Positions 1 to 64,000 of a stretch of DNA of 64,000 nucleotides are shown here, piece after piece. The DNA is from Neptuniibacter pectenicola (GTDB lineage Bacteria; Pseudomonadota; Gammaproteobacteria; Pseudomonadales; Balneatricaceae). The notes beneath the pieces are model-generated. The model saw only the letters and a program-made list of their open reading frames with translations, was not told where the DNA came from and did not search any database. The stretch lies in NCBI RefSeq assembly GCF_001597735.1, contig NZ_LUTS01000004.1, positions 124,001 to 188,000 of the forward strand, given 5' to 3'. Every line of letters starts with the position of its first letter. Position 1 is the stretch's first letter. The position numbers and the translations under genes were made by a program.

Positions 1-2
1 AA

Positions 3-619
3 GACGTGTCCTCTAACATCTCCGCCCTTGATGAAACGCCGGTTGAAAGGACCTGGTCTGAAGAGCCCCCATTTGATGATGGCTTTGCGGCAGAAAATCA
101 TGATGTTATGGATGAGGCTCCATTAGAACCAGCCCCCGTAGTGGGTGCGTCCGTTGCTGATGCGCCTTCACGGCGTAAAGTGTTGGAAAAAGAGCCCGAT
201 CCCGAAAACGTATTAATCATATCGGTTATCGCTAAGTCGACTGACCAGTTTGATGGCGCGGTATTACAAAAAATCATTGATGCTTGTGGTATGAGCTTTG
301 GTGATATGTCTATCTATCATCGCTTTGAAGATGAAGAGGGGCCGAGCGCAGTTCAATTTAGTATGGCTAATGCTTTACCTCCGGGGACCTTTGAACCGGA
401 TGATGCTCAGAGCTTAACGACTAAGGCCGTTATGTTCTTTATGTCCATGGAAGAGCCTCGTGATGTGATGGATGCGTTTGAGTGCATGTTGGCAACCGCT
501 GAGACCGTAGCCAAGCATTTAGGCGGGGAGATGCTCGACGAAAACCGATCGGTCTTGCGCACCCAAACCATGGAGCATTACCGCCAACGCGTGCGTGATT
601 TCGAAATGAAAAACCTTAA

Positions 620-635
<16 letters not shown>
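3..635 (+). CDS. zipA: Cell division protein ZipA, C-terminal part (cut by window edge)
   Basis: ZipA anchors and bundles FtsZ at the septum. Only the C-terminal part is visible: an acidic, proline-containing linker (about the first 60 residues) followed by the globular FtsZ-binding domain, recognisable from its spacing and the conserved core around VLIISVIAK and GDMSIYHRF. The frame is open to the left edge and the N-terminal membrane anchor is missing, so the GTG at position 6 is not a real start. ligA follows 36 bases downstream, the common gammaproteobacterial zipA-ligA order. Confidence 0.93.
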
Positions 636-3271
<2,636 letters not shown>

Positions 3272-3287
3272 CTGTGGATACGCCTAA

Positions 3288-3500
3288 ATGATCATTCCTT
3301 ATGAACAACTTCATCCTGATACGCTTAATGCGCTTATCGAAGAGTTTGTTAGCCGAGATGGCACCGATTATGGCACGAGCGAGATCTCGCTTGCCGCGAA
3401 AGTTGAGCAGGTTCGATGCAAGCTGGCTGCCGGTGAGGCGGTGATCTTGTTCAGCGAGAGTAAAGGCCTTTGTAATATAGTCCATAAAGATATGTTATGA
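3288..3500 (+). CDS. yheU: YheU family (UPF0270) small protein
   Basis: A 70-residue protein matching the UPF0270/YheU family along its length: it starts MIIPYEQL, contains the conserved FVSRDGTDYG segment, and has the AAGEAVILFSE block. E. coli YheU is about 72 residues. The function is unknown. It lies 16 bases after the lipoprotein gene and may share its transcript. Confidence 0.9.
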   Translation: MIIPYEQLHPDTLNALIEEFVSRDGTDYGTSEISLAAKVEQVRCKLAAGEAVILFSESKGLCNIVHKDML

Positions 3501-3558
3501 ATCGGGCTGGCCTGTAACATCGTTTGTCGCTGAGCCCAATTGAAAAGAGGTAGTTCAA

Positions 3559-4233
3559 ATGGATCAGCTTGAGCAGACTATCAGTGTTATTGCACTGACG
3601 ATGGGTGTGGGTTGGGCAAGCGGTATTAACCTTTACGCCACTATCTTTATGCTTGGGTTACTTAACAATATGGGCCACATTGCACTGCCTGAAGAGCTTC
3701 AAGTGGTGGGTGATCCTTTAGTTTTGATGGCCGCGGGCTTTATGTATTTTGTCGAGTTTTTTGCCGATAAAATCCCAGGTGTCGATAGTGGGTGGGATGG
3801 TTTACACACCTTTATTCGTATTCCTGCGGGGGCTGTTTTAGCCGCGGGGGCTGTGGGTGACATGTCGATTGCCGTTGAACTGGCGGCAGCGCTGGTTGGT
3901 GGATCCTTAGCGGCGGGGAGTCATGCTGCTAAAGCGGGGAGTCGGGTGTTGATCAATACCTCCCCTGAGCCAGTGACAAACTGGACGGCATCGATCAGTG
4001 AGGACCTGCTTGTGATCGGCGGCTTATGGGCTGCGTTAAATCACCCTGTTTGGTTTTTAGCGGGTTTAGTGTTGTTTCTTCTCTTGCTTGTGTGGTTGTT
4101 ACCCAAACTATGGCGAGGGATTAAAAAAGTCTTTCATTTTATTGCAGGGCTATTTGGCGGCGCACAAGATGAGCCGAAAGGGCCTTTGCCGACACTCTCA
4201 ACTAAACCCAGCGCTCCAAATGAGGTCCGCTAA
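3559..4233 (+). CDS. DUF4126 family inner-membrane protein
   Basis: A 224-residue hydrophobic protein. Features seen: an early GWASGINLYATIF segment typical of DUF4126, a conserved FADKIPGVDSGWDGLHTFIRIPAGA block, a glycine/alanine-rich helix pair, and a strongly hydrophobic C-terminal helix (about 173-191) followed by a basic tail. Four to five membrane segments are likely. Function is unknown. GAAAAGAGG lies 8-9 bases before the ATG. The 3' end overlaps the convergent CBS gene by 32 bases. Confidence 0.85.
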   Translation: MDQLEQTISVIALTMGVGWASGINLYATIFMLGLLNNMGHIALPEELQVVGDPLVLMAAGFMYFVEFFADKIPGVDSGWDGLHTFIRIPAGAVLAAGAVGDMSIAVELAAALVGGSLAAGSHAAKAGSRVLINTSPEPVTNWTASISEDLLVIGGLWAALNHPVWFLAGLVLFLLLLVWLLPKLWRGIKKVFHFIAGLFGGAQDEPKGPLPTLSTKPSAPNEVR

Positions 4234-4843
4234 CCAGTAATCGTAGTAGATCGGTACGGCAGACGATACCGACTACTTGATCTTCATTATTGACGACCGG
4301 TATTGAGTTAATATCGTTCTCGATAAAATTGATGGCAACGCTTTGGATTAATGTTTCGGGTGTTGCTGCAATTAATTTCTTTGAATAAATCTCACTAATA
4401 AGCGAAATTGAATCGGTACCTGCTTGGACTAAATCGGCTTTAGATATGAGTCCGAGCGGCCGCTTATCCTCATCGGCAACCACTAAATGGCTGATCTCTA
4501 AGCTGAGCATCCTTTTCCATGCAGTGCTCACAGTTACCGTCGGTGGAATCGTGTGCACGGGGGAGACCATAATGGTTGATACCGTTAGCTGGGCGCTTTC
4601 GTTCTCAGTTTCAATGCCCTCTTCATGTGCTGTGTATGCAAGGGTTGCCGCATCATGGTTGGTATGGGGTTTCCCGGGGCCTGGGATAATAAACTTTTCA
4701 CCGTCCGAATGAAGTTTATCTTCTGTGTCAGCGCTTCTGTGTGTATGACGACTTTTTAATACCGAATCTACACCCCGTTTAGGAAACAGCGCTTCCTTCG
4801 GTGTCTGTATGCGATAACCGTGGTCGTATACGTAAAGGGCCAT
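4202..4843 (-). CDS. CBS-domain protein
   Basis: A 213-residue soluble protein. The last ~130 residues form a tandem CBS pair: the first begins TVSTIMVSPVHTIPPTVTV and the second is the FIENDINSIPVVNNEDQVVGIVCRTDLL block. CBS pairs usually bind adenine nucleotides or SAM and regulate an attached or partner protein; no effector domain is attached. The N-terminal ~80 residues are polar, histidine-rich and unrecognised. A GGAG 7 bases upstream supports this ATG. It overlaps the convergent DUF4126 gene tail-to-tail. Confidence 0.88.
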   Translation of the reverse strand: MALYVYDHGYRIQTPKEALFPKRGVDSVLKSRHTHRSADTEDKLHSDGEKFIIPGPGKPHTNHDAATLAYTAHEEGIETENESAQLTVSTIMVSPVHTIPPTVTVSTAWKRMLSLEISHLVVADEDKRPLGLISKADLVQAGTDSISLISEIYSKKLIAATPETLIQSVAINFIENDINSIPVVNNEDQVVGIVCRTDLLRLLVSGPHLERWV

Positions 4844-4915
4844 AACAGCTCCATCTTCGTTTTTGTTTAAGTATCAATCGATACATGTGTTTAACCTAAC
4901 ACACATACTCTTTAC

Positions 4916-6871
4916 TTATATCGCCCGCTTTATCAAGTTCTTAATAATAAACCGCGCAGGGTTAATCGAATCTATTAGAGTCTTAGGTAGGGGTAAAGGT
5001 TCATTACAGATCATAGAGGCAAGCAATTCTGCGGAGATTGGGCAGGTTATGAGCCCTTTAGATCCGTGACCTGAGTTTACATAGAGATTGGGGTAGTGTT
5101 GGGCTGTTGCACCCTCAAATCGCCAATTTTTGTCCTTTCTTAAACGGGCATATGTGTCTATGTAATCAGAAAAAACAGGGGCTGGGCCGACGACGGGCAT
5201 GTAATCGGGTGTGCTGCAGCGGAAAGCGGTTCTTCCTGAAAGTTGCGCTTTTTTCTTGAGTAGCGCGTGATGAAATTCTGGAAGCGCGTCGGCTAGTTTT
5301 GTTAGGTTTTTATCGTGGTCATGTTGAGTGACATCGCGTTGTTTGCCTTTAAGATCAAAGGTTGCGCCAAAGCAGAAGATCCCTTCTTGTGCCGGGGAAA
5401 TATAGCCCTCACCACAAACGACAGTGTCAAGTTTGGGGAGGTCTGCATTATCCGCAGTGAGGGACACTTGTCCGCGTATCGCTTTGAGTGGCAGGTGCTT
5501 TGTTTGTTCAAACTGGCTTGCCAGTTCGGCATTACAGATGACCAAATGAGAGCAATGTAAGCGCTCACTACGGTTGTTAGTCAATGTCCATTGCTGATCA
5601 GTGTACTCAATTAGCTTGATGTCATGTTGCACAATATTGATATTTGGGTGGTTGGCTAGAGCATGACAAAAGTCTACCGGTGATACCCAGCCCGCGTCAG
5701 GGAAAAATAGCCCACTACTGGACACAGCGGTGCCACTAATGGCGGATAACTCGGCGGCGGATTTCTGTTGTACCAGTGAGGTCGGGTAGTGTTGGTTATC
5801 GATTAACTCTTGCTGTCTGATCTTTTCGTTTTCTTTTGTCGCTAGCTGAGCAACGCCACATTGAGACCAAAAGGATTGTGTTGGGTCTGTTTGTTTAAGT
5901 AGATTAGTCGTATGCAAAAAACCGGTTAGATGTAGCTCACCCTGTTTGGTGGGAGTAACCGGAAGCTTGGCATAAAGAGCGCCCTGTCGATTACCCGATC
6001 CCGCTGTGGCGAGGCGCTTCTCTTTTTCAATGATTGTGACCTTAATGCCCCGCTGCGCAAGCGAATAGGCGGTCGAACAGCCTGATAGTCCCCCTCCAAT
6101 AATGGTGACATGTGTTGGCCGCGCCGATTTAGGGAGTGAGAACCAAGGTTTTGTATCTAGAGTTGGCGTTTTATGTTCGATGAAAGTGCCCGCTATTATT
6201 TCTCGTTTAAGCCCAAAACCTGAGCGCTTTTTTATATCAAAGCCAACAGCCTGTAATGATTTTCGTATTTTGCTCGCAGATGTAAATGTAGCCAGCGTCG
6301 TTGAATGAGGAGTGCTAAGTGATGCTATTTTCTCAAATAGTTCACTTGTCCACATGTCAGAGTTTCTGGAGGGGGTGAATCCATCTAAATACCATGCATC
6401 CACACTAGCAATCAGCTTTGAAAGACATTCTGTTGCATCACCTAGCAGTAGAGTGAGTTGTATATTTTTGTCCAAAAAGCTTATGCGATGAAAGCCTGTA
6501 GTGTGGATGGGATATTGAGCTAAAAGTTGTTCTGTGAAAACATTGAATTGTGGCCATTTCACATAAATTCTTTGTAAGTCACGTTTTGTAAGCGGGTATT
6601 TTTCAGCAGAAATAAAATGTAACTTGGTTTGAATATTTTTATGTTGAATAATACGGTGCGCTGTATTTAAAAAGTTAAGTCCGGTTCCAAATCCTGTTTC
6701 CGCAATGACTAAAGGTGAGCTTCCTGATAAGCGTGCATCAATATTATTTCCTTCTACAAATACGTAGTTTGCTTCCTCTACGCCATCGATCGTATTGAAA
6801 TAAATATCATCAAATTCTGTAGATTTTGGACTACCGTCAATCCAGTCAAGTATAGCGTTTTGAATAAGCAA
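4916..6871 (-). CDS. mnmC: Bifunctional tRNA mnm5s2U34 biosynthesis protein MnmC
   Basis: Completes the mnm5 modification of wobble U34 in certain tRNAs. The N-terminal half (about 1-235) is a SAM methyltransferase with the VIAETGFGTGLNFL motif I and DAWYLDGF. The C-terminal half (from about 255) is an FAD-dependent oxidase with the dinucleotide motif TIIGGGLSGCSTAYSLAQRG and a GSGNRQGALYAKLP block; it removes carboxymethyl from cmnm5. At 651 residues it is full length (E. coli 668). It is the last housekeeping gene before the polysaccharide locus, and transcribed away from it. Confidence 0.96.
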   Translation of the reverse strand: MLIQNAILDWIDGSPKSTEFDDIYFNTIDGVEEANYVFVEGNNIDARLSGSSPLVIAETGFGTGLNFLNTAHRIIQHKNIQTKLHFISAEKYPLTKRDLQRIYVKWPQFNVFTEQLLAQYPIHTTGFHRISFLDKNIQLTLLLGDATECLSKLIASVDAWYLDGFTPSRNSDMWTSELFEKIASLSTPHSTTLATFTSASKIRKSLQAVGFDIKKRSGFGLKREIIAGTFIEHKTPTLDTKPWFSLPKSARPTHVTIIGGGLSGCSTAYSLAQRGIKVTIIEKEKRLATAGSGNRQGALYAKLPVTPTKQGELHLTGFLHTTNLLKQTDPTQSFWSQCGVAQLATKENEKIRQQELIDNQHYPTSLVQQKSAAELSAISGTAVSSSGLFFPDAGWVSPVDFCHALANHPNINIVQHDIKLIEYTDQQWTLTNNRSERLHCSHLVICNAELASQFEQTKHLPLKAIRGQVSLTADNADLPKLDTVVCGEGYISPAQEGIFCFGATFDLKGKQRDVTQHDHDKNLTKLADALPEFHHALLKKKAQLSGRTAFRCSTPDYMPVVGPAPVFSDYIDTYARLRKDKNWRFEGATAQHYPNLYVNSGHGSKGLITCPISAELLASMICNEPLPLPKTLIDSINPARFIIKNLIKRAI

Positions 6872-7163
6872 TGTTGTTAATCTCAGATGTTTTTGGGTCT
6901 AAAGAGTCGATATAGAGACGGGTTAATCTAAAGCTTTGGAGGCTAATAAGTTATGAATATTATAGAGCTTAAGTGGGGATTGGGCTAGAATTGGCCAGTA
7001 TATAGGAAGGTTTTTTCTTTGAGCTGTATATCAAAGTGTTTCATTTAATTTCCGCACATCGAAATCCCTTATCGTCAATGCAATCCTTGAATAGATTGCA
7101 TCCGCTTTTTGTTTTTTTATTAAGCATTATTAATTTCATTACTCACATTAGATGTTACTGGCC
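6872..7163 (+). other. Intergenic leader between mnmC and the polysaccharide locus
   Basis: About 290 bases separate the divergent mnmC and legB-like genes. No ORF of note is present. A weak promoter candidate is TTGAGC at 7019-7024 with a CATTTA-like -10 about 17 bases on. No JUMPstart/ops (GGCGGTAGCGT) element was found. A terminator-like hairpin sits at 7078-7118. The main promoter of the 37 kb locus must lie in or near here, but I cannot fix it. Confidence 0.4.
7078..7118 (+). terminator. Terminator-like hairpin ahead of the polysaccharide locus
   Basis: A perfect 8 bp stem, ATGCAATC (7078-7085) and GATTGCAT (7094-7101), encloses an 8-base loop and is followed by CCGC and a T-rich run (TTTTTGTTTTTTT). 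In + orientation it looks intrinsic. It lies about 45-60 bases upstream of the first gene, so transcripts starting further upstream would have to pass it. Confidence 0.55.
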
Positions 7164-8351
7164 ATGAATATTTTAGAACTTATAGGAAGAAGTAAAGCGC
7201 TATTTAGTGAAGATTTAGCAGTTTGCGAAGAAGAGCTTTGCCGAATTGTTAGCCAGTCATCTTTTCTTGTCTTAGGTGGGGCAGGTTCTATTGGCCAGGC
7301 AGTGTCTAAAGAAATCTTCAAAAGAGACCCTCGTAAGCTTCATGTCGTTGATATTAGTGAAAATAATTTAGTTGAGCTTGTGCGGGATGTTAGAAGCTCA
7401 CTTGGTTATATTGATGGGGATTTTCAAACATTTGCGCTAGATATCGGTTCAATTGAGTACGATGTTTTTTTTGCTGCTGACGGTAAATACGACTATGTAT
7501 TGAATTTATCTGCATTGAAACATGTACGAAGTGAAAAGGATCCGTATACATTGATGCGTATGATTGATGTTAATGTTTTCAATACCGATAAAACAATAGC
7601 TCAGGCGATCAGCGCTGGGGCGAAAAAGTACTTTTGTGTATCCACAGATAAGGCTGCTAACCCCGTGAATATGATGGGTGCATCGAAGCGGATTATGGAG
7701 ATGTTTTTAATGCGGCGTAGTGAAGACATTAACATCTCTACTGCTCGTTTTGCTAATGTGGCCTTTTCTGATGGGTCTTTACTTCATGGATTTAATCAAC
7801 GCATTCAGAAGTCGCAGCCATTGGTTGCACCTAGTGATATTAAACGCTACTTCGTAACACCAGAAGAGTCAGGGATACTTTGTTTAATGTCATGTGTCTT
7901 TGGCAATAATCGTGATGTTTTTTTTCCAAAATTGAGTGATTCTTTACATTTGACGACGTTTTCTGATATTGCAGTAAAATATCTTGCGCAGCAAGGGTAT
8001 GAAACGTATGAATGCGATAATGAAGATGAAGCTCGAGCGTTAGTGCATACGCTTCCGCTGGAAGGGAAATGGCCTTGTTTATTTACAACCAGTGATACTA
8101 CAGGTGAAAAGGACTTCGAGGAGTTTTTTACTGAAAATGAAGTATTGGATATGGAACGCTTTGAAAATCTTGGCGTTATTGAAAATACACCTGGGTTTGA
8201 TGCTAGCCTGATTAATAAATTTGAGGTTGCTATTGCCGCTATGAAGGCTAAGAAGGCCTGGACGAAGGGCGAGATAATAGAGCTATTTTTTGACATGATT
8301 CCAGGTTTTGGACATAAGGAAACAGGTAAATACCTTGATGGAAAAATGTAA
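7164..8351 (+). CDS. legB: UDP/GDP-HexNAc 4,6-dehydratase, LegB-like
   Basis: An extended-SDR nucleotide-sugar 4,6-dehydratase that begins legionaminic-type nonulosonate synthesis by making a 4-keto-6-deoxy-HexNAc. The NAD motif is VLGGAGSIGQAV. The active-site block STDKAANPVNMMGASKR is of the CapD/FlaA1 type. The C-terminal ~120 residues (ending FGHKETGKYLDGKM) are a family-specific extension. Starts at 7152 and 7164 are both possible; the second (MNILELIGR) fits the family as I remember it. Neither has a clear ribosome site. legC follows by 14 bases. Confidence 0.88.
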   Translation: MNILELIGRSKALFSEDLAVCEEELCRIVSQSSFLVLGGAGSIGQAVSKEIFKRDPRKLHVVDISENNLVELVRDVRSSLGYIDGDFQTFALDIGSIEYDVFFAADGKYDYVLNLSALKHVRSEKDPYTLMRMIDVNVFNTDKTIAQAISAGAKKYFCVSTDKAANPVNMMGASKRIMEMFLMRRSEDINISTARFANVAFSDGSLLHGFNQRIQKSQPLVAPSDIKRYFVTPEESGILCLMSCVFGNNRDVFFPKLSDSLHLTTFSDIAVKYLAQQGYETYECDNEDEARALVHTLPLEGKWPCLFTTSDTTGEKDFEEFFTENEVLDMERFENLGVIENTPGFDASLINKFEVAIAAMKAKKAWTKGEIIELFFDMIPGFGHKETGKYLDGKM

Positions 8352-8365
8352 AGGCGCTTTGTTGC

Positions 8366-9526
8366 ATGGCTATTAATTTATCGTTTGGCGACAACCTAGT
8401 GGGTTTTGTGCGTGATATCTATCACACTGATGAGTTTATCCCCCTTCATGAGCCTACTTTCAGTGGCAATGAAAAAAAATATGTTCTAGATACGATTGAA
8501 AGCACTTTTGTTTCGAGCGTTGGTAAGTATGTTGATGATTTTGAACGCAGAATAGAAGCCTATACAGGTTGTGGTAAGGCTGTGGCTACTGTAAATGGTA
8601 GTGCCGCCCTGCACGTTGCTATGCATATGGCGGGTGTTCGCGCGGGAGACTTGGTTTTAACTCAGGCGCTAACTTTTGTGGCAACATGTAATGCTATTTA
8701 TCACATGGGTGCGAATCCAGTATTTATTGATGTTTCTAAAGTGAGCCTTGGTTTGTGCCCTGTCGCGATGGAAGCGTGGTTGTGTGAAAATGCTTTTTTG
8801 AAAGATAATGGTGGATGTTTTTATAAAGATGGAAAGCAGCGTATTAAAGCGGTTGTTCCAATGCACACATTTGGTCATCCTGTTCAAATGGATGAGTTGC
8901 TGGCTGTTTGTTTAAAATGGAATATTACAGTAATAGAAGATGCAGCAGAGAGCTTAGGGTCTTTGTATAAAGGAAAGCATACAGGGACGCTTGGGGAATT
9001 TGGCGCTATCAGTTTTAATGGCAATAAAATTATTACTGCTGGCGGAGGCGGTATGGCTTTATGCAAAGATGTAAACGTGGGTTTGCATGCTAAGCATATT
9101 ACAACAACAGCAAAAGCCCCGCACCCTTATGAGTTTTATCATGATGAACCAGGGTTTAATTATAGAATGCCGAATTTGAATGCGGCCCTTGGTTGTGCTC
9201 AAATGGAGGTTTTGCCTGCATTTCTTCAACAAAAAAGGGGACTTGCGGGCATGTATGAGGAGTTCTTTGCGGGTACTGAGTACCGCTTTGTATCTGAACC
9301 TTCTTACGGCCATTCGAATTACTGGTTGAACGCAATTATGTGCCCTGATCAGGAAGCACGTAATAATCTGCTGGAACTGACGAATAGCAAGGGTGTTATG
9401 ACTCGTCCTGTTTGGGCATTAATGCACAGGTTACCCATGTTTGCGAAAGCATATCGTGACGATTTAATTAATTCTCAATGGCTAGAACGCATTATTGTTA
9501 ATCTACCGAGTAGCCCAAAGAGCTAA
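8366..9526 (+). CDS. legC: LegC-type PLP aminotransferase (DegT/DnrJ/EryC1 family)
   Basis: Transfers an amino group to the 4-keto sugar made by the preceding dehydratase. The PLP lysine is K221 in SFNGNK, preceded by EDAAESLGSLYKGKHTGT, both family hallmarks. At 386 residues it is full length. It opens with the ~25-residue N-terminal stretch (FVRDIYHTDEFIPLHEP) seen in LegC-like members. It is followed by AAGGAG and the dehydrogenase gene. Confidence 0.9.
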   Translation: MAINLSFGDNLVGFVRDIYHTDEFIPLHEPTFSGNEKKYVLDTIESTFVSSVGKYVDDFERRIEAYTGCGKAVATVNGSAALHVAMHMAGVRAGDLVLTQALTFVATCNAIYHMGANPVFIDVSKVSLGLCPVAMEAWLCENAFLKDNGGCFYKDGKQRIKAVVPMHTFGHPVQMDELLAVCLKWNITVIEDAAESLGSLYKGKHTGTLGEFGAISFNGNKIITAGGGGMALCKDVNVGLHAKHITTTAKAPHPYEFYHDEPGFNYRMPNLNAALGCAQMEVLPAFLQQKRGLAGMYEEFFAGTEYRFVSEPSYGHSNYWLNAIMCPDQEARNNLLELTNSKGVMTRPVWALMHRLPMFAKAYRDDLINSQWLERIIVNLPSSPKS

Positions 9527-9540
9527 GGAGTTAAGTGTTC

Positions 9541-10386
9541 ATGCAGATTGCAGTAGTGGGCAGCGGGACGATGGGTTTAGGTATAGTCTCAGTTTTTGCT
9601 CAATATTCTGAAGTCTCAAGCATCCTGTGGTGGGGTAGAGAGAGTGGAGCTATTTGTTCTCGAAAGGAATCCTTGGTTCGAGAAATTAAGAAGATATGCC
9701 GTAAAAACGGGTTTGCAAAAAGTGATGCAGATACTTTGTTATCAAAAGTCGAAGTAATTCACTCTTTTGACTCTATCGGCGCTGCAGACTTTGTGATCGA
9801 AGCGGTTGCTGAAGATATGGATGTAAAGAAAACTCTGCTAAGCGATTTGTCTAATTATGTTTCTGATAATGCTGTTGTCGTAACAAATACATCTTCTTTA
9901 TCTATTACTGAGTTGTCGATGTGTTTTCGTAATCCGGAACGTTTTTTGGGTATTCACTTTTTTAACCCTGCCAATATTATGAAATTGGTTGAAGTTGTTG
10001 CCGGTTTAGCAACATCGAGAGATGCTGTTGATCGAGCTGTAGAGGTTATCGAGGGTCTAGGGAAGGAGGCTGTTATTGTAAATGACTCTCCAGGGTTTGT
10101 TGTGAACCGGATGCTTATTCCAATGATAAATGAAGGGATATCAGTTATGGCTGAGGGCGTAGCGACAAGGGAAGATATTGATAAGGCGATGAAACTCGGG
10201 GCTAATCATCCAATTGGGCCTATATCTCTTGCTGACTTTATTGGTACAGACGTTTGCTTATCTATTATGGATACACTGCATAAAGAAACTGGAGACCCTA
10301 AATATCGTGCACACCCACTACTTAGAAAGTATGTGCGTGCAGGGAGATTGGGGCGTAAAGTAAAACGAGGTTTCTATGACTATTGA
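9541..10386 (+). CDS. 3-hydroxyacyl(butyryl)-CoA dehydrogenase within the nonulosonate operon
   Basis: Full-length (281 residues) NAD(P)-dependent 3-hydroxybutyryl-CoA dehydrogenase of the Hbd/PaaH type. The Rossmann motif is GSGTMG at 7-12. The catalytic His-Glu pair is H139 and E151, with the 12-residue separation usual for the family. NDSPGFVVNRML and the C-terminal domain (ANHPIGPISLADFIGTD, ending GFYDY) are intact. The ATG at 9541 is preferred over GTG at 9535 because AAGGAG ends at 9530. It overlaps the acyltransferase gene by 11 bases. Inference: it supplies (S)-3-hydroxybutyryl-CoA for N-acylation of the nonulosonate, not fatty-acid oxidation. Confidence 0.9.
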   Translation: MQIAVVGSGTMGLGIVSVFAQYSEVSSILWWGRESGAICSRKESLVREIKKICRKNGFAKSDADTLLSKVEVIHSFDSIGAADFVIEAVAEDMDVKKTLLSDLSNYVSDNAVVVTNTSSLSITELSMCFRNPERFLGIHFFNPANIMKLVEVVAGLATSRDAVDRAVEVIEGLGKEAVIVNDSPGFVVNRMLIPMINEGISVMAEGVATREDIDKAMKLGANHPIGPISLADFIGTDVCLSIMDTLHKETGDPKYRAHPLLRKYVRAGRLGRKVKRGFYDY

Positions 10387-11203
10387 AAATAGATTAGAGA
10401 TTCTCGATATAGATGATTCTGAACTGTTGAAAGCTTACTTTCCGGCGATACAGAAATTGTTTATTGATGCTTTTGGAAAGCCAATAAGTAAAGAACTTTG
10501 GGAATGGGCTTATGTGGAAAACCCGTTCGGCTCACCTAAGGTCTCTTTGGCTTTTGATGGTGAGCGATTAGTTGCTCATTATGCGGTAATCCCTATGAAT
10601 CTTTCCTCTCTTGAAACAGAATTGCAGGGGTTCTTGTCAATGACAACAATGGTTGCTAGTGACTATAGGCGCCATCAGCTTTTCCAAAAAACGGCTGAGC
10701 GAGTGTATGCTCGCATCGAACGTAGTCAAAAACCAGCTGTTGTCTTTGGTTTTCCTAATGATCAGTCTGCACCGGGTTTTCGGAAAAGGTTAGGCTGGGA
10801 TATTTTAGATGATTTTACGGTTGTAACGTTGACACCCGAAGATATTCCTAAGGCTCAGGATGTTTTAAATATCATATCAGCTAGAAGTTATTTTCTTAAT
10901 CTGAGTGCGAAAGGGGTTGCTGATTGGAGGTGTGCTAAACCAGGTCAAGAGTGGATTTTTAGGGAAGATATTAGCATTAAATCTCATGGGCAGGAGCATG
11001 ATGTTATGTATATTGCTCCAGGTTGTACTCTTTCAGGGTTAGATGACTTAAATAGCTTTAATATGATACTGCCAATCTCTCGATCTCAGGCTATTGATGC
11101 TGGTTGGGATAATGCTTTTACCTATCGTTTTGGTTATAGGCAATTTAATATGGCTGATAAGTTAGAATTTAATGTGCAAATGTGTATGTCGGACGTTTTT
11201 TGA
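10376..11203 (+). CDS. GNAT-family N-acyltransferase
   Basis: A 275-residue protein with a GNAT core: FDGERLVAHYAVIPM (strands beta2-3), SMTTMVASDYRRHQLFQKTAERVY (acyl-CoA-binding beta4/alpha3 region, with R-R-H-Q in place of the usual Q/R-x-x-G-x-G/A), and FGFPNDQSAPGFRKRLGW. It occupies the place where a LegH-type 4-N-acyltransferase would be expected. Translational coupling to the dehydrogenase suggests its donor is the hydroxyacyl-CoA that enzyme makes (inference). It ends in a TGATG overlap with the NeuC-like gene. Confidence 0.75.
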   Translation: MTIENRLEILDIDDSELLKAYFPAIQKLFIDAFGKPISKELWEWAYVENPFGSPKVSLAFDGERLVAHYAVIPMNLSSLETELQGFLSMTTMVASDYRRHQLFQKTAERVYARIERSQKPAVVFGFPNDQSAPGFRKRLGWDILDDFTVVTLTPEDIPKAQDVLNIISARSYFLNLSAKGVADWRCAKPGQEWIFREDISIKSHGQEHDVMYIAPGCTLSGLDDLNSFNMILPISRSQAIDAGWDNAFTYRFGYRQFNMADKLEFNVQMCMSDVF

Positions 11204-12360
11204 TGAAAATAATAGCGTTAACATCGATACGTTCTGAATATGACCTATTAAGTGAGTTATACCGATCTCTGGATAGGGATAAGGATATTGATTTTCGACT
11301 CGTTGTTGGTGGGGCGCATAACTCATTGCGTCATGGCAATACATATGAAGATATAGTTAAAGATGGTTTCCCTATCCTTTGTAAAATTGAAAGTTTACTT
11401 GACTCTGATAGTGCTACATCAAGGATTAAAAGTGCATCTATATTATTGCTTTCGATTATTGATATAGTAAATGGTTTTTGTCCGGATTTGATTGTTTATG
11501 CTGGCGATAGAGAAGAGGCCCTCATTGGTGCCATGCTAGGTGCTTATTTAGGTGTTCCTACCATGCACTTTTTCGGAGGGGATCATGCTGCCGATGGCCA
11601 TGTTGATAACCCTGTACGTCATGCAGCGTCAAAATTATCTACTTGCCATTTAGTTAGCACTTCTGAGCATAAAAAAAGACTTCAAGCTATAGGAGAGCCT
11701 GACTCTAGGATTTTTAATATAGGTAGTGTAGCCCTAGATAAATTTGTTAATACGAAGGTAATTCACAACGTTGCAGATAGCATTCATGGGGCTCCAATTA
11801 AGAAAAAAATTGCACTATTTATTTTCCATCCAGTGAGTGGCGAGTTGGCTTGCGTTCGGCAGATTATCAATGATGCGCTAAGAGCTCTTTTTGATTCTGA
11901 CTATCATGTATTTATAGGCTTCCCTAATAGTGATCTAGGTAGTTCTGATATATCTAAGGCAATAGAGCAAGCGCTTGTTGATAAGCATGATTATACTTTT
12001 TATGGGAACCTTGATAGAGAGAGATTTATTAATCTATTTCGTTCCTCCTCCCTTATTGCGGGTAACTCTTCTGCTGGAATACTCGAAGCTGCCAGTATTC
12101 CAATACCATGTATTAATATAGGGCAGCGACAGAGAGGGCGGTGCTCGGGTAATAATGTTGTTTTTGTTGATGCAGATTACTGTTCAATTAAGCAAGGGAT
12201 TGACGAAGTGAATTCTGTTGCTTTTATCGAGCAACTCTCAGGTGTGAAGAATCCATATGGTGATGGCAAAGCGGTAGATAAAGCTATGGCGATTATCAAG
12301 GGAAGTGATTTTAGAACGATGTTCGAAAAAAAAGAGGATCCGCTTAGTGTCCAATCGTGA
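11203..12360 (+). CDS. legG: Hydrolysing NDP-HexNAc 2-epimerase, LegG/NeuC-like
   Basis: Releases the nucleotide and inverts C2 to give the free 6-deoxy-mannosamine-type sugar used by the NeuB-like synthase. GT-B fold features: MKIIALTSIRSEYD start, VYAGDREEALIGAMLGAYLGVP, and VRHAASKL, then a C-terminal GNSSAGILEA substrate/nucleotide block. 385 residues. The usual HxHGGE segment reads HFFGGD here. The ATG at 11203 is chosen (an in-frame GTG-like start lies 7 codons upstream) because it couples to the preceding stop. Confidence 0.88.
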   Translation: MKIIALTSIRSEYDLLSELYRSLDRDKDIDFRLVVGGAHNSLRHGNTYEDIVKDGFPILCKIESLLDSDSATSRIKSASILLLSIIDIVNGFCPDLIVYAGDREEALIGAMLGAYLGVPTMHFFGGDHAADGHVDNPVRHAASKLSTCHLVSTSEHKKRLQAIGEPDSRIFNIGSVALDKFVNTKVIHNVADSIHGAPIKKKIALFIFHPVSGELACVRQIINDALRALFDSDYHVFIGFPNSDLGSSDISKAIEQALVDKHDYTFYGNLDRERFINLFRSSSLIAGNSSAGILEAASIPIPCINIGQRQRGRCSGNNVVFVDADYCSIKQGIDEVNSVAFIEQLSGVKNPYGDGKAVDKAMAIIKGSDFRTMFEKKEDPLSVQS

Positions 12361-13024
12361 AACTGTTTTGGTAATAGCCCCGCACCCTGATGACGAAACA
12401 TTAGGATGTGGAGGAGCTCTTTTACGGCATCAATTTGAAAATCATGAGGTTCATTGGTTAATTGTTACCGGTATGAGCTCTGAAGCCGGGTTTAGTTTAG
12501 ATCGTATAAAGCAACGCTGTCAGGAAATTAATCAAGTTGCTGATTGTTATGGCTTTCATTCGGTACATGAACTAAATATGCCTCCTGCAGGGCTTGATGA
12601 TATTCCGTTAGGGGAGATGATTACCAGAATTAGTCACGTTGTTGGCTTGGTGGAGCCTACGCAGGTTTATGTTCCATTCCGTAATGATGTGCATAGCGAT
12701 CATAGGATGGTCTTTGATGCGGTTATGTCGGCTACAAAAAGCTTCCGTTATCCGTTTATAAAGCGCATTCTTGCTTATGAAACTATTTCGGAAACCGATT
12801 TTGATCTGAAGCCTGGGGCGGCGGTTTTTAGACCAAATTACTTTGTAGCTATTGATGATTTCCTTGCACGCAAGCTAGACGTTTTATCTATTTATCAGTC
12901 GGAGTTAGGTCCATTCCCGTTTCCTCGCAGTATTGAGGCAGTAGAGGCATTGTCTAAAGTTAGGGGTGTTCAATGTAATAGTCGTGCAGCCGAAGCGTTT
13001 ATGCTACTTAAGGAGATTGTTTAG
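12347..13024 (+). CDS. PIG-L family N-deacetylase
   Basis: A 225-residue zinc-dependent deacetylase. The PIG-L signature is APHPDDETLGCGG near the start, and a second metal ligand is likely in VHSDHRMVFDA. Family members remove N-acetyl from GlcNAc-like sugars. GTG at 12347 is chosen because AAAGAGGA precedes it by about 9 bases; it overlaps the previous gene by 14. In this operon it could free an amino group on the nonulosonate or its precursor for re-acylation or amidination (inference). Confidence 0.88.
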   Translation: MSNRETVLVIAPHPDDETLGCGGALLRHQFENHEVHWLIVTGMSSEAGFSLDRIKQRCQEINQVADCYGFHSVHELNMPPAGLDDIPLGEMITRISHVVGLVEPTQVYVPFRNDVHSDHRMVFDAVMSATKSFRYPFIKRILAYETISETDFDLKPGAAVFRPNYFVAIDDFLARKLDVLSIYQSELGPFPFPRSIEAVEALSKVRGVQCNSRAAEAFMLLKEIV

Positions 13025-13025
13025 G

Positions 13026-14099
13026 ATGTCTGTATTCGTAATAGCAGAGGCTGGTGTTAACCATAATGGTGATATTGATATTGCTAAGCGTTTAATTGAC
13101 TGTGCTGCATCTTCTGGTGCCGATGCGGTGAAGTTTCAGACCTTTGTAGCTGACCTACTTGTGACTAAAACGGCCAAACAGGCTAGTTATCAAGAAAAAA
13201 ATACGAATAGACAAATTAGTCAGCACCAAATGTTAAAAGAACTTGAACTAAGTTTTGATGCATATCAGAGGCTATCTGAATACTGCAAAGAGGTTGGTAT
13301 TGAGTTTATGTCAACCGCATTTGATAGTTTGAGTTTGAAGTTTTTAACTCAGGATATTGGGCTTAATCGATTAAAAGTACCTTCTGGCGATATTACGAAT
13401 GCTCCATTTTTGTTTGAGCATGCTAGAACTGGAGCTGATTTAATTTTATCGACAGGCATGAGTACTATTAGTGAGATACGATCAGCGTTAAGTGTAATCG
13501 CACTTGGTTATGCTGGGTCAGGTATTTTAACGGGTCGTGGGGAAATACCGATTCTTGATCGTAATGATATTCAGGCCCAGTTAGCGGAAAAAGTTGTCTT
13601 GCTTCACTGTACTACCGAATATCCAGCACCGTTGGAAACAATTAATTTAAAAGCTATTGGAACACTCTCTGCGGAATTTGGTTTGTCTGTAGGTTACTCT
13701 GATCATAGTGAAGGGGATCTTGTTTCTATTGCCGCTGTTGCGCAGGGTGCGCAAGTAATAGAGAAACACTTTACATTGGATCGCGAAATGGAGGGGCCCG
13801 ACCATAAGGCATCAATGGAGCCTCAAGCTTTACGCAAATTAATTACATCTATTCGTGAAGTTGAAATCGCGTTAGGTGACGGTATTAAAGCTCCTCTAGG
13901 TATTGAGAATCAAAATAAGAAAGTGGCAAGGAAAAGTCTTGTTGCTGCTGCAACTATTAAAAAAGGTGAACCGCTCACAGAAGATAACATGGCGGTTAAA
14001 AGGCCGGGAACAGGGGTAAGCCCTTTTGAGTATTGGTCTATGTTAAGTATGCAAGCTCATAGGGATTATGCCGAAGGGGACTTGCTTGAAAAAGAGTAA
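13026..14099 (+). CDS. legI: Nonulosonate synthase, LegI/NeuB-like
   Basis: Condenses a 6-carbon amino sugar with phosphoenolpyruvate to the 9-carbon acid. The NeuB TIM-barrel motifs are FVIAEAGVNHNGDIDIAKRL, DAVKFQTF, LKVPSGDI and YSDHSEG. A C-terminal SAF (antifreeze-like) domain covers about residues 290-357. 357 residues. The ATG at 13026 lies one base after the previous stop with AAGGAG upstream; the longer frame from 12966 is unlikely. Confidence 0.94.
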   Translation: MSVFVIAEAGVNHNGDIDIAKRLIDCAASSGADAVKFQTFVADLLVTKTAKQASYQEKNTNRQISQHQMLKELELSFDAYQRLSEYCKEVGIEFMSTAFDSLSLKFLTQDIGLNRLKVPSGDITNAPFLFEHARTGADLILSTGMSTISEIRSALSVIALGYAGSGILTGRGEIPILDRNDIQAQLAEKVVLLHCTTEYPAPLETINLKAIGTLSAEFGLSVGYSDHSEGDLVSIAAVAQGAQVIEKHFTLDREMEGPDHKASMEPQALRKLITSIREVEIALGDGIKAPLGIENQNKKVARKSLVAAATIKKGEPLTEDNMAVKRPGTGVSPFEYWSMLSMQAHRDYAEGDLLEKE

Positions 14100-14153
14100 T
14101 TGTGCGTTTCTTTGGTTAGCATCGTTATATGAGTATTGAGCGATACAGTGAAT

Positions 14154-15209
14154 ATGAATACAAAGTGGAAAAAAGTAGCAATTGCTCAAAATGATACGGT
14201 TTTATCTGCCCTAAAGTTGATTAATGATGAGCCTCTTAAAGTGGTGCTTGTGGTTGATGAGAATGATGGGTTGCTGGGTGTAGTGACGGATGGTGATATA
14301 CGGAGAGGACTTTTAAATAATTTACAGTTATCGGACCCTGTTTCATTGGTAATGAATGCCGAGCCAATTATTGCTTCTTTAAATGCTTCAAGTGATGAAT
14401 TAAGAAACTTGATGGAGTCTAGCGGCGTTCTAATGATTCCTATCATTGACGATGGAAAGGTTGTCGGCTTAGAAACGCTTCATCACTTATTGGCTAAACC
14501 TAAATATGACAACCCCGTATTTATTATGGCAGGAGGCTTTGGTACACGTCTTAAACCGCTAACTGATGATTGCCCGAAACCTATGCTGAAGGTCGGTAAG
14601 AAACCTATCCTTGAAACGGTATTAGAGAGCTTTATCAAAGCAGGATTTGTTAATTTCTATATATCTACTCATTATATGCCTGAGAAAATTCATCAACATT
14701 TTGGTAAAGGCGAAAAGTGGGGTATTAATATTGAGTACATACATGAAGAGTCCCCCTTAGGCACAGGTGGAGCGCTTGGCTTGTTACCTCCGGACCTTCC
14801 AGATTTGCCTATTATTATGATGAATGGCGATGTGCTAACTAAAGTGGACTTTGGGCACTTACTTGCATTTCATAATGAGTCAACAGGTGATGCGACGATG
14901 TGTGTACGGGAGTATGAATACCAAATTCCTTACGGTGTTGTCAAAGGCGAAAAAAATCGAGTTGTTAGTATGGTAGAAAAGCCAATACAGCGTTTTTTCG
15001 TTAATGCAGGTATCTATGTTGTTAGCGCTAACATTGTAAAGTCTATACCTAGGGATTATGTAATTGATATGCCTACTCTGCTGGAAAATAAAATGGCCGA
15101 AGGGGGAGATGTTCTGATGTTTCCTGTACATGAGTACTGGTTAGATATTGGTCAAATGGATGACTTTAAAAGGGCTCAAAGTGATATATTGTCATTAGGA
15201 TTTGATTGA
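14154..15209 (+). CDS. ptmE: CBS-domain sugar nucleotidyltransferase, PtmE-like
   Basis: Two CBS motifs (about 1-115, with VVDENDGLLGVVTDGDIRRGLL) are fused to a nucleotidyltransferase domain (from about 122) carrying MAGGFGTRLKPLTDDCPKPMLKVGKKP. This is the architecture of Campylobacter PtmE, the GlcNAc-1-P guanylyltransferase that supplies GDP-GlcNAc for legionaminic acid. Start is uncertain: TTG 14136, GTG 14148 and ATG 14154 are all in frame; the ATG gives the family-like N-terminus. No strong ribosome site is seen. It couples by TGATG to the next gene. Confidence 0.85.
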   Translation: MNTKWKKVAIAQNDTVLSALKLINDEPLKVVLVVDENDGLLGVVTDGDIRRGLLNNLQLSDPVSLVMNAEPIIASLNASSDELRNLMESSGVLMIPIIDDGKVVGLETLHHLLAKPKYDNPVFIMAGGFGTRLKPLTDDCPKPMLKVGKKPILETVLESFIKAGFVNFYISTHYMPEKIHQHFGKGEKWGINIEYIHEESPLGTGGALGLLPPDLPDLPIIMMNGDVLTKVDFGHLLAFHNESTGDATMCVREYEYQIPYGVVKGEKNRVVSMVEKPIQRFFVNAGIYVVSANIVKSIPRDYVIDMPTLLENKMAEGGDVLMFPVHEYWLDIGQMDDFKRAQSDILSLGFD

Positions 15210-16186
15210 TGGACGTAGCTGCGGTTATTGGACTGGGTAATATTGCTAAGCGTCATCGAGCCAATATAAGGAAAATATTTCCTGGGTGTCAGATTGTTGC
15301 CATGCCGTCCAGCAATCGGCATGTGCCGGAAGATGTTCCTGATGCTGATATTGTAGTGAAAGATATAAATGAGTTATTAGCTTATACCCCAGAGCTGGTC
15401 ATTGTCGCCTCTCCAGCAACTTTTCATCAGCAGCATGCCTTGCCATTTATTGGGCTGAATGTGCCTATCATCATTGAAAAGCCGCTGAGTCACAGCTCCT
15501 CCGAGGCCGAGCAGATTGTTATGGCTACCAATGAGTACTCTTCCGATATAATTGTTGGTTATTGTCTTCGCTTTTTACCTTCCACTCAAGTTGTCCGAAA
15601 ACTAATAGATACTGGGAAAATCGGTAAAATTTATAACGTGTATGCTGAAGTAGGGCAGTATTTACCTGATTGGCGACCCAGTATTGATTTTAGAAACTCC
15701 GTTTCTGCAAAAAAAAACTTGGGTGGGGGGGCATTGTTAGAATTGAGCCATGAACTTGATTACTTAGCTTTTCTTTTTGGTTCTGAGTTTGAATTCAAGC
15801 ATGCGATTTTAAGAAAAAGTGCAGAGCTTGGTTTGGATGTAGAGGATCTCGTTGATGTTGTTTTTTGCTTTAATGAGGAGGTTGTTTGTAACCTTCATAT
15901 GGATTTTTTACAGAAAAAGCCTCAACGATTTTGCAGATTGATTGGGAGCGATGGACGTATCGAATGGGATCTTATTGAAAATAAAGTTGTTTCTTATACA
16001 TCTGAAGGGGAATGCGTAGAGTATAATTCGCCTTCATGGGATAAAAATGAAATGTATATCGCGTTGATTGATAGCTTAATGAATAAAGAGCTATTGAGTG
16101 AGGTGAGCCCTGCAACTGTGGCGGAAGCGAGCAGAGTAGTGAGTTTCATTGAGATTATTAAAGATAAAGCAATATGGATGAGTTGA
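15209..16186 (+). CDS. ptmF: Gfo/Idh/MocA-family oxidoreductase, PtmF-like
   Basis: A 325-residue NAD(P)-dependent sugar oxidoreductase. The N-terminal Rossmann motif is VIGLGNIAKRHRANI; the family's EKPL segment occurs in IIEKPLSHS; the C-terminal GGGALLELSHELDYLAFLFG block is typical. Position between ptmE-like and neuA-like genes matches the Campylobacter ptm set, where PtmF and PtmA act early in supplying the amino sugar. Its exact substrate here is inferred only. Confidence 0.82.
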   Translation: MDVAAVIGLGNIAKRHRANIRKIFPGCQIVAMPSSNRHVPEDVPDADIVVKDINELLAYTPELVIVASPATFHQQHALPFIGLNVPIIIEKPLSHSSSEAEQIVMATNEYSSDIIVGYCLRFLPSTQVVRKLIDTGKIGKIYNVYAEVGQYLPDWRPSIDFRNSVSAKKNLGGGALLELSHELDYLAFLFGSEFEFKHAILRKSAELGLDVEDLVDVVFCFNEEVVCNLHMDFLQKKPQRFCRLIGSDGRIEWDLIENKVVSYTSEGECVEYNSPSWDKNEMYIALIDSLMNKELLSEVSPATVAEASRVVSFIEIIKDKAIWMS

Positions 16187-16187
16187 A

Positions 16188-16877
16188 ATGAAAGTCTTTG
16201 GCTTTATTTTTGCGCGTGGGGGGTCGAAGGGGCTACCAGGGAAAAATGTTAAAATGCTTGCTGGCAAGCCAATGATTTGTTATTCGATAGAGGCAGCTCT
16301 CGCGTGCGCTTGTATCGATCAAGTTTTTGTATCCACGGATGATAATGAAATAGCTGAAGTTGCCAAGAATACAGGGGCCGAGGTCATCCATAGACCTTCT
16401 ACTCTTGCGCAAGATAATAGTGATGAATGGCTGGCTTGGCGCCATGCTATTCAATGGGTGAAAGATAAATATGGGGATTTCTCTATATTTGTCAGTTTAC
16501 CTGTAACTAGTCCTTTGCGCAGTGTTGATGATATACAAAGTGCAGTAGAGCAGTTAATACAGTCTGGAGCTGATATATGTATATCGGTTACAGCTGCCTC
16601 GCGAAGTCCTTTCTTTAATATGGTGACGAAGCATGATGGCAACGTTTCTTTAGTAATAGAGCCCAGTACAGATGTATATCGTCGTCAGGATGCTCCAGAA
16701 GTGTTTGATATTACGACTGTTGTATATGCGACAACTCCTCATTATGTGATGACTCAAGATCGCTTGTTTAGCGGGAAAGTAACCGCTATAGAGGTTCCTA
16801 AAGAAAGAGCTGTAGATATTGATGATATCTATGATTTTAAATTCGCAGAAATGTTGATAAATGAGATGCGTTTATGA
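16188..16877 (+). CDS. legF: CMP-nonulosonate cytidylyltransferase, LegF/NeuA-like
   Basis: Activates the nonulosonic acid with CTP. The N-terminal motif FIFARGGSKGLPGKNVKMLAGKP and the VSLPVTSPLR and ERAVDIDD blocks define the CMP-sialate synthetase family. 229 residues, normal for the single-domain form. It starts two bases after the preceding gene and overlaps the SDR gene by 4 bases. Confidence 0.92.
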   Translation: MKVFGFIFARGGSKGLPGKNVKMLAGKPMICYSIEAALACACIDQVFVSTDDNEIAEVAKNTGAEVIHRPSTLAQDNSDEWLAWRHAIQWVKDKYGDFSIFVSLPVTSPLRSVDDIQSAVEQLIQSGADICISVTAASRSPFFNMVTKHDGNVSLVIEPSTDVYRRQDAPEVFDITTVVYATTPHYVMTQDRLFSGKVTAIEVPKERAVDIDDIYDFKFAEMLINEMRL

Positions 16878-17638
16878 TGTTGAATGGTAAGACAATCCTT
16901 GTTGTAGGCGCTGCCGGACTACTTGGGGGGGAAGTGGTTAAGGGGTTATTAAATAGTGGAGCGCACGTTATTGCTACAGACATCTCCATTGATGCTATGG
17001 ACGATCGTTTCAGTAAGTTAGATATTGACTATGATGACGAGGTACTCACATTACATCAGTTGAATATTCTGTGTGAGCAAAGTGTTAAGGAATTTTTTCA
17101 ATCATTAGACGTGCTTGATGGTGCCGTCAATGCGGTTTATCCACGTAATAGTAATTACGGAGCTTCATTTTTTGATGTTAATTTAGCTGACTTTAATGAC
17201 AATGTGAACTTGCAGTTAGGTGCAATGTTCCTTTTTTCACAGCAATGCGCTGCATTTTTCATGCGCACGAAAAAACCATTCTCGCTTGTGAATTTTTCTT
17301 CTATATATGGTGTAGTTGCTCCTGATTTTGATATCTATAATAACACTCAAATGACCATGCCAGTTGAATATGCAGCGGTAAAATCAGCTATGTTACATTT
17401 AAATAAATATATCGTTAGTTTTGTGCATGACTCAGATTTTAGAATAAATAGTGTAAGCCCTGGTGGGATCTACGATTGGCAGCCTGAAGGTTTTGTTGAA
17501 AATTACCGAGCTAAAACTTTGGGTGCAGGTATGTTAAACCCTTCAGATATGAATGGCTGTGTGGTGTTTCTTCTATCGGAAGCATCTAAATATATTAATG
17601 GACAGAATATCGTCGTGGATGATGGTTTCACCCTTTAG
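16874..17638 (+). CDS. ptmA: Short-chain dehydrogenase, PtmA-like
   Basis: A 254-residue classical SDR: VVGAAGLLGGEVV cofactor motif, VNFSSIYG (catalytic Ser region), the YAAVKSAM active-site Tyr-Lys and NSVSPGGI. Neighbourhood with PtmE-, PtmF- and NeuA-like genes supports a PtmA-type role in the early amino-sugar steps (inference). Start may be ATG 16874 or 16877. Confidence 0.82.
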   Translation: MMLNGKTILVVGAAGLLGGEVVKGLLNSGAHVIATDISIDAMDDRFSKLDIDYDDEVLTLHQLNILCEQSVKEFFQSLDVLDGAVNAVYPRNSNYGASFFDVNLADFNDNVNLQLGAMFLFSQQCAAFFMRTKKPFSLVNFSSIYGVVAPDFDIYNNTQMTMPVEYAAVKSAMLHLNKYIVSFVHDSDFRINSVSPGGIYDWQPEGFVENYRAKTLGAGMLNPSDMNGCVVFLLSEASKYINGQNIVVDDGFTL

Positions 17639-17658
17639 GTCAGTCCGGAGAGAAAGAA

Positions 17659-18804
17659 ATGACAGAGAAAGTTTTTTGGTGTAATTCATGTCTTAATATG
17701 TCTACGCGTCCCAGAATAGAATTTGACGAAAACGGCATTTGTAATGCATGTAATTGGGCCAAGCAAAAGAAAAGCATGGATTGGTCTAGCAGGCAAGAAG
17801 AACTTCAAGGTTTGTTGAACAAGTACCGCTCAAAAAACGGAGATGGTTTTGATTGTATTGTGCCAGTGAGCGGTGGTAAAGATGGTTCTTATGTTGCTTA
17901 TATGCTGAAACATAAATATGGGATGAACCCGTTGGCTGTTACGGTGCGTCCTGCTCTGAGCTTGGAAGTAGGTGACCAGAACTTAGTTAATTTCATTGAG
18001 TCGGGTTATAACCATATACACATATCTCCAGATACAAGAATCATGCAAAAGCTTAATAAGCATGGTTTTATAGAAAAAGGTTTTCCTTATTATGGCTGGT
18101 TAATTGCTATCACTACGGCAGTGATTCAAACCGCCCATAATTTTAAAATACCATTAATTTTTTATGGTGAGGATGGGGAAGTTGAATATGGGGGGTCTAC
18201 GGAGAGTAAGAGTAAAGCACTTTATAATATTGAGTATATGAAGCGGGTTTATTTTGAAGGTGGTTATGACAAAGTACTAGAAAAAGTGTTGGCAGAAGAT
18301 GATGTTGAAGATAAAGATTTAGCATTTTGGCGGTTTCCTTCAGATCAAGAGGTGGAAGATAGTGAGCTTGCCTTTACTCATTGGTCTTACTACGAAAGCT
18401 GGGATTCATATCGTAACTATCTTGTCGCAAAAGAACATTGTGGGTTAAAGGAAAAAGAAGAAGGTACTGCAGGTACATTCACGAATTTTTCCCAAAATGA
18501 TCAGGCTTTATACGCTCTACATGCATACTTGATGTATCTTAAGTTTGGTTTTGGTCGTGCGACCCAAGATGCGGGTATTGAAATTAGAAGGGGAGCTATG
18601 ACCCGTGAGCAGGCTCTGAATTTAGTAATGGCTTATGATAATCAATATCCGCATGAGTTTCTCGACTTGTATTTAGACTATTACCAGATGACAAAAGACG
18701 AGTTCGATGAGGTGCTTGATAGATACGCGAATAAATCACTATTCGAAAAAATAGATGGAATTTGGCAGCCAAAATTTTTAGTGGGTGAAGACTTCCAAAT
18801 ATGA
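17659..18804 (+). CDS. N-acetyl sugar amidotransferase (PseA/WbpG/PtmG type)
   Basis: Converts a sugar N-acetyl to an acetamidino group using ammonia and ATP. The PP-loop ATPase motif is PVSGGKDGS. An N-terminal four-cysteine cluster (CNSC near residue 8-11 and CNAC near 28-31) is typical of the family. 381 residues. It is followed immediately by HisH- and HisF-like genes, the same trio known from P. aeruginosa O-antigen (WbpG-HisH2-HisF2). AGGAGAG-like site GGAGAG lies upstream of the ATG. Confidence 0.92.
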   Translation: MTEKVFWCNSCLNMSTRPRIEFDENGICNACNWAKQKKSMDWSSRQEELQGLLNKYRSKNGDGFDCIVPVSGGKDGSYVAYMLKHKYGMNPLAVTVRPALSLEVGDQNLVNFIESGYNHIHISPDTRIMQKLNKHGFIEKGFPYYGWLIAITTAVIQTAHNFKIPLIFYGEDGEVEYGGSTESKSKALYNIEYMKRVYFEGGYDKVLEKVLAEDDVEDKDLAFWRFPSDQEVEDSELAFTHWSYYESWDSYRNYLVAKEHCGLKEKEEGTAGTFTNFSQNDQALYALHAYLMYLKFGFGRATQDAGIEIRRGAMTREQALNLVMAYDNQYPHEFLDLYLDYYQMTKDEFDEVLDRYANKSLFEKIDGIWQPKFLVGEDFQI

Positions 18805-19412
18805 AGCTAGCAATCGTTGACTATGGGATGGGTAATCTTCATTCATTGGTTGGTGCATTAGATTATGTATCGAATATTGACGTGCTTGTCTCTTCAAATA
18901 TAAAAGACCTTCGTCAAGCGGATAAATTGATTTTGCCGGGGGTAGGACATTTTTTGAGTGCAATGGCATGTATTAAAGATCTTGGCTTGGATGCTGTACT
19001 TAAAGAGTTGGTGATAGAAGAAAAAACACCCATATTAGGCATCTGTCTGGGTATGCAATTATTGACTGACTCTAGCGATGAGGGTGGCTATAGTGATGGC
19101 TTAGGTTTTATTAATGGTCGAGCCACTAGGTTTAACTCTAATGAACTACCTGTTCCCCATGTAGGGTATAACCAAGTAAACGCAGCCGTTAATTCGCGAT
19201 TATATGACGGTTTTGGGCCTTCGCCTGATTTTTATTTTACACATAGCCATCAGCTTCAAAGCGACTGCTCGATAGGTCAATCTACATGTCATTATGGGAA
19301 TGATTTTATAGCTAGTTTTGAGTATGAGAATATAGCCGGTGTGCAGTTTCATCCTGAACTAAGTCAAACAAATGGCTTGAAATTGTTAAAAAACTTTGTC
19401 GAGTTATTTTAA
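18801..19412 (+). CDS. hisH: HisH-like glutaminase for the amidotransferase
   Basis: Class I glutamine amidotransferase delivering ammonia to its partner. The catalytic triad is intact: C82 in GICLGMQ, and H184 and E186 in QFHPE. 203 residues. Since there are no other histidine genes nearby and it is ATGA-coupled to the sugar amidotransferase, it is a dedicated paralogue for acetamidino formation rather than histidine synthesis. Confidence 0.92.
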   Translation: MKLAIVDYGMGNLHSLVGALDYVSNIDVLVSSNIKDLRQADKLILPGVGHFLSAMACIKDLGLDAVLKELVIEEKTPILGICLGMQLLTDSSDEGGYSDGLGFINGRATRFNSNELPVPHVGYNQVNAAVNSRLYDGFGPSPDFYFTHSHQLQSDCSIGQSTCHYGNDFIASFEYENIAGVQFHPELSQTNGLKLLKNFVELF

Positions 19413-20185
19413 TGTTAAGAAATCGACTGATATTTAGCCTGATCTACTCGGATGGCTTTTTCATGCAAAGTAGAAATTTTAGGCTCCAGCGAGTGGGTGA
19501 TATAAATTGGCTAGAGAAAAACTATCGTTTTCATGAAATAGCATTCTCTTTAGATGAGTTAATTATATTAAATGCGTCTCGTACGGGGAAAGATATTACA
19601 GAGTTCAGCAAAATTGTTTCTAGGCTGGCCTGTAAGGTTTTTCTGCCGATTACCGCGGGAGGCGGGATTCGTCAAATTGGGGATGCTGAGCAATTGTTTA
19701 ATAGTGGTGCGGATAAGCTCTCACTAAATACAGTATTGTATTCAGACCCCGTATTAGTTGATTCAATTGCAAAAAAATATGGTCAACAGAGTATTGTTGC
19801 AATTGTTGACTATAAAATCGAAGGCGACACGCCTGTAGTATATATAGATAATGGTACTCAAAAGCTTAATATTACGTTGCTTGAGTATATTAAAAATATT
19901 GAAAATATGGGTGCTGGTGAAGTTGTTTTAAATAGCATAGATAAAGATGGCACTGGCTTTGGTTATGACTTAGACATAATTGAACGATACAAGTCACATA
20001 TAAATGTTCCTTTAGTGGTATCAGGTGGTGCTGGAAATGAGCATCATTTAGCTGTTGGTTTGAATGTAAACGGTGTTTCGGCGGTGTCCACGGCTAATTT
20101 ATTTAACTTTATAGGAAATGGGTTACCTAATGCTAGATCTTACTTGATTAAGAACGGCTTCAATCTAGCGGATTGGCGTAAGTGA
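19412..20185 (+). CDS. hisF: HisF-like ammonia-channel partner
   Basis: A 257-residue (beta-alpha)8 HisF homologue. Phosphate-binding turns GGGIRQIGDAEQLFNSGADKL and VVSGGAG are kept. At the place of the catalytic Asp11 of true HisF the residue is Ile11 (LIYSDG instead of LDVKDG), as expected for acetamidino-modification HisF proteins that only conduct ammonia. It overlaps the hisH stop by one base. This supports a role with the PP-loop enzyme at 17659. Confidence 0.9.
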   Translation: MLRNRLIFSLIYSDGFFMQSRNFRLQRVGDINWLEKNYRFHEIAFSLDELIILNASRTGKDITEFSKIVSRLACKVFLPITAGGGIRQIGDAEQLFNSGADKLSLNTVLYSDPVLVDSIAKKYGQQSIVAIVDYKIEGDTPVVYIDNGTQKLNITLLEYIKNIENMGAGEVVLNSIDKDGTGFGYDLDIIERYKSHINVPLVVSGGAGNEHHLAVGLNVNGVSAVSTANLFNFIGNGLPNARSYLIKNGFNLADWRK

Positions 20186-20218
20186 GTCTATGACGTTGCT
20201 ACATTTGATTGGATTAGT

Positions 20219-21316
20219 ATGAAAATTTTGATTACAGGTGGAGCTGGTTTTATTGGCTCGAACGTCATTCATTATATGATTGGCCAGACTGACAATAGTG
20301 TTATTAATGTTGATAGCCTTACTTATGCAGGGAACCTTGAATCCCTTTCAGGTATTTCCGGGTCTAGTCGTTATGATTTTGAGAATGTTGATGTATGCGA
20401 CAAACAGTCGCTTAGGGATGTTTTTGATACATATCAGCCTGATGCCGTAATGCACTTGGCAGCCGAAAGCCATGTTGACCGGTCAATAGATGGGCCTAGT
20501 GTTTTTATTCAAACTAACATTGTAGGTACGTATAACTTATTAGATGTCAGTCTGTCATATTGGCAGCAGTTGGATGCAAAAGAAAAATCGGCTTTCCGGT
20601 TTCACCATATATCTACAGATGAAGTTTATGGGGATTTAGATTTCGGTGATGCGTTGTTTTCTGAGAAAACACCTTATGATCCAAGTAGTCCATACTCTGC
20701 TTCGAAGGCAGCTAGCGACCATTTGGTAAGGGCATGGCATCGAACTTATGGATTGCCTGTGCTGGTAACCAATTGTTCAAACAATTACGGCCCCTACCAT
20801 TTTCCAGAAAAGTTAATTCCCTTAATTATTATGAACGCCCTAGAAGGAAAAGAGCTTCCTGTATATGGGAAAGGTGAACAAGTTAGGGATTGGTTATACG
20901 TAGAAGATCATGCAAGAGCATTATTTACTGTTTTGACACAAGGGCGTGCAGGAGAAACATACAATATTGGCGGCCATAATGAAAAACAGAATATTGAGGT
21001 TGTTCTTGCTATCTGTGCTTTACTAGAAGAATTGGTTACAGATAACTTACAAGAGCAATTGAAGAACAAGTATGGGCTTAATGTTCTATCAACAGGATAT
21101 GAATCACTGATTAGATTTGTTGCGGATAGGCCTGGGCATGATAAGCGATATGCTATAGATGCTAGTAAAATGAGTCGCGAGCTTGATTGGCATCCAGTGG
21201 AGTCTTTCGAGTCAGGGCTTAGAAAAACAGTGAAGTGGTATTTGCAAAATATGGATTGGTGTTTACGTGTACGAGACGGAAGTTATCAACGATTGGGTTT
21301 AAACCGTTCAGAGTAA
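20219..21316 (+). CDS. rfbB: dTDP-glucose 4,6-dehydratase RfbB
   Basis: Makes dTDP-4-keto-6-deoxyglucose from dTDP-glucose. Motifs: [42 protein letters not shown], and [18 protein letters not shown], all diagnostic for RmlB. 365 residues. It is separated from rfbA/rfbC by about 7.4 kb, an unusual split. Confidence 0.96.
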
Positions 21317-21396
21317 GGGCTACAAATCTACAGTGTTAAAGAGCTTCTATATAAGATAGTGAATTGATTAAGCTTCTCACAGCATATTTGGAATGA

Positions 21397-23178
21397 ATGA
21401 TGAAAATAATTGGTATTTATGATGGACATAACTCTTCTGTAGCTTTGTCAGTTGATGGGGAAATAGTTTGTGCGGTACAGGAAGAGCGTTTTACAAAAAG
21501 AAAGAATGAAACAGGATTTCCTAAGAATGCATTAAAGTATTTACTTGATAAGTATGAGTTGACTAATCAGGATATTGATTTGGTTGCGATGTCTACGATA
21601 GAACGAACAGATATAAATAATTTTCAGTACCCTATTGATGCTGTTTTTAGTGTGGAAAATTATATAGATCTGATGGAATATTATTGGAAGCCGAAACTAT
21701 CAGGTAAAGAGTATACAAAAGACTACGCTAAACAGTTTTTTGAAGAACATTTCCCAAATGAAGATACATTTTATAGTATTCCTGATTCTTTCTATGAATT
21801 AGATACAGATACACTGCAAAAGAAAATGATTGCAGTAACGACCAGTGATGTTGCTCGCTTTATTGGTGTAGATGAACAAAAAATAAAATTTTATGATCAC
21901 CATACATGCCATGCTATGTATGCTTATTTTGCTAATCCGAACAAAAAAAATAATACAGTAGCTATTACTGTGGATGCGTATGGGGATAAGCGAAATCAGA
22001 CTGTATGGCGTATTGTTGATAATAAGTTCGAATTAGTAGTCGATAGTGCTCAATGTGAAATTGCTCGTTTATATCGAATGGTTACTCTTTATTTACGCAT
22101 GAAGCCTTTGGAGCATGAGTTTAAAGTGATGGGGTTAGCTCCCTATGCAAAAACTCACTACTTTAAGGAAATTGAAGCTGTATTTGAGGAGTTAATGGTC
22201 TTTGATGGCTTGAAGATCGTACATAAGAACCGACCAGATAATATGTATGAATACTTGTCAGAAAAGTTAAAGTATTTCAGGTTTGATAATATCGCTGGAG
22301 CGATTCAGTCTTATACTGAGAAAATGCTAATTTCATTGTTTGAAAGGTCTTCGAAAGAGATTGGTTTTAACAACTTTGTCTTCAGCGGCGGAGTAGCAAT
22401 GAATGTTAAAGCAAACAAAGCATTAGGGGAGTTAGATTGTGTGGACGATTTGTTTGTTGCAGGCTCCTCATCCGATGAATCTCAAAGTATAGGTGCTTGT
22501 TATTATGCTAATTATGAAAATAACATCAAGAACCAACCATTACATGATTTATATCTAGGCACCGAAAACACAGATGCCGAAGTTTTAGCTTTTATTGAAA
22601 AATCTGGGCTTGATACGAAATATAGAGTCAAAGAAGTAGAAAATGCCGAATTAGCAAAATTACTAGCGGATGGCGAAGTTCTCGCTCGTGTTGTCGGAAA
22701 AATGGAATTTGGATCTAGAGCCTTAGGTAATAGAAGTATTTTAGCTAACCCTTCCAACCCTGGTATTATTCAGCATATAAATGAGCTTATTAAGGGGCGA
22801 GATTTTTGGATGCCTTTTGCAGCTACAGTCTTAGATTCATATCAGGAAAGGTATTTGGAAAATCCGAAAGGCTTCGAATCGAGATATATGGCTGTCGCAA
22901 TGGATACCAAGAAGGAATTCTTAGGCGAAATTAAAGCAGGTACGCATCCTTACGATGAAACTATTCGGCCACAGATTTTAACAAAGGATCAAAATCCAGG
23001 TTATTATGATTTAATTGAGAAGTTTTCAAAGTTAACAGGCATTGGTTCACTTCTGAATACCAGTTATAACTTGCACGGGCTTCCTGTGGTAAATGATATT
23101 GCAGATGCCGTGCATGTATTTGAGAATTCTGGATTAAAGTACTTAGTGCTTAATAACTATCTGTTATCTAAGATTTAG
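21397..23178 (+). CDS. Carbamoyltransferase, NodU/CmcH family
   Basis: O-carbamoylates a sugar using carbamoyl phosphate and ATP. The N-terminal ASKHA-like domain opens GIYDGHNSSVALSVDGEIV and has the EERFTKRKNE and DHHTCHAMYA (metal-binding histidines) motifs; the FSGGVAMNVKAN block follows; the C-terminal domain has EFGSRALGNRSI and LNTSYN. 593 residues, normal length. It sits between rfbB and wzx, suggesting a carbamoylated repeat unit. ATG 21397 or 21400. Confidence 0.92.
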   Translation: MMKIIGIYDGHNSSVALSVDGEIVCAVQEERFTKRKNETGFPKNALKYLLDKYELTNQDIDLVAMSTIERTDINNFQYPIDAVFSVENYIDLMEYYWKPKLSGKEYTKDYAKQFFEEHFPNEDTFYSIPDSFYELDTDTLQKKMIAVTTSDVARFIGVDEQKIKFYDHHTCHAMYAYFANPNKKNNTVAITVDAYGDKRNQTVWRIVDNKFELVVDSAQCEIARLYRMVTLYLRMKPLEHEFKVMGLAPYAKTHYFKEIEAVFEELMVFDGLKIVHKNRPDNMYEYLSEKLKYFRFDNIAGAIQSYTEKMLISLFERSSKEIGFNNFVFSGGVAMNVKANKALGELDCVDDLFVAGSSSDESQSIGACYYANYENNIKNQPLHDLYLGTENTDAEVLAFIEKSGLDTKYRVKEVENAELAKLLADGEVLARVVGKMEFGSRALGNRSILANPSNPGIIQHINELIKGRDFWMPFAATVLDSYQERYLENPKGFESRYMAVAMDTKKEFLGEIKAGTHPYDETIRPQILTKDQNPGYYDLIEKFSKLTGIGSLLNTSYNLHGLPVVNDIADAVHVFENSGLKYLVLNNYLLSKI

Positions 23179-23180
23179 TT

Positions 23181-24695
23181 TTGAGCGCCGATAGCCTTAA
23201 TAAACGTTATAGCGTAAAACTTGTATCAAGTATTATCTCCGGTATTGTGAATGCTATAATTGTTGCGCTGGTCCCCTCGGCTATGGGACCAGTGGCTTAT
23301 GGGCAATTAACTTATTTACAGCAGATCTTTAATCAAATTACTTCTTTTGCTGACGCAGGGACGTCAACAGCTTTTTTTACTAAATTATCAGCGAATAATA
23401 ATAGAAAAGAACTGATATCTCACTATTTTTTCTTTTCTATGCTGCTTCTAATGCTGTTGTCCTCTGCTCTTGGGGGAGTAGTTTTTTTTGGGTTTTCTGA
23501 TCTACTGTCCAAGGAGATATCAGCACTATCTTTTTATTTAGGACTGTTTTTGGGATTTGTTGTCTGGTTTACTCAGGTTGCAATTAAAATATCAGATGCG
23601 TATGCCCTAACTGTTACAGTTGAAGTCTTGAAGATAGTTTATAAGATTGTTTTTTTACTGTTTTTAATTCTTGTTATTTATAGTCTCACGCTAACTCTAG
23701 ATGTTTTCTTGTTTTTTCAAATCGTGGCGGGAGTGTTTTTTTTAGCCATATTGTTTTTTTATTTTTATAAAGAAAATATATTGTCAGGTTGTTTTGAACG
23801 AGGCTTTTCCGGGATTAAGGCGACGATTGATGAGTTTTTTGTTTATGTGTCGCCTTTGTTTGTATTTAATGCGGTTAGTATTGTTATCGCGTTCTTTGAA
23901 ATATGGCTTCTTCAGTATTTTGGTGGTGCAGAGTCAGTAGGGTTTTATGGGCTTGCATATTCGATTGCTGCCATGTGTTTTGTTTTTACAAGTGCGATGA
24001 CGCCTGTATTAACTCGTGAGTTTTCTCGTCTCTATGAGATAGGTAGAAATGATAAAATTCTGAAGCTATTTTATACATATTTGCCTTTGTTATATTTTAT
24101 TGCTGCTTATTTTGGATTGTTTATTGCCTATAATAGTGAATATGTATTGTCCGTTTTCGCCGACGAGCGATTTAGCAGCGCGGCTTTAACATTATCAATC
24201 ATGTCGCTTTACCCTTTGCATCAAACGTATGGCCAAATTACGAGTTCACTTTTTTTTGCTTCAGGGGAAACGAAAGCGTATAGAAATATAGGGCTGCTCT
24301 CAGCCTTGATAGGCCTAGTGCTAGTTTTATTATTTGTTTTCTTGTTTGATATGAAAGATGTCGGTTTTGCAATAAAAATGCTGGCGGCCCAGTTCATAGG
24401 AGTAAATATCCAACTGTATTACAATTGTCGAATGCTAAAAGGTAACTTTCCTAAACTTTTCTACGCTCAGTTAAAACCGCTGTTTAGTGTTTATTTAATA
24501 GTATTGATTTCTGACTGCTTGAACCCCTTCGGTAGTGAAACCTTTTTTGGTTTTTTTGTTTTTGGCATTATATATTCATTGTTGGTTGTTTTTGTTGTCG
24601 TTTATAGGGGCGATGCCTTCGGTCTCTGTCCAAATGCAGTATCGGCTCTTGTTCGAAAAATAAGGAATAAAGTTTTGGGTGGTAGATTCTTTTGA
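23181..24695 (+). CDS. wzx: Wzx-type polysaccharide flippase
   Basis: A 504-residue integral membrane protein with roughly 12-14 hydrophobic segments and the N-terminal KLVSSIISGIVNAIIVALVP-GPVAYGQL pattern of the MOP-superfamily Wzx/RfbX exporters. It would flip undecaprenyl-PP-linked repeat units. Start is TTG at 23181, two bases after the carbamoyltransferase stop. Base composition is very AT/T-rich, as usual for wzx. Confidence 0.88.
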   Translation: MSADSLNKRYSVKLVSSIISGIVNAIIVALVPSAMGPVAYGQLTYLQQIFNQITSFADAGTSTAFFTKLSANNNRKELISHYFFFSMLLLMLLSSALGGVVFFGFSDLLSKEISALSFYLGLFLGFVVWFTQVAIKISDAYALTVTVEVLKIVYKIVFLLFLILVIYSLTLTLDVFLFFQIVAGVFFLAILFFYFYKENILSGCFERGFSGIKATIDEFFVYVSPLFVFNAVSIVIAFFEIWLLQYFGGAESVGFYGLAYSIAAMCFVFTSAMTPVLTREFSRLYEIGRNDKILKLFYTYLPLLYFIAAYFGLFIAYNSEYVLSVFADERFSSAALTLSIMSLYPLHQTYGQITSSLFFASGETKAYRNIGLLSALIGLVLVLLFVFLFDMKDVGFAIKMLAAQFIGVNIQLYYNCRMLKGNFPKLFYAQLKPLFSVYLIVLISDCLNPFGSETFFGFFVFGIIYSLLVVFVVVYRGDAFGLCPNAVSALVRKIRNKVLGGRFF

Positions 24696-26527
24696 TGGAA
24701 AATAGTTTATCTTTTAAAAGTTCTTATAGATTTGTATATATAGTTGACACACTTGGTATCTGGTGTGCGTTAGATTTTAGTTATGATCCAAGTCTTGACT
24801 TGGTATTGACCTATGACTTTTCTTTAAAGTGTCATATTCGCTCGATGGGCGGTGATGTTTTCTATGTAGATCATCTTGTTGGTCAAGAAGAAATGCATGA
24901 AAATAATTTCATTGTCTATAATTTCTTCAAAGAATGGCATTTAGATAAAAATGGTAATGACCTTTTCTCTTATCGGGGTGTGCCTTTTGGTTTTTCGTTC
25001 AGGTTGGAATTTTGGAATGATTATGTATCTTTTATGCGATTGTATTTTTCTATTTCAAAATTAAAAAATATTTCGTATCAGTCTTTAATTGTTTCAACCT
25101 TAGATAATAATATACATGATGTTGTGAATGCTCTTGAGCTTCGTGCTGAAGTGGTAGAGAGTCATGATAAGCGAGAGGAGGGGTTTTATTTTCCTATCCA
25201 TAAATGGATGGATGAACAAATACGACCTAGTAAGATTAGAGGGCTGCTTTACAAAATTAGAGCTGTCGTGACTGCGTTATATGGTGGGATAGGTCTTTTT
25301 TTAGATGGTTTTTTTGTAGATAAAAATAAACATACTGTTTTTTTGCAAGAATACCATCCAACTAAAGATATTTTAAACACTCTCCGCGCTAATAAAAAGG
25401 TCAGATTAGTATTGTGTAACTTTTCGCGCGGTTCTAGTCTTAGCTTAAAACTAAAAGAAAGACTCTTACCTATATATAATGTTAAGTCTAATTCTGAAAA
25501 CTGCGCAGTAATATTCGAGCACTACAAAATAAACAAATATCATAAATTAGTTGTTGATGGTAAAGATGTTAGCTCTATTGCGTATAGGATTATAGAAAAT
25601 CGCGTACAGGCCTGTTTGCCAAAAACAGTGTCTACATTGGATTCATGCATAAACTATTTAGAAAAAACAACAGTAGATTTGGAAGTTCTTATTGCGAATA
25701 TTGGTTTTACTGCCACTTTATTTGATTGTGCATGTAAAGCTAAAGGAGTCCCTAGCTTTCTGATTATTAATGGTTTGTTAGGTGCTGAATATGTTGATGA
25801 TAGTAAATATGCTGATTTTATAAATTCATATTCTAAGAGCATTCGAGATAACTATTTTAGAGGAACTGAAGATGTTTACCCTTTAGGGGATCCTCGGATG
25901 GATATGTATTCAGTACAGGATGTGAAGAAAATCGTTCGAGATTTTCCTACTATTGTGATCGGGGCTTCAGGTTTTAATTCAGTTGATCTGAATTCATTTG
26001 TTGCTGTTGAGTTCGAATTTTTATCATCGGTGCTCTGTTCTTTTCAAAAACTTCGCTCTAATGGCTATCACTTCAAAATAATTGTAAAAGTTAGACCCAA
26101 CGGCTATCTGGCTCAGTATGAGCGATTTGTGGCTAAGTACTACCCAGATATTGTTGATGAAATTATCGATTCAGCGCCGATGAGGGATGTGCTTTTAAAG
26201 GCCGATTTTTATATTTCTATATATTCTCAGACCCTATTTGAAGCTTCTTGCTTAGGAATTCCTGTTGTTTATTATCGAGCAGATAATGAAATAAATTTTC
26301 CCCCATTTGATATGAAATCTGAATTAGTAACGGTATGTACGGAAGATGAGTTAGTTGCTGCTTACCAAGATTTTATAAATGGTTCTGCTCGATTTTCAGC
26401 ATTTCTTGATCGTAAAGTCATGGAAAAGTATGTTGGGCCTTTGGATGGCCAGAACTTAGAACGAAATATGGCATTTATTTATAGTCTTCTTGAGAGCAGG
26501 GGAAGTAATGATAAAAAAAATAATTAA
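24695..26527 (+). CDS. Putative GT-B-like glycosyltransferase, unrecognised family
   Basis: A 610-residue soluble protein I do not recognise. The C-terminal third (VYPLGDPRMDMY, then VKVRPNGY and ADFYISIYSQTLFEASCLGIPVVYY) resembles the nucleotide-binding half of GT-B transferases such as surface-carbohydrate and sialic/Kdo-type enzymes. The N-terminal half has no clear motif. It follows wzx with an overlap, so transfer of a sugar (perhaps the nonulosonate, for which no other transferase is obvious) is a guess. ATG at 24695 couples to the wzx stop. Confidence 0.6.
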   Translation: MENSLSFKSSYRFVYIVDTLGIWCALDFSYDPSLDLVLTYDFSLKCHIRSMGGDVFYVDHLVGQEEMHENNFIVYNFFKEWHLDKNGNDLFSYRGVPFGFSFRLEFWNDYVSFMRLYFSISKLKNISYQSLIVSTLDNNIHDVVNALELRAEVVESHDKREEGFYFPIHKWMDEQIRPSKIRGLLYKIRAVVTALYGGIGLFLDGFFVDKNKHTVFLQEYHPTKDILNTLRANKKVRLVLCNFSRGSSLSLKLKERLLPIYNVKSNSENCAVIFEHYKINKYHKLVVDGKDVSSIAYRIIENRVQACLPKTVSTLDSCINYLEKTTVDLEVLIANIGFTATLFDCACKAKGVPSFLIINGLLGAEYVDDSKYADFINSYSKSIRDNYFRGTEDVYPLGDPRMDMYSVQDVKKIVRDFPTIVIGASGFNSVDLNSFVAVEFEFLSSVLCSFQKLRSNGYHFKIIVKVRPNGYLAQYERFVAKYYPDIVDEIIDSAPMRDVLLKADFYISIYSQTLFEASCLGIPVVYYRADNEINFPPFDMKSELVTVCTEDELVAAYQDFINGSARFSAFLDRKVMEKYVGPLDGQNLERNMAFIYSLLESRGSNDKKNN

Positions 26528-27161
26528 ATATTTTTCATATAAATATAAATATGCTCAAGCGGTTATCTATTTTGGTGCAACGGTTAGTAAATCCGTCTTA
26601 GAGAGAGGCGCTGTGCTTTTTTCTCGCGCCCAAGTGATCGATTGTGAAGTTGGTGCTTATAGTTACATACAATCCAGATCAGTAGTTGTGAATACTCGCA
26701 TAGGTCCATATTGCTCAATAGCATCGGACGTCACTATAGGGCTTGCTACGCATCCTATTGATTTTATTAGCACTAATCCTGTTTTTTACGATAATACTCA
26801 ACCGTTACCAGAGAGCTTTATCGCTACACCTAAATATGAGAACCACATAGCTCCTACAGTAATTGGGGCTGATGTATGGATTGGTCAGAGAGTATTAATT
26901 AAGGCCGGTCTTAATATAGGGGTGGGAGCCATCATCGGGGCGGGTGCTATAGTTACAAAAGATGTAGAGCCTTATTCAGTTGTAGCTGGAGTGCCTGCTA
27001 CATTCTTAAAATGGAGGTTTACTCCAAAACTCTGTTCGTTACTGCATGAGTCTAAGTGGTGGAATACTGATACGACTGTACTTCGAAAACTCTCAAAATA
27101 CTTTGATGACCCCGAAGTGTTTGTGGCTAAGCTTCAAGAGGTTAAGCTGAAAGATGTTTAA
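26508..27161 (+). CDS. Hexapeptide-repeat O/N-acetyltransferase (CatB/Vat-like)
   Basis: A 217-residue left-handed beta-helix acyltransferase. Hexapeptide turns run through SYIQSRSVVVNTRIGPYCSIASDVTIG and IGADVWIGQRVLIKAGLNIGVGAIIGAGAIVTKDV; the ATHP segment holds the likely catalytic histidine of the xenobiotic-acetyltransferase class, and VAGVPATFLKWRF ends the domain. The start at 26508 has GGGGAAG upstream and overlaps the previous gene by 20 bases. Likely acetylates a sugar of the repeat unit. Confidence 0.86.
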   Translation: MIKKIIKYFSYKYKYAQAVIYFGATVSKSVLERGAVLFSRAQVIDCEVGAYSYIQSRSVVVNTRIGPYCSIASDVTIGLATHPIDFISTNPVFYDNTQPLPESFIATPKYENHIAPTVIGADVWIGQRVLIKAGLNIGVGAIIGAGAIVTKDVEPYSVVAGVPATFLKWRFTPKLCSLLHESKWWNTDTTVLRKLSKYFDDPEVFVAKLQEVKLKDV

Positions 27162-27750
27162 ACATAGCTTTTATAAGCGTTGCTTTAATTTTTTGAATCG
27201 CCAAATATTTCGGTTGTTGTTCGGTCGCTCATTTCAATTTTTTGGACGTAAAGTATCTCTTGTAAAGCCTGATATTATTTTTGGAGAGGAATACATATCT
27301 CTGGGAGATAATGTCAAAATTGGTTCAATGTGTTGGTTGCTTGCGCTTCATGACGAGCGAGAGCAAGGCGGACCTATTCTTAAAATTGATAGAAATACCA
27401 CTATTGGGCGTTTTGCGCATATCGTTTCTGTGAGATCAGTTGTTATAGAGCAAAATGTTTTAATTGCTGACAAGGTTTATATTGCTGATAATTCGCACGA
27501 TTTTGAATCGGTGGATACTCCTATTATCAGTCAAAGAGTTCTATTTAAAGGTGATACATTGATCCGAGAGGGGGCTTGGATTGGTGAAAATGTTTCTATT
27601 ATAGGGGTTGTTATAGGGCGAAATTCAGTTGTAGCGGCTAATTCAGTTGTGCTAACAGATGTGCCTGACTATTCTGTTGTCGCAGGGATTCCCGCTAAGG
27701 TGATTAAACGGTATGACTCTGAACTTAAAAAATGGATGAAAGTAACGTGA
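27154..27750 (+). CDS. Hexapeptide-repeat acyltransferase (WcaF/NodL-like)
   Basis: A second, different beta-helix acyltransferase, 198 residues. Repeats run through YISLGDNVKIGSMCWL, NTTIGRFAHIVSV and GAWIGENVSIIGVVIGRNSVVAANSVV; the ADNSHDF segment contains the likely catalytic histidine; the end VAGIPAKVIKRYD is typical. It overlaps both neighbours by 8 and 19 bases. Substrate unknown; probably O-acetylation of the polysaccharide. Confidence 0.85.
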   Translation: MFKHSFYKRCFNFLNRQIFRLLFGRSFQFFGRKVSLVKPDIIFGEEYISLGDNVKIGSMCWLLALHDEREQGGPILKIDRNTTIGRFAHIVSVRSVVIEQNVLIADKVYIADNSHDFESVDTPIISQRVLFKGDTLIREGAWIGENVSIIGVVIGRNSVVAANSVVLTDVPDYSVVAGIPAKVIKRYDSELKKWMKVT

Positions 27751-28727
27751 ATCTCGCTGGTAAGCGTATTTTATATATAGGGCCTGAGTTTTATAATTAC
27801 CATGTTAGCGTAAACGAAGCGCTAGTTCGCTTGGGAGCAACGACTCGCTTTCATTCAGAAATGGAATATGGCCTCTTATTTCGCCTTTTAGCTAAGTTGT
27901 GTAGGCCTTTAGCTGCAAAGTTAGTTCGACAGCACTTGGATATGATTTTGAGAGGTGAATCATCATCTAACTATGATGTTGTTTTTGTTATTCGAGGTGG
28001 GTTTTGTGATAGTGAATTTGTGCAAAAACTAAAGAGCTGCTTACCCGATGCCCGTTTTTATATGTATCAATGGGATTCTCTTAAGCAAAATGACTATTCA
28101 CATTTGATAGCTATGTTTGACAAGGTAATGACCTTTGATAGCCTTGATGCAGCTAAATTGAATATACCCTACGAACCTCTTTTTTATACTTCCGAGTATT
28201 CGAACTTACTTAATGAGCGGTTAGAGCCTCTAAAATACGATCTGGCTTTTGTTGGTGCCTATCATAGTGATCGTTTAGAGGTGGTCAAAAAAGTAGCCGC
28301 ATTCTGTGACCGAGAGGGCCTTGCTTTTAGATTCCACCTATTTATCAAACGATTACCGTTAATGAGAATGTTACTAACGGGCCGGCTTAAAGTAGCTGAC
28401 CTTAGGTATCTGTCAACCAAATCATTATCTTTACCGGAAGTGTTAGATATTTACCGGGAGTCGCGTGCAGTTTTAGATATTGAGCTGAATATTCAGAGTG
28501 GTTTAAGTATCAGAACATTTGAGGCACTTGGCGCTGATCTCAATCTTGTCACAACTAATAAACATGTTATGTCGGAGCCATTTTATGACCCGAAACGTAT
28601 TCTTGTAATTGATCGTGATAAGGTTGATTTGAATGTGGCTTTTTTCACCGATAAGACGGTTAAAAAGCCGTATAATGATATTGATAGATATTCGCTCGAT
28701 AAATGGCTTTGTCGTATTTTTGAATAA
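27732..28727 (+). CDS. Probable glycosyltransferase (CgeB/GT-B-like)
   Basis: A 331-residue protein with GT-B-like features: KRILYIGPEFYNYHVSVNEALVRLGA at the start, YDVVFVIRGGF, and a C-terminal LSIRTFEALGADLNLVTTNKHV block resembling the nucleotide-sugar side of CgeB-like transferases. Product and linkage cannot be told. It is coupled to the preceding acyltransferase and 12 bases ahead of rfbA. Confidence 0.7.
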   Translation: MDESNVNLAGKRILYIGPEFYNYHVSVNEALVRLGATTRFHSEMEYGLLFRLLAKLCRPLAAKLVRQHLDMILRGESSSNYDVVFVIRGGFCDSEFVQKLKSCLPDARFYMYQWDSLKQNDYSHLIAMFDKVMTFDSLDAAKLNIPYEPLFYTSEYSNLLNERLEPLKYDLAFVGAYHSDRLEVVKKVAAFCDREGLAFRFHLFIKRLPLMRMLLTGRLKVADLRYLSTKSLSLPEVLDIYRESRAVLDIELNIQSGLSIRTFEALGADLNLVTTNKHVMSEPFYDPKRILVIDRDKVDLNVAFFTDKTVKKPYNDIDRYSLDKWLCRIFE

Positions 28728-28739
28728 GTTGAGGTGAAC

Positions 28740-29636
28740 ATGAAAGGCATCGTTTTAGCGGGTGGTAGCGGCACAAGGCTATACCCAATTACTAAAGGCG
28801 TCAGTAAACAACTTGTGCCTATCTACGATAAGCCGATGATCTATTATTCGTTGTCTGTGCTAATGCTGGCAGGAATACGCGAAGTTTTGATTATATCCAC
28901 GCCGCAAGATTTACCAAGTTTTAAGTCCTTGTTAGGTGATGGCTCTTCAATCGGGATGCGCTTTGAGTACAAAGAACAGCCTTCACCAGATGGACTGGCA
29001 CAGGCCTTTACGCTGGGTGAAGAGTTTATTGGTAGTGATCCTGTTTGCTTAGTACTAGGTGATAATATTTTTTACGGGCATGGCTTAACAAACTTGTTAG
29101 CTAACTCTGTAAGAGCAGTGTCAGAAGATAATAAGGCAACCGTGTTTGGTTACTACGTGAAAGACCCAGAACGGTATGGTGTAGTTGACTTTAATAAGCA
29201 GGGCGTTGCTCAAAGCATTGAAGAAAAACCTGACAGCCCAAAATCAAATTATGCTGTTGTTGGGTTGTACTTTTACCCTAATTCTGTGATCGATGTAGCT
29301 AAAAGCGTCAAGCCGAGCTCGCGTGGAGAGCTTGAAATAACCAGTGTTAACCAACACTACTTAGCCCAAGGTGATCTGAAGGTCGAAGTAATGGGTAGAG
29401 GGTATGCCTGGTTGGATACAGGTACCCATGAAAGTCTTTTAGAGGCAGGGCAGTTTATCCAAACTATCGAAAATAGGCAAAGTTTGAAGGTTGCTTGTCT
29501 TGAGGAAATCGCTTTCGAAATGGGCTATATCGATGCTGAGCAATTAAGAGCACTGGCAGCACCTTTAAGTAAAAATCAGTATGGTCAATACTTATTAACA
29601 AGGGCCAATCAAGGGCGAGTTTACAATGAAGTTTGA
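28740..29636 (+). CDS. rfbA: Glucose-1-phosphate thymidylyltransferase RfbA
   Basis: Makes dTDP-glucose. Signature [34 protein letters not shown]; also [11 protein letters not shown] and [19 protein letters not shown]. 298 residues from the ATG at 28740, preferred over GTG 28734 because GAGGTG then serves as ribosome site. It overlaps rfbC by 11 bases. Confidence 0.97.
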
Positions 29637-30201
29637 ACGAGCTGAGATAGCGGATGTTGTTGTATGTGAACCCGTGGTGCATGGCGATGATAGAGGCTAT
29701 TTCTTTGAATCATTTCGAATAGATAAACTGGCAGATTTTCTGGGGTTTAAGCCTGAATTTGTTCAAGATAATGAGTCTAAAAGCTCACGAGGTGTTTTAA
29801 GAGGATTGCATTTTCAGCTACCCCCTCATGCGCAAAGTAAATTGGTGAGGGTAATTGAGGGGGAAGTTCTAGATGTGGCTGTAGATATGAGAAAAGGCTC
29901 TCCTACATTTGGGCAATCCGTGTCTTTACTGCTAAGCGCTGAAAACAAAAAGCAGCTATTTATTCCTCGTGGTTTTGCTCATGGCTTTATCGTATTGTCT
30001 GAAAAAGCTATTTTTTCTTATAAGGTTGATAATTACTATAACCAATCATCAGAAAGAGGGGTCGCTTATAACGATCCCTCTATCAATATAGATTGGCATT
30101 TGATGAAAGATGAGTTTTTAATGTCCACAAAAGATCAAAGGCTTCCTTTACTTGAAGATGTGACAGAGTTGTTCTCATCAACGGTTAACTACTATGACTA
30201 A
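29626..30201 (+). CDS. rfbC: dTDP-4-dehydrorhamnose 3,5-epimerase RfbC
   Basis: Cupin epimerase giving dTDP-4-keto-L-rhamnose. Motifs: [31 protein letters not shown] (with the catalytic H), [14 protein letters not shown] and [10 protein letters not shown]. 191 residues. It overlaps the CapF-like reductase by 8 bases; no canonical rfbD is present in the window. Confidence 0.96.
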
Positions 30202-30928
30202 TATTTTAGTGACAGGCGCTGCTGGGTTTATTGGTTCAGCTTTAGTCAGCGCGCTGATCTCTCATGGTTACAATGTACTGTCTTTTGGGCGTAGTAATAC
30301 TGCTGAAGAACTGGATGGTTGTCTTAAAAAAGCAGATTTTATTTTTCATTTGGCTGGTGAAGTAAGGCCTGACAGTAGTGAAGAAAGTTTCATTGAGTCA
30401 AACACAGGGCTAACCGCTTTGATTGTAAACCGTTTAATGGAACTAAATTTAAGCACACCTGTAGTTTTTTCTTCAACTGTTCATGCGATTCAACCTAAAA
30501 ATGCATATGGACAGACAAAGCGGCAATCAGAAGAGTCGCTAGAGCACTATGCTCGCTCAACTAATGCTTCCGTTATTATCTTTCGGTTACCTCATATGTT
30601 TGGTGAAGGGTGTAAGCCTAATTATAACTCGGTTATCTCTACATGGATTTATAACCTTGTGCATGATTTGGATGTTGTCATCTATGATAGAAAAGTAATG
30701 ATGAATTACTGCTATATAGGTGACTTTATTCAGGATTGTTTGGCTTTATTATCAAGTAAACCAACAGGCTGTCAGTTTCTTGCGCCATCGGTGGTATTTC
30801 CCATCAGTTTAGGGGATGTGTTTGATTTATTACACAAAATACATATCGAAGCGCCAGATAGAGGGGTGATTTCGGATGCTTTTAGTGAAAGGCTGTTTTC
30901 TACTTACCTATCTTATCAGAAGGATTAA
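30194..30928 (+). CDS. CapF/WbjC-like SDR reductase lacking the cupin domain
   Basis: A 244-residue extended SDR. ILVTGAAGFIGSALV binds cofactor; HLAGEVRPDSSEESF, YGQTKRQSEESL (Tyr-x-x-x-Lys) and FRLPHMFGEGCKPNYNSVISTWIYNL match the N-terminal half of CapF/WbjC, which reduces C4 of UDP-4-keto-L-sugars to the talo form. Those proteins are about 370 residues with a C-terminal cupin, absent here. Placed right after rfbC, it may reduce dTDP-4-keto-L-rhamnose (to L-rhamnose or 6-deoxy-L-talose). Confidence 0.8.
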   Translation: MTNILVTGAAGFIGSALVSALISHGYNVLSFGRSNTAEELDGCLKKADFIFHLAGEVRPDSSEESFIESNTGLTALIVNRLMELNLSTPVVFSSTVHAIQPKNAYGQTKRQSEESLEHYARSTNASVIIFRLPHMFGEGCKPNYNSVISTWIYNLVHDLDVVIYDRKVMMNYCYIGDFIQDCLALLSSKPTGCQFLAPSVVFPISLGDVFDLLHKIHIEAPDRGVISDAFSERLFSTYLSYQKD

Positions 30929-31062
30929 TGCCCCATCTGCCTCGTCTAAATAGATATATGTATCATATCTGGATAGAATTAGGCATATATTTGGTGCTTT
31001 TTAGTTCATAAATAGCCCGTATAAATTAATGGGGCTGTTCTGGAAACTTATTGGAATTTAAT
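30929..31062 (+). other. Gap between dTDP-sugar and CDP-sugar modules
   Basis: One of the few non-coding gaps inside the locus. It contains an AGATAT/ATATCT hairpin (30952-30970) without a T-run, a second AGCCC/GGGCT pair (31014-31036), and a TATAAA at 31020 without a good -35. A weak internal promoter or a module junction is possible. Confidence 0.3.
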
Positions 31063-31836
31063 ATGAAAGTTTTGTTGTTAGCAGGTGGGTTCGGGACGCG
31101 TTTAAGTGAAGAAACTGATATTCGGCCAAAACCTATGGTTGAAGTCGGCGGTAAGCCTATCTTGTGGCACATCATGAAGATGTATTCTCAGCATGGTTAT
31201 AATGACTTCGTCATTCTGCTGGGCTACAAGGGTTATTACATCAAAGAATATTTTGCAAATTACTTTCTTCATCAAAGTGATGTGACAATCGATTTATCTA
31301 CTAATGAAATGCAGATTCATAAAAATTCATCAGAGCCTTGGACGGTAACGCTGTTAGATACAGGCTTGCACAGTATGACTGGTGGGCGAGTCAAGCGTGC
31401 GAAAGAGGTGGTAGGGGATAACCCCTTTATGTTGACTTATGGTGATGGCGTTTCAGATGTCGATATTACTAAGCTAGTCGATTTTCATAAGGCTCATGGT
31501 AAAGCTATCACAATGACGTCGGTGCAGCCTGACGGCCGTTTTGGTGCAATCGAAATTGAAGGCGATAAAATAACTAATTTCCTAGAAAAACCTAAAGGCG
31601 ATGGGGCTTGGATCAATGGAGGCTTCTTTGTTTGCCAGCCGGAGGTTTTTGATTATATAACCGAAGGTGATGGGACTGTTTTTGAGCAAGGGCCTTTGCA
31701 GAACCTTGCAAGAGATGGTGAACTTTACTCATATAAGCATGATGGTTTTTGGAAGTGTATGGATTCATTGAAGGATAAACAAGACTTGAATGCAATGGTA
31801 GAAAGTGGACAAGCTAAGTGGAAAAGTTGGGATTAA
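31063..31836 (+). CDS. rfbF: Glucose-1-phosphate cytidylyltransferase RfbF
   Basis: Makes CDP-glucose. MKVLLLAGGFGTRLSEETDIRPKPMVEVGGKPILWHIMK is the RfbF signature; GDGVSDVDI and the C-terminal FWKCMDSLKDKQDLN block agree. 257 residues from ATG 31063, chosen over the in-frame TTG at 31051. It ends one base before the rfbG ATG. Confidence 0.96.
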   Translation: MKVLLLAGGFGTRLSEETDIRPKPMVEVGGKPILWHIMKMYSQHGYNDFVILLGYKGYYIKEYFANYFLHQSDVTIDLSTNEMQIHKNSSEPWTVTLLDTGLHSMTGGRVKRAKEVVGDNPFMLTYGDGVSDVDITKLVDFHKAHGKAITMTSVQPDGRFGAIEIEGDKITNFLEKPKGDGAWINGGFFVCQPEVFDYITEGDGTVFEQGPLQNLARDGELYSYKHDGFWKCMDSLKDKQDLNAMVESGQAKWKSWD

Positions 31837-31837
31837 T

Positions 31838-32938
31838 ATGTTCGCTGATATCTATAGAAATAAAAAAGTGCTGGTTACTGGGCATACGGGTTTTAAAGGT
31901 AGTTGGTTGACGACATGGTTACTTGAATTAGGAGCAGAGGTGTGTGGTGTTTCTAAGGATATCCCTACCTCCCCTTCTATGTTCGAAGAGCTAGAGTTGG
32001 AATCAAAAATTGAACATAATTTTGTAGATGTTAGGGATTTTGAGAAGCTAAAAGAAATTGTTCAACATTATCAGCCCGATTTTTTGTTTCATCTCGCTGC
32101 ACAGCCGATTGTGTCAGCTTCATATCAAGATCCACTTGAAACAATTTCGACCAATGTTATGGGTACTGCGAATGTGCTTGAGACCCTTAGAGGACTTGAT
32201 AAACCTTGCTATGCGGTCGTTATCACCAGTGATAAATGTTATGAAAATGTAGAGTGGCTTTGGGGTTATAAAGAAACTGATTCGCTAGGCGGCAAGGATA
32301 TTTACAGTGGTTCTAAGGGAGCTGCTGAAATCATTTTCCATGCTTATCAACAGTCCTTTTTTGCAGATCAAGATGGCTCTGTTTTGATGGCTACTGGGCG
32401 AGCAGGTAATGTGATTGGTGGTGGAGATTGGGCTCAAGATCGTATTGTTGCTGATTGCATGAGGGCTTGGAGCAAAGGAAACCGAGTTGAAATTAGGTGT
32501 CCTGATGCGACCAGGCCTTGGCAGCATGTATTGGAACCACTAAGTGGTTATTTATTATTAGGCCAAATGCTGTCTCAGCAGTCATCATTACATGGTGAGC
32601 AGTTTAACTTTGGGCCTAGGGCCGAGCAAAATCACACAGTTAAAAATTTATTGCATGATTTAAGCCGCTATTGGGACTTTGATCATTCAGACCAAGCCTA
32701 TGTTGTTACTGATAATGTTCCATTCCATGAAGCGGGTTTGTTAAAATTAAATTGCGATAAAGCGTTATTTAAGCTGAAGTGGGAATCTAATTTAAGCTAT
32801 CCCGAATGTATCGAGTTTGTGAGTGAGTGGTATTATAAGTTTTATGACGAAGAGCCGGATATGTATAGCGTAACGACCTCTCAAATTGCTCAATATCATC
32901 AGTATGCAGTAAATAAGTCGTTGATTTGGTGTAATTGA
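31838..32938 (+). CDS. rfbG: CDP-glucose 4,6-dehydratase RfbG
   Basis: Gives CDP-4-keto-6-deoxyglucose. Motifs: VLVTGHTGFKGSWLTTWL, HLAAQPIVSASYQDPLET, TSDKCYEN with YSGSKGAAE (active site), and GRAGNVIGGGDWAQDRIV. 366 residues from ATG 31838. It couples (TGATG) to the cupin gene. No rfbH-type 3-dehydrase follows. Confidence 0.96.
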   Translation: MFADIYRNKKVLVTGHTGFKGSWLTTWLLELGAEVCGVSKDIPTSPSMFEELELESKIEHNFVDVRDFEKLKEIVQHYQPDFLFHLAAQPIVSASYQDPLETISTNVMGTANVLETLRGLDKPCYAVVITSDKCYENVEWLWGYKETDSLGGKDIYSGSKGAAEIIFHAYQQSFFADQDGSVLMATGRAGNVIGGGDWAQDRIVADCMRAWSKGNRVEIRCPDATRPWQHVLEPLSGYLLLGQMLSQQSSLHGEQFNFGPRAEQNHTVKNLLHDLSRYWDFDHSDQAYVVTDNVPFHEAGLLKLNCDKALFKLKWESNLSYPECIEFVSEWYYKFYDEEPDMYSVTTSQIAQYHQYAVNKSLIWCN

Positions 32939-33369
32939 TGATTGACGGTGTTCAAATATCTTCTTTGAAAAAAATCAGCCACCCTAAGGGTGATATTTTT
33001 CATGCTTTGAAGCAAACCGATAACAGTTATAACGGCTTCGGTGAAGCATACTTTTCATTTGTAAATGAAGGTGCCATAAAGGGTTGGAAAAAACATACGA
33101 AGATGGTGTTGAACTTAATTGTGCCACAAGGTGCGGTTAAGTTTGTTATATATGATGATCGTGAAGACTCCCGAACAAAGGGAGTGTTTATGGATGTTGA
33201 GTTGTCACCTATGAATTATCAACGGCTTACTGTGCAGCCAAACCTTTGGGTTGCCTTTCAGGGTAAAGGGCCTGGGCATAACATGTTGTTGAATGTCGCT
33301 AGTATTGCTCATGACCCAAGTGAAAGCTGTAATGCGGAGCTTGGTGTATTCAATTACTGCTGGAGCTAG
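32938..33369 (+). CDS. Cupin-fold sugar epimerase-like protein
   Basis: A 143-residue RmlC-like cupin. Seen: GAIKGWKKHTKMVLNLIVPQGAVKFVIYDDRED and LWVAFQGKGPGHNMLLNVASIAHDP, the outline of dTDP-4-dehydrorhamnose 3,5-epimerase relatives but shorter. Between rfbG and an SDR, it most likely epimerises C3 and/or C5 of CDP-4-keto-6-deoxyglucose. The reaction is inferred. Confidence 0.78.
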   Translation: MIDGVQISSLKKISHPKGDIFHALKQTDNSYNGFGEAYFSFVNEGAIKGWKKHTKMVLNLIVPQGAVKFVIYDDREDSRTKGVFMDVELSPMNYQRLTVQPNLWVAFQGKGPGHNMLLNVASIAHDPSESCNAELGVFNYCWS

Positions 33370-33372
33370 GTA

Positions 33373-34308
33373 GTGAAGATCTTAGTGACCGGTGGGTTGG
33401 GTAATTTAGGATTATGGTTTGTAGAATATTTTTTATCGATTGGTTATGACGTTACAGTTATAGGGCGAGTTGAGAAGGTTCTTATTAAGCATGAGCGTTA
33501 TACATTCCTCAAAGCTGATGTTACTGATTTGGACTGTTTGCAAAGCGTGATAGGTTGTTATTACGATTGTTGTGTCCATACGGCCAGTTTAAATGAACAT
33601 TTTTTAGATAACTACTCGAAAAACGCTTTGTTAGTTAATGCATTAGGGACAGATAATCTGTGTCATGCGCTGTCTAGATTCGGTGTTGGCAAGTTAGTTT
33701 ATTTGAGTACGTTCCATGTTTATGGCGTGGTATCTGGACGAGTTACAGAGCAAACACCTGTTAGGCCCCTTAATGACTATGGCCTCACACATTTTTTTGC
33801 TGAAAAGTATATAGAGAAACATCATCGTAACTCGGGACTTAATTATTGTATTTTCCGGTTAACTAATAGTTACGGTTGCCCAAAAGATAAAAATACAGAT
33901 AAGTGGTATTTACTGTTAAATGATTTGTGCCGCGCGGCTGTAGAACATGAAAAGTTGGTATTAAATACTGATGGTAGTGCGCGAAGAGATTTTATTTGGA
34001 TGGATGATGTAGCGCGTGTCGTTCATGAAGCTTTGTCACCAGAGCGTTTTTTGAGCGATTGTTATAATCTCAGTTTTGGGGAATCGTTACAGATTGCTGA
34101 CGTAGCAAAAGCAGTTGTGTCTGCTTATGTAAGTGAGTATTCAAAATTGTTACCTATTAATATAGATCTCGCTAGCGTCCCTGAAACGGATTCCTTAGTC
34201 GTTGATAATAGTAAGTTATTATCTGAAATTAATTTTGTTTTTTCAGATAGGCTAGAGAGAGAAGCACGACTTATTATGACGATGCTAAAAGGAGCGAATG
34301 ATGGGTAA
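33373..34308 (+). CDS. NAD-dependent epimerase/reductase (extended SDR)
   Basis: A 311-residue extended SDR: ILVTGGLGNLGLWFVEY cofactor motif, YLSTFHVYG, and YGLTHFFAEKYIEKH (Tyr-x-x-x-His where Lys is usual), then RDFIWMDDVARVVHEAL. It starts with GTG at 33373. Expected to reduce C4 of the CDP-4-keto sugar, completing a CDP-6-deoxyhexose. The YxxxH in place of YxxxK deserves a look. Confidence 0.8.
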   Translation: MKILVTGGLGNLGLWFVEYFLSIGYDVTVIGRVEKVLIKHERYTFLKADVTDLDCLQSVIGCYYDCCVHTASLNEHFLDNYSKNALLVNALGTDNLCHALSRFGVGKLVYLSTFHVYGVVSGRVTEQTPVRPLNDYGLTHFFAEKYIEKHHRNSGLNYCIFRLTNSYGCPKDKNTDKWYLLLNDLCRAAVEHEKLVLNTDGSARRDFIWMDDVARVVHEALSPERFLSDCYNLSFGESLQIADVAKAVVSAYVSEYSKLLPINIDLASVPETDSLVVDNSKLLSEINFVFSDRLEREARLIMTMLKGANDG

Positions 34309-35110
34309 GGCGCCTCTCGTTAGTGTTATCATCCCTTTATACAATGCCGAAAATTATATTTTAGAAACGCTTGAGTCTGTAGCTAATCAAACGTATACGA
34401 ATATCGAAATCATTATTGTTGATAATGCGTCTACGGATAATAGCACGATGCTGGCCAAGCAATTTTGCATGTCTCATCCTCAAGCTAGGTATTACTCTAC
34501 GCCGGTTAACTCGGGCGGCCCTGCGGTGCCTAGAAATTTAGGTATTAATGTAGCAAAAGGTCGTTATATAGCTTTTCTCGATTCTGATGATGTCTGGAGC
34601 CCCGATAAATTGGCATGCCAGGTGAATTTGATGGAGGATAGTAGCGTCAATTTTACATGCACAGCGTCTTCTCTTATTGATGAGAACTCTGTTCGAATCG
34701 GAAAAGTAGCAAAACAGGGGACAAAAAAAACGCGGGCCTATGGGATCAAATCACTTTTGTTTAGAAACACAATAACAACTTCTTCTGTTGTATTAAGTGC
34801 GGACCTGCTAGGGGACCGTCGTTTTAATGAAAGCGCAGAGTTTGTAACTGTTGAAGATTATCACTTGTGGATGACATTGATTGCTTTGCCTGAGTGCCAG
34901 TTTCAACATATCGATCGCACGTTGTTGGACTATCGCTATATGTCGGCATCGTTAGGTCAAAAAGAGGGGAGGTACCGCTTTTTAGCAAGGTCTCTGCTAG
35001 CTAGTTCTATGTTCTTAGTGCAAAGTAAACAGTACACTTTAATGCCAATTTCGTTGCTTTCTCACTTAATTAGAGCGGTGTTGCTAAAGCTTAAAGGCTT
35101 GGATAGTTAA
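34301..35110 (+). CDS. Family 2 glycosyltransferase
   Basis: A 269-residue GT-A transferase: VSVIIPLYNAENYILETLESVANQTYTNIEIIIVDNASTDNS at the N-terminus, then the DSDD metal-binding motif in IAFLDSDDVWSPDKL and VEDYHLWM. ATG 34301 is chosen because AAAGGAG lies 7 bases upstream. It overlaps the previous gene by 8 bases. Donor unknown. Confidence 0.92.
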   Translation: MGKAPLVSVIIPLYNAENYILETLESVANQTYTNIEIIIVDNASTDNSTMLAKQFCMSHPQARYYSTPVNSGGPAVPRNLGINVAKGRYIAFLDSDDVWSPDKLACQVNLMEDSSVNFTCTASSLIDENSVRIGKVAKQGTKKTRAYGIKSLLFRNTITTSSVVLSADLLGDRRFNESAEFVTVEDYHLWMTLIALPECQFQHIDRTLLDYRYMSASLGQKEGRYRFLARSLLASSMFLVQSKQYTLMPISLLSHLIRAVLLKLKGLDS

Positions 35111-35113
35111 TTA

Positions 35114-36040
35114 ATGAAAGTTTTAGTGACGGGTGCTACGGGCTTTATAGGTGCGGTTTTAGTTAAGGCGCTGCTTAAAGAAGGTCATGCTGTTTCGGTT
35201 ATTAGCCGGCGAGACTGTGATTTTGATCCCCAGGTTACGGTCTATCAAATGGATCTATTAGAGAGTGATTTCGGTGATCTAGGTTTAGCGAGTTTCGACG
35301 TGATCTTTAATTGTGCAGGGGAGCTTAAAGTTAGTAGTAGGATGAAGTCTCTACATATAGATATGCCTCTGAAAATGCTTTCTTTTTTGAGGGGAAGTTC
35401 ATGTCGTTGGGTGCAGTTAAGTAGTGTAGGTGTTTATGGTAAGCAGATGGATGGTGAGGTTGATGAGACTACACCATTTAACCCTTCAGGTGATTATGAG
35501 GTAACAAAGGCTGATGCTGAGCATCAAATTGTTTCTTATTGTCGTGCTAATGATATAAGTTATTCAATTTTACGTCCGTCTAATGTTTTTGGTGAAAATA
35601 TGCCGAACAATTGGATGAGGAGCTTAGTCAAAACTATTGTGAATGATCGTTTTTTTTATATGGCTTCACCTTCTGAGGTACAGATGAACTTTGTGCATAT
35701 TGATAATGTCGTTGCCGCATTATTGCTATGTGGATTTCACTCTAGGGCGATTGGGCAAGCCTTTAATATTTCAGATCATTTATCACAGAATGTATTTGTA
35801 GAGTGTATTTGTCTGGGGTTAGATAAGCCCATTCCTAATAAAAATGTACCTGCGATTGTTGTTAAAATAGGTGTGCACTTATTGGGCTGGCTGCCTAAGT
35901 TCCCTTTCGGTATCGGAGCTATTAATGCTTTGACGACTAGAGCTGTTTATTCAACGTTAAAAATTGAAAAAGAGTTAGGGTTTAGGAAAATAAAACCTCT
36001 TTATTTCGCTTTAGATGAGTTTGTTAAGTCGTATAAGTGA
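35114..36040 (+). CDS. NAD-dependent sugar epimerase/4-ketoreductase (WbpV-like)
   Basis: A 308-residue extended SDR: VLVTGATGFIGAVLVKALL, QLSSVGVYG, YEVTKADAE (YxxxK), and ILRPSNVFGENMPNNWM. Family resemblance is to reductases that make UDP-FucNAc or UDP-QuiNAc from the 4-keto product of WbpM-type dehydratases, such as the one at 39630. This is inference from position and general similarity. Confidence 0.75.
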   Translation: MKVLVTGATGFIGAVLVKALLKEGHAVSVISRRDCDFDPQVTVYQMDLLESDFGDLGLASFDVIFNCAGELKVSSRMKSLHIDMPLKMLSFLRGSSCRWVQLSSVGVYGKQMDGEVDETTPFNPSGDYEVTKADAEHQIVSYCRANDISYSILRPSNVFGENMPNNWMRSLVKTIVNDRFFYMASPSEVQMNFVHIDNVVAALLLCGFHSRAIGQAFNISDHLSQNVFVECICLGLDKPIPNKNVPAIVVKIGVHLLGWLPKFPFGIGAINALTTRAVYSTLKIEKELGFRKIKPLYFALDEFVKSYK

Positions 36041-36076
36041 AGAATGGATTGATATTAATGAGGGAGCAGTATTCTT

Positions 36077-37210
36077 TTGAACAAAAATATCTGTTTTGTG
36101 ACTGCAACGTCAGCAACGGTTGATGCTTTTTTAAAAGGGCATATTAACCAGTTAGCTAAGCATAACAATGTTACTGTGGTAACTTCTTTAGGTGAAACAC
36201 CGCTAGCCCTCCCAGAAAATGTTGAGCAAATTAATATTCATATATCTAGAAAAATTTCCATTTGGTCTGATATAAAATCACTGATATGCCTTTGGAAACT
36301 TTTTTTTAACTCAGATTTTGAGCTTGTAGTGTCTGTTACCCCGAAAGCTGGATTACTTAGTATGATGGCAGCCTTTTTATGTCGTGTTCCAGTACGGATC
36401 CATTGGTTTACTGGTCAGGTTTGGGTTACTCAGTCGGGTTGGATGAGGTCACTGCTTAAGTGGTGCGATAAGATTACAGCGCTGGCTGCGACAAATATAC
36501 TGACGGATAGCCAAAGTCAGATGGAGTTTATTATAAAGGAGGGGGTAACGTCCGAAGATAAGCTTCAAATTATTCATCAAGGCTCAATTTCGGGGGTGGA
36601 TCTTGATAAGTTTAGCCCTGATGCACAGCAACGCTGTGTTGCCCGTGAAGAAATAGGAGTGGGAAGCAATGATACTCTTTTTCTTTTTTTGGGTCGTTTG
36701 ACGCAAGATAAAGGGGTGTTAGATTTAGCTGTAGCCTTTCAGCAGTTAGCCAAAGTTGAAAATGATGTATTTCTTGCCTTTATTGGCCCTGATGAAGATG
36801 GATTGCAACAGGAAATCCTTTCAATCTGCAACGACTGTTCAGACAAAATCTACTTTAAAGGATTCACCGATAAGCCTCAATATTATTTTTCTGCTGCAGA
36901 TGTGTTTGTGTTACCTAGTTATAGAGAAGGTTTTGGTACCTCAGTAATAGAGGCAGCGGCAATGTCTGTTCCCTGTATAGGGAGTAATATTTATGGGCTG
37001 TCTGATGCGATAATTGATAAAGAGACAGGTGTTTTATTTCCTTGTCAGGATACAGCTGAGCTGCAGCATGCAATGAGCCGCTTAGCGCAAAATCCGGATT
37101 TACGAAAAACGATGGGGCGTGAGGCTCGGTTGAGAGTTCAAGCTGAGTTTAGCTCAGAGTTGGTTACAGAAAAATTTGTTAGTTATATACATAGTAAAAT
37201 GGGTCAATAG
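36077..37210 (+). CDS. Family 4 glycosyltransferase (PglA-like)
   Basis: A 377-residue GT-B retaining transferase. C-terminal GT4 signature: [20 protein letters not shown] and [40 protein letters not shown]-terminal [10 protein letters not shown] matches enzymes that add the second sugar next to a PglC-type transferase. TTG start at 36077 with AGGGAG upstream. It ends just before the initiating transferase gene. Confidence 0.9.
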
Positions 37211-37211
37211 C

Positions 37212-37823
37212 GTGAAGGTATACTGTTTTTTTCGTAGATTTTTAGATGTTGTTATAGCACTGTCTTTAATGGTTTTGCTGGCACCTGTGCTCATGGTTAC
37301 AGCGCTTTTTATTAGAGTGAAACTGGGTTCCCCCATATTGTTTTGCCAGCTTCGCCCCGGATTGAAGGGGAGCCCTTTTAAAATGTATAAGTTTCGCACT
37401 ATGTTGGATCAATGCGATGAAGCTGGGGTGGCGCTGTCAGATGATCAACGCCTTACACAATTTGGTAAAACGCTCCGTTCAACGAGTCTTGATGAACTGC
37501 CTGAGTTATATAATGTTTTGAAAGGGGATATGTCTCTTATTGGGCCTCGACCGTTATTAATGGAATATTTACCGCTTTATAATGAGAAGCAAAAACGGCG
37601 TCATGATGTAAGGCCCGGTATTACAGGTTGGGCTCAAGTTCATGGTCGTAACAACCTGAGTTGGGAGGAAAAGTTTAACTATGATGTTTGGTATGTGGAC
37701 AATTACTCCTTCAAAGTTGATATAAAAATTATTTTGTTATCAATCAAGGCCGTATTATCACGAGAAGGTGTAAGTGCCGAGGGACATGTTACAGTAAAAA
37801 AATTTATGGGTAATGAAAAGTGA
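37212..37823 (+). CDS. Initiating undecaprenyl-phosphate sugar-1-phosphate transferase (PglC-like)
   Basis: A 203-residue monotopic phosphoglycosyltransferase: one hydrophobic N-terminal hairpin (about 10-33), then [27 protein letters not shown], the [23 protein letters not shown] catalytic Asp-Glu block, and [14 protein letters not shown]. The short form lacks the WcaJ-type N-terminal membrane domain, like PglC. GTG 37212 is preferred over upstream starts inside the previous gene. Starts repeat-unit assembly. Confidence 0.94.
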
Positions 37824-38452
37824 AACTGGCGATATATGGGGCTGGAGGACATGGGCGAGTGGTCGCAGATGCTGCTGATTTAAGCGGTATTTGGTCTGAA
37901 ATAATTTTTTTTGATGATGCCTATCCGGACTTCAAATGTAGTGGTCGTTGGCCTGTTATAGGTAGGTTGGTTGATTTAATGTCTATAGTGTCAACCTATG
38001 ATGGTATTGTTGTTGCTGTGGGTGCGTGTGATGAGCGGCTCCGTTTATTGGAACTCATTCAAGCCGGTGGGGGGAATATTGTGTCTGTCGTCCACCCTAG
38101 TGCGGTTATTGCTTCGGACTGCTCGTTGGGTGATGGTGTCGTTGTTTGTGCTCTTTCGGTTATTAATACGGGCTCATCTATCGGTAATGGCGTTATTATC
38201 AATACGTCAGCAACTATTGATCATGATACGCACCTCGCTGATGGGGTTCATATCAGCCCAGGTGCTCATCTGGCTGGGGGGGTAACTGTGGGGTTGTCTT
38301 CTTGGATAGGCATTGGCGCAATAATTAAACAGCAAGTAATTATCGGTGATCAAGTTGTGGTTGGCGCTGGAGCTGTTGTTCTTAAAAATGTACAGTCGGG
38401 GCTTACGGTTGTAGGTGTCCCTTCGACTCCAATTTATAGTGGTTTAGAATAA
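37820..38452 (+). CDS. pglD: Sugar N-acetyltransferase, PglD/NeuD-like
   Basis: A 210-residue protein with the PglD arrangement: N-terminal Rossmann-like part ([20 protein letters not shown]), then left-handed beta-helix repeats with [32 protein letters not shown], in which the first His of DHDTH is the expected catalytic base. It acetylates the C4 amine made by the downstream aminotransferase, giving UDP-di-N-acetylbacillosamine. GTG start overlapping the previous stop. Confidence 0.92.
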
Positions 38453-39628
38453 ATGTTAAATACTCCGTTCTCCCCTTGGCCGTGTTATACCGTAGAAGAA
38501 GCTAACGCTGTTTCATCGGTACTTTTGTCTAATAAAGTGAACTATTGGACAGGTGAAGAAGGGCGAGCTTTTGAAAAAGAGTTTGCTCAATGGTGTAATT
38601 CTAATTATGCCGTTGCTGTTTCAAACGGTACGGTTGCACTTGATTTAGCCCTGATGGCACTGGATTTGCCTCCAGGTGGAGAAGTGATTGTAACTTCTCG
38701 AACATTTATTGCATCAGTGTCAGCTATTGTCAATGCTGGCCTCAGGCCTGTTTTTGCGGATGTAGATACAGATACACAAAATATCTCAGCTGACACTATT
38801 GCTAATGTTTTATCTTCCGATACTTGCGCAGTTCTTTGTGTCCATCTCGCAGGGCTGGCTTGTGATATGGATCCTATTTTAGAGTTAGCAAAAGAATGCA
38901 AACTGGCCGTTATTGAAGATTGTGCTCAAGCGCATGGTGCAGAATATAAAGGTCATTCAGTTGGTTCATTTGGTGATGTGGCGTGTTGGTCGTTTTGCCA
39001 AGACAAAATCATGACAACGGGCGGTGAAGGAGGGATGGTCACTACAAATAGTGAATCTGTTTGGCGTCGAGTCTGGTCCTTGAAAGATCATGGTAAAAAT
39101 TGGGATAAAGTTTACTTGCCTCAAAAAAAACAAGCCTTTCGTTGGGTACATGATTCTTTTGGAACAAATGGGCGTATGACAGAGATGCAGGCAGCTATAG
39201 GGCGACTACAGTTGTTGAAAATGCCGAACTGGCATCGAGCACGGACGAATAATGCTAATCGAATTATATCTGTATGCAGGAAGTTAAAAGGTCTCTATGT
39301 TCCTGAAATAAAACCTGATTTTAGGCATGCTTGGTATAAATGTTATGTATATGTCTGCCCCGAAGAGCTTTCGGAGGGGTGGAGTCGAGATAGAATTGTC
39401 AGTGCAATCGTTTCTGCCGGGGTGCCTTGTTATAGTGGTTCGTGCTCTGAGGTTTACTTGGAGGAGGCGTTTACTGATTATGATTTTACCCCTTCTCCTC
39501 GGTTATGTGGTGCTAAAAAGTTGGGCGAAACAAGTTTGATGTTCTTAGTGCACCCGACATTAAAGCCCGAAGAGATAGAGAAGACAGTTAACGTTATATC
39601 AAGTGTTATGTGTGAGGCGACGATTTAG
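38453..39628 (+). CDS. pglE: PLP aminotransferase, PglE-like
   Basis: A 391-residue DegT/DnrJ/EryC1 enzyme. The PLP lysine is K185 (FCQDK), with VIEDCAQAHGAEYKGHSVGSFG before it. The adjacent PglD-like and WbpM-like genes indicate it aminates UDP-4-keto-6-deoxy-GlcNAc. Its ATG directly abuts the pglD stop. It is clearly distinct from the LegC-like enzyme at 8366. Confidence 0.9.
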   Translation: MLNTPFSPWPCYTVEEANAVSSVLLSNKVNYWTGEEGRAFEKEFAQWCNSNYAVAVSNGTVALDLALMALDLPPGGEVIVTSRTFIASVSAIVNAGLRPVFADVDTDTQNISADTIANVLSSDTCAVLCVHLAGLACDMDPILELAKECKLAVIEDCAQAHGAEYKGHSVGSFGDVACWSFCQDKIMTTGGEGGMVTTNSESVWRRVWSLKDHGKNWDKVYLPQKKQAFRWVHDSFGTNGRMTEMQAAIGRLQLLKMPNWHRARTNNANRIISVCRKLKGLYVPEIKPDFRHAWYKCYVYVCPEELSEGWSRDRIVSAIVSAGVPCYSGSCSEVYLEEAFTDYDFTPSPRLCGAKKLGETSLMFLVHPTLKPEEIEKTVNVISSVMCEATI

Positions 39629-39629
39629 C

Positions 39630-41540
39630 ATGCTGCCCTCAATATTAAATTTGTCTCGTAATAAAAAAAGAACGCTGTTTGTTGTTTTTGATATCGTAGC
39701 CTTAATTATGTGCTGTTGGCTTAGTTTCGCACTGCGCTACGAAGATTGGGGGGCAAATAACTTTGCTCACTGGCCTTCTTATTTGTTGGCCCCAATTGTA
39801 TCGATTCCCATTTTTGTTCGTTTAGGCTTATATCGCGCAGTTATTCGCTATATAGGCTATAAAGCTTTATGGACTGCGGTAAAGGCGATTACTCTTGCGT
39901 TACTAGTATGGGCAGTTGCAACTTATATTTTGGGGCTAAGTGTTACGGTTCCACGTTCTGTTATTTTTATTTTTTGGTTTATTTCGATTGTCGTTGTTGG
40001 CGGCGCGAGAATGGTTGCACGGTGGGTTATCCTTCATCAGTTTCCTGGGGGTGAGCAGAAAGCAAAATTAGATTCTGAAAGAGTAATAATTTATGGTGCT
40101 GGCGCATCTGGGCGTCAATTAGCAGAAGCCTTGTATCACTCTAAAGAGTTTATAGCGGTCGCCTATGTAGATGATAATTCCAAGCTGCAAGGGCTGGATG
40201 TGAACGGTATTTGTGTGTATAGCCCAGATGAAATAGATTTATTAGTTGAAAAATATGGTGTAAAAACTGTGCTTTTAGCAATTCCATCGGCTTCTCGACA
40301 GCGGCGTAGAAATGTTGTGGATAAGTTGTCTGTCATTGCAGTTAAGGTATTAACTCTGCCGGGGTTGACTGATTTGGCCGGCGGAAAGGTTAGTGTATCT
40401 GATGTTCGAGAAGTGGACATAGCTGATTTGCTTGGGAGAGAAGAGGTTCGTCCTAATCAAGAGTTACTTGACGCTTGTATTCAAGGCAAAAGCGTTTTGG
40501 TGACCGGAGCTGGCGGCTCAATAGGGTCAGAACTTTGTCGTCAGGTCTTGAAGCAAGGTCCTTCGGTTTTAGTGCTGTATGAGATGTCTGAGTTTGCTCT
40601 TTATAGTATCGATAAAGAGCTTTCAAGTCTTGGGTTGGATGTTGAGATTATTTCGATTTTAGGGAATGTTTTAGATGGTCAGCACCTTACTATGGTTTTG
40701 CGTGAATATAATGTTAATACTATTTATCATGCCGCTGCGTATAAACATGTTCCGTTAGTTGAAAACAACAATGTAGCAGGTATTAGGAATAATCTTATAG
40801 GGACTTGGAGAACGGCTGAAGCGGCTCTAGAGTCTAAGGTGAATAATTTCGTACTTGTTTCTACGGATAAAGCTGTGCGGCCGACTAATGTAATGGGGGC
40901 AAGTAAACGGTTTTCAGAACTGGTGCTGCAAGCGATAAGTGATAGGGAACACGGTAGCTCTAATACACGTTTCACTATGGTTCGATTTGGCAATGTTTTG
41001 GGTTCTTCTGGCTCAGTTATTCCTTTATTTAAGGAGCAAATTAAACAAGGTGGCCCGGTCACTGTTACGCATCGAGATATCACTCGTTATTTTATGACAA
41101 TACCTGAGGCTGCTTCGTTAGTTATTCAAGCGGGTTCAATGGGGGCTACCGGTGATGTATATGTTTTGGATATGGGGGAGCCTGTTAAAATTGAGAACTT
41201 AGCAAAGCAGATGGTCAATTTGACAGGTTTGTCTGTGAAAGATGCTGATAACCCTAATGGTGATATCGAAATCCAATATACAGGCTTACGGGATGGTGAA
41301 AAATTATATGAGGAACTGTTGATCGGAGATAACGTTCTTAGTACTGACCATCCAATGATAATGCGAGCACAAGAAGAAATGATAGAATGGAATGAATTAT
41401 CTATAATATTGGTGCAGTTGCAGCAGGCGCTAGATCGATATGATCATCAAGAAATTAGGGATATCTTATTAGACAATGTATCTGGTTATCGTCCCCAGCA
41501 TGGCATTAAAGATATTCTTTATAGTCAGCGAACGCCTTAG
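39630..41540 (+). CDS. wbpM: Membrane UDP-GlcNAc 4,6-dehydratase (WbpM/PglF/CapD family)
   Basis: A 636-residue full-length WbpM-type enzyme: four N-terminal membrane helices (about 15-135), a first Rossmann domain (VIIYGAGASGRQLAEALYH), and a catalytic SDR domain (VLVTGAGGSIGSELCRQ, AAYKHVPLVE, STDKAVRPTNVMGASKR). It provides UDP-4-keto-6-deoxy-GlcNAc for the PglE/PglD-like genes. ATG 39630 is chosen, one base after the preceding stop, with GAGGCGA upstream. Commonly the last gene of O-antigen loci. Confidence 0.96.
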   Translation: MLPSILNLSRNKKRTLFVVFDIVALIMCCWLSFALRYEDWGANNFAHWPSYLLAPIVSIPIFVRLGLYRAVIRYIGYKALWTAVKAITLALLVWAVATYILGLSVTVPRSVIFIFWFISIVVVGGARMVARWVILHQFPGGEQKAKLDSERVIIYGAGASGRQLAEALYHSKEFIAVAYVDDNSKLQGLDVNGICVYSPDEIDLLVEKYGVKTVLLAIPSASRQRRRNVVDKLSVIAVKVLTLPGLTDLAGGKVSVSDVREVDIADLLGREEVRPNQELLDACIQGKSVLVTGAGGSIGSELCRQVLKQGPSVLVLYEMSEFALYSIDKELSSLGLDVEIISILGNVLDGQHLTMVLREYNVNTIYHAAAYKHVPLVENNNVAGIRNNLIGTWRTAEAALESKVNNFVLVSTDKAVRPTNVMGASKRFSELVLQAISDREHGSSNTRFTMVRFGNVLGSSGSVIPLFKEQIKQGGPVTVTHRDITRYFMTIPEAASLVIQAGSMGATGDVYVLDMGEPVKIENLAKQMVNLTGLSVKDADNPNGDIEIQYTGLRDGEKLYEELLIGDNVLSTDHPMIMRAQEEMIEWNELSIILVQLQQALDRYDHQEIRDILLDNVSGYRPQHGIKDILYSQRTP

Positions 41541-41675
41541 CAAATAATCTGATTTGCGTATTTTTATGGGGATGTAATGTGCCCCGGACCGGCTTTTTTA
41601 TCGGCTGTATTTTTATGGCTGTATATTGTTGTTTTGCCTTTCTAGTTTTTTATTGGTTTATACGAGTAAATTCAC

Positions 41676-44495
41676 TTGGATTTAAAATTTGACTCTCTAA
41701 ATATACGAAAGTTCCCACTATATTTATGGCTTTTGTTTTTTATATATTCTGTTCTTCTGGCTTCGTTGTTCCAGAATTATATAGTGCCTACCTTTCTGAA
41801 CCCTGGCAATCAGTTATTAAGTGGTGATGCGGTCCTATTTGATCAAGTTGCGTGGTCTATGGCTGAAAGGATAAAGTTACATGGTTGGTCGGAAATTTCT
41901 CTGTTTAGTAACTCTTTGGAAACTGGAAATGTTGTCGTAGCGGCGATTGTCTATTCTATTTTTGGTAGAGATCCTTCTTTTATTATTCCTGTTAACGCAA
42001 TATTACATGCAACCTCTGGTCTTATGATGTTCGTGTTAGCTTTTGAATTAACAAATCAAAGAAAAATTGGCCTAGTTGCAGGGCTAATGGTTAGTATTTT
42101 ATTTGTTGTTTTTCCTTCAGCACTTAATTGGTATGGCCAACTACATAAAGATGGATATGCCATATTAGGAACGTTATTTATTATTTATGTATGGGTGAAA
42201 ATATTTTCTAGAGATTTTGATTTTAGTTTATCTCTTGTCATTATGAGTGTGTTAGGGATCTTTCTTATTGGTTTTGTTCGCCCCTATGCCTTATTGCTGA
42301 CATTTGTAGTTCTAGTTACATCGGTTACTTGTGTTTTATTAGTACAGCTGTGTTCTAAAAGAATCACGATTGATCGAAAAAGATCTGCGTTTGGCGTTGT
42401 TTTTATAGTCTTTCTGTTAGCTTCATATTTTACAATTAGTGATAGTGCTGTTCAGGTTAAAAAAACAATTGGTGATGCAGGTGTAAATCAGGTAGAAGAT
42501 TGGAGTTGGCAGGATACGGAGTGGGTTCCAAATAAAATTGAAAGGTATGTTCAGGGAGCCGCGACCGTAAGAGCTATTTTAGCTACGAGTAATGTTGAAC
42601 AGGGGGCGAAATCAGGTATTGATTTAGATGTATTGCCAAATGATATTTTGGGTGTCATTGCTTACCTGCCGCGCGCGACTCAGATTGGTATGTTCTCGCC
42701 ATTTCCATCTGATTGGTTAGATAGTTTGAGTTTAATGCGATTAGTTTCAATTGCTGAAATGTTGATCTATTACAGTTGTGCTGCTGGTTTATTTCTCTTA
42801 TTTGTATATAACCGCAGTCCTAGTATTTTATTTGTTGCTATTTTTTCTGTTTTCTTTCTTAGTATTTTAGGTTTTAGTGTTGTAAATGTAGGATCACTAT
42901 ATCGAGTGAGATGTGCCTATGTTTTTTTAATAATGATGTTAGGTTTAATTGGTTGGTTTATTTATTTGAGCCGCAGGCAGCACGTTATTAACTTAGCTAG
43001 GTACTTTAGTAGATTAAAAGAAAATGGCTCAGAACGGTTGCGGTTAGTTTTTCTTAGCTGTTCGATAATGTCAATCACATTGCTGTCGTTTATCCTTTTC
43101 TTTTTTCGTGACCTTTACATGGCAACAACATATGGTTTGGTCGGAGAGCTGGATGTCTTTTTTTTAGCCTTAATGATACCGATGACTGTAGTTTCGATTG
43201 GTTGTATCCCATTTGGGGCCTCTTTTATACCAGTGTTTATTGAACTGCTGCGTACAAAAGATGAAAGTGAAGTAAGAGAATATGTTAAGGGGCTAATCTC
43301 TGTTGTGCTCGTCGTGCTGGCTGTTGTATCCATGTTCGTATGGTATGCCTCAGTCCACCTGATTCCAGTTATCTCTTCTGCTCATACGTCAATGTTGGAT
43401 GACTTTCTTTTGTGGGGTATGGTTTTACTTGTTGTGAGTGGTCCAGTTGTAATTGGAAACTCTATACTTAATGCTAAAGGCAAGGTTGCTTTTGCAGGTG
43501 TTTCACAATTGGCAGTTCCTGTTATTGCTTTATTTATTTTGTATTTTTGGGGCGAAAATAATATAAAAGCAGGCATGATTGGTATGGTTGTGGGACAATT
43601 TGTGAATTTAGTATTAGTGCAGCTATATTTGTCAAAATTTGGTTTTACTTTATTTCCTCGTATGCATTGGAAAGCGCTTAATTTTAATAACATGTTTTTT
43701 TCAATGCAGTATTACTCCCTAGTTAGTTCTTCTTTTTTTCTTGCCTTATCAGTATTTGTTGGTAGCTTATTGGCAGTGTCCTTGTCTGAAGGTGCAGTTA
43801 CGTTATTGAACTTAGGTAATAAAGTTGTGCTTTTGATGACTGGGTTGGTTGGTAGTGCAATCACATCGGTATTGTTGCCTCATTTCTCAACTATTATAGC
43901 TAAAGGTGAAATGGAGAAGGCGCGTCAGGATCTTCTGTTTTTTATGATGTTGCTTATATTACTGGTTCTCCCCGTTTCTGGCATTCTCATGTCTTTTCCT
44001 GATTTTTTTGTAAACATGATATTTGGCGTTGCAGAATTAACGGCTGATGACTTATCGGACCTGTCTAGAATCATGGTGTTTTCGGCTATTCAGCTACCTT
44101 TTTTCACATCTTTAATCTTGATGATTAGGTTTTTGGTTGCAGTTAAAAGAGTTTCGATTGTTTTACTTGTTGCTTTTGTTGGTTTAGTAGCAAATATTTT
44201 ATTAAGTCAAATATTGATGCCTCATTTGGGTGTGTCAGGTATTGCCTTAGGTGGGGCTTTATCGGTTGTTGTTGCTACTATTTTATTAGCATGTTTTTTT
44301 GTGGTTCATGGTTACTTTTCGAAGTCATCTTTTCTTATGTTTGTGCTTATTTCTTCGGCGTGTATGTTAGTTTTTTCGAGTATTATTATCCATAAATTTC
44401 AAGGTTTATTGTTTGTCGTTTTTATTTCCTGTCCGTTGATTATTTATTTTATTAAGAATTCGGCTATGCGAGCTGATAGTAATAATGTTGAGTAA
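41676..44495 (+). CDS. Fused polymerase/GT-C-like and MurJ-like flippase membrane protein
   Basis: 939 residues, highly hydrophobic. About residues 1-440 form a multi-helix membrane domain with a soluble loop (about 260-340), resembling PMT/Wzy-like proteins of polysaccharide loci: LSGDAVLFDQVAWSMAE early and NWYGQLHKDGY in a loop. About 455-939 is a MurJ/MviN-like MOP flippase (GELDVFFLALMIP, GASFIPVFIELLRTKDE, LPHFSTIIAKGEMEKA). No stop or frameshift separates the halves. Start is TTG at 41676, weakly supported. No separate wzy is seen, so the N-half could be the polymerase. Confidence 0.75.
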   Translation: MDLKFDSLNIRKFPLYLWLLFFIYSVLLASLFQNYIVPTFLNPGNQLLSGDAVLFDQVAWSMAERIKLHGWSEISLFSNSLETGNVVVAAIVYSIFGRDPSFIIPVNAILHATSGLMMFVLAFELTNQRKIGLVAGLMVSILFVVFPSALNWYGQLHKDGYAILGTLFIIYVWVKIFSRDFDFSLSLVIMSVLGIFLIGFVRPYALLLTFVVLVTSVTCVLLVQLCSKRITIDRKRSAFGVVFIVFLLASYFTISDSAVQVKKTIGDAGVNQVEDWSWQDTEWVPNKIERYVQGAATVRAILATSNVEQGAKSGIDLDVLPNDILGVIAYLPRATQIGMFSPFPSDWLDSLSLMRLVSIAEMLIYYSCAAGLFLLFVYNRSPSILFVAIFSVFFLSILGFSVVNVGSLYRVRCAYVFLIMMLGLIGWFIYLSRRQHVINLARYFSRLKENGSERLRLVFLSCSIMSITLLSFILFFFRDLYMATTYGLVGELDVFFLALMIPMTVVSIGCIPFGASFIPVFIELLRTKDESEVREYVKGLISVVLVVLAVVSMFVWYASVHLIPVISSAHTSMLDDFLLWGMVLLVVSGPVVIGNSILNAKGKVAFAGVSQLAVPVIALFILYFWGENNIKAGMIGMVVGQFVNLVLVQLYLSKFGFTLFPRMHWKALNFNNMFFSMQYYSLVSSSFFLALSVFVGSLLAVSLSEGAVTLLNLGNKVVLLMTGLVGSAITSVLLPHFSTIIAKGEMEKARQDLLFFMMLLILLVLPVSGILMSFPDFFVNMIFGVAELTADDLSDLSRIMVFSAIQLPFFTSLILMIRFLVAVKRVSIVLLVAFVGLVANILLSQILMPHLGVSGIALGGALSVVVATILLACFFVVHGYFSKSSFLMFVLISSACMLVFSSIIIHKFQGLLFVVFISCPLIIYFIKNSAMRADSNNVE

Positions 44496-44579
44496 TTTTA
44501 TTTTTACAGTTTTTTGGTTATTAACAATATCTGTATGTAATTTTTTAGTGTCATTACGGCCTATTAGTTAGAAAATACT

Positions 44580-44603
44580 CTAATCACTTACGTGAGTAAT
44601 TAG
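44580..44603. repeat. Imperfect inverted repeat between locus end and kinase gene
   Basis: CTAATCACTTAC followed by GTGAGTAATTAG: 10 of 12 positions pair. It lies between the convergent polysaccharide locus and histidine-kinase gene. It may act as a bidirectional terminator, although T-runs are short. Confidence 0.35.
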
Positions 44604-44652
44604 GATTTTAGCTCTGTATCAAGAGTCCCCTACATCACTGTACGTAGTCTTC

Positions 44653-46041
44653 TTAACTCGCCTGATTTGTGTGATTGTCTCGGTTTTGAGCATTACTGCC
44701 GATGATCGAAAAATCGACGCTGACTTCAAAACCATCGTTTCGCCCCGTCGCGGGGGAGTTAAATGTCATCGTTGCTCCCACGCCCGTGACGATGGCATCG
44801 GCAATCGCTAAGCCGAGCCCTAAGCCTTGCGCCTTGGTCTCTGATCTAACAAAACGGTGCTGTAGTCGTGCTAGTGTGTCGGCAGGGATCACCCGGGCAG
44901 CATTCACAATATTTAATATCCCGTTGGCAGAAAAGCTAACCTCGATCGGTTGGTCTGAGTCCCCATGTTTGATGGCATTGTCGATTAAATTGCGCACTAA
45001 AATAGCAAACGCATCGGGATTTATCGCCGATTTAAATTCGCTGGGCGGTAGCGTTAACCGAATACTTTCCGTCGGAGCTGATCGCTGGCTGTCATCAACA
45101 ATCAGCTGCAAGAGGCCTGTGAGGTCATTCTGCTGCGTTGCTAACAGACCGCCGCCCTCCGCCTTGGCTAACTGCATCAGTTTTTCTGACAATGCAGATA
45201 AACCTCGTATGGTCGTTTCAACTTTCTGCATCTTCTCTTTAAGTGGGCGATCTGAAACCCCATGCTGCAAACGTTGCATCTGAGCTAGCGCCGTTGCAAT
45301 AGGCGTGCGCAACTCATGGGCACTATTGGCGGTAAAGGATCGTTCCGATTCTAAGGCTCGGCGTAAGCGTTCCAATAAGTCATTTACCGAGGTAGCGATT
45401 GTGTGAAGCTCGGTTGGCAGGTCTTTGGTTTCGATCGGTGAAAGATCGCCACTACCACGGGATTCAATCGCTTTTCTATAAACCAGCACGTGACGCAAAC
45501 TGTAACGCACAAAGGCCCAGGTCCCGATAAAGCAGAGAGGGATCAACAAGAGGAGTGGCCAGAGTAAGCTAGCGGCCATTGCGAAGATGGCTTTTCGCCT
45601 TTGAGTTAGAGGCTCGGCAACCTCGATGTGTAATGTATTTTGCACCGCCCACGCCCCATAGAATCGGTAATTTTCCGATGAACTAAAACCTTTTAATAAC
45701 GTTTTATTGAACATCAGCGGATCCGCATTATGGGATTTTAATAAAATCGCACCTGACGCATCACGTACAAGGTATACCAGCGGTTCATCGTGAGTTTCGA
45801 ATGACATGATTTGTTGTAATTGGCCAGGCTCCTCTCGGTTGGTTATCTCAACCACTGCGAGGGGCATGATGCGTTGAGCCGTTTCGGCCAGTGCACTATC
45901 GAAGAGGGTATTCAGCTTATTCTGTGAAACATAGACGGTGCTCAATAGTGCCAATAACCAGAGTAACGTCACACCCACGGTTAAGCCAATACCTAAGGTT
46001 TTTTGGAGGCTTTTTGGTGCCTTTACCTGCGTTGATCTCAT
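44653..46041 (-). CDS. Sensor histidine kinase (QseC/PmrB-like)
   Basis: A 462-residue membrane kinase: helices about 14-37 and 152-178 with a ~115-residue periplasmic sensor between, a HAMP-like linker, the HisKA motif SAHELRTP with H242, then N-box NLIDNAIKHGD and G-box GLGLGLAIAD. It overlaps the response-regulator gene by 4 bases and should be cotranscribed with it. The signal is not evident; neighbouring targets suggest redox or metal (inference). Confidence 0.94.
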   Translation of the reverse strand: MRSTQVKAPKSLQKTLGIGLTVGVTLLWLLALLSTVYVSQNKLNTLFDSALAETAQRIMPLAVVEITNREEPGQLQQIMSFETHDEPLVYLVRDASGAILLKSHNADPLMFNKTLLKGFSSSENYRFYGAWAVQNTLHIEVAEPLTQRRKAIFAMAASLLWPLLLLIPLCFIGTWAFVRYSLRHVLVYRKAIESRGSGDLSPIETKDLPTELHTIATSVNDLLERLRRALESERSFTANSAHELRTPIATALAQMQRLQHGVSDRPLKEKMQKVETTIRGLSALSEKLMQLAKAEGGGLLATQQNDLTGLLQLIVDDSQRSAPTESIRLTLPPSEFKSAINPDAFAILVRNLIDNAIKHGDSDQPIEVSFSANGILNIVNAARVIPADTLARLQHRFVRSETKAQGLGLGLAIADAIVTGVGATMTFNSPATGRNDGFEVSVDFSIIGSNAQNRDNHTNQAS

Positions 46042-46697
46042 GAGGACCTCATGCGATAACCTAGCCCGCGCACGGTTTCTAACTGGCCTTTATCCAGTTT
46101 TTTCCGTAGCCGACTAACATAAACTTCAATGGTATTGCTTTCGATCTCGGCGCCAAAAGCATAAAGGTGATCCTCCAGTTGCAACTTTGAAAGGACGTTA
46201 CCCGGATGTTGAATAAAGGCTTCAAGCAGCGCCCACTCACGGGCCGTTAAATTGATGGCCACACCCTCACGAGAAATACTGTGCTTGTTAAGATCAACAT
46301 CTAATGTGCCGACCTTAATGATAGGGTTTGGGTTGCCACTGTAACGCCGAGACACTGCCGCGATGCGAGCGGAGAGCTCTGATAGGTCAAAGGGCTTTAC
46401 CAGATAATCATCCGCGCCGGCATTTAACCCTGCGATGCGATCAGATAGCTGATCTCTGGCGGTTAGAATAATCACGGGCGTTGTTTCACCGGCCCTGCGT
46501 ATCTTTTTTAACAAATCGATACCGTTGCCGTCCGGCAACATGAGATCAAGCAGAATCAAATCATATTGGGTGATCTGTAAGCTGGCGTCCGCATGGGAAA
46601 GATTGTTAACCCAATCGACCGCGTGACCTTCATCGGTTATCTGATCTCGTATCACTTCCCCTAAACCCTCGGCATCCTCTACCAGTAACAATCGCAT
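46038..46697 (-). CDS. OmpR/PhoB-family response regulator
   Basis: A 219-residue regulator: receiver domain with acidic pocket (LLVEDAE), phospho-acceptor D51 in LLLDLMLPDGNG, and the VKPFDLSEL lysine; then a winged-helix DNA-binding domain (LTAREWALLEAF, SNTIEVYVSRLRKKL, VRGLGYRM). AAGGATAAGAG precedes its ATG. Its own promoter carries the TCAG-N7-TCAG operator shared with two nearby promoters, implying autoregulation. Confidence 0.96.
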   Translation of the reverse strand: MRLLLVEDAEGLGEVIRDQITDEGHAVDWVNNLSHADASLQITQYDLILLDLMLPDGNGIDLLKKIRRAGETTPVIILTARDQLSDRIAGLNAGADDYLVKPFDLSELSARIAAVSRRYSGNPNPIIKVGTLDVDLNKHSISREGVAINLTAREWALLEAFIQHPGNVLSKLQLEDHLYAFGAEIESNTIEVYVSRLRKKLDKGQLETVRGLGYRMRSS

Positions 46698-46728
46698 CTC
46701 TTATCCTTAGATCTTTGCAGTCAGGCTG

Positions 46729-46763
46729 ATCATAACCAAAATTCCTGACAATAAACTGAAAGC
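46729..46763 (-). promoter_or_regulatory. Operator-promoter A, upstream of the response-regulator gene
   Basis: Read on the - strand: GCTTTCAGTTTATTGTCAG (TCAG half-sites 11 bp apart), exactly 10 bases, then TATGAT (46734-46729) as -10. There is no good -35, as expected for an activator-dependent promoter. The ATG of the regulator gene lies about 32 bases downstream. Two more copies with the same geometry are at 46846 and 48262. Confidence 0.7.
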
Positions 46764-46845
46764 GCCGTGATTAATAATATCAACACATAAACTCTCTTAC
46801 AGTTTACGCCTCACTGATTGATTAGGCTCGATTAATCCAGCTAAT

Positions 46846-46880
46846 GCCTTCAGCTGATTGTCAGGAATAGGCGATAACAT
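46846..46880 (+). promoter_or_regulatory. Operator-promoter B, upstream of the ferric-reductase-like gene
   Basis: GCCTTCAGCTGATTGTCAG at 46846-46864 (TCAG half-sites 11 bp apart), 10 bases, then TAACAT (46875-46880). 18 of 19 operator bases match copy C. Transcription would begin near 46887. Confidence 0.68.
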
Positions 46881-46889
46881 ATGCGCTAA

Positions 46890-48245
46890 ATGCAGTACTG
46901 GATGGCTAAGATGAAACCGAAAAAACTCAATATTACGCTGGCATTGATTACCGCCGGCATTCTGATTATCTGGGGCTGGAGCTACCAGATGAGCACGACG
47001 GTAAAGGCTTCGCTACCTTGGGAGATTTATGACAACGGCCTCTATCTGAGCGGCTTGTTATCCCTCGTATTTATGTCAGTGACTATGATGCGGGCTACTC
47101 GTCCAGTTTGGTTAGAAACATCCTTTAATGGTCTCGATCAAATTTATCGCCTGCATAAATGGGCCGGTATTCTAGCGGTTATTTTTGCCCTATCTCACTG
47201 GTTAATTGAGATGGGTGACGATCTAGTTAAAGCGCTCTTTGGCCGAGCGGGACGTTTGCCTGATCAAGACGTTTCAGGTTTTACCCACATGATGAGAGAG
47301 GCGGCAGAAGGGATTGGCGAATGGGGCGTCTATCTGGTGTTTGTCATGCTGATACTGACGCTCTGGAAACGCTTTCCTTACAACCTCTGGCACTCTGTAC
47401 ACCGAGCGATGCCGCTGATTTATCTAGCACTCGTATTCCATGCTGCCTGGCTAGCGCCTTTGGTTTGGTGGCAACAACCCATTGGCTGGCTGATGGGGTT
47501 ATTACTCGCAGGCGGAAGTTTCGCGAGCGTCTTATCGATCAAAGGGCTAATAGGGAAATCACGGCAGGTGCAGGGCAGCATTACCTCGATCTCAACATCA
47601 ACCATGGGTATCACCGAAGTGAAGTGTCAGTTGGAGCACCCATGGAAAGGTCACCGTGCTGGCCAGTTTGCATTTGTAACCTTTGAGCCTAGCGAAGGCG
47701 CGCACCCTTTTACCATTGCCAGTGCGGATCATGGTAATGGTCAGATCACCTTTCACATTAAAGGGCTGGGTGACTATACGCGGCAGTTGGGTTATCGGTT
47801 AACAATCGGCGATCCCGTCACCGTTGAAGGGCCTTATGGTCAGTTCAACTTCAAACAGCGTAAGCACAATGCGGCACAAGTTTGGATCGCCGGCGGGATT
47901 GGCGTCACACCTTTCTTAGCATGGCTTGAAGCACTGCAAAACCAGCGGGAAGACTCTGTCGAAGCTGAGCTGCATTATTCCACCCATGATGGTGCGACAG
48001 ATCCTTTTGTTAAGCGATTACAGGCAGCCTGTATCGGTTTAAGCGGCATCCAGCTGCAGATACATGACAGCAGTCAGGGCCACAAACTCACGGCTGAGCA
48101 ACTCCTCACACAACACCCTAAGGCAAAAGTGATGGAGGTCTGGTTTTGTGGCCCCTCAAGCTGGGCCAATACCTTAGAAAAAGAGCTACGTGAAAATTTA
48201 CAAGGATCTCTGTCGTTCCGACAGGAAGCGTTTGAACTGCGCTAA
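46890..48245 (+). CDS. Ferric-reductase-like transmembrane flavoprotein
   Basis: A 451-residue protein with an N-terminal ferric-reductase membrane domain (about five or six helices; LHKWAGILAVIFALSHW and LWHSVHRAMPLIYLALVFHAAW carry the likely haem-ligand histidines) and a C-terminal FAD/NAD(P) domain (HPFTIASADH, GPYGQFNF, WIAGGIGVTPFLAWLEAL, VWFCGPSSW). It would pass electrons from cytosolic NAD(P)H across the inner membrane. Starts at 46890, 46902 and 46911 are possible; promoter B would start RNA near 46887, so 46902 or 46911 may be the real one. No clear ribosome site. Confidence 0.9.
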   Translation: MQYWMAKMKPKKLNITLALITAGILIIWGWSYQMSTTVKASLPWEIYDNGLYLSGLLSLVFMSVTMMRATRPVWLETSFNGLDQIYRLHKWAGILAVIFALSHWLIEMGDDLVKALFGRAGRLPDQDVSGFTHMMREAAEGIGEWGVYLVFVMLILTLWKRFPYNLWHSVHRAMPLIYLALVFHAAWLAPLVWWQQPIGWLMGLLLAGGSFASVLSIKGLIGKSRQVQGSITSISTSTMGITEVKCQLEHPWKGHRAGQFAFVTFEPSEGAHPFTIASADHGNGQITFHIKGLGDYTRQLGYRLTIGDPVTVEGPYGQFNFKQRKHNAAQVWIAGGIGVTPFLAWLEALQNQREDSVEAELHYSTHDGATDPFVKRLQAACIGLSGIQLQIHDSSQGHKLTAEQLLTQHPKAKVMEVWFCGPSSWANTLEKELRENLQGSLSFRQEAFELR

Positions 48246-48261
48246 ACCTATAACACTGACC

Positions 48262-48296
48262 GCCTTCAGCTGAATGTCAGCAAAGAGGTTTAGGAT
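48262..48296 (+). promoter_or_regulatory. Operator-promoter C, upstream of the PepSY operon
   Basis: GCCTTCAGCTGAATGTCAG at 48262-48280, 10 bases, then TAGGAT (48291-48296). The first gene's ATG is at 48325 with AGGAGGT upstream, giving a short normal leader. Same half-site spacing and -10 distance as copies A and B. Confidence 0.7.
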
Positions 48297-48324
48297 AAAC
48301 ACTGAAGCCATTAGGAGGTACAAC

Positions 48325-48714
48325 ATGAAAAATACACTAATTACTGCCTTTTTAAGCACCTGCTTGATCAGTGGTGCCGCGCTAGCCAGCGATGATTGCA
48401 CCGACCCAACCGTCGATTGGCAACCTAAAGAACGTCTCCGTCAGATGATGGTAGACAATGGCTGGGAGGTAAAGCGCATCAAAGTGGACGATGGCTGTTA
48501 TGAGCTCAAAGGACGCGATCGCAAAGGTCATCGAGTTGAAGCGAAATTCTCACCCGCTTCGCTGAAGATTATGGAACTTGAAATCAAGTTTGATGGTTCA
48601 GATGACGCATCTGATTACCTTAACTTAGGTAACCAAACCCGACAAACGTCTGCTGATGACTTAAACAGCGGCAGTAACACGCCAACAAACAAACCAAAAG
48701 CCACGATCGAATAA
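48325..48714 (+). CDS. Periplasmic PepSY-domain protein
   Basis: A 129-residue exported protein: signal peptide about 1-22 (cleavage after ALA), then one PepSY-like domain (DNGWEVKRIKVDDGCYELKGRDRKGHRVEAKFSP) and a low-complexity polar tail. ATG 48325 is preferred over the frame start at 48274 because AGGAGGT lies just upstream and it exposes the signal peptide. First gene of a three-gene operon. Role unknown; perhaps an accessory to the PepSY membrane reductase. Confidence 0.88.
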   Translation: MKNTLITAFLSTCLISGAALASDDCTDPTVDWQPKERLRQMMVDNGWEVKRIKVDDGCYELKGRDRKGHRVEAKFSPASLKIMELEIKFDGSDDASDYLNLGNQTRQTSADDLNSGSNTPTNKPKATIE

Positions 48715-48733
48715 ATGTAAGGGAGATAAAATC

Positions 48734-49204
48734 ATGAAACGTTTAGCAATAACCCTGTGTTTGATGGCTGCAGCTTTACTATCTTCACAATCTTATGCAC
48801 GTGACGTCACCCTCACTACCGAACTAAAAAACTACGGCGGTGACGGTGCTTACCTAGCTATTTATTTAACCAATGCCCAAGGTCAGTATCAAAAAACGCT
48901 ATGGGTCGCAGGTAAGAAATTAAAATATTACAAGCACTTGAGCGGCTGGGCACGGGGGAGTGGTCAACGTAAAAGTGAATACGATGGACTGTCTGGTGCC
49001 AGCGTTACCGAGGGTAAGACATTAACGGTCACCCTTGATCTGCCCGACACCTATATTGATGCAGGGTTTCAGCTCCACGTTGATACCGCTGTCGAAGATA
49101 TGCGAGACAACCGTAATGATGTTGTCGTGCCCTTCACCAGCGAAGGGGTCGATAAACCCAATAATGGCCGTGGTTATATCAAAACGTTCACCTATTCGTT
49201 TTAA
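48734..49204 (+). CDS. DUF2271 periplasmic protein with a flavinylation-like motif
   Basis: A 156-residue exported protein: signal peptide about 1-22 (SYA cleavage) and a DUF2271 domain (YLAIYLTNAQGQYQKTLWVAG). It contains D84-G-L-S-G-A-S90-V-T92, matching the ApbE flavin-transfer consensus Dxx[ST]GA[ST]x[ST], with Ser90 where Thr is more usual. If modified it would carry covalent FMN and accept electrons from the membrane flavoreductase next door. AAGGGAG precedes the ATG. No apbE in the window. Confidence 0.88.
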   Translation: MKRLAITLCLMAAALLSSQSYARDVTLTTELKNYGGDGAYLAIYLTNAQGQYQKTLWVAGKKLKYYKHLSGWARGSGQRKSEYDGLSGASVTEGKTLTVTLDLPDTYIDAGFQLHVDTAVEDMRDNRNDVVVPFTSEGVDKPNNGRGYIKTFTYSF

Positions 49205-49226
49205 ATAACTGCCTAGGAACCCCGTC

Positions 49227-51449
49227 ATGTTACGTCAGTTTCACTCCCTGTCCGGCTTGATAGCAACACTGTTCGTTGTGCTGCTCACCATCTCCGGTGC
49301 AGTGCTCTCGCTTGATCCGCTTCTAGAGCGATCGCAGGCTAAAATAGCGGGCACATCGTCAATCAGCGTGGCGGAGTTAGCGGGTAAGCTTATCACTCGC
49401 TACCCTGGCACCGAGCAAATACAACGACATCCGTCAGGCAGTATCATTGTTTACTTTACTGACGGCGACCAAACAGGAGCGGACCTAATCAACCCGCTAA
49501 CGGGGGCAACGATTGGCGCCTATTCCAGCTCACCCATTATGGTGTGGATAAAAAACCTGCACCGTTCTTATCTGTTAGGGACTCCTGGACGAGTTGTAGC
49601 TGGGGTTGCCGCTTTCTTTATGCTGCTGTTAACCTTTTCCGGTGCCGTCATGTTGATCAATCGCCTCGGCGGTTGGCGCCATATTTTTCGACCGATCCAA
49701 GGGCCCTTTAAGCAACGACTACATACCGAGGTCGGTCGAGTGGCGGTACTGGGCCTGATATTATCAGCTTCTACCGGCCTGTATATGTCAGCCATGACTT
49801 TTGAGTTGATACCCGACTACTCATCGGCTGAGCCCGGTTTCCCAACCCATGTCGATGGCGGCGTACCTGCATCTATTGATACCCTGTCAGCATTAAAAGT
49901 GATTCCTATCACCGAATTCAGAGAGCTGGTTTATCCCTATCCAGACGACCCAATGGGTGTTTATTCCATTACCACTGATCAAGGAAGTGGCTTCGTTGAT
50001 CAAGCAACCGGTCAGTTGCTCTCTTATCAAGCTTACGGTAACCCACAAAAACTCTATGAGTTTATCTACATGTTACACACCGGCGAAGGGCTATGGTGGC
50101 TTGGTCTATTGCTTGGTTTGAGTGCGCTCGCTGTGCCATTGATGGCATGGACCGGTATCCAGATTTGGTGGAGCCGTAAACAATCCGCCACAACCATAAA
50201 CCATAATAGCGCTGCTCGCCTTGCCGATACCATCATTCTGGTTGGCAGTGAAAGTAACAGTACGTGGGGCTTTGCCAAAACCTTGCATGACGCTCTTCAT
50301 CGCTTAGGATTTCAGGTTCACACCGCCCCCATGAATCAGCTTGGCCATCATTATCCACAGGCAAAACGGATGTTTATGCTGACCGCCACCTATGGTGATG
50401 GTGACGCACCGGCATCGGCAAATCATTTTCTGACACGACTGGCGAAAATGACGAAGACACCCGATGTTCCTGTTGCCGTCTTAGGTTTTGGCGACCGTCA
50501 GTTCCCTGAATTCTGCCAGTTTGCCAAAGAGGTTGAGGCCGCGCTCATCACCAAGGGCTGGCCACAGCTACTACCATTCGAAACCATCCATCGACAATCG
50601 CCACAGGAATTTTCCCGCTGGGGGCAGGCGGTGAGTAGCGTTCTAGATAAGGAATTAACACTCGTCCATATCCCGGCTCATCCCGCTAGCACGACGTTGA
50701 CGCTTGTCGAACGCGTCGATTACGGTACAGCGGTGCAGGCACCAACGGCGGTATTACGCTTCAAGTCACCGGAAGGGAGTCATAAAGGTCTATTAAATCG
50801 TTTACTGAGACGCTCCGGCTTACCGCATTTTGATGCAGGCGACCTTGTGGGTATCTTACCGCCAGGCAGCAGTGTGCCGCGATTCTACTCGCTGGCATCC
50901 GCATCGAAGAATGGCGTGCTCGAGATCTGCGTTCGTCATCACCCTGACGGGGTATGCTCCGGCTTTCTTCATGGGCTAGCTATCGGCGACACCGTTGAGG
51001 CTTTCATTAAGCTTAATCCGAGCTTTCGCCCAGCATCGGGCAAGGCACCGATAATACTGATCGGCGCGGGCACCGGCATTGGACCGTTAGTCGGTTTTAT
51101 CCGTAATAATAAAGCGCATCACCCGATACATCTTTATTGGGGCGGTCGCTCTCCACAGTCTGATTTTCTCTATGAGACCGAACTCAAACGCTACCTAGAA
51201 GATCAGCGGCTAACTAAATTGAATCCGGTTTTCTCCCGTATCAGCCAAGGTGCATATGTGCAGAATAAAATTACTGAAGATGATGTGGAGCTACGTCAAT
51301 TGATCGGAGAAGGCGCACAGTTCTTAATATGTGGCGGTCGTAACATGGCGAGTAGCGTAGCGGTTGCAGTGGATAAGGTTATCGCTCCTCTAGGGGGCGA
51401 TGTGGCGACACTGAAAGCTCAGGGACGCTACCGTGAAGATGTTTATTAG
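49227..51449 (+). CDS. PepSY transmembrane flavodoxin/FAD reductase
   Basis: A 740-residue inner-membrane electron-transfer protein. About 1-320: PepSY-associated helices with a histidine at each (RQFHSL, NLHRSY, LHTEVG, MLHTGE), probable haem ligands. About 330-470: flavodoxin-like FMN domain (LVGSESNSTWGFAK, LTATYGDGDAPASA). About 490-740: FAD/NADPH domain as in sulfite reductase (RFYSLASASK, GVCSGFLHGL, LIGAGTGIGPLVGFIRN). It would move electrons from NADPH to the periplasm. Last gene of the operon from promoter C. Confidence 0.92.
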   Translation: MLRQFHSLSGLIATLFVVLLTISGAVLSLDPLLERSQAKIAGTSSISVAELAGKLITRYPGTEQIQRHPSGSIIVYFTDGDQTGADLINPLTGATIGAYSSSPIMVWIKNLHRSYLLGTPGRVVAGVAAFFMLLLTFSGAVMLINRLGGWRHIFRPIQGPFKQRLHTEVGRVAVLGLILSASTGLYMSAMTFELIPDYSSAEPGFPTHVDGGVPASIDTLSALKVIPITEFRELVYPYPDDPMGVYSITTDQGSGFVDQATGQLLSYQAYGNPQKLYEFIYMLHTGEGLWWLGLLLGLSALAVPLMAWTGIQIWWSRKQSATTINHNSAARLADTIILVGSESNSTWGFAKTLHDALHRLGFQVHTAPMNQLGHHYPQAKRMFMLTATYGDGDAPASANHFLTRLAKMTKTPDVPVAVLGFGDRQFPEFCQFAKEVEAALITKGWPQLLPFETIHRQSPQEFSRWGQAVSSVLDKELTLVHIPAHPASTTLTLVERVDYGTAVQAPTAVLRFKSPEGSHKGLLNRLLRRSGLPHFDAGDLVGILPPGSSVPRFYSLASASKNGVLEICVRHHPDGVCSGFLHGLAIGDTVEAFIKLNPSFRPASGKAPIILIGAGTGIGPLVGFIRNNKAHHPIHLYWGGRSPQSDFLYETELKRYLEDQRLTKLNPVFSRISQGAYVQNKITEDDVELRQLIGEGAQFLICGGRNMASSVAVAVDKVIAPLGGDVATLKAQGRYREDVY

Positions 51450-51517
51450 CTGATCCATTGGATGAGTCACTTAGAATCGGGGCTTAACGGCTAAGGAATG
51501 GCTGTAACTGAATAAAG

Positions 51518-51594
51518 TGGTGGGCCTAGCAGGACTCGAACCTGCGACCGATCGATTATGAGTCGAGCGCTCTAACCAACTGAGCTATAGGCCC
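51518..51594 (-). tRNA. tRNA with CAU anticodon, probably tRNA-Ile2
   Basis: A complete 77-nt cloverleaf with encoded CCA: acceptor GGGCCTA/TAGGCCC with A73, D-arm GCTC/GAGC, anticodon loop CTCATAA, T-arm GCAGG/CCTGC. Anticodon CAU. The C4-G69 and C5-G68 pairs and the GGTCGC variable region resemble E. coli ileX (lysidine-modified tRNA-Ile2) rather than elongator tRNA-Met. Base pair 27-43 is a C-U mismatch. Confidence 0.92.
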
Positions 51595-51668
51595 TCAGAT
51601 GCAAGAGTTCTCTTGCGAAACCAATACGATATTTATCAAAGCTGAGTTTGTATCGTTTAGTTTGAGGT

Positions 51669-51718
51669 TCTCCTAAAAGGAGAGGGCGCCAATAATACCT
51701 AGTCAGAATCATTGGCGC
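51669..51718 (-). terminator. Inverted repeats downstream of rpoD
   Basis: Two hairpins follow rpoD on the - strand: GCGCCAAT/ATTGGCGC (51686-51718, 8 bp stem, 17-base loop) and TCTCC/GGAGA (51669-51683). T-runs are short, so this could be a terminator or an mRNA-processing/stability structure. Confidence 0.45.
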
Positions 51719-51742
51719 AATAGTTTGATTTAAAAGAATTTA

Positions 51743-53554
51743 CTAGTCGTCAATAAAGCCGCGTAGATGTTCTGAGCGGCTTGGGTGACGGAGCTTGCGG
51801 AGCGCTTTTGCTTCGATCTGACGAATACGTTCACGGGTTACATCAAACTGTTTACCAACCTCTTCGAGGGTGTGATCGGTATTCATTTCAATGCCGAAAC
51901 GCATGCGTAGTACTTTAGATTCGCGTACTGTCAGCCCTGCTAGCACTTCACGTGTCGCTTCGCGTAGGCCTTCACCGGTTGCGGAGTCTACGGGTGAAGA
52001 GATGGTAATATCTTCAATGAAATCACCAAGGCTCGAATCTTCGTCATCACCGATCGGTGTTTCCATTGAGATCGGCTCTTTAGCAATCTTCAATACTTTG
52101 CGTACTTTATCTTCAGGCATCTCCATGCGTTCAGCTAGCTCTTCTGGTGTCGCTTCACGACCCATCTCTTGTAGCATTTGGCGGGAAATACGGTTCAGTT
52201 TATTGATCGTTTCGATCATATGAACTGGAATACGAATAGTACGTGCTTGGTCGGCAATAGAGCGCGTAATCGCCTGACGAATCCACCAAGTGGCGTAGGT
52301 CGAGAACTTGTAACCGCGGCGATATTCAAATTTATCAACCGCTTTCATAAGGCCGATGTTACCTTCTTGAATGAGATCCAAGAACTGTAAACCACGGTTA
52401 GTGTATTTTTTAGCGATAGAGATCACGAGACGAAGGTTAGCTTCAACCATCTCTTTTTTCGCGCGGCGCGCACGGGCTTCGCCGATTGACATTGCGCGGT
52501 TGATCTCTTTAATCTCGGTTAAACTGATACCTGTTTCGTTTTCAGTTTGAATGAGTTTGCGTTGCGCGCGTTTAAGCTCAATCAAGTTTGTTTTGATTGC
52601 GCGTGCATAGTCATGTGATGACTCAATAACAGAGGTGAACCATTCAGGGTTCGTCTCGTTACCTGGGAATTCTTTAATAAACGTTTTACGTGGCATTTTT
52701 GCGCGTTGAGTACAGATGCGCATAATTGTACGTTCTTGGCGACGAATATTCTCGATGGTTGAGCGCACTCGGTTAACCAGTGCTTCGTAGTAGCGAGGCG
52801 AAAGCTTGATAGGAGAGAAATACTCGCCTAATGCGTCTTGGGCTTTACGGTATTCTTTGCTGTCGCGGCCATGTTTTTCTACTACGTCTTTTAATGCAAT
52901 CAGATGATCGCGAACGAGACCGAAGCGACGTGCTGCTTCTTCTGGATCAGGCCCTTTCTCTTTTTCTTCTTCATCGTCATCATCATCGTCATCACTGGAT
53001 GCAACAGGGCCAGGAGGTGGGATAACATCGTCATCATCAGCATCGATGTAACCACTGAAGATGTCGCTTAGGCGGCCTTCTTCGGCAATGGTTAAGTCAT
53101 AGGCTTCGATAATTGCATCAACAGTACCAGGGAAACATGCGACAGCAGACATAACTTCACGCAGGCCTTCTTCAATGCGCTTAGCAATGCTGATTTCACC
53201 TTCTCGTGTCAGTAGCTCAACGGTACCCATTTCGCGCATATACATGCGTACGGGGTCGGTTGTGCGACCGGCATCGGATTCCACAGCAGCTAAGGCCGCG
53301 ACGGCTTCTTCGTCGGCTTCAACTTCGGCGGAGTCGCCTTCGGTCATTAGAAGTGTTTCTGCATCCGGGGCTTCTTCTGACACGGAGATACCCATGTCAT
53401 TAATCATACGGATGATATCTTCTACTTGATCCGGATCGGCAATGTCCTGAGGTAGGTGGTCATTGACTTCAGAGTAGGTAAGGTAGCCTTGTTCCTTACC
53501 ACGCGCGATCAATTCCTTGAGGCGAGACTGCTGTTGCTGAGAAGTATCGGACAT
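51743..53554 (-). CDS. rpoD: Primary sigma factor RpoD (sigma-70)
   Basis: Housekeeping sigma factor, 603 residues (E. coli 613). Region 1.1 at the N-terminus, region 1.2 ([21 protein letters not shown]), an acidic non-conserved insert with an Asp run around 190, region 2 ([44 protein letters not shown]), region 3, and region 4 ([32 protein letters not shown]). Last gene of the macromolecular-synthesis operon. Confidence 0.98.
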
Positions 53555-53599
53555 AAGACCCTGTGACTTGAAAAAAATGGATGAAAATTTGAGCAGGCC

Positions 53600-53628
53600 A
53601 TTATAACGATGAAGTATCTAATTTGCTA
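53600..53628 (-). promoter_or_regulatory. Candidate rpoD promoter
   Basis: On the - strand a perfect TATAAT (53605-53600) lies about 46 bases before the rpoD ATG, with TAGCAA (3 of 6) 17 bases upstream. A second candidate, TTGAAA-17/18-ATATAA, sits further upstream near the dnaG end. This 203-base dnaG-rpoD gap otherwise holds nothing recognisable. Confidence 0.45.
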
Positions 53629-53757
53629 GGGAAAAGGCCGTGCCAGTTTTTTTGAATTACCTGTTAAAAATAGACTATATTCAGCGACTTGCTGTAAAAA
53701 TCCTGTAATTCGTTAAGTTATATGGTGTCTGCGCGGGTGTTTTTCAAGTGGGTGGGG

Positions 53758-55725
53758 TTAATCTTTTACTATATCTTTGAGGCGGTGAAGTTTTTGTAGT
53801 TTTTGTGCCAAAGATATTTTTTCTTCTTTGCTTAATTGGTGCTTTTTCTGAATAGCCGAGATCTCAAGTTCCAGTGCTTTTAGCTCTAACCCGTGTTGAG
53901 AGTCTTTTAGGTATAGGCGCGCATCGGCTTCTGAATGTATCTCTAGAGAGGTCGAGATTTCGTAAAGGTTAATAATTGTTTGTGATAATTTTTCATCTTC
54001 TCGCCAATCGACCGCTAGTTGTCCAAGGGTTGCATTGGGGTTGGAGGAGTAATAATTAATCAGTTGAATCAGCAGTTTTATATCTTGCTCTTCAGATAGG
54101 CTTAGCCCTTCTGGGAACTGATGAGCCGTTGCGAGTTGTGGGTAATGCAGGAGTAGGGCAATCAGTTTTGCTGCAAATGATAGTTCGGTGTTTTGAGTGC
54201 GTCGTTGTTGGGGTCTTGGCTCTTTTCGGAACGTGTTCTTGCTTCGGTTGTCCCGATCTCTGCTGGGGGCTGGGTCTGAGGGTGTTGATGGGTAATCTTG
54301 ACTGCCCGCGTCTGAATAGTGGTTGTTGTCGCTAGGGTAGTAGTCATAGTCAGCGTAGGCGTTGTCCGGTTGTGCGGTTTCAGTAGGGCGCACTGTATTC
54401 GTAGGGGTAATGGCTTCGTGAAAGTTAACCGTCGTTTGTAACTGCTCAAGTGATAGGTTGGTTAACTCACATATCCGGTCGAGCATCATCTGTTGCAGAA
54501 GGCTCGGTCGCATTGAGTTGATGGCTGGCAAAACATCGGTGCTAAATCGTGCGCGCCCATCCATGCTGTCTAGATCCGCATTTTCTGAATAACTTTTAAA
54601 GAAGAACTCTGATAGTGGTTGTGCTTTGGCGAGTCGTTCGCTAAAGGCTATCTCGCCCTCTTGTCGGACTAAACTGTCAGGGTCTTCACCATCGGGTAAG
54701 AAAAGGAAACGGGCTTCTTTTCCATCTTCGATGACCGGCATGGTTGTTTTAAGTGCGCGTATGGCGGCTTCGCGCCCTGCATTATCCCCATCAAAGCAAA
54801 AAATAATCTCAGGGACAATTTTAAACAGGCGTTCTAAGTGTTGATCGGTTGTGGCTGTGCCTAATGTTGCTACGGCATAGTGGATACCGTATTGGGCTAA
54901 GCCAACAACGTCCATATAACCTTCGACGATGATAAGTTTGTCGAGCTTGCTATTATGCTTTCGGGCTTCATACAGGCCGTAGAGCTCTCGGCTTTTATGG
55001 AATGTCGGTGTTTCGGGGGAGTTGAGGTATTTGGGTTTATCATCCCCGAGTACACGGCCTCCAAACGCGATGGTTCTGCCTCGTTGATCCCTAATAGGGA
55101 ACATGATGCGGTTGCGGAAGCGATCATATCGGCTATCTCTGTTTTCATTGTGGATGAGTAGCCCGGCTTCTTCTAAGCGTTTTGCCTTTTCTGGATCGTT
55201 GCCAGCTAAGTGGGTCAGTAGGTTGTCCCACCCTGAAGGCGCAAAACCGATAGAAAATGCTTTTGCTGCTTGTCCGCTGAGTCCACGAGATTTGAGGTAG
55301 TTAACGGCGTCAGAGCGAGTATCGTTAGTACGCAGTTGATCTTCATAGTAGGTTGTTGCCGCCTCAAGGAGTTCATACAGTGTTTTAAGCTGCTGATCTT
55401 TTTCCCGTTGTTGCGGGGAGTCGTCGCGGGGAACTTCCATGCCTGCGGTTTTTGCGAGTTCTTCAACGGCTTCAGGAAAGCTGATGTTCTCGTATTCCAT
55501 CAAAAATCCGAGTGCATTTCCGCCAGCGCCACAGCCAAAGCAGTAATAAAATTGTTTTTCTTGGTTGGCTGAAAAGGAAGGGGTTTTCTCTTTATGGAAG
55601 GGACATAGCCCTGAGTAGTTTTTTCCCGCGCGCTTAAGTTTTTGGACGCGACCATCCAGCACATCAATAATGTTGATGCGTGCTAAGAGATCATCAATGA
55701 AGTTCTGCGGGATGCGTCCGGCCAT
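53758..55725 (-). CDS. dnaG: DNA primase DnaG
   Basis: Makes RNA primers. CHC2 zinc finger (C41, H44, C62, C65), TOPRIM catalytic domain with VEGYMDV and FDGDNAGREAAIRA, and a C-terminal helicase-binding domain. 655 residues; a polar, proline- and asparagine-rich linker around 450-500 is longer than in E. coli (581 residues). Confidence 0.97.
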   Translation of the reverse strand: MAGRIPQNFIDDLLARINIIDVLDGRVQKLKRAGKNYSGLCPFHKEKTPSFSANQEKQFYYCFGCGAGGNALGFLMEYENISFPEAVEELAKTAGMEVPRDDSPQQREKDQQLKTLYELLEAATTYYEDQLRTNDTRSDAVNYLKSRGLSGQAAKAFSIGFAPSGWDNLLTHLAGNDPEKAKRLEEAGLLIHNENRDSRYDRFRNRIMFPIRDQRGRTIAFGGRVLGDDKPKYLNSPETPTFHKSRELYGLYEARKHNSKLDKLIIVEGYMDVVGLAQYGIHYAVATLGTATTDQHLERLFKIVPEIIFCFDGDNAGREAAIRALKTTMPVIEDGKEARFLFLPDGEDPDSLVRQEGEIAFSERLAKAQPLSEFFFKSYSENADLDSMDGRARFSTDVLPAINSMRPSLLQQMMLDRICELTNLSLEQLQTTVNFHEAITPTNTVRPTETAQPDNAYADYDYYPSDNNHYSDAGSQDYPSTPSDPAPSRDRDNRSKNTFRKEPRPQQRRTQNTELSFAAKLIALLLHYPQLATAHQFPEGLSLSEEQDIKLLIQLINYYSSNPNATLGQLAVDWREDEKLSQTIINLYEISTSLEIHSEADARLYLKDSQHGLELKALELEISAIQKKHQLSKEEKISLAQKLQKLHRLKDIVKD

Positions 55726-55758
55726 AGTATCTGCTGCGGGTTAATGTTCAGCGGCAGT

Positions 55759-56208
55759 TTAGCTAGATAATTCTGATTTTACGAGTTTAGAGATAATGCC
55801 CATGTCGGCGCGGCCTTGTACCTGAGGTTTTATTAGCCCCATTACTTTACCCATGTCTTGCATGGATTGTGCGCCGGATTCCTCTGCAGCTTTTTTAACA
55901 ATCGCTGCTACTTCTTCTTCGGTTAGCGGTTGCGGCAGGAAAGTTTTAATCACCTCCAACTCCCGTCGCTCAGCATCAGCAAGATCCATACGTGCCGCTT
56001 CTTCAAATTGTGAGATAGAGTCTCGGCGTTGTTTAGACATTTTGTCTAGTACCGTAAGGACTCGTGTATCATCCAGCTCAATGCGCTCGTCAATTTCGAT
56101 GCGTTTGAGTTCGGCTAACATCATGCGAATAGTGCTTAAGCGTTCCTTATCTTTGGCACGCATTGCAGCTTTCATCTCTGTAGTGATTTGCTGCTTAAGC
56201 TCTGACAT
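55759..56208 (-). CDS. yqeY: GatB/YqeY domain protein
   Basis: A 149-residue YqeY protein (tRNA-amidotransferase-like tail domain): TEMKAAMRAKDKERLSTIRMMLAELKRIEID at the start and MGKVMGLIKPQVQGRADMG near the end. It lies between rpsU and dnaG, a usual place in gammaproteobacteria. Function uncertain. Confidence 0.93.
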   Translation of the reverse strand: MSELKQQITTEMKAAMRAKDKERLSTIRMMLAELKRIEIDERIELDDTRVLTVLDKMSKQRRDSISQFEEAARMDLADAERRELEVIKTFLPQPLTEEEVAAIVKKAAEESGAQSMQDMGKVMGLIKPQVQGRADMGIISKLVKSELSS

Positions 56209-56255
56209 GACTTACCTCTAATTATCTGAATGGGATCTAATGTATATCTCGTTTA

Positions 56256-56471
56256 TTAGTACAAGCGTACGCGACGTGCGTTTTCGCGAGATACTTTCTT
56301 CGCGTGACGTTTTACAGCTGCTGCTGCTTTACGCTTACGTACAGATGTTGGCTTCTCGTAGAATTCACGACGACGAACTTCAGCCAAAACACCGGCTTTT
56401 TCGCAAGAACGTTTGAAACGACGTAGAGCTACATCAAATGGCTCGTTTTCTTTAACTTTTACAGCTGGCAT
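56256..56471 (-). CDS. rpsU: 30S ribosomal protein bS21
   Basis: 71 residues, standard length, with [27 protein letters not shown] and a basic tail. First gene of the rpsU-yqeY-dnaG-rpoD operon. Confidence 0.98.
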
Positions 56472-56514
56472 GTTTTAACAAACCCTATAATTGTTGAGTT
56501 AAATACAATAAAAC

Positions 56515-56543
56515 TTACTATAAAACGGACGGTTTTATGGCAA
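56515..56543 (-). promoter_or_regulatory. Candidate rpsU promoter with internal inverted repeat
   Basis: On the - strand TTGCCA (56543-56538) precedes TAGTAA (56520-56515) by 17 bases, or TATAGT by 15. A perfect 7 bp inverted repeat, ATAAAAC-5-GTTTTAT (56520-56538), occupies the spacer and could be an operator. Confidence 0.4.
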
Positions 56544-56680
56544 GGCGCAAAATTCTATTCCTTTCCCTAAGTTAAGTAAAGCAGTTAATGGTGCGATGCG
56601 CTATTTTATGTGCAGGTCGTTAAGGGCAAGGGTATAATGCGCGCAAACCTCGAATGAGTCTGTAAGGTGGTAGGTCAAGA

Positions 56681-57709
56681 ATGCGTGTATTGGGAATTGA
56701 AACATCTTGTGATGAAACGGGTGTTGCTATCTACGATAGTGAGCAGGGGTTGCTAGGGGATGTCTTATATAGCCAAGTTAAAATGCATGCTGAGTATGGT
56801 GGTGTGGTACCTGAATTAGCCTCCCGTGATCATGTGCGTAAGCTGTTACCCCTACTGGATGAGGTGTTTCAGAACGCGGGTTTAGAAAAGGGTGATGTGG
56901 ATGCGCTTGCTTATACCTCGGGCCCCGGTCTTATTGGTGCATTAATGGTGGGTGCGTCTACTGGGCGTGCCTTAGCATTGGCGTGGGATAAACCGGCAAT
57001 AGGTGTTCATCACATGGAAGGGCACCTTTTAGCACCGATGCTTGAAGAACATCCGCCGTCATTTCCTTTTGTGGCACTGCTGGTTTCAGGAGGCCATACC
57101 CAGTTGGTTCAAGTGGATGGTATAGGTCAATATGCCCTGCTCGGCGAGTCGCTAGATGATGCCGCCGGTGAAGCGTTTGATAAAGCAGCAAAAATGTTAG
57201 GGCTTGATTACCCTGGAGGACCTTTGGTGGCCCAACATGCTTTACAGGGTGACCGTACGCGTTTTCGTTTTCCCCGCCCAATGGTTGATCGCCCCGGTAT
57301 GGATATGAGCTTTTCTGGGCTTAAAACCTATACGTTAAATACGGCTAATGACCATCGCGATAACGATGGTCGAATTGATGATCAAACGATGTGTGATATC
57401 GCTGCTGCGTTTGAAGAGGCGGTTGTTGATACTTTGGCGATTAAGTGCAAGCGTGCATTACAGCATACCGGCTTTAAGCAGTTAATTATTGCTGGGGGGG
57501 TGAGTGCTAACCAGCGATTACGTGAACGTCTCGAGGAGATGGTCGTTAAAGAGCGGGCTGAGTTATTTTATGCACGTCCTGAGTTTTGTACAGATAATGG
57601 GGCAATGATTGCCTATGCGGGTTGTCAGCGTTTAATGGCGGGGCAGCATAGTGGCCTTGAAATTGTAACAAAGCCCCGTTGGCCTTTGGATACATTAGCG
57701 CCGTTGTAA
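56681..57709 (+). CDS. tsaD: tRNA N6-threonylcarbamoyladenosine transferase TsaD
   Basis: Adds threonylcarbamoyl to A37 of ANN-decoding tRNAs with TsaB and TsaE. Metal ligands H111 and H115 in HHMEGH, early [19 protein letters not shown] and the late [13 protein letters not shown] are all present. 342 residues. Divergent from rpsU. A TATAAT at 56633-56638 may be its -10 box. Confidence 0.97.
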
Positions 57710-57728
57710 ACGGGGTCAGGAGCTAAGG

Positions 57729-58322
57729 TTAAAAACGAGGCTCTTTACCTTGTAGTAAGTTACTTATATTTACGCGGTGGCTGAGTAATAAAAGTGCCGA
57801 AATAATAAGTATTGCCGGCAGATAAGTGGGTTCTGTTAACCCGACAATAATCGGTGTAATTAAGACGGTTGCTATAGATGCCAGTGAGGCTGTTCGGCTG
57901 ACAGCAAAAACCAGGCACCAGATGCATGATTGCAGCACAGTGATGGGCCAGAATAAGCTAACACATACCCCAAAGGTTGTGGCTATACCTTTACCGCCTC
58001 GAAAAGAGGAAAATAGCGGGAATAGGTGCCCAATAATAGCCGCTAAAGCGCAGAATGACTGTTCGGTACTTGAAAGCTGTAAAAGAGAGCAGGGTAAAAG
58101 TGCTAATATGCCTTTTCCTGCGTCGCCGACAAGGGTGAATAGGGCGCCTTTGCGCGAGCCGATGCGTAGCACATTGGTTGTTCCTGGGTTGCCAGAGCCT
58201 TTTTTTCGAGGGTCGGGGATGTTCAGCGCGTGGCAAACGAGTACGGCTGTGGGGATTGAGCCCCAAAGGTAAGCTAGAAAAACCAGTCCAATGGTGATTA
58301 AGCCAGTATCGGTCATCATCAA
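57729..58322 (-). CDS. plsY: Glycerol-3-phosphate acyltransferase PlsY
   Basis: Membrane acyl-phosphate:G3P acyltransferase starting phospholipid synthesis. 197 residues, five or so helices, with the three PlsY motifs LWGSIPTAVLV, GSGNPGTTNVLR and FRGGKGIATTFGV. Divergent from folB by 15 bases. Confidence 0.96.
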   Translation of the reverse strand: MMMTDTGLITIGLVFLAYLWGSIPTAVLVCHALNIPDPRKKGSGNPGTTNVLRIGSRKGALFTLVGDAGKGILALLPCSLLQLSSTEQSFCALAAIIGHLFPLFSSFRGGKGIATTFGVCVSLFWPITVLQSCIWCLVFAVSRTASLASIATVLITPIIVGLTEPTYLPAILIISALLLLSHRVNISNLLQGKEPRF

Positions 58323-58337
58323 TCCAAGAGTAGAGTT

Positions 58338-58694
58338 ATGGATTTAGTGTACATTCGAGAGCTAGAAGTGGAAACAGTCATCGGTATTTATGACTGGGAA
58401 CGCGAGATTCGTCAACGGATTAATCTTGATTTAGAGATGGGGACCGATATCCGCCAAGCAGCGAATACTGAGGATGTTGATAATACGCTTAACTATAAGT
58501 CGGTTTCTGATCGTTTAATCGAGTTTATTGAACAGAGTGAATTTTTGCTGATTGAGACAATGGCTGAACAGATTGCAGAGATTGTATTAAATGAGTTCTC
58601 TGTAAAATGGCTGCGGTTACGTTTAGGTAAGCCGGGAGCGATTCCGCAGGCGGCAGATGTGGGTGTGATTATAGAGCGTGGAGAGCGGTTTTAA
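58338..58694 (+). CDS. folB: Dihydroneopterin aldolase FolB
   Basis: Folate-pathway aldolase/epimerase. 118 residues; VETVIGIYDWEREIRQRINLDLEM, the NYKSVSDRLIEFIE block and a final VGVIIERG are typical. Its stop codon overlaps the folK ATG. Confidence 0.96.
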   Translation: MDLVYIRELEVETVIGIYDWEREIRQRINLDLEMGTDIRQAANTEDVDNTLNYKSVSDRLIEFIEQSEFLLIETMAEQIAEIVLNEFSVKWLRLRLGKPGAIPQAADVGVIIERGERF

Positions 58695-59206
58695 TGGCTC
58701 AGGTTTTTGTGAGTGTAGGGAGTAATACCGATAAAGAGCGCTATACCCGCTCAGCACTTGATGCGCTGCAAGAGCACTTTGGTTCGTTACTGATCTCTTC
58801 TGTGTATGAAAGTGAAGCGGTTGGTTTTGACGGCGATAACTTCCTTAATCTAGTTGCCGAATTTGAGACAGAGCTATCGATCGCTGAATTATCAAAGCGC
58901 TTGAAAGGTATTGAAGATGAGAATGGTCGTTGCCGCAAAGGGCCTAAATTCAGTGGCCGTACGTTGGATATTGATATTCTGACGTATGATCAATGTGTGG
59001 GGGTGTTTTCGGGGGTTCAATTGCCCAGAGGTGAAGTGACAAAGAATGCGTTTGTGTTACAGCCGTTAGCGGAGATTGCGCCAGATGTTAAACACCCTGA
59101 ATTAGATATGACCTATGCCGAGTTGTGGTGCTCTTCTCAAAATCAGCAAAAGCTGTGGACCGTCGAGTTTGAGTGGGCTGGGCACCGTTTGCCTTGTCGC
59201 ACTTGA
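58694..59206 (+). CDS. folK: HPPK: hydroxymethyldihydropterin pyrophosphokinase FolK
   Basis: Next step of folate synthesis after FolB. 170 residues: VFVSVGSNTDKERY, ENGRCRKGPKFSGRTLDIDILTYD and LPRGEVTKNAFVLQPLAEIAPD are the HPPK motifs. Coupled to folB; convergent with the pteridine-reductase gene. Confidence 0.95.
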   Translation: MAQVFVSVGSNTDKERYTRSALDALQEHFGSLLISSVYESEAVGFDGDNFLNLVAEFETELSIAELSKRLKGIEDENGRCRKGPKFSGRTLDIDILTYDQCVGVFSGVQLPRGEVTKNAFVLQPLAEIAPDVKHPELDMTYAELWCSSQNQQKLWTVEFEWAGHRLPCRT

Positions 59207-59217
59207 GCTCAACAGGG

Positions 59218-59949
59218 TTAATGGCTATAGAGTGACTTACCGCCGTCTACTGCGAGTATTTGGCCGGTAATATAATCGGCGTTCGCTAAAAAGTAGACTG
59301 CCTCCGCTAGATCTTCTGCCTCTCCTGTTCTTCCTAGCAATGTTTTGTCCAAAATGGCTGTTTGCTGTGCATCAGATAAACCTGCATCGGGCCATAAGAT
59401 GGCTCCGGGTGATACGCCGTTTACACGGACCTCAGGCCCTAATTCTTTCGCAAGACTCTTTGTCATCATTTCTAGTCCCGCTTTAGCTATGGAGTAAATA
59501 GGGTGTCCTGGAAGCCCCCGCTGTGCGTGTATATCAATCATGTTGATGATAGAGCCGCGGTGTAGGCTCAGGGTGTTGCTTAACGCCGCGCTTAGAAAGT
59601 AGGGGGCACGTAAATTAGAATTTATAAGGCCGTCCCACTGTGCTTGTGTACTTTCATTGAGGGGTGTGGGGTAAAAGGAGGATGCGTTGTTGACCAGTAG
59701 GTCAATACGTCCCCAGTGCTTTAGGCTATTTTGCGCAAGTTGTTCAACTTCGTTCATGTTATTAAGGTCAGCTTGAAATGCGTGCGCGCTGTTCGGACGT
59801 ACGCTATTTAGCGTGTCTGCGAGGGTCTGGGCTTCAGTTGTTGATCTGTTGTAATGAATAAGTACGGAATAGCCCTGTCTATGAAGGTGTGTGGCGATTA
59901 TTGCGCCAACCCTTTTAGCGGCCCCGGTTATTAAGGCTATTTTATTCAT
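59218..59949 (-). CDS. Pteridine reductase-like SDR (FolM-like)
   Basis: A 243-residue SDR: TGAAKRVGAIIATHLH (the TGxxxRxG motif of pteridine reductases), NNASSFYPTPL, the YSIAKAGLEM active site and VSPGAILWP. Position beside folB/folK supports reduction of a dihydropterin or dihydrofolate. It overlaps cca by 4 bases. Confidence 0.88.
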   Translation of the reverse strand: MNKIALITGAAKRVGAIIATHLHRQGYSVLIHYNRSTTEAQTLADTLNSVRPNSAHAFQADLNNMNEVEQLAQNSLKHWGRIDLLVNNASSFYPTPLNESTQAQWDGLINSNLRAPYFLSAALSNTLSLHRGSIINMIDIHAQRGLPGHPIYSIAKAGLEMMTKSLAKELGPEVRVNGVSPGAILWPDAGLSDAQQTAILDKTLLGRTGEAEDLAEAVYFLANADYITGQILAVDGGKSLYSH

Positions 59950-61049
59950 TCAATGCCTCGATCATATTGCTGGCAGATGGATAAGCGCTGGTGGTTGATC
60001 GCTTCCCCTAACGCGGGCCCCGTAAAGCCTTCAGCCATCAGTTGCTTAGGTTGAATCAGGGCTATCTGCTCTAAAATAGGGGGTAAGCTGTCGAGCTGTA
60101 CGGTATCGTGGAGTGTATCTAAGCATAGACGTAACTGCGGCAGACGCTGTGGACGTCGAATAAGATCTAATTGCAGCAAGGTGTCTAGCTTTGTTTGTGC
60201 ATCTAGGTGATCGAATTGGGCGAGCTGCTGGTGGTGTTTATTGCATTGCAGAGCAAGCTCTTTGTAGCTGTTGGGTGCGCGTAAGCGGTCACAAAAACGT
60301 AGGATGTCGATGTTTTTTGCTAAGGACAGTAGACCGGCGAAACGAACAATAGCGCTCTCGTTTTTATGGCAGAGGATCGCAAAGTGCTTGCTAAAATCAG
60401 GGTCGTTAAGGGTGTCTGTTAGCTCAGGCAGTACTTTTTTTATGGCGCCCGATTGATGCAGAACCTGCAAAAAAATTTCCGGTGATCGTTCAGTTAATGC
60501 GCGCTCAAACTCTTTCCACACCCGCTCAGCGGTCAGGTGCTCTAATTCATCCGTTTGTGATAACTGCTGCATAAGTGTCAGGGTTTCATCCGCGACACTG
60601 AAGCCTAAGTGGGCGTACCGTGCGGCAAAGCGGGCAACACGTAAAACCCTGAGTGGGTCTTCCGAGAATGCGGGTGACACATGGCGTAAGCGTTTTCTCT
60701 TTAAATCATCTTGGCCGTGGTAAGGGTCGATTATCTGTTGCTGTTGATCCATCGCCATGGCGTTGATTGTTAGGTCTCGCCGGAGTAAGTCTTCCTCTAG
60801 TGTAACAGAGGGGTCTGCATGGTAGTTGAAGCCTGTATAGCCTTTGCCTGACTTACGTTCTGTTCTAGCAAGTGCGTATTCTTCTCCGGTGTCGGGGTGG
60901 ATGAATACAGGAAAATCTTGACCTACCCGCTGATAGCCGTTGGCGAGCATTTCATCGGCTGTTGCGCCGACAACGACCCAGTCCTTGTCGTAAGCCGGAT
61001 AGTTTAAAAGCTGATCCCTAACCGCACCACCAACAAGATAGATTTCCAT
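59946..61049 (-). CDS. cca: CCA tRNA nucleotidyltransferase without a catalytic HD domain
   Basis: Adds or repairs the tRNA 3' CCA. 367 residues: YLVGGAVRDQLL, KDWVVVGATADEML, the RRDLTINAMAMD motif and an EDPLRVLRVARFAARY block of bacterial Cca. E. coli Cca is 412 with a metal-dependent HD domain; here the matching stretch (RFAGLLSLAKN...) lacks the HD pair, so only nucleotidyl transfer is expected. Confidence 0.95.
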   Translation of the reverse strand: MEIYLVGGAVRDQLLNYPAYDKDWVVVGATADEMLANGYQRVGQDFPVFIHPDTGEEYALARTERKSGKGYTGFNYHADPSVTLEEDLLRRDLTINAMAMDQQQQIIDPYHGQDDLKRKRLRHVSPAFSEDPLRVLRVARFAARYAHLGFSVADETLTLMQQLSQTDELEHLTAERVWKEFERALTERSPEIFLQVLHQSGAIKKVLPELTDTLNDPDFSKHFAILCHKNESAIVRFAGLLSLAKNIDILRFCDRLRAPNSYKELALQCNKHHQQLAQFDHLDAQTKLDTLLQLDLIRRPQRLPQLRLCLDTLHDTVQLDSLPPILEQIALIQPKQLMAEGFTGPALGEAINHQRLSICQQYDRGIE

Positions 61050-61369
61050 TAGATCTTCTCACAATAGTTGGATTGTTCTGCCCGCCATGCCTCATAACCG
61101 CCGTTGATACTGTACACGCGGTCAAACCCTTGTTCAGCTAGGAATTGGGCAGCGGATTGGCTGCTGATACCATGGTAGCAGCAGACTAATAAAGGTTTGT
61201 CCATGTCGGCGTCATGCATGAACTGGTGCATGTTTTCATTGCTAAGGTTGAACGAGCCTGAAATGTGGCCTTGTGAAAAGCTTTGTGGGTCACGTATGTC
61301 AACGACTCCGGCACCGTCTTCTAGCAGAGCGACTGCTTGGGTGGAGTCTATACATTGAAATTCACTCAT
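61049..61369 (-). CDS. glpE: Thiosulfate sulfurtransferase GlpE (single-domain rhodanese)
   Basis: 106 residues; rhodanese active loop CCYHGISS with the catalytic Cys second in CC, plus VVDIRDPQSFSQGHISGSFNL. Overlaps cca and apaH by a base or four. Confidence 0.93.
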   Translation of the reverse strand: MSEFQCIDSTQAVALLEDGAGVVDIRDPQSFSQGHISGSFNLSNENMHQFMHDADMDKPLLVCCYHGISSQSAAQFLAEQGFDRVYSINGGYEAWRAEQSNYCEKI

Positions 61370-62229
61370 TCGGTTACCTTTATATCGTTATTAGTTTCAG
61401 GTGAAAGTGGTTTTGGCATGATGGACGGTGTGCTAAATAATTGCATATCATCTAAACGTAATGCCGTGAGTTTTCCGCCCCATACGCACCCTGTATCTAA
61501 TGCAAATACATTGTGTGCATTTGCATCTCCCTCTAAAGCGGCCCAGTGACCAAAAAGAATACGTATACCCTGTTCACTTGGGTCTTTGCGTGGAAATTGG
61601 AACCAAGGTTTGTGATCTTTAGGTTGGGAGCCTAAGTTGCCTTTAGCGGAAAAGTCGAGTTTGCCATCTGAGGTGCAGAACCGCATGCGGGTGAGGTAAT
61701 TGGTGATTAACCTTAAACGATTCCAGCCTTTGTGGTGTGAGGACCAGAGGTCAGGTTGATTGCCGTACATATGGTTAAAAAATTCACCCGCGAGTGTGCT
61801 TTTTAGAACCTTTTCTACCTCTTTTGCGCGTTTCTGCGCTTTATGGATACTCCAGCATGGTGGGATACCTGCGTGTACCATGGCGATTCTTGCGCTTCTA
61901 TCGTACACCATCAATTTTTGCTTACACAGCCAGGTTAGCAATTCGTGTTTGTCGGGTGCTTGTAGAATGGGCGTCAACGTATCACTACGCTTGTGCTGAG
62001 TGGCCCCAAAATAGATTGCTAGGAGGTGTAGGTCGTGATTACCTAGGACGCAGGTCGCCCGGGAGCCTAGTGATTTAATAAACCGTAAGGTTTCTAGTGA
62101 ATGGGGGCCTCGGTTTACTAAATCGCCTGCTACCCAGAGTTGGTCGTTTTCGGAAAATTCAATTTGTTGTAAAAGAAGTTTAAGCTCCTCATAGCAACCT
62201 TGAATATCACCAACTGCATATATAGCCAT
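61366..62229 (-). CDS. apaH: Symmetrical Ap4A hydrolase ApaH
   Basis: Hydrolyses diadenosine tetraphosphate and related caps to ADP. 287 residues; metallophosphatase motifs GDIQGCYEE, GDLVNRGPHS, LGNHDLH and MVHAGIPP. Lies between apaG and glpE, the usual setting. Confidence 0.96.
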   Translation of the reverse strand: MAIYAVGDIQGCYEELKLLLQQIEFSENDQLWVAGDLVNRGPHSLETLRFIKSLGSRATCVLGNHDLHLLAIYFGATQHKRSDTLTPILQAPDKHELLTWLCKQKLMVYDRSARIAMVHAGIPPCWSIHKAQKRAKEVEKVLKSTLAGEFFNHMYGNQPDLWSSHHKGWNRLRLITNYLTRMRFCTSDGKLDFSAKGNLGSQPKDHKPWFQFPRKDPSEQGIRILFGHWAALEGDANAHNVFALDTGCVWGGKLTALRLDDMQLFSTPSIMPKPLSPETNNDIKVTE

Positions 62230-62250
62230 AAGGCGCGACTCTGTTTTTTA

Positions 62251-62637
62251 TTAGTGTAGTGCGTTTGGGCTAGCAAGTGTAAATGGGCTAATAGGGGCTT
62301 TGAATAGCTCCCCTTCATTGGTGCTCATTTCGTAATGTCCTTGCATGCTGCCAACACTGGTTGTTAGTACGGCACCGCTGGTGTAAGTGTAACTGGTATT
62401 AGGTTCGATAACGGGTTGTTCGCCAACGACGCCTTCACCTTGGACCTCTTGGATATGCTGGTTTCCATCCGTAATTAGCCAATGTCTATTAAGCAGTTGC
62501 ACTGGGATGCTGTTGTTGTTTGTGATGGTAATACTGTATGAGAAAACAAAACGCTTACTATCTGGATCTGATTGTTTGTCCAGATAGGCGGTTTGTACAT
62601 CAATTGTAATTTGTTCCCCAAGCGACATGTTATCCAT
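62251..62637 (-). CDS. apaG: ApaG protein
   Basis: 128 residues, fibronectin-like DUF525 fold: FVFSYSITITNNNSIPVQLLNRHWLITD, VQGEGVVGEQPVIEPN and MQGHYEM. Biochemical role unsettled. Adjoins rsmA and apaH as in E. coli. Confidence 0.96.
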   Translation of the reverse strand: MDNMSLGEQITIDVQTAYLDKQSDPDSKRFVFSYSITITNNNSIPVQLLNRHWLITDGNQHIQEVQGEGVVGEQPVIEPNTSYTYTSGAVLTTSVGSMQGHYEMSTNEGELFKAPISPFTLASPNALH

Positions 62638-63455
62638 TAATCTGTTTCTTTGCCTTTATGTTGAGTAAGGAAGTTGCTTATGCTGACAAAATCCGCAACT
62701 GATAATCGTTCTGGGCGTAATGTTGGATCAATTCCAATGCTTTCGAGTGATTCGGCGCTCAGCAGAGGTTTTAGGTTGTTACGTAGGGTTTTTCGGCGCA
62801 TGTTAAACGCGGTTCTAACGACTGTTTTAAATTGTTCTACATCTTCTGCAACATAAGGTAAATCATGGTAAGGCGTTAGCCTTATAATCGCTGAGTCGAC
62901 TTTGGGTGCAGGGTTGAAGGCGCCAGGAGGCACTTTAAATAAGGCTTCAACGTTACAGTAATATTGCGCCATAATGCCTAGTCTGCCGTAGTTGTTTTCA
63001 CCCGGACCGGCAGCCATTCTATCGACCACTTCTTTTTGTAGCATAAAATGCATATCTTCCACATTGTCTGAATGGCTAAGCAGGTGAAAGATAAGCTGTG
63101 TTGATATGTTATATGGCAGATTTCCAACGATACGTAGACGTTTTTCGCCTTTTCGTAGCTGAGAAAAATCGAACTTCATGGCATCGGCTTCATGAATACG
63201 GAATTTATCCCCATACATGAAAAACTTAGCACGTAAGATTGGTGGGAGATCCCGGTCGAGTTCTACCGCATCAAGTTCGCCTGCTTCAGATAGCAGTTCC
63301 TCCGTTAAGGCGCCTAAGCCCGGTCCAATCTCAACCATTTGATCCGATTCATGTGGTGAGATAGCACGAATAATTCGACGAATAACGCCGTGATCATGTA
63401 GAAAGTTTTGCCCAAAACGTTTTCGGGCCTTGTGTGCTACTGGTTTTTTGCTCAT
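62637..63455 (-). CDS. rsmA: 16S rRNA m6(2)A1518/A1519 dimethyltransferase RsmA (KsgA)
   Basis: 272 residues; RKRFGQNFLHD start, SAM motif VEIGPGLGALTEELL, the catalytic NLPYN and FNPAPKVDSAIIRL. Ends overlapping the apaG start; pdxA lies 3 bases upstream. Confidence 0.97.
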   Translation of the reverse strand: MSKKPVAHKARKRFGQNFLHDHGVIRRIIRAISPHESDQMVEIGPGLGALTEELLSEAGELDAVELDRDLPPILRAKFFMYGDKFRIHEADAMKFDFSQLRKGEKRLRIVGNLPYNISTQLIFHLLSHSDNVEDMHFMLQKEVVDRMAAGPGENNYGRLGIMAQYYCNVEALFKVPPGAFNPAPKVDSAIIRLTPYHDLPYVAEDVEQFKTVVRTAFNMRRKTLRNNLKPLLSAESLESIGIDPTLRPERLSVADFVSISNFLTQHKGKETD

Positions 63456-63458
63456 GAA

Positions 63459-64000
63459 TTAGTTCGCGAGTTGGTTGCGATGGCGAGACATTTCGCCAGC
63501 ATAGTCTATTGCTGTTAGTAAGCTACCGGAATCAGCTTTGCCTGTGCCTGCCAGGTCAAGGGCGGTTCCGTGGTCTACCGATGTGCGTATGATTGGCATA
63601 CCTAGTGTAATGTTGACGGCTTTGCCAAAACCTTTGTATTTTAATACGGGTAGGCCTTGGTCGTGATACATGGCCAGTACAGCGTCGGCATTCTGTAGGT
63701 ATTTTTCGGTGAATAAAGTATCGGCTGGAAGAGGGCCCGTCAGGTTAATTCCTTGGCTTCTTAAGCGGGCAAGTGTTGGCTCTATAATCTCAAGCTCTTC
63801 CATGCCCAAGTGACCGTTTTCGCCGGCGTGAGGATTTAGGCCTGTCACCAAAATTCGAGGTGACTTAATGCCAAAACTCAGTTTTAAGTCGTGATCGAGA
63901 ACGTTGATGACCTCGGTGAGTAACGCCGGCGTTATGGCATCAGCAATATCACGCAGCGGTAGGTGTGTCGTGGCCAGCGCGACACGTAGTCCTTCGGTCG
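63459..64000 (-). CDS. pdxA: 4-hydroxythreonine-4-phosphate dehydrogenase PdxA, C-terminal part
   Basis: Vitamin B6 synthesis. The frame stays open to the right edge (about 180 residues visible), so the N-terminus is outside. Seen: [53 protein letters not shown] and [15 protein letters not shown] with metal-binding His residues. Confidence 0.96.

Follow-up and report, generated by a model that had tools for sequence, protein, structure and literature searches.

A 3-hydroxybutyryl-CoA dehydrogenase-like gene coupled to an acyltransferase gene in a legionaminate-type operon: a candidate acyl supply for a surface sugar

The window (the whole 64,000-nucleotide stretch of DNA analysed) contains a tightly spaced, 14-gene legionaminate-type operon, in which a 3-hydroxybutyryl-CoA dehydrogenase-like gene, hbd, is located between legC and a GNAT-family acyltransferase gene (Table 1). 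The first-pass annotation had placed this dehydrogenase in a legionaminic-type gene set, an assignment that is upheld by the LegC, NeuC/LegG and NeuB/LegI products, all of which score above their NCBIfam cut-offs; the 11-base overlap that it had reported between hbd and the GNAT gene was likewise recovered (11 bp, 10376-10386). The GC content of the operon is 0.37-0.43, versus 0.47-0.49 for ligA, rpoD and dnaG, a difference that fits the variable nature of surface-sugar loci. Pfam and NCBIfam scans recognized no NeuD/LegH homologue within the 14 genes, and a NeuD/PglD-type gene located elsewhere in the same cluster is a possible N-acetylase for the other amine.

Table 1. Genes of the operon, and the NeuD/PglD-type gene of the same cluster, in window positions.
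Gene or predicted product	Position	Strand	Length (aa)	Basis
4,6-dehydratase, Polysacc_synt_2 type (LegB/LgaA role)	7152..8351	+	399	PF02719 2.6e-42; 72% identical homologue adjoins legC in L166
legC, 4-aminotransferase	8366..9526	+		TIGR04181 518.5 bits, cut-off 420
hbd, 3-hydroxybutyryl-CoA dehydrogenase-like	9541..10386 (ATG 9541, stop 10386)	+	281	Pfam, NCBIfam, solved relatives
GNAT, Acetyltransf_9, tandem-GNAT fold, presumed N-acyltransferase	10376..11203 (ATG 10376, stop 11203)	+	275	
legG/neuC, hydrolysing nucleotide-sugar 2-epimerase	11203..12360	+		TIGR03568 352 bits, cut-off 235.9
PIG-L family de-N-acetylase	12347..13024 (GTG start chosen by analyst)	+		PF02585 2.6e-21
legI/neuB, nonulosonate synthase	13026..14099	+		TIGR03569 468 bits, cut-off 399.65
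ptmE/lgaG-like CBS + nucleotidyltransferase (sugar-1-phosphate guanylyltransferase role)	14136..15209	+		PF00483 1.6e-38, CBS
Gfo/Idh/MocA oxidoreductase	15206..16186	+		PF01408
legF, CMP-nonulosonate synthetase	16188..16877	+		closest NCBIfam PseF, 153 bits, below cut-off 205.7
ptmA-like SDR	16874..17638	+		NCBIfam PRK09186 over cut-off; PtmA 185 bits
N-acetyl sugar amidotransferase (acetamidino formation)	17659..18804	+		TIGR03573 WbuX 367 bits, cut-off 203.2
HisH-like glutaminase partner	18801..19412	+		TIGR01855 over cut-off
HisF/WbuZ-like partner	19412..20185	+		TIGR03572 225.6 bits, below cut-off 299.7
NeuD/PglD-type acetyltransferase, outside the operon	37820..38452	+		TIGR03570 209 bits, cut-off 160.8

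The PIG-L protein exhibits conserved HPDDE and DxxxDH-type motifs in an eight-row alignment. Given the amidotransferase and its HisH/HisF-like partners (17659-20185), an acetamidino group on the sugar is also probable, while the translation of 21397-23178, in the same surface-sugar cluster, predicts a carbamoyltransferase and hence possible O-carbamoylation.

The hbd product is a member of the 3HCDH/Hbd family, with matches to the Pfam domains 3HCDH_N (1.8e-49, 168.5 bits) and 3HCDH (9e-35, 119.5 bits), each against a cut-off of 22. The top-scoring of 19 NCBIfam models was PRK05808, 3-hydroxybutyryl-CoA dehydrogenase, at 341 bits and thus below the cut-off of 408, and the nearest solved structure is also a 3-hydroxybutyryl-CoA dehydrogenase (6aa8, 5e-82). 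The dehydrogenase had been described as complete, with His139 and Glu151 intact, and the alignment confirms both residues at these positions along with Ser119 and Asn189, so that the full catalytic set is retained. Enzymes of the 3HCDH type yield the (S)-enantiomer. At the end of Rossmann strand beta2, the window protein possesses Gly32-Arg33 in place of the Asp that is present in 24 of 27 comparable relatives. Replacement of this acid by Gly-Arg is an NADPH-type pattern among Rossmann folds, and for this reason NADPH use and operation in the reductive direction are suggested for the window enzyme. A similar Gly-Arg was observed in one relative, L028, whose 3.8-kb stretch contains no sugar genes.

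The adjacent GNAT matches PF13527 (Acetyltransf_9; 6e-11, 42.9 bits against a cut-off of 25), and its AlphaFold model presents a confident two-domain fold (pLDDT 82), for which Foldseek returned Eis-type tandem GNATs and the aminoglycoside 2'-N-acetyltransferase AAC(2')-Ia. Its motif A reads YRRHQLF, with Gln at the loop glycine, and so departs from the CoA motif Q/R-x-x-G-x-G/A; the corresponding loop is RRHG (RRHGLF) in locus L166, described below, and RGRG, RGSG or QGMG in other relatives. This Gln, which may alter CoA binding, is the main warning sign at the locus. The C-terminal half of the window GNAT is also shorter than in L049, L050, L092 and L144, a short form that is shared with L166.

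With regard to acyl-CoA supply, a search of the host genome with Hbd as query returned a single other match, a 719-aa FadB-like protein, and the window gene is consequently the sole standalone hbd of this genome. The host also encodes three thiolases and a PhaB-type acetoacetyl-CoA reductase, all scoring over their cut-offs, together with PhaC-type synthases, from which it may be expected that (R)-3-hydroxybutyryl-CoA should already be available. Since these genes account for the (R)-form, and the Hbd family gives the (S)-form, a dedicated Hbd would be best explained by an (S)-substituent; the explanation thus lies mainly in the enantiomer or in flux.

To assess recurrence, a LegC search was performed across 398 genomes of the phylum, and the retrieved flanks did not contain a second Hbd. 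A GNAT alignment-profile search of 369 genomes of the class identified locus L166 in genome G526, which belongs to the same class as the window host and to a different genus and family. Here, legB, legC, neuD, Hbd, GNAT and PIG-L follow in a row, and the Hbd and GNAT genes share 8 bp. The L166 Hbd is a genuine 3HCDH with its catalytic residues kept; its beta2 end reads Ser-Arg by ungapped spacing and has Asp in register by gapped alignment. Recurrence of the overlapping pair argues that the adjacency is more than chance, and as the Hbd and GNAT proteins retain just 29% and 39% identity to those of the window (72% for LegB and 52% for LegC), the two genes have stayed together through extensive divergence. 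A NeuC match is absent from the G526 genome, and for this reason the L166 product may be something other than legionaminate; the two loci have the LegB/LegC stage in common, an indication that acylation occurs while the sugar is still a hexose. The G526 cluster (L166:4465-7832) also contains a pair of NeuB-like genes and a gene distantly resembling KdsB, and its sugar may be an undescribed relative of the nonulosonates.

Across the 44 LegC loci compared, several of which were picked by GNAT or PIG-L homology so that these frequencies are not unbiased, Hbd is present in two (the window and L166), both with this GNAT, and absent from the other 42; the GNAT itself occurs in seven, accompanied by Hbd in two and by PIG-L in all seven. 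The co-occurrence of the pair in related loci, proposed earlier as a check on the coupling, is found in a second genus and family. We consider the Hbd-GNAT pair to be real but rare, its coupling supported by one independent recurrence. Single-sequence searching with the GNAT found no close relative in the host's order, including two sampled congeners, and the gene is absent from the other 53 genomes of the order to which the L166 host belongs. A scan of genome_contigs returned a single relative, L049, and none was found in viral_contigs or phages.

The constant companion of this GNAT is thus PIG-L rather than Hbd, and in the nonulosonate module PIG-L suggests de-N-acetylation followed by re-acylation. 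Four loci (L050, L092, L144 and L145) combine PIG-L with this GNAT. Including these four, ten LegC loci besides the window hold PIG-L, and in each of them it is accompanied by a GNAT or a formyltransferase or, in one case, by an ATP-grasp enzyme. Among the 39 loci for which LegC was the sole search criterion, a GNAT or formyltransferase is present in 4/4 loci with PIG-L versus 2/35 without it (Fisher p = 1.8e-4). In three loci, a formyltransferase (Formyl_trans_N/C) directly adjoins PIG-L, after NeuC (L087:6734-8298, L099:6774-8350 and L101:3992-5529), likely representing a cassette that exchanges N-acetyl for N-formyl. The Dehalococcoidales nonulosonate locus L049 (7833-12377) consecutively encodes an SDR, an AMP-binding acyl ligase, a GNAT, a methyltransferase-like protein and PIG-L, where the ligase and SDR preceding the GNAT would constitute another arrangement for acyl supply. 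The ATP-grasp case is that of Ensifer adhaerens, in which LegG, PIG-L and LegI are followed by the ATP-grasp protein and a predicted hydrolase (L123:18673-21200), and which also possesses two CMP-sugar synthetase-like genes. The legC gene of G538 (L101:9541-10506) is interrupted by two TGA codons in the matched stretch, and is possibly a pseudogene or the result of a sequencing error.

These arrangements can be tentatively drawn together, at somewhat less than even confidence, as a recurring acyl-swap cassette of nonulosonate loci, whereby PIG-L would strip the GlcNAc-derived N-acetyl group and a formyltransferase, a GNAT or perhaps an ATP-grasp ligase would re-acylate the amine, the GNAT form being able to bring its own acyl-CoA source (Hbd in the window, ligase and SDR in L049). 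In GlcNAc, N2 is already acetylated, whereas the amine that LegC installs at C4 is free; the deacetylase would for that reason be needed chiefly for N2, corresponding to C5 of the nonulosonate. C5 is thus the first candidate for the acylated position, and C7 a possible second.

It is probable that the operon itself produces a tailored acyl group for its surface sugar. With moderate confidence, we read it as an operon of the nonulosonate type that includes its own stereospecific source of acyl groups, whose substrate, cofactor, enantiomer and acylated position we infer. A housekeeping thiolase would provide acetoacetyl-CoA, which Hbd would reduce, probably with NADPH, to (S)-3-hydroxybutyryl-CoA; PIG-L would most likely remove an N-acetyl group, freeing an amine of the LegB/LegC sugar, and the GNAT would move the (S)-3-hydroxybutyryl group onto this amino group of the 2,4-diamino-2,4,6-trideoxyhexose, the net effect being a swap of acetyl for (S)-3-hydroxybutyryl. 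LegG, LegI and LegF, with the amidotransferase genes, would then convert the acylated sugar to a CMP-nonulosonate. Against this mechanism stand the single independent recurrence, the absence of Hbd from 5/7 GNAT loci and the sub-threshold NCBIfam score of Hbd. The first-pass annotation had the operon making its own (S)-acyl-CoA through a two-gene unit, a reading that is partly supported: the overlapping pair does recur, but general metabolism can already make the (R)-form, and the functional unit appears larger, as it includes the PIG-L deacetylase.

Of the competing explanations, the one that fares best, while still unlikely, retains Hbd as the supplier of the GNAT and dispenses with the acyl swap: the GNAT would replace LegH on the free 4-amine left by LegC (N7 of the nonulosonate), with PIG-L acting elsewhere. 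The lack of a recognizable NeuD/LegH homologue inside the operon accords with this, as does the presence of 3-hydroxybutanoyl at N7 in known derivatives of Leg and Pse (PMC9676051; PMC4881576), Acinetobacter Leg5Ac7RHb being an example. It is countered by the joint occurrence of GNAT and PIG-L in 7/7 loci, by the presence of NeuD in L050, L092 and L166, which leaves the GNAT for another amine, and by the superfluity of a deacetylase for an amine that is already free. It is improbable that the true substrate of Hbd is some other 3-oxoacyl-CoA, a 3-oxoacyl group carried by ACP or by a sugar, or a compound without CoA. Its score under the PRK05808 cut-off, the mere 29% identity of the L166 homologue, the inclusion of the non-CoA dehydrogenase FHMPC DH in the family, and an N-acetoacetyl-viosamine precursor discussed for the viosamine pathway of Pseudomonas syringae (PMC3927599) would allow for such a substrate, but the top curated model and the solved relatives are 3-hydroxybutyryl-CoA dehydrogenases, the catalytic residues are intact and the partner GNAT has a CoA-type acyltransferase fold.

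Less probable again is a decaying Hbd-GNAT pair in which the GNAT no longer binds acyl-CoA, as the motif A Gln and the shortened C-terminal half could indicate; the reading frame is still open, the two-domain model is confident and core residues are conserved, and truncation as decay is judged unlikely because L166 has the same short C-terminus. That hbd is a catabolic hitchhiker playing no part in the sugar pathway is highly improbable, for although the family is common (matches in 263/369 sampled genomes of the class, mostly inside longer FadB-type proteins), the overlapping pair recurs in L166, and the gene has operon-like spacing, a base composition matching that of its neighbours and no other catabolic gene in its operon.

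The N-acyl groups of bacterial surface sugars vary greatly, and their prediction from genes is an open problem for serotyping and glycan annotation. If the proposed acyl supply is correct, an (S)-specific acyl-CoA source beside its transferase would render both the substituent and its stereochemistry readable from the genome, and the combination of PIG-L with a transferase would predict loci that swap N-acetyl for formyl or other acyl groups.

Among related systems, the capsule-type locus L050 of Sinorhizobium mexicanum has GNAT, NeuC, PIG-L, LegI, LegB, LegC and PtmE in common with the window, but carries NeuD in place of Hbd and a longer GNAT of 29% identity. The legionaminate (Leg/Ptm) pathway of Campylobacter jejuni, like the window, combines LegB/C/G/I/F with PtmA/PtmE-type genes and an acetamidino-type modification; to our knowledge, it includes neither Hbd nor PIG-L. 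3-Hydroxybutyramido nonulosonates are known from Acinetobacter (PMC9676051) and Sinorhizobium (PMC4881576), and the (S)-3-hydroxybutanoyl group is a known sugar N-substituent on Acinetobacter QuiNAc4N, as is the (R)-form on Leg5Ac7RHb (PMC9676051). In Acinetobacter baumannii, the lgaABCHIFG (Leg5Ac7RHb) and qhbCB (QuiNAc4N-(S)-Hb) modules place 3-hydroxybutanoyl on a sugar amine by means of a dedicated acyltransferase, and the window gene set is, like lga, of the legionaminate type; as listed, these modules lack Hbd and PIG-L, and the lga product carries an (R)-acyl group at N7 (PMC9676051). Gene content is accordingly not the same as that of lgaABCHIFG, the window adding hbd, PIG-L, Gfo/Idh, ptmA and amidotransferase genes. 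A literature search found no paper linking Hbd or PIG-L with legionaminic or nonulosonic loci, nor any account of a legionaminate-type cluster in which a GNAT is accompanied by an Hbd of the 3HCDH type. There is precedent for sugar islands that encode a reductase of their own for 3-hydroxybutyryl formation: the viosamine island of P. syringae (vioA, B, M, R, S, T and acp) encodes a 3-oxoacyl reductase, VioR, that is needed for 3-hydroxybutyryl-modified viosamine, and deletion of vioR removes modified viosamine from flagellin (PMC3927599). That island employs a 3-oxoacyl-ACP reductase with KAS III and ACP and acts on viosamine (PMC3927599), whereas in the window it is a nonulosonate operon that pairs a GNAT with an Hbd of the 3HCDH type.

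Follow-up and report, generated by a model that had tools for sequence, protein, structure and literature searches.

Can one protein both flip a lipid-linked glycan across the membrane and act on it on the far side? The question is raised by the last gene of a long surface-glycan cluster (∼7.1 to 44.5 kb) in a stretch of Neptuniibacter pectenicola DNA (the window, 64,000 nucleotides in full; Table 1). The original prediction, made from the letters alone, described one uninterrupted 939-residue frame whose first ∼440 residues resemble a PMT/Wzy-like membrane protein and whose last ∼480 resemble MurJ/MviN. The single frame is borne out: its TTG start lies closely downstream of an in-frame stop, and by hydropathy the protein has 24 membrane segments, of which the N half accounts for 10 and the C half for 14. 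The full-length structural model is of moderate confidence (pTM, 0.65); in it the linker between the halves appears flexible, and the mutual placement of the domains is not fixed by the model.

TABLE 1 Coordinates, within the window, of the fusion gene, its domains and conserved residues, and other genes of the cluster
Feature	Position	Strand	Remarks or basis
Wzx-type flippase, separate, of the same cluster	23181..24695	+	PF01943
GT4 glycosyltransferase, conserved neighbor	36077..37210	+	Pfam, synteny
PglC-like phosphoglycosyltransferase, initiating enzyme	37176..37823	+	NCBIfam, synteny
NeuD/PglD-like acetyltransferase	37820..38452	+	TIGR03570 above cut-off
DegT/PglE-like aminotransferase	38453..39628	+	Pfam, NCBIfam
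PglF-like UDP-sugar 4,6-dehydratase	39603..41540	+	PF02719, E = 3e-119
Fusion gene	41676..44495	+	939 aa, TTG start, single open frame
N domain, residues 1-446; GT-C_A-fold putative periplasmic glycosyltransferase, ∼10 TM	41676..43013	+	AF2 and VIA
D51, first acidic residue of extracytoplasmic loop 1	41826..41828	+	D in 44/44 homologues covering the position; on PMT_2 DE motif
D159 of HKD motif, end of loop 2	42150..42152	+	45/45; aligned with second conserved Asp of PMT_2
R202, loop 3	42279..42281	+	45/45; GT-C loop-3 R/K pattern
D316, large extracytoplasmic loop before last helices	42621..42623	+	45/45
Interdomain linker, residues 434-451, positively charged	42975..43028	+	Low pLDDT at 443-451 (full model), charge count
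C domain, residues 452-939; MurJ-type MOP flippase, 14 TM	43029..44492	+	PF03023, VIA
R478, equivalent of MurJ R24	43107..43109	+	25/25 fused proteins
K716, at the MurJ R270 position	43821..43823	+	K in 25/25 fused, R in 14/14 canonical rows

The N half matches no Pfam model above cut-off (DUF6541 appears below threshold only) and no PDB sequence, even with a 45-row profile. Its AlphaFold model, built with 45 homologues, has high confidence (pLDDT, 91.3; pTM, 0.91). The first 48 VIA rows for this model are all GT-C enzymes or subunits, with Z scores from 20.4 to 11.0, and the next row falls to 7.7; AglB (20.4), ArnT (20.0), STT3 (20.0), PglB (17.6), DPY19 (17.3), Pmt4 (16.9), and arabinosyltransferases (11 to 14) are among the matches. 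Foldseek also places GT-C entries among its top rows, with weak E values (best, 0.06). WaaL (7tpg) aligns with the N model at a Foldseek TM score of 0.22, and the VIA list contains no WaaL/Wzy fold. The GT-C/PMT-like part of the prediction is thus strongly supported by the modeled fold, whereas membership in a Wzy family gained no support, the Wzy_C profile (PF04932) having no match in the 45 N homologues. The possibility that the N half is an extra MOP bundle, or an unrelated helix bundle, was excluded by its structural neighbors, which are all GT-C.

Residues 45 to 198 align with PMT_2-type proteins (E = 3.1e-5, the value of that single profile comparison, which spans part of the domain). 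STT3-type proteins align more weakly (0.017), again with D51 on the loop-1 Asp; the better match to PMT_2 leans toward lipid-phosphate donors. In the published GT-C pattern, loop 1 carries an acidic motif, loop 2 has R and/or D/E/N/Q, loop 3 has R/K, and the last cluster again has R/K (PMC6801728). D51 in loop 1, K158-D159 in loop 2, and R202 in loop 3 are all present, conserved as listed in Table 1. For the final R/K, which a Pro should follow, R410 and R412 are invariant, and the trailing Pro occurs in some homologues and not in the window protein. Among the 45 homologues, D159, R202, R299, D316, R410, and R412 never vary. The N domain has acidic residues in loops corresponding to those of Campylobacter lari PglB, which uses D56 (loop 1), R147/D154/D156 (loop 2), E319 (EL5), and R375 (EL6).

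The MurJ/MviN-like character of the C half stands on both sequence and fold: PF03023 matches residues 484 to 908 (E = 1.2e-28), and MurJ aligns over 467 residues with a VIA Z score of 35.1, the best of all MOP structures listed. The fusion protein scores 107.9 bits against the NCBIfam MurJ equivalog TIGR01695, for which the cut-off is 235.55. MurJ requires R18, R24, and R270 (E. coli numbering; PMC9973255). In the fused proteins the equivalent of R24 is invariant, that of R18 is lost, and the R270 position is occupied by Lys. For the remaining positions, named after E. coli MurJ, the equivalents of D25 and D39 are invariant and those of R52, R53, E57, and E273 are lost. Two outliers in this comparison, a “canonical” row (1 of the 14) that is apparently the wrong ORF and the poorly aligned row L129, were given no weight. 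Since the equivalents of R18, R52, and E273 are gone, this diverged 14-helix MurJ fold is unlikely to serve as a lipid II flippase and is most naturally read as handling some other substrate. The canonical MurJ of the same genome is encoded on another contig.

The fusion recurs well beyond this organism. Another family of the same order has a fused orthologue of 1,002 aa, and the alignment of the two proteins takes in both halves, with 38% identity over 880 aa; the N half is present in 1 of the other 389 genomes searched in the order, and relatives match the full-length protein through the MurJ half only. A profile search of the phylum found fusions of 966 to 974 aa in contigs named Zetaproteobacteria. 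A scan of contigs from named genomes with the N-domain alignment as the query yielded 50 loci; a single query sequence gave no match in the same contigs. Both domains share one frame at 26 of the 50 loci, in beta-, gamma-, zeta-, and deltaproteobacteria. With two pairs that are apparently near duplicates, the distinct fused loci number ∼24, and homologues aligned in full are 28 to 37% identical to the window protein from end to end. One locus has a triple fusion, in which a 1,261-aa frame joins an NAD-dependent epimerase to the N and MurJ domains (L112:8972-12757). Two MAG contigs named Pseudorhodoplanes and Bacteroidia carry apparently the same 956-aa fusion and are probably misbinned. Plasmid records gave standalone MurJ-like matches only.

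In a tree of N domains (52 rows), all 25 fused rows belong to a 29-row clade with 100/100 support. Its other four members are the N genes of two split loci, L109 and L131, a standalone duplicate beside a fused copy in L119, and one contig-truncated row; the 23 rows outside the clade are standalone or truncated N domains. At the split loci the halves are adjacent, unfused genes, in reversed order in one of them. L131 (Elusimicrobia) has the N gene and then the MurJ gene; L109 (Formivibrio citricus) has a cytoplasmic GT2 fused to the MurJ-type flippase (L109:7517-9955), and the N domain is the next gene. Every checkable member of the fused clade is fused to, or lies beside, a MurJ-type gene. Outside the clade, a frame in an Anaerolineae MAG joins the N domain to an ABC-2 export permease domain (L116:247-2439; PF01061, E = 3.9e-17), with an ABC ATPase gene next to it; this is an independent fusion of the N domain to a glycan exporter of unrelated fold. 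At six loci outside the clade (L117, L120 to L123, and L134), which are closely alike NeuB-containing clusters of Comamonadaceae and relatives, the N gene is followed by an MsbA-like ABC exporter. Standalone N genes also occur in tandem pairs (L118, L125, and L127), possibly representing two transfer specificities.

The original prediction held that flipping could be coupled to polymerization or glycosylation of the lipid-linked units; a link between flipping and sugar transfer in the periplasm gains support from the clade locked to MurJ-type genes and from the independent ABC-2 exporter fusion. The best-surviving alternative is that the fusion merely coexpresses and colocalizes two independently acting proteins, with no handover between the domains. 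The separate genes of L109 and L131 and the flexible linker of the model would fit, but very diverged lineages have retained the fusion, the halves remain neighbors where they are not fused, and the N domain was separately fused to an unrelated exporter. We consider this alternative unlikely.

From a hand assignment of ten helices, based on the model and hydropathy, 38 of the 48 columns that are ≥90% conserved lie on the periplasmic side of the N domain, ten lie in helix cores, and none lie on the cytoplasmic side. The density of K/R is 11 in 50 residues inside versus 12 in 164 outside. This periplasmic placement of the conserved residues, D51, D159, R202, and D316 among them, resting on a model, is a matter of consistency, not proof. 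An even number of helices in the N half would leave the linker on the cytoplasmic side, which is also where MurJ starts. The active face of the N domain would then look toward the compartment that receives the flipped glycan, in keeping with an in-to-out handover.

The neighboring genes suggest what is delivered. GT4, PglC, NeuD, DegT, and PglF genes lie downstream of the fusion gene in most loci and upstream of it in the window (36077-41540). Where coding sequence exceeds 12 kb, PglC accompanies 20 of 22 fused-clade loci versus 3 of 17 loci with a standalone N gene. These neighbors match PglF, PglE, PglD, and PglC of the diNAc-bacillosamine route, and so we infer that what is flipped is probably a glycan linked to undecaprenyl diphosphate and begun with such a sugar. 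The fusion, PglC/D/E/F, and GT4 form a compact glycan-assembly module. The G+C content of the cluster is 34 to 43%, versus 45 to 50% in most flanking stretches; this low G+C content and the rarity of the N half in the order would fit horizontal acquisition. The same low-G+C cluster contains nonulosonic-acid genes (NeuB, UDP-GlcNAc 2-epimerase, and CBS-nucleotidyltransferase) and a carbamoyltransferase (7152-22000). It also has its own Wzx, which went unmentioned in the original prediction and complicates a reading of the fusion as the only flippase: the MurJ-type domain is not the sole flippase there, and several other fused loci have a separate Wzx as well. Adjoining Wzx, a 611-aa protein that is not polytopic and matches no Pfam family is encoded at 24692-26527.

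No separate wzy was apparent in the original prediction, and the sole other polytopic ORF between 7 and 44.5 kb is indeed the Wzx-type flippase. The fusion is the only polytopic protein in 6 of the 15 fused-clade loci that have >7 kb on both sides. The control set consisted of 20 PglC-type loci from other Gammaproteobacteria, chosen for their close DegT relatives, and none of them has the N domain. A separate polytopic ORF of 340 to 460 aa, not MOP-like, occurs in 13 of these versus 2 of the 15 fused loci (Fisher P = 0.005). The size limits were set post hoc, and the contrast is weaker for any non-MOP polytopic ORF of at least 250 aa (at least 13/20 versus 5/15). Ten of the control ORFs were scanned: four matched Wzy_C (one just under cut-off), one matched EpsG, and five belonged to no informative family. 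Wzx or MurJ-like partners are frequent in the standalone N loci (n = 17), and Wzy_C is labeled in none of them. In the N. pectenicola genome, STT3 and PMT_2 had no match at the thresholds used. Three Wzy_C proteins are encoded outside the window; one is probably WaaL, since it lies beside MsbA- and HldE-like (LPS-core) genes, another is in a different exopolysaccharide cluster on the same contig, and the third is isolated. A single Wzz-domain protein of ∼740 aa is encoded on another contig. In the window cluster, the N domain most likely stands in for the absent polymerase. Four fused loci (L089, L099, L108, and L119) also encode a Wzy_C-type protein close to the module, and there the N domain need not be the polymerase.

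These four loci are also what would be expected if the N domain were a GT-C enzyme that, like Gtr or ArnT, decorates the flipped glycan with a single sugar carried by an undecaprenyl-phosphate donor, with the polymerase encoded elsewhere. The profile match to PMT_2/ArnT-like proteins and the loop-3 Arg, typical of lipid-phosphate users, point the same way. However, a dedicated search found no GtrB-like lipid-phosphate-sugar synthase within ∼10 kb of any fused gene, and 6 of the 15 well-flanked fused loci have no other polytopic protein; we judge a decorating role rather improbable. Apparent GtrB-like synthases near standalone N genes were rejected, the signal being traced to the epimerase half of one reference protein; no other close relatives with the two C-terminal helices were found in the dedicated search.

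Slightly less credible still is an oligosaccharyltransferase-like N domain that transfers the glycan to protein or another acceptor, which would make the fusion, PglC/D/E/F, and GT4 a pgl pathway with a one-chain flippase-transferase. AglB, STT3, and PglB are among its top structural matches, the neighbors correspond to PglF/E/D/C, and the conserved Asp residues of loops 1 and 2 and the large loop mirror D56, D154, and E319 of PglB in position. Against this, PF02516 (STT3) matches neither the fusion protein nor its homologues in Pfam scans, and the soluble C-terminal domain bearing the WWD motif that reads the sequon is absent: the membrane part ends at ∼residue 433, MurJ follows, and the sequence contains no WWD. 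Upstream gene content is also variable, as in O-antigen or capsule clusters. The last alternative, that a sequencing error joined two genes, can be set aside with near certainty, given the fused orthologue in the same order and the 26 fused homologues among the 50 loci.

The mechanism we favor, and think probable, is a single-chain flip-then-transfer machine for an undecaprenyl-linked surface glycan. PglC would initiate the glycan on undecaprenyl diphosphate, using as first sugar an aminated and acetylated one made by PglF, PglE (DegT), and PglD (NeuD). GT4 and other cytoplasmic transferases would lengthen it, and the C-terminal MurJ-type domain would carry it across the membrane. The N-terminal GT-C_A domain, through its periplasm-facing residues, would transfer the newly flipped glycan or add a sugar to it. 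Flip-then-transfer is the best-supported mechanism, and polymerization is the leading reaction, unproven but a realistic candidate for the transfer step. Transfer to another acceptor (ligase or OST-like) and attachment of a sugar supplied by a lipid-phosphate donor are less likely, to the same degree, and some other reaction would be surprising. We propose only tentatively that one polypeptide replaces Wzx/Wzy, with a MurJ-type flippase handing undecaprenyl-diphosphate-linked units directly to a polymerase of the GT-C_A fold, so that flipping and polymerization would be physically channeled. To our knowledge, this fold has not been assigned to polymerases of the Wzx/Wzy pathway.

This conserved joining of a GT-C_A glycosyltransferase to a MurJ-type flippase is apparently undescribed so far: the literature searched, with subscription journals mostly outside its coverage, held no relevant report of flippase-polymerase or MurJ-domain fusions. 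Handover of lipid-linked glycans from a flippase to a periplasmic polymerase or transferase has largely been deduced from genetic work on proteins encoded separately. In a natural fusion both stoichiometry and partner are set, and there is a single target for reconstitution or cryo-EM, making handover directly testable. The N domain defines a widespread GT-C family without a Pfam or NCBIfam model. Our findings also suggest that MurJ-matching proteins of 950 to 1,000 aa are not lipid II flippases, and such matches are a likely source of misannotation.

How does the fusion compare with known systems? With the GT-C_A enzymes ArnT/PMT and PglB/STT3/AglB, the N domain shares the fold (Z, 17 to 20), a large first loop with a leading Asp, an acidic residue ending loop 2, the loop-3 Arg, and an Arg pair in the last extracytoplasmic loop. 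Unlike them, it has ∼10 rather than 11 to 13 TM helices, lacks a soluble C-terminal domain, is fused to a flippase, and fits no Pfam or NCBIfam model. The C half shares the 14-helix MOP fold and the R24/D25/D39 equivalents with the lipid II flippase MurJ but has lost those of R18/R52/R53/E57/E273, has K in place of R270, and scores below the equivalog cut-off. The cluster type, initiating PglC, glycosyltransferases, and pairing of a flippase with a periplasm-facing polytopic enzyme recall Wzx/Wzy assembly of O antigen or capsule; here, however, the flippase of the fusion is MurJ-type and joined to the enzyme, which has a GT-C_A fold and no Wzy_C match. The Campylobacter pgl system (PglF-E-D-C, PglK, and PglB) uses the same kinds of sugar-making and initiating enzymes and likewise a flippase followed by a GT-C transferase, and some standalone N relatives adjoin an MsbA/PglK-like ABC exporter. 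The fusion differs in having a MurJ-type instead of an ABC flippase and in lacking the OST signature domain. MprF, a lipid synthase fused to a flippase, also makes and flips a lipid-linked product with one chain, but its folds and substrates are unrelated and the order of events is reversed: in MprF, synthesis comes first and flipping follows.
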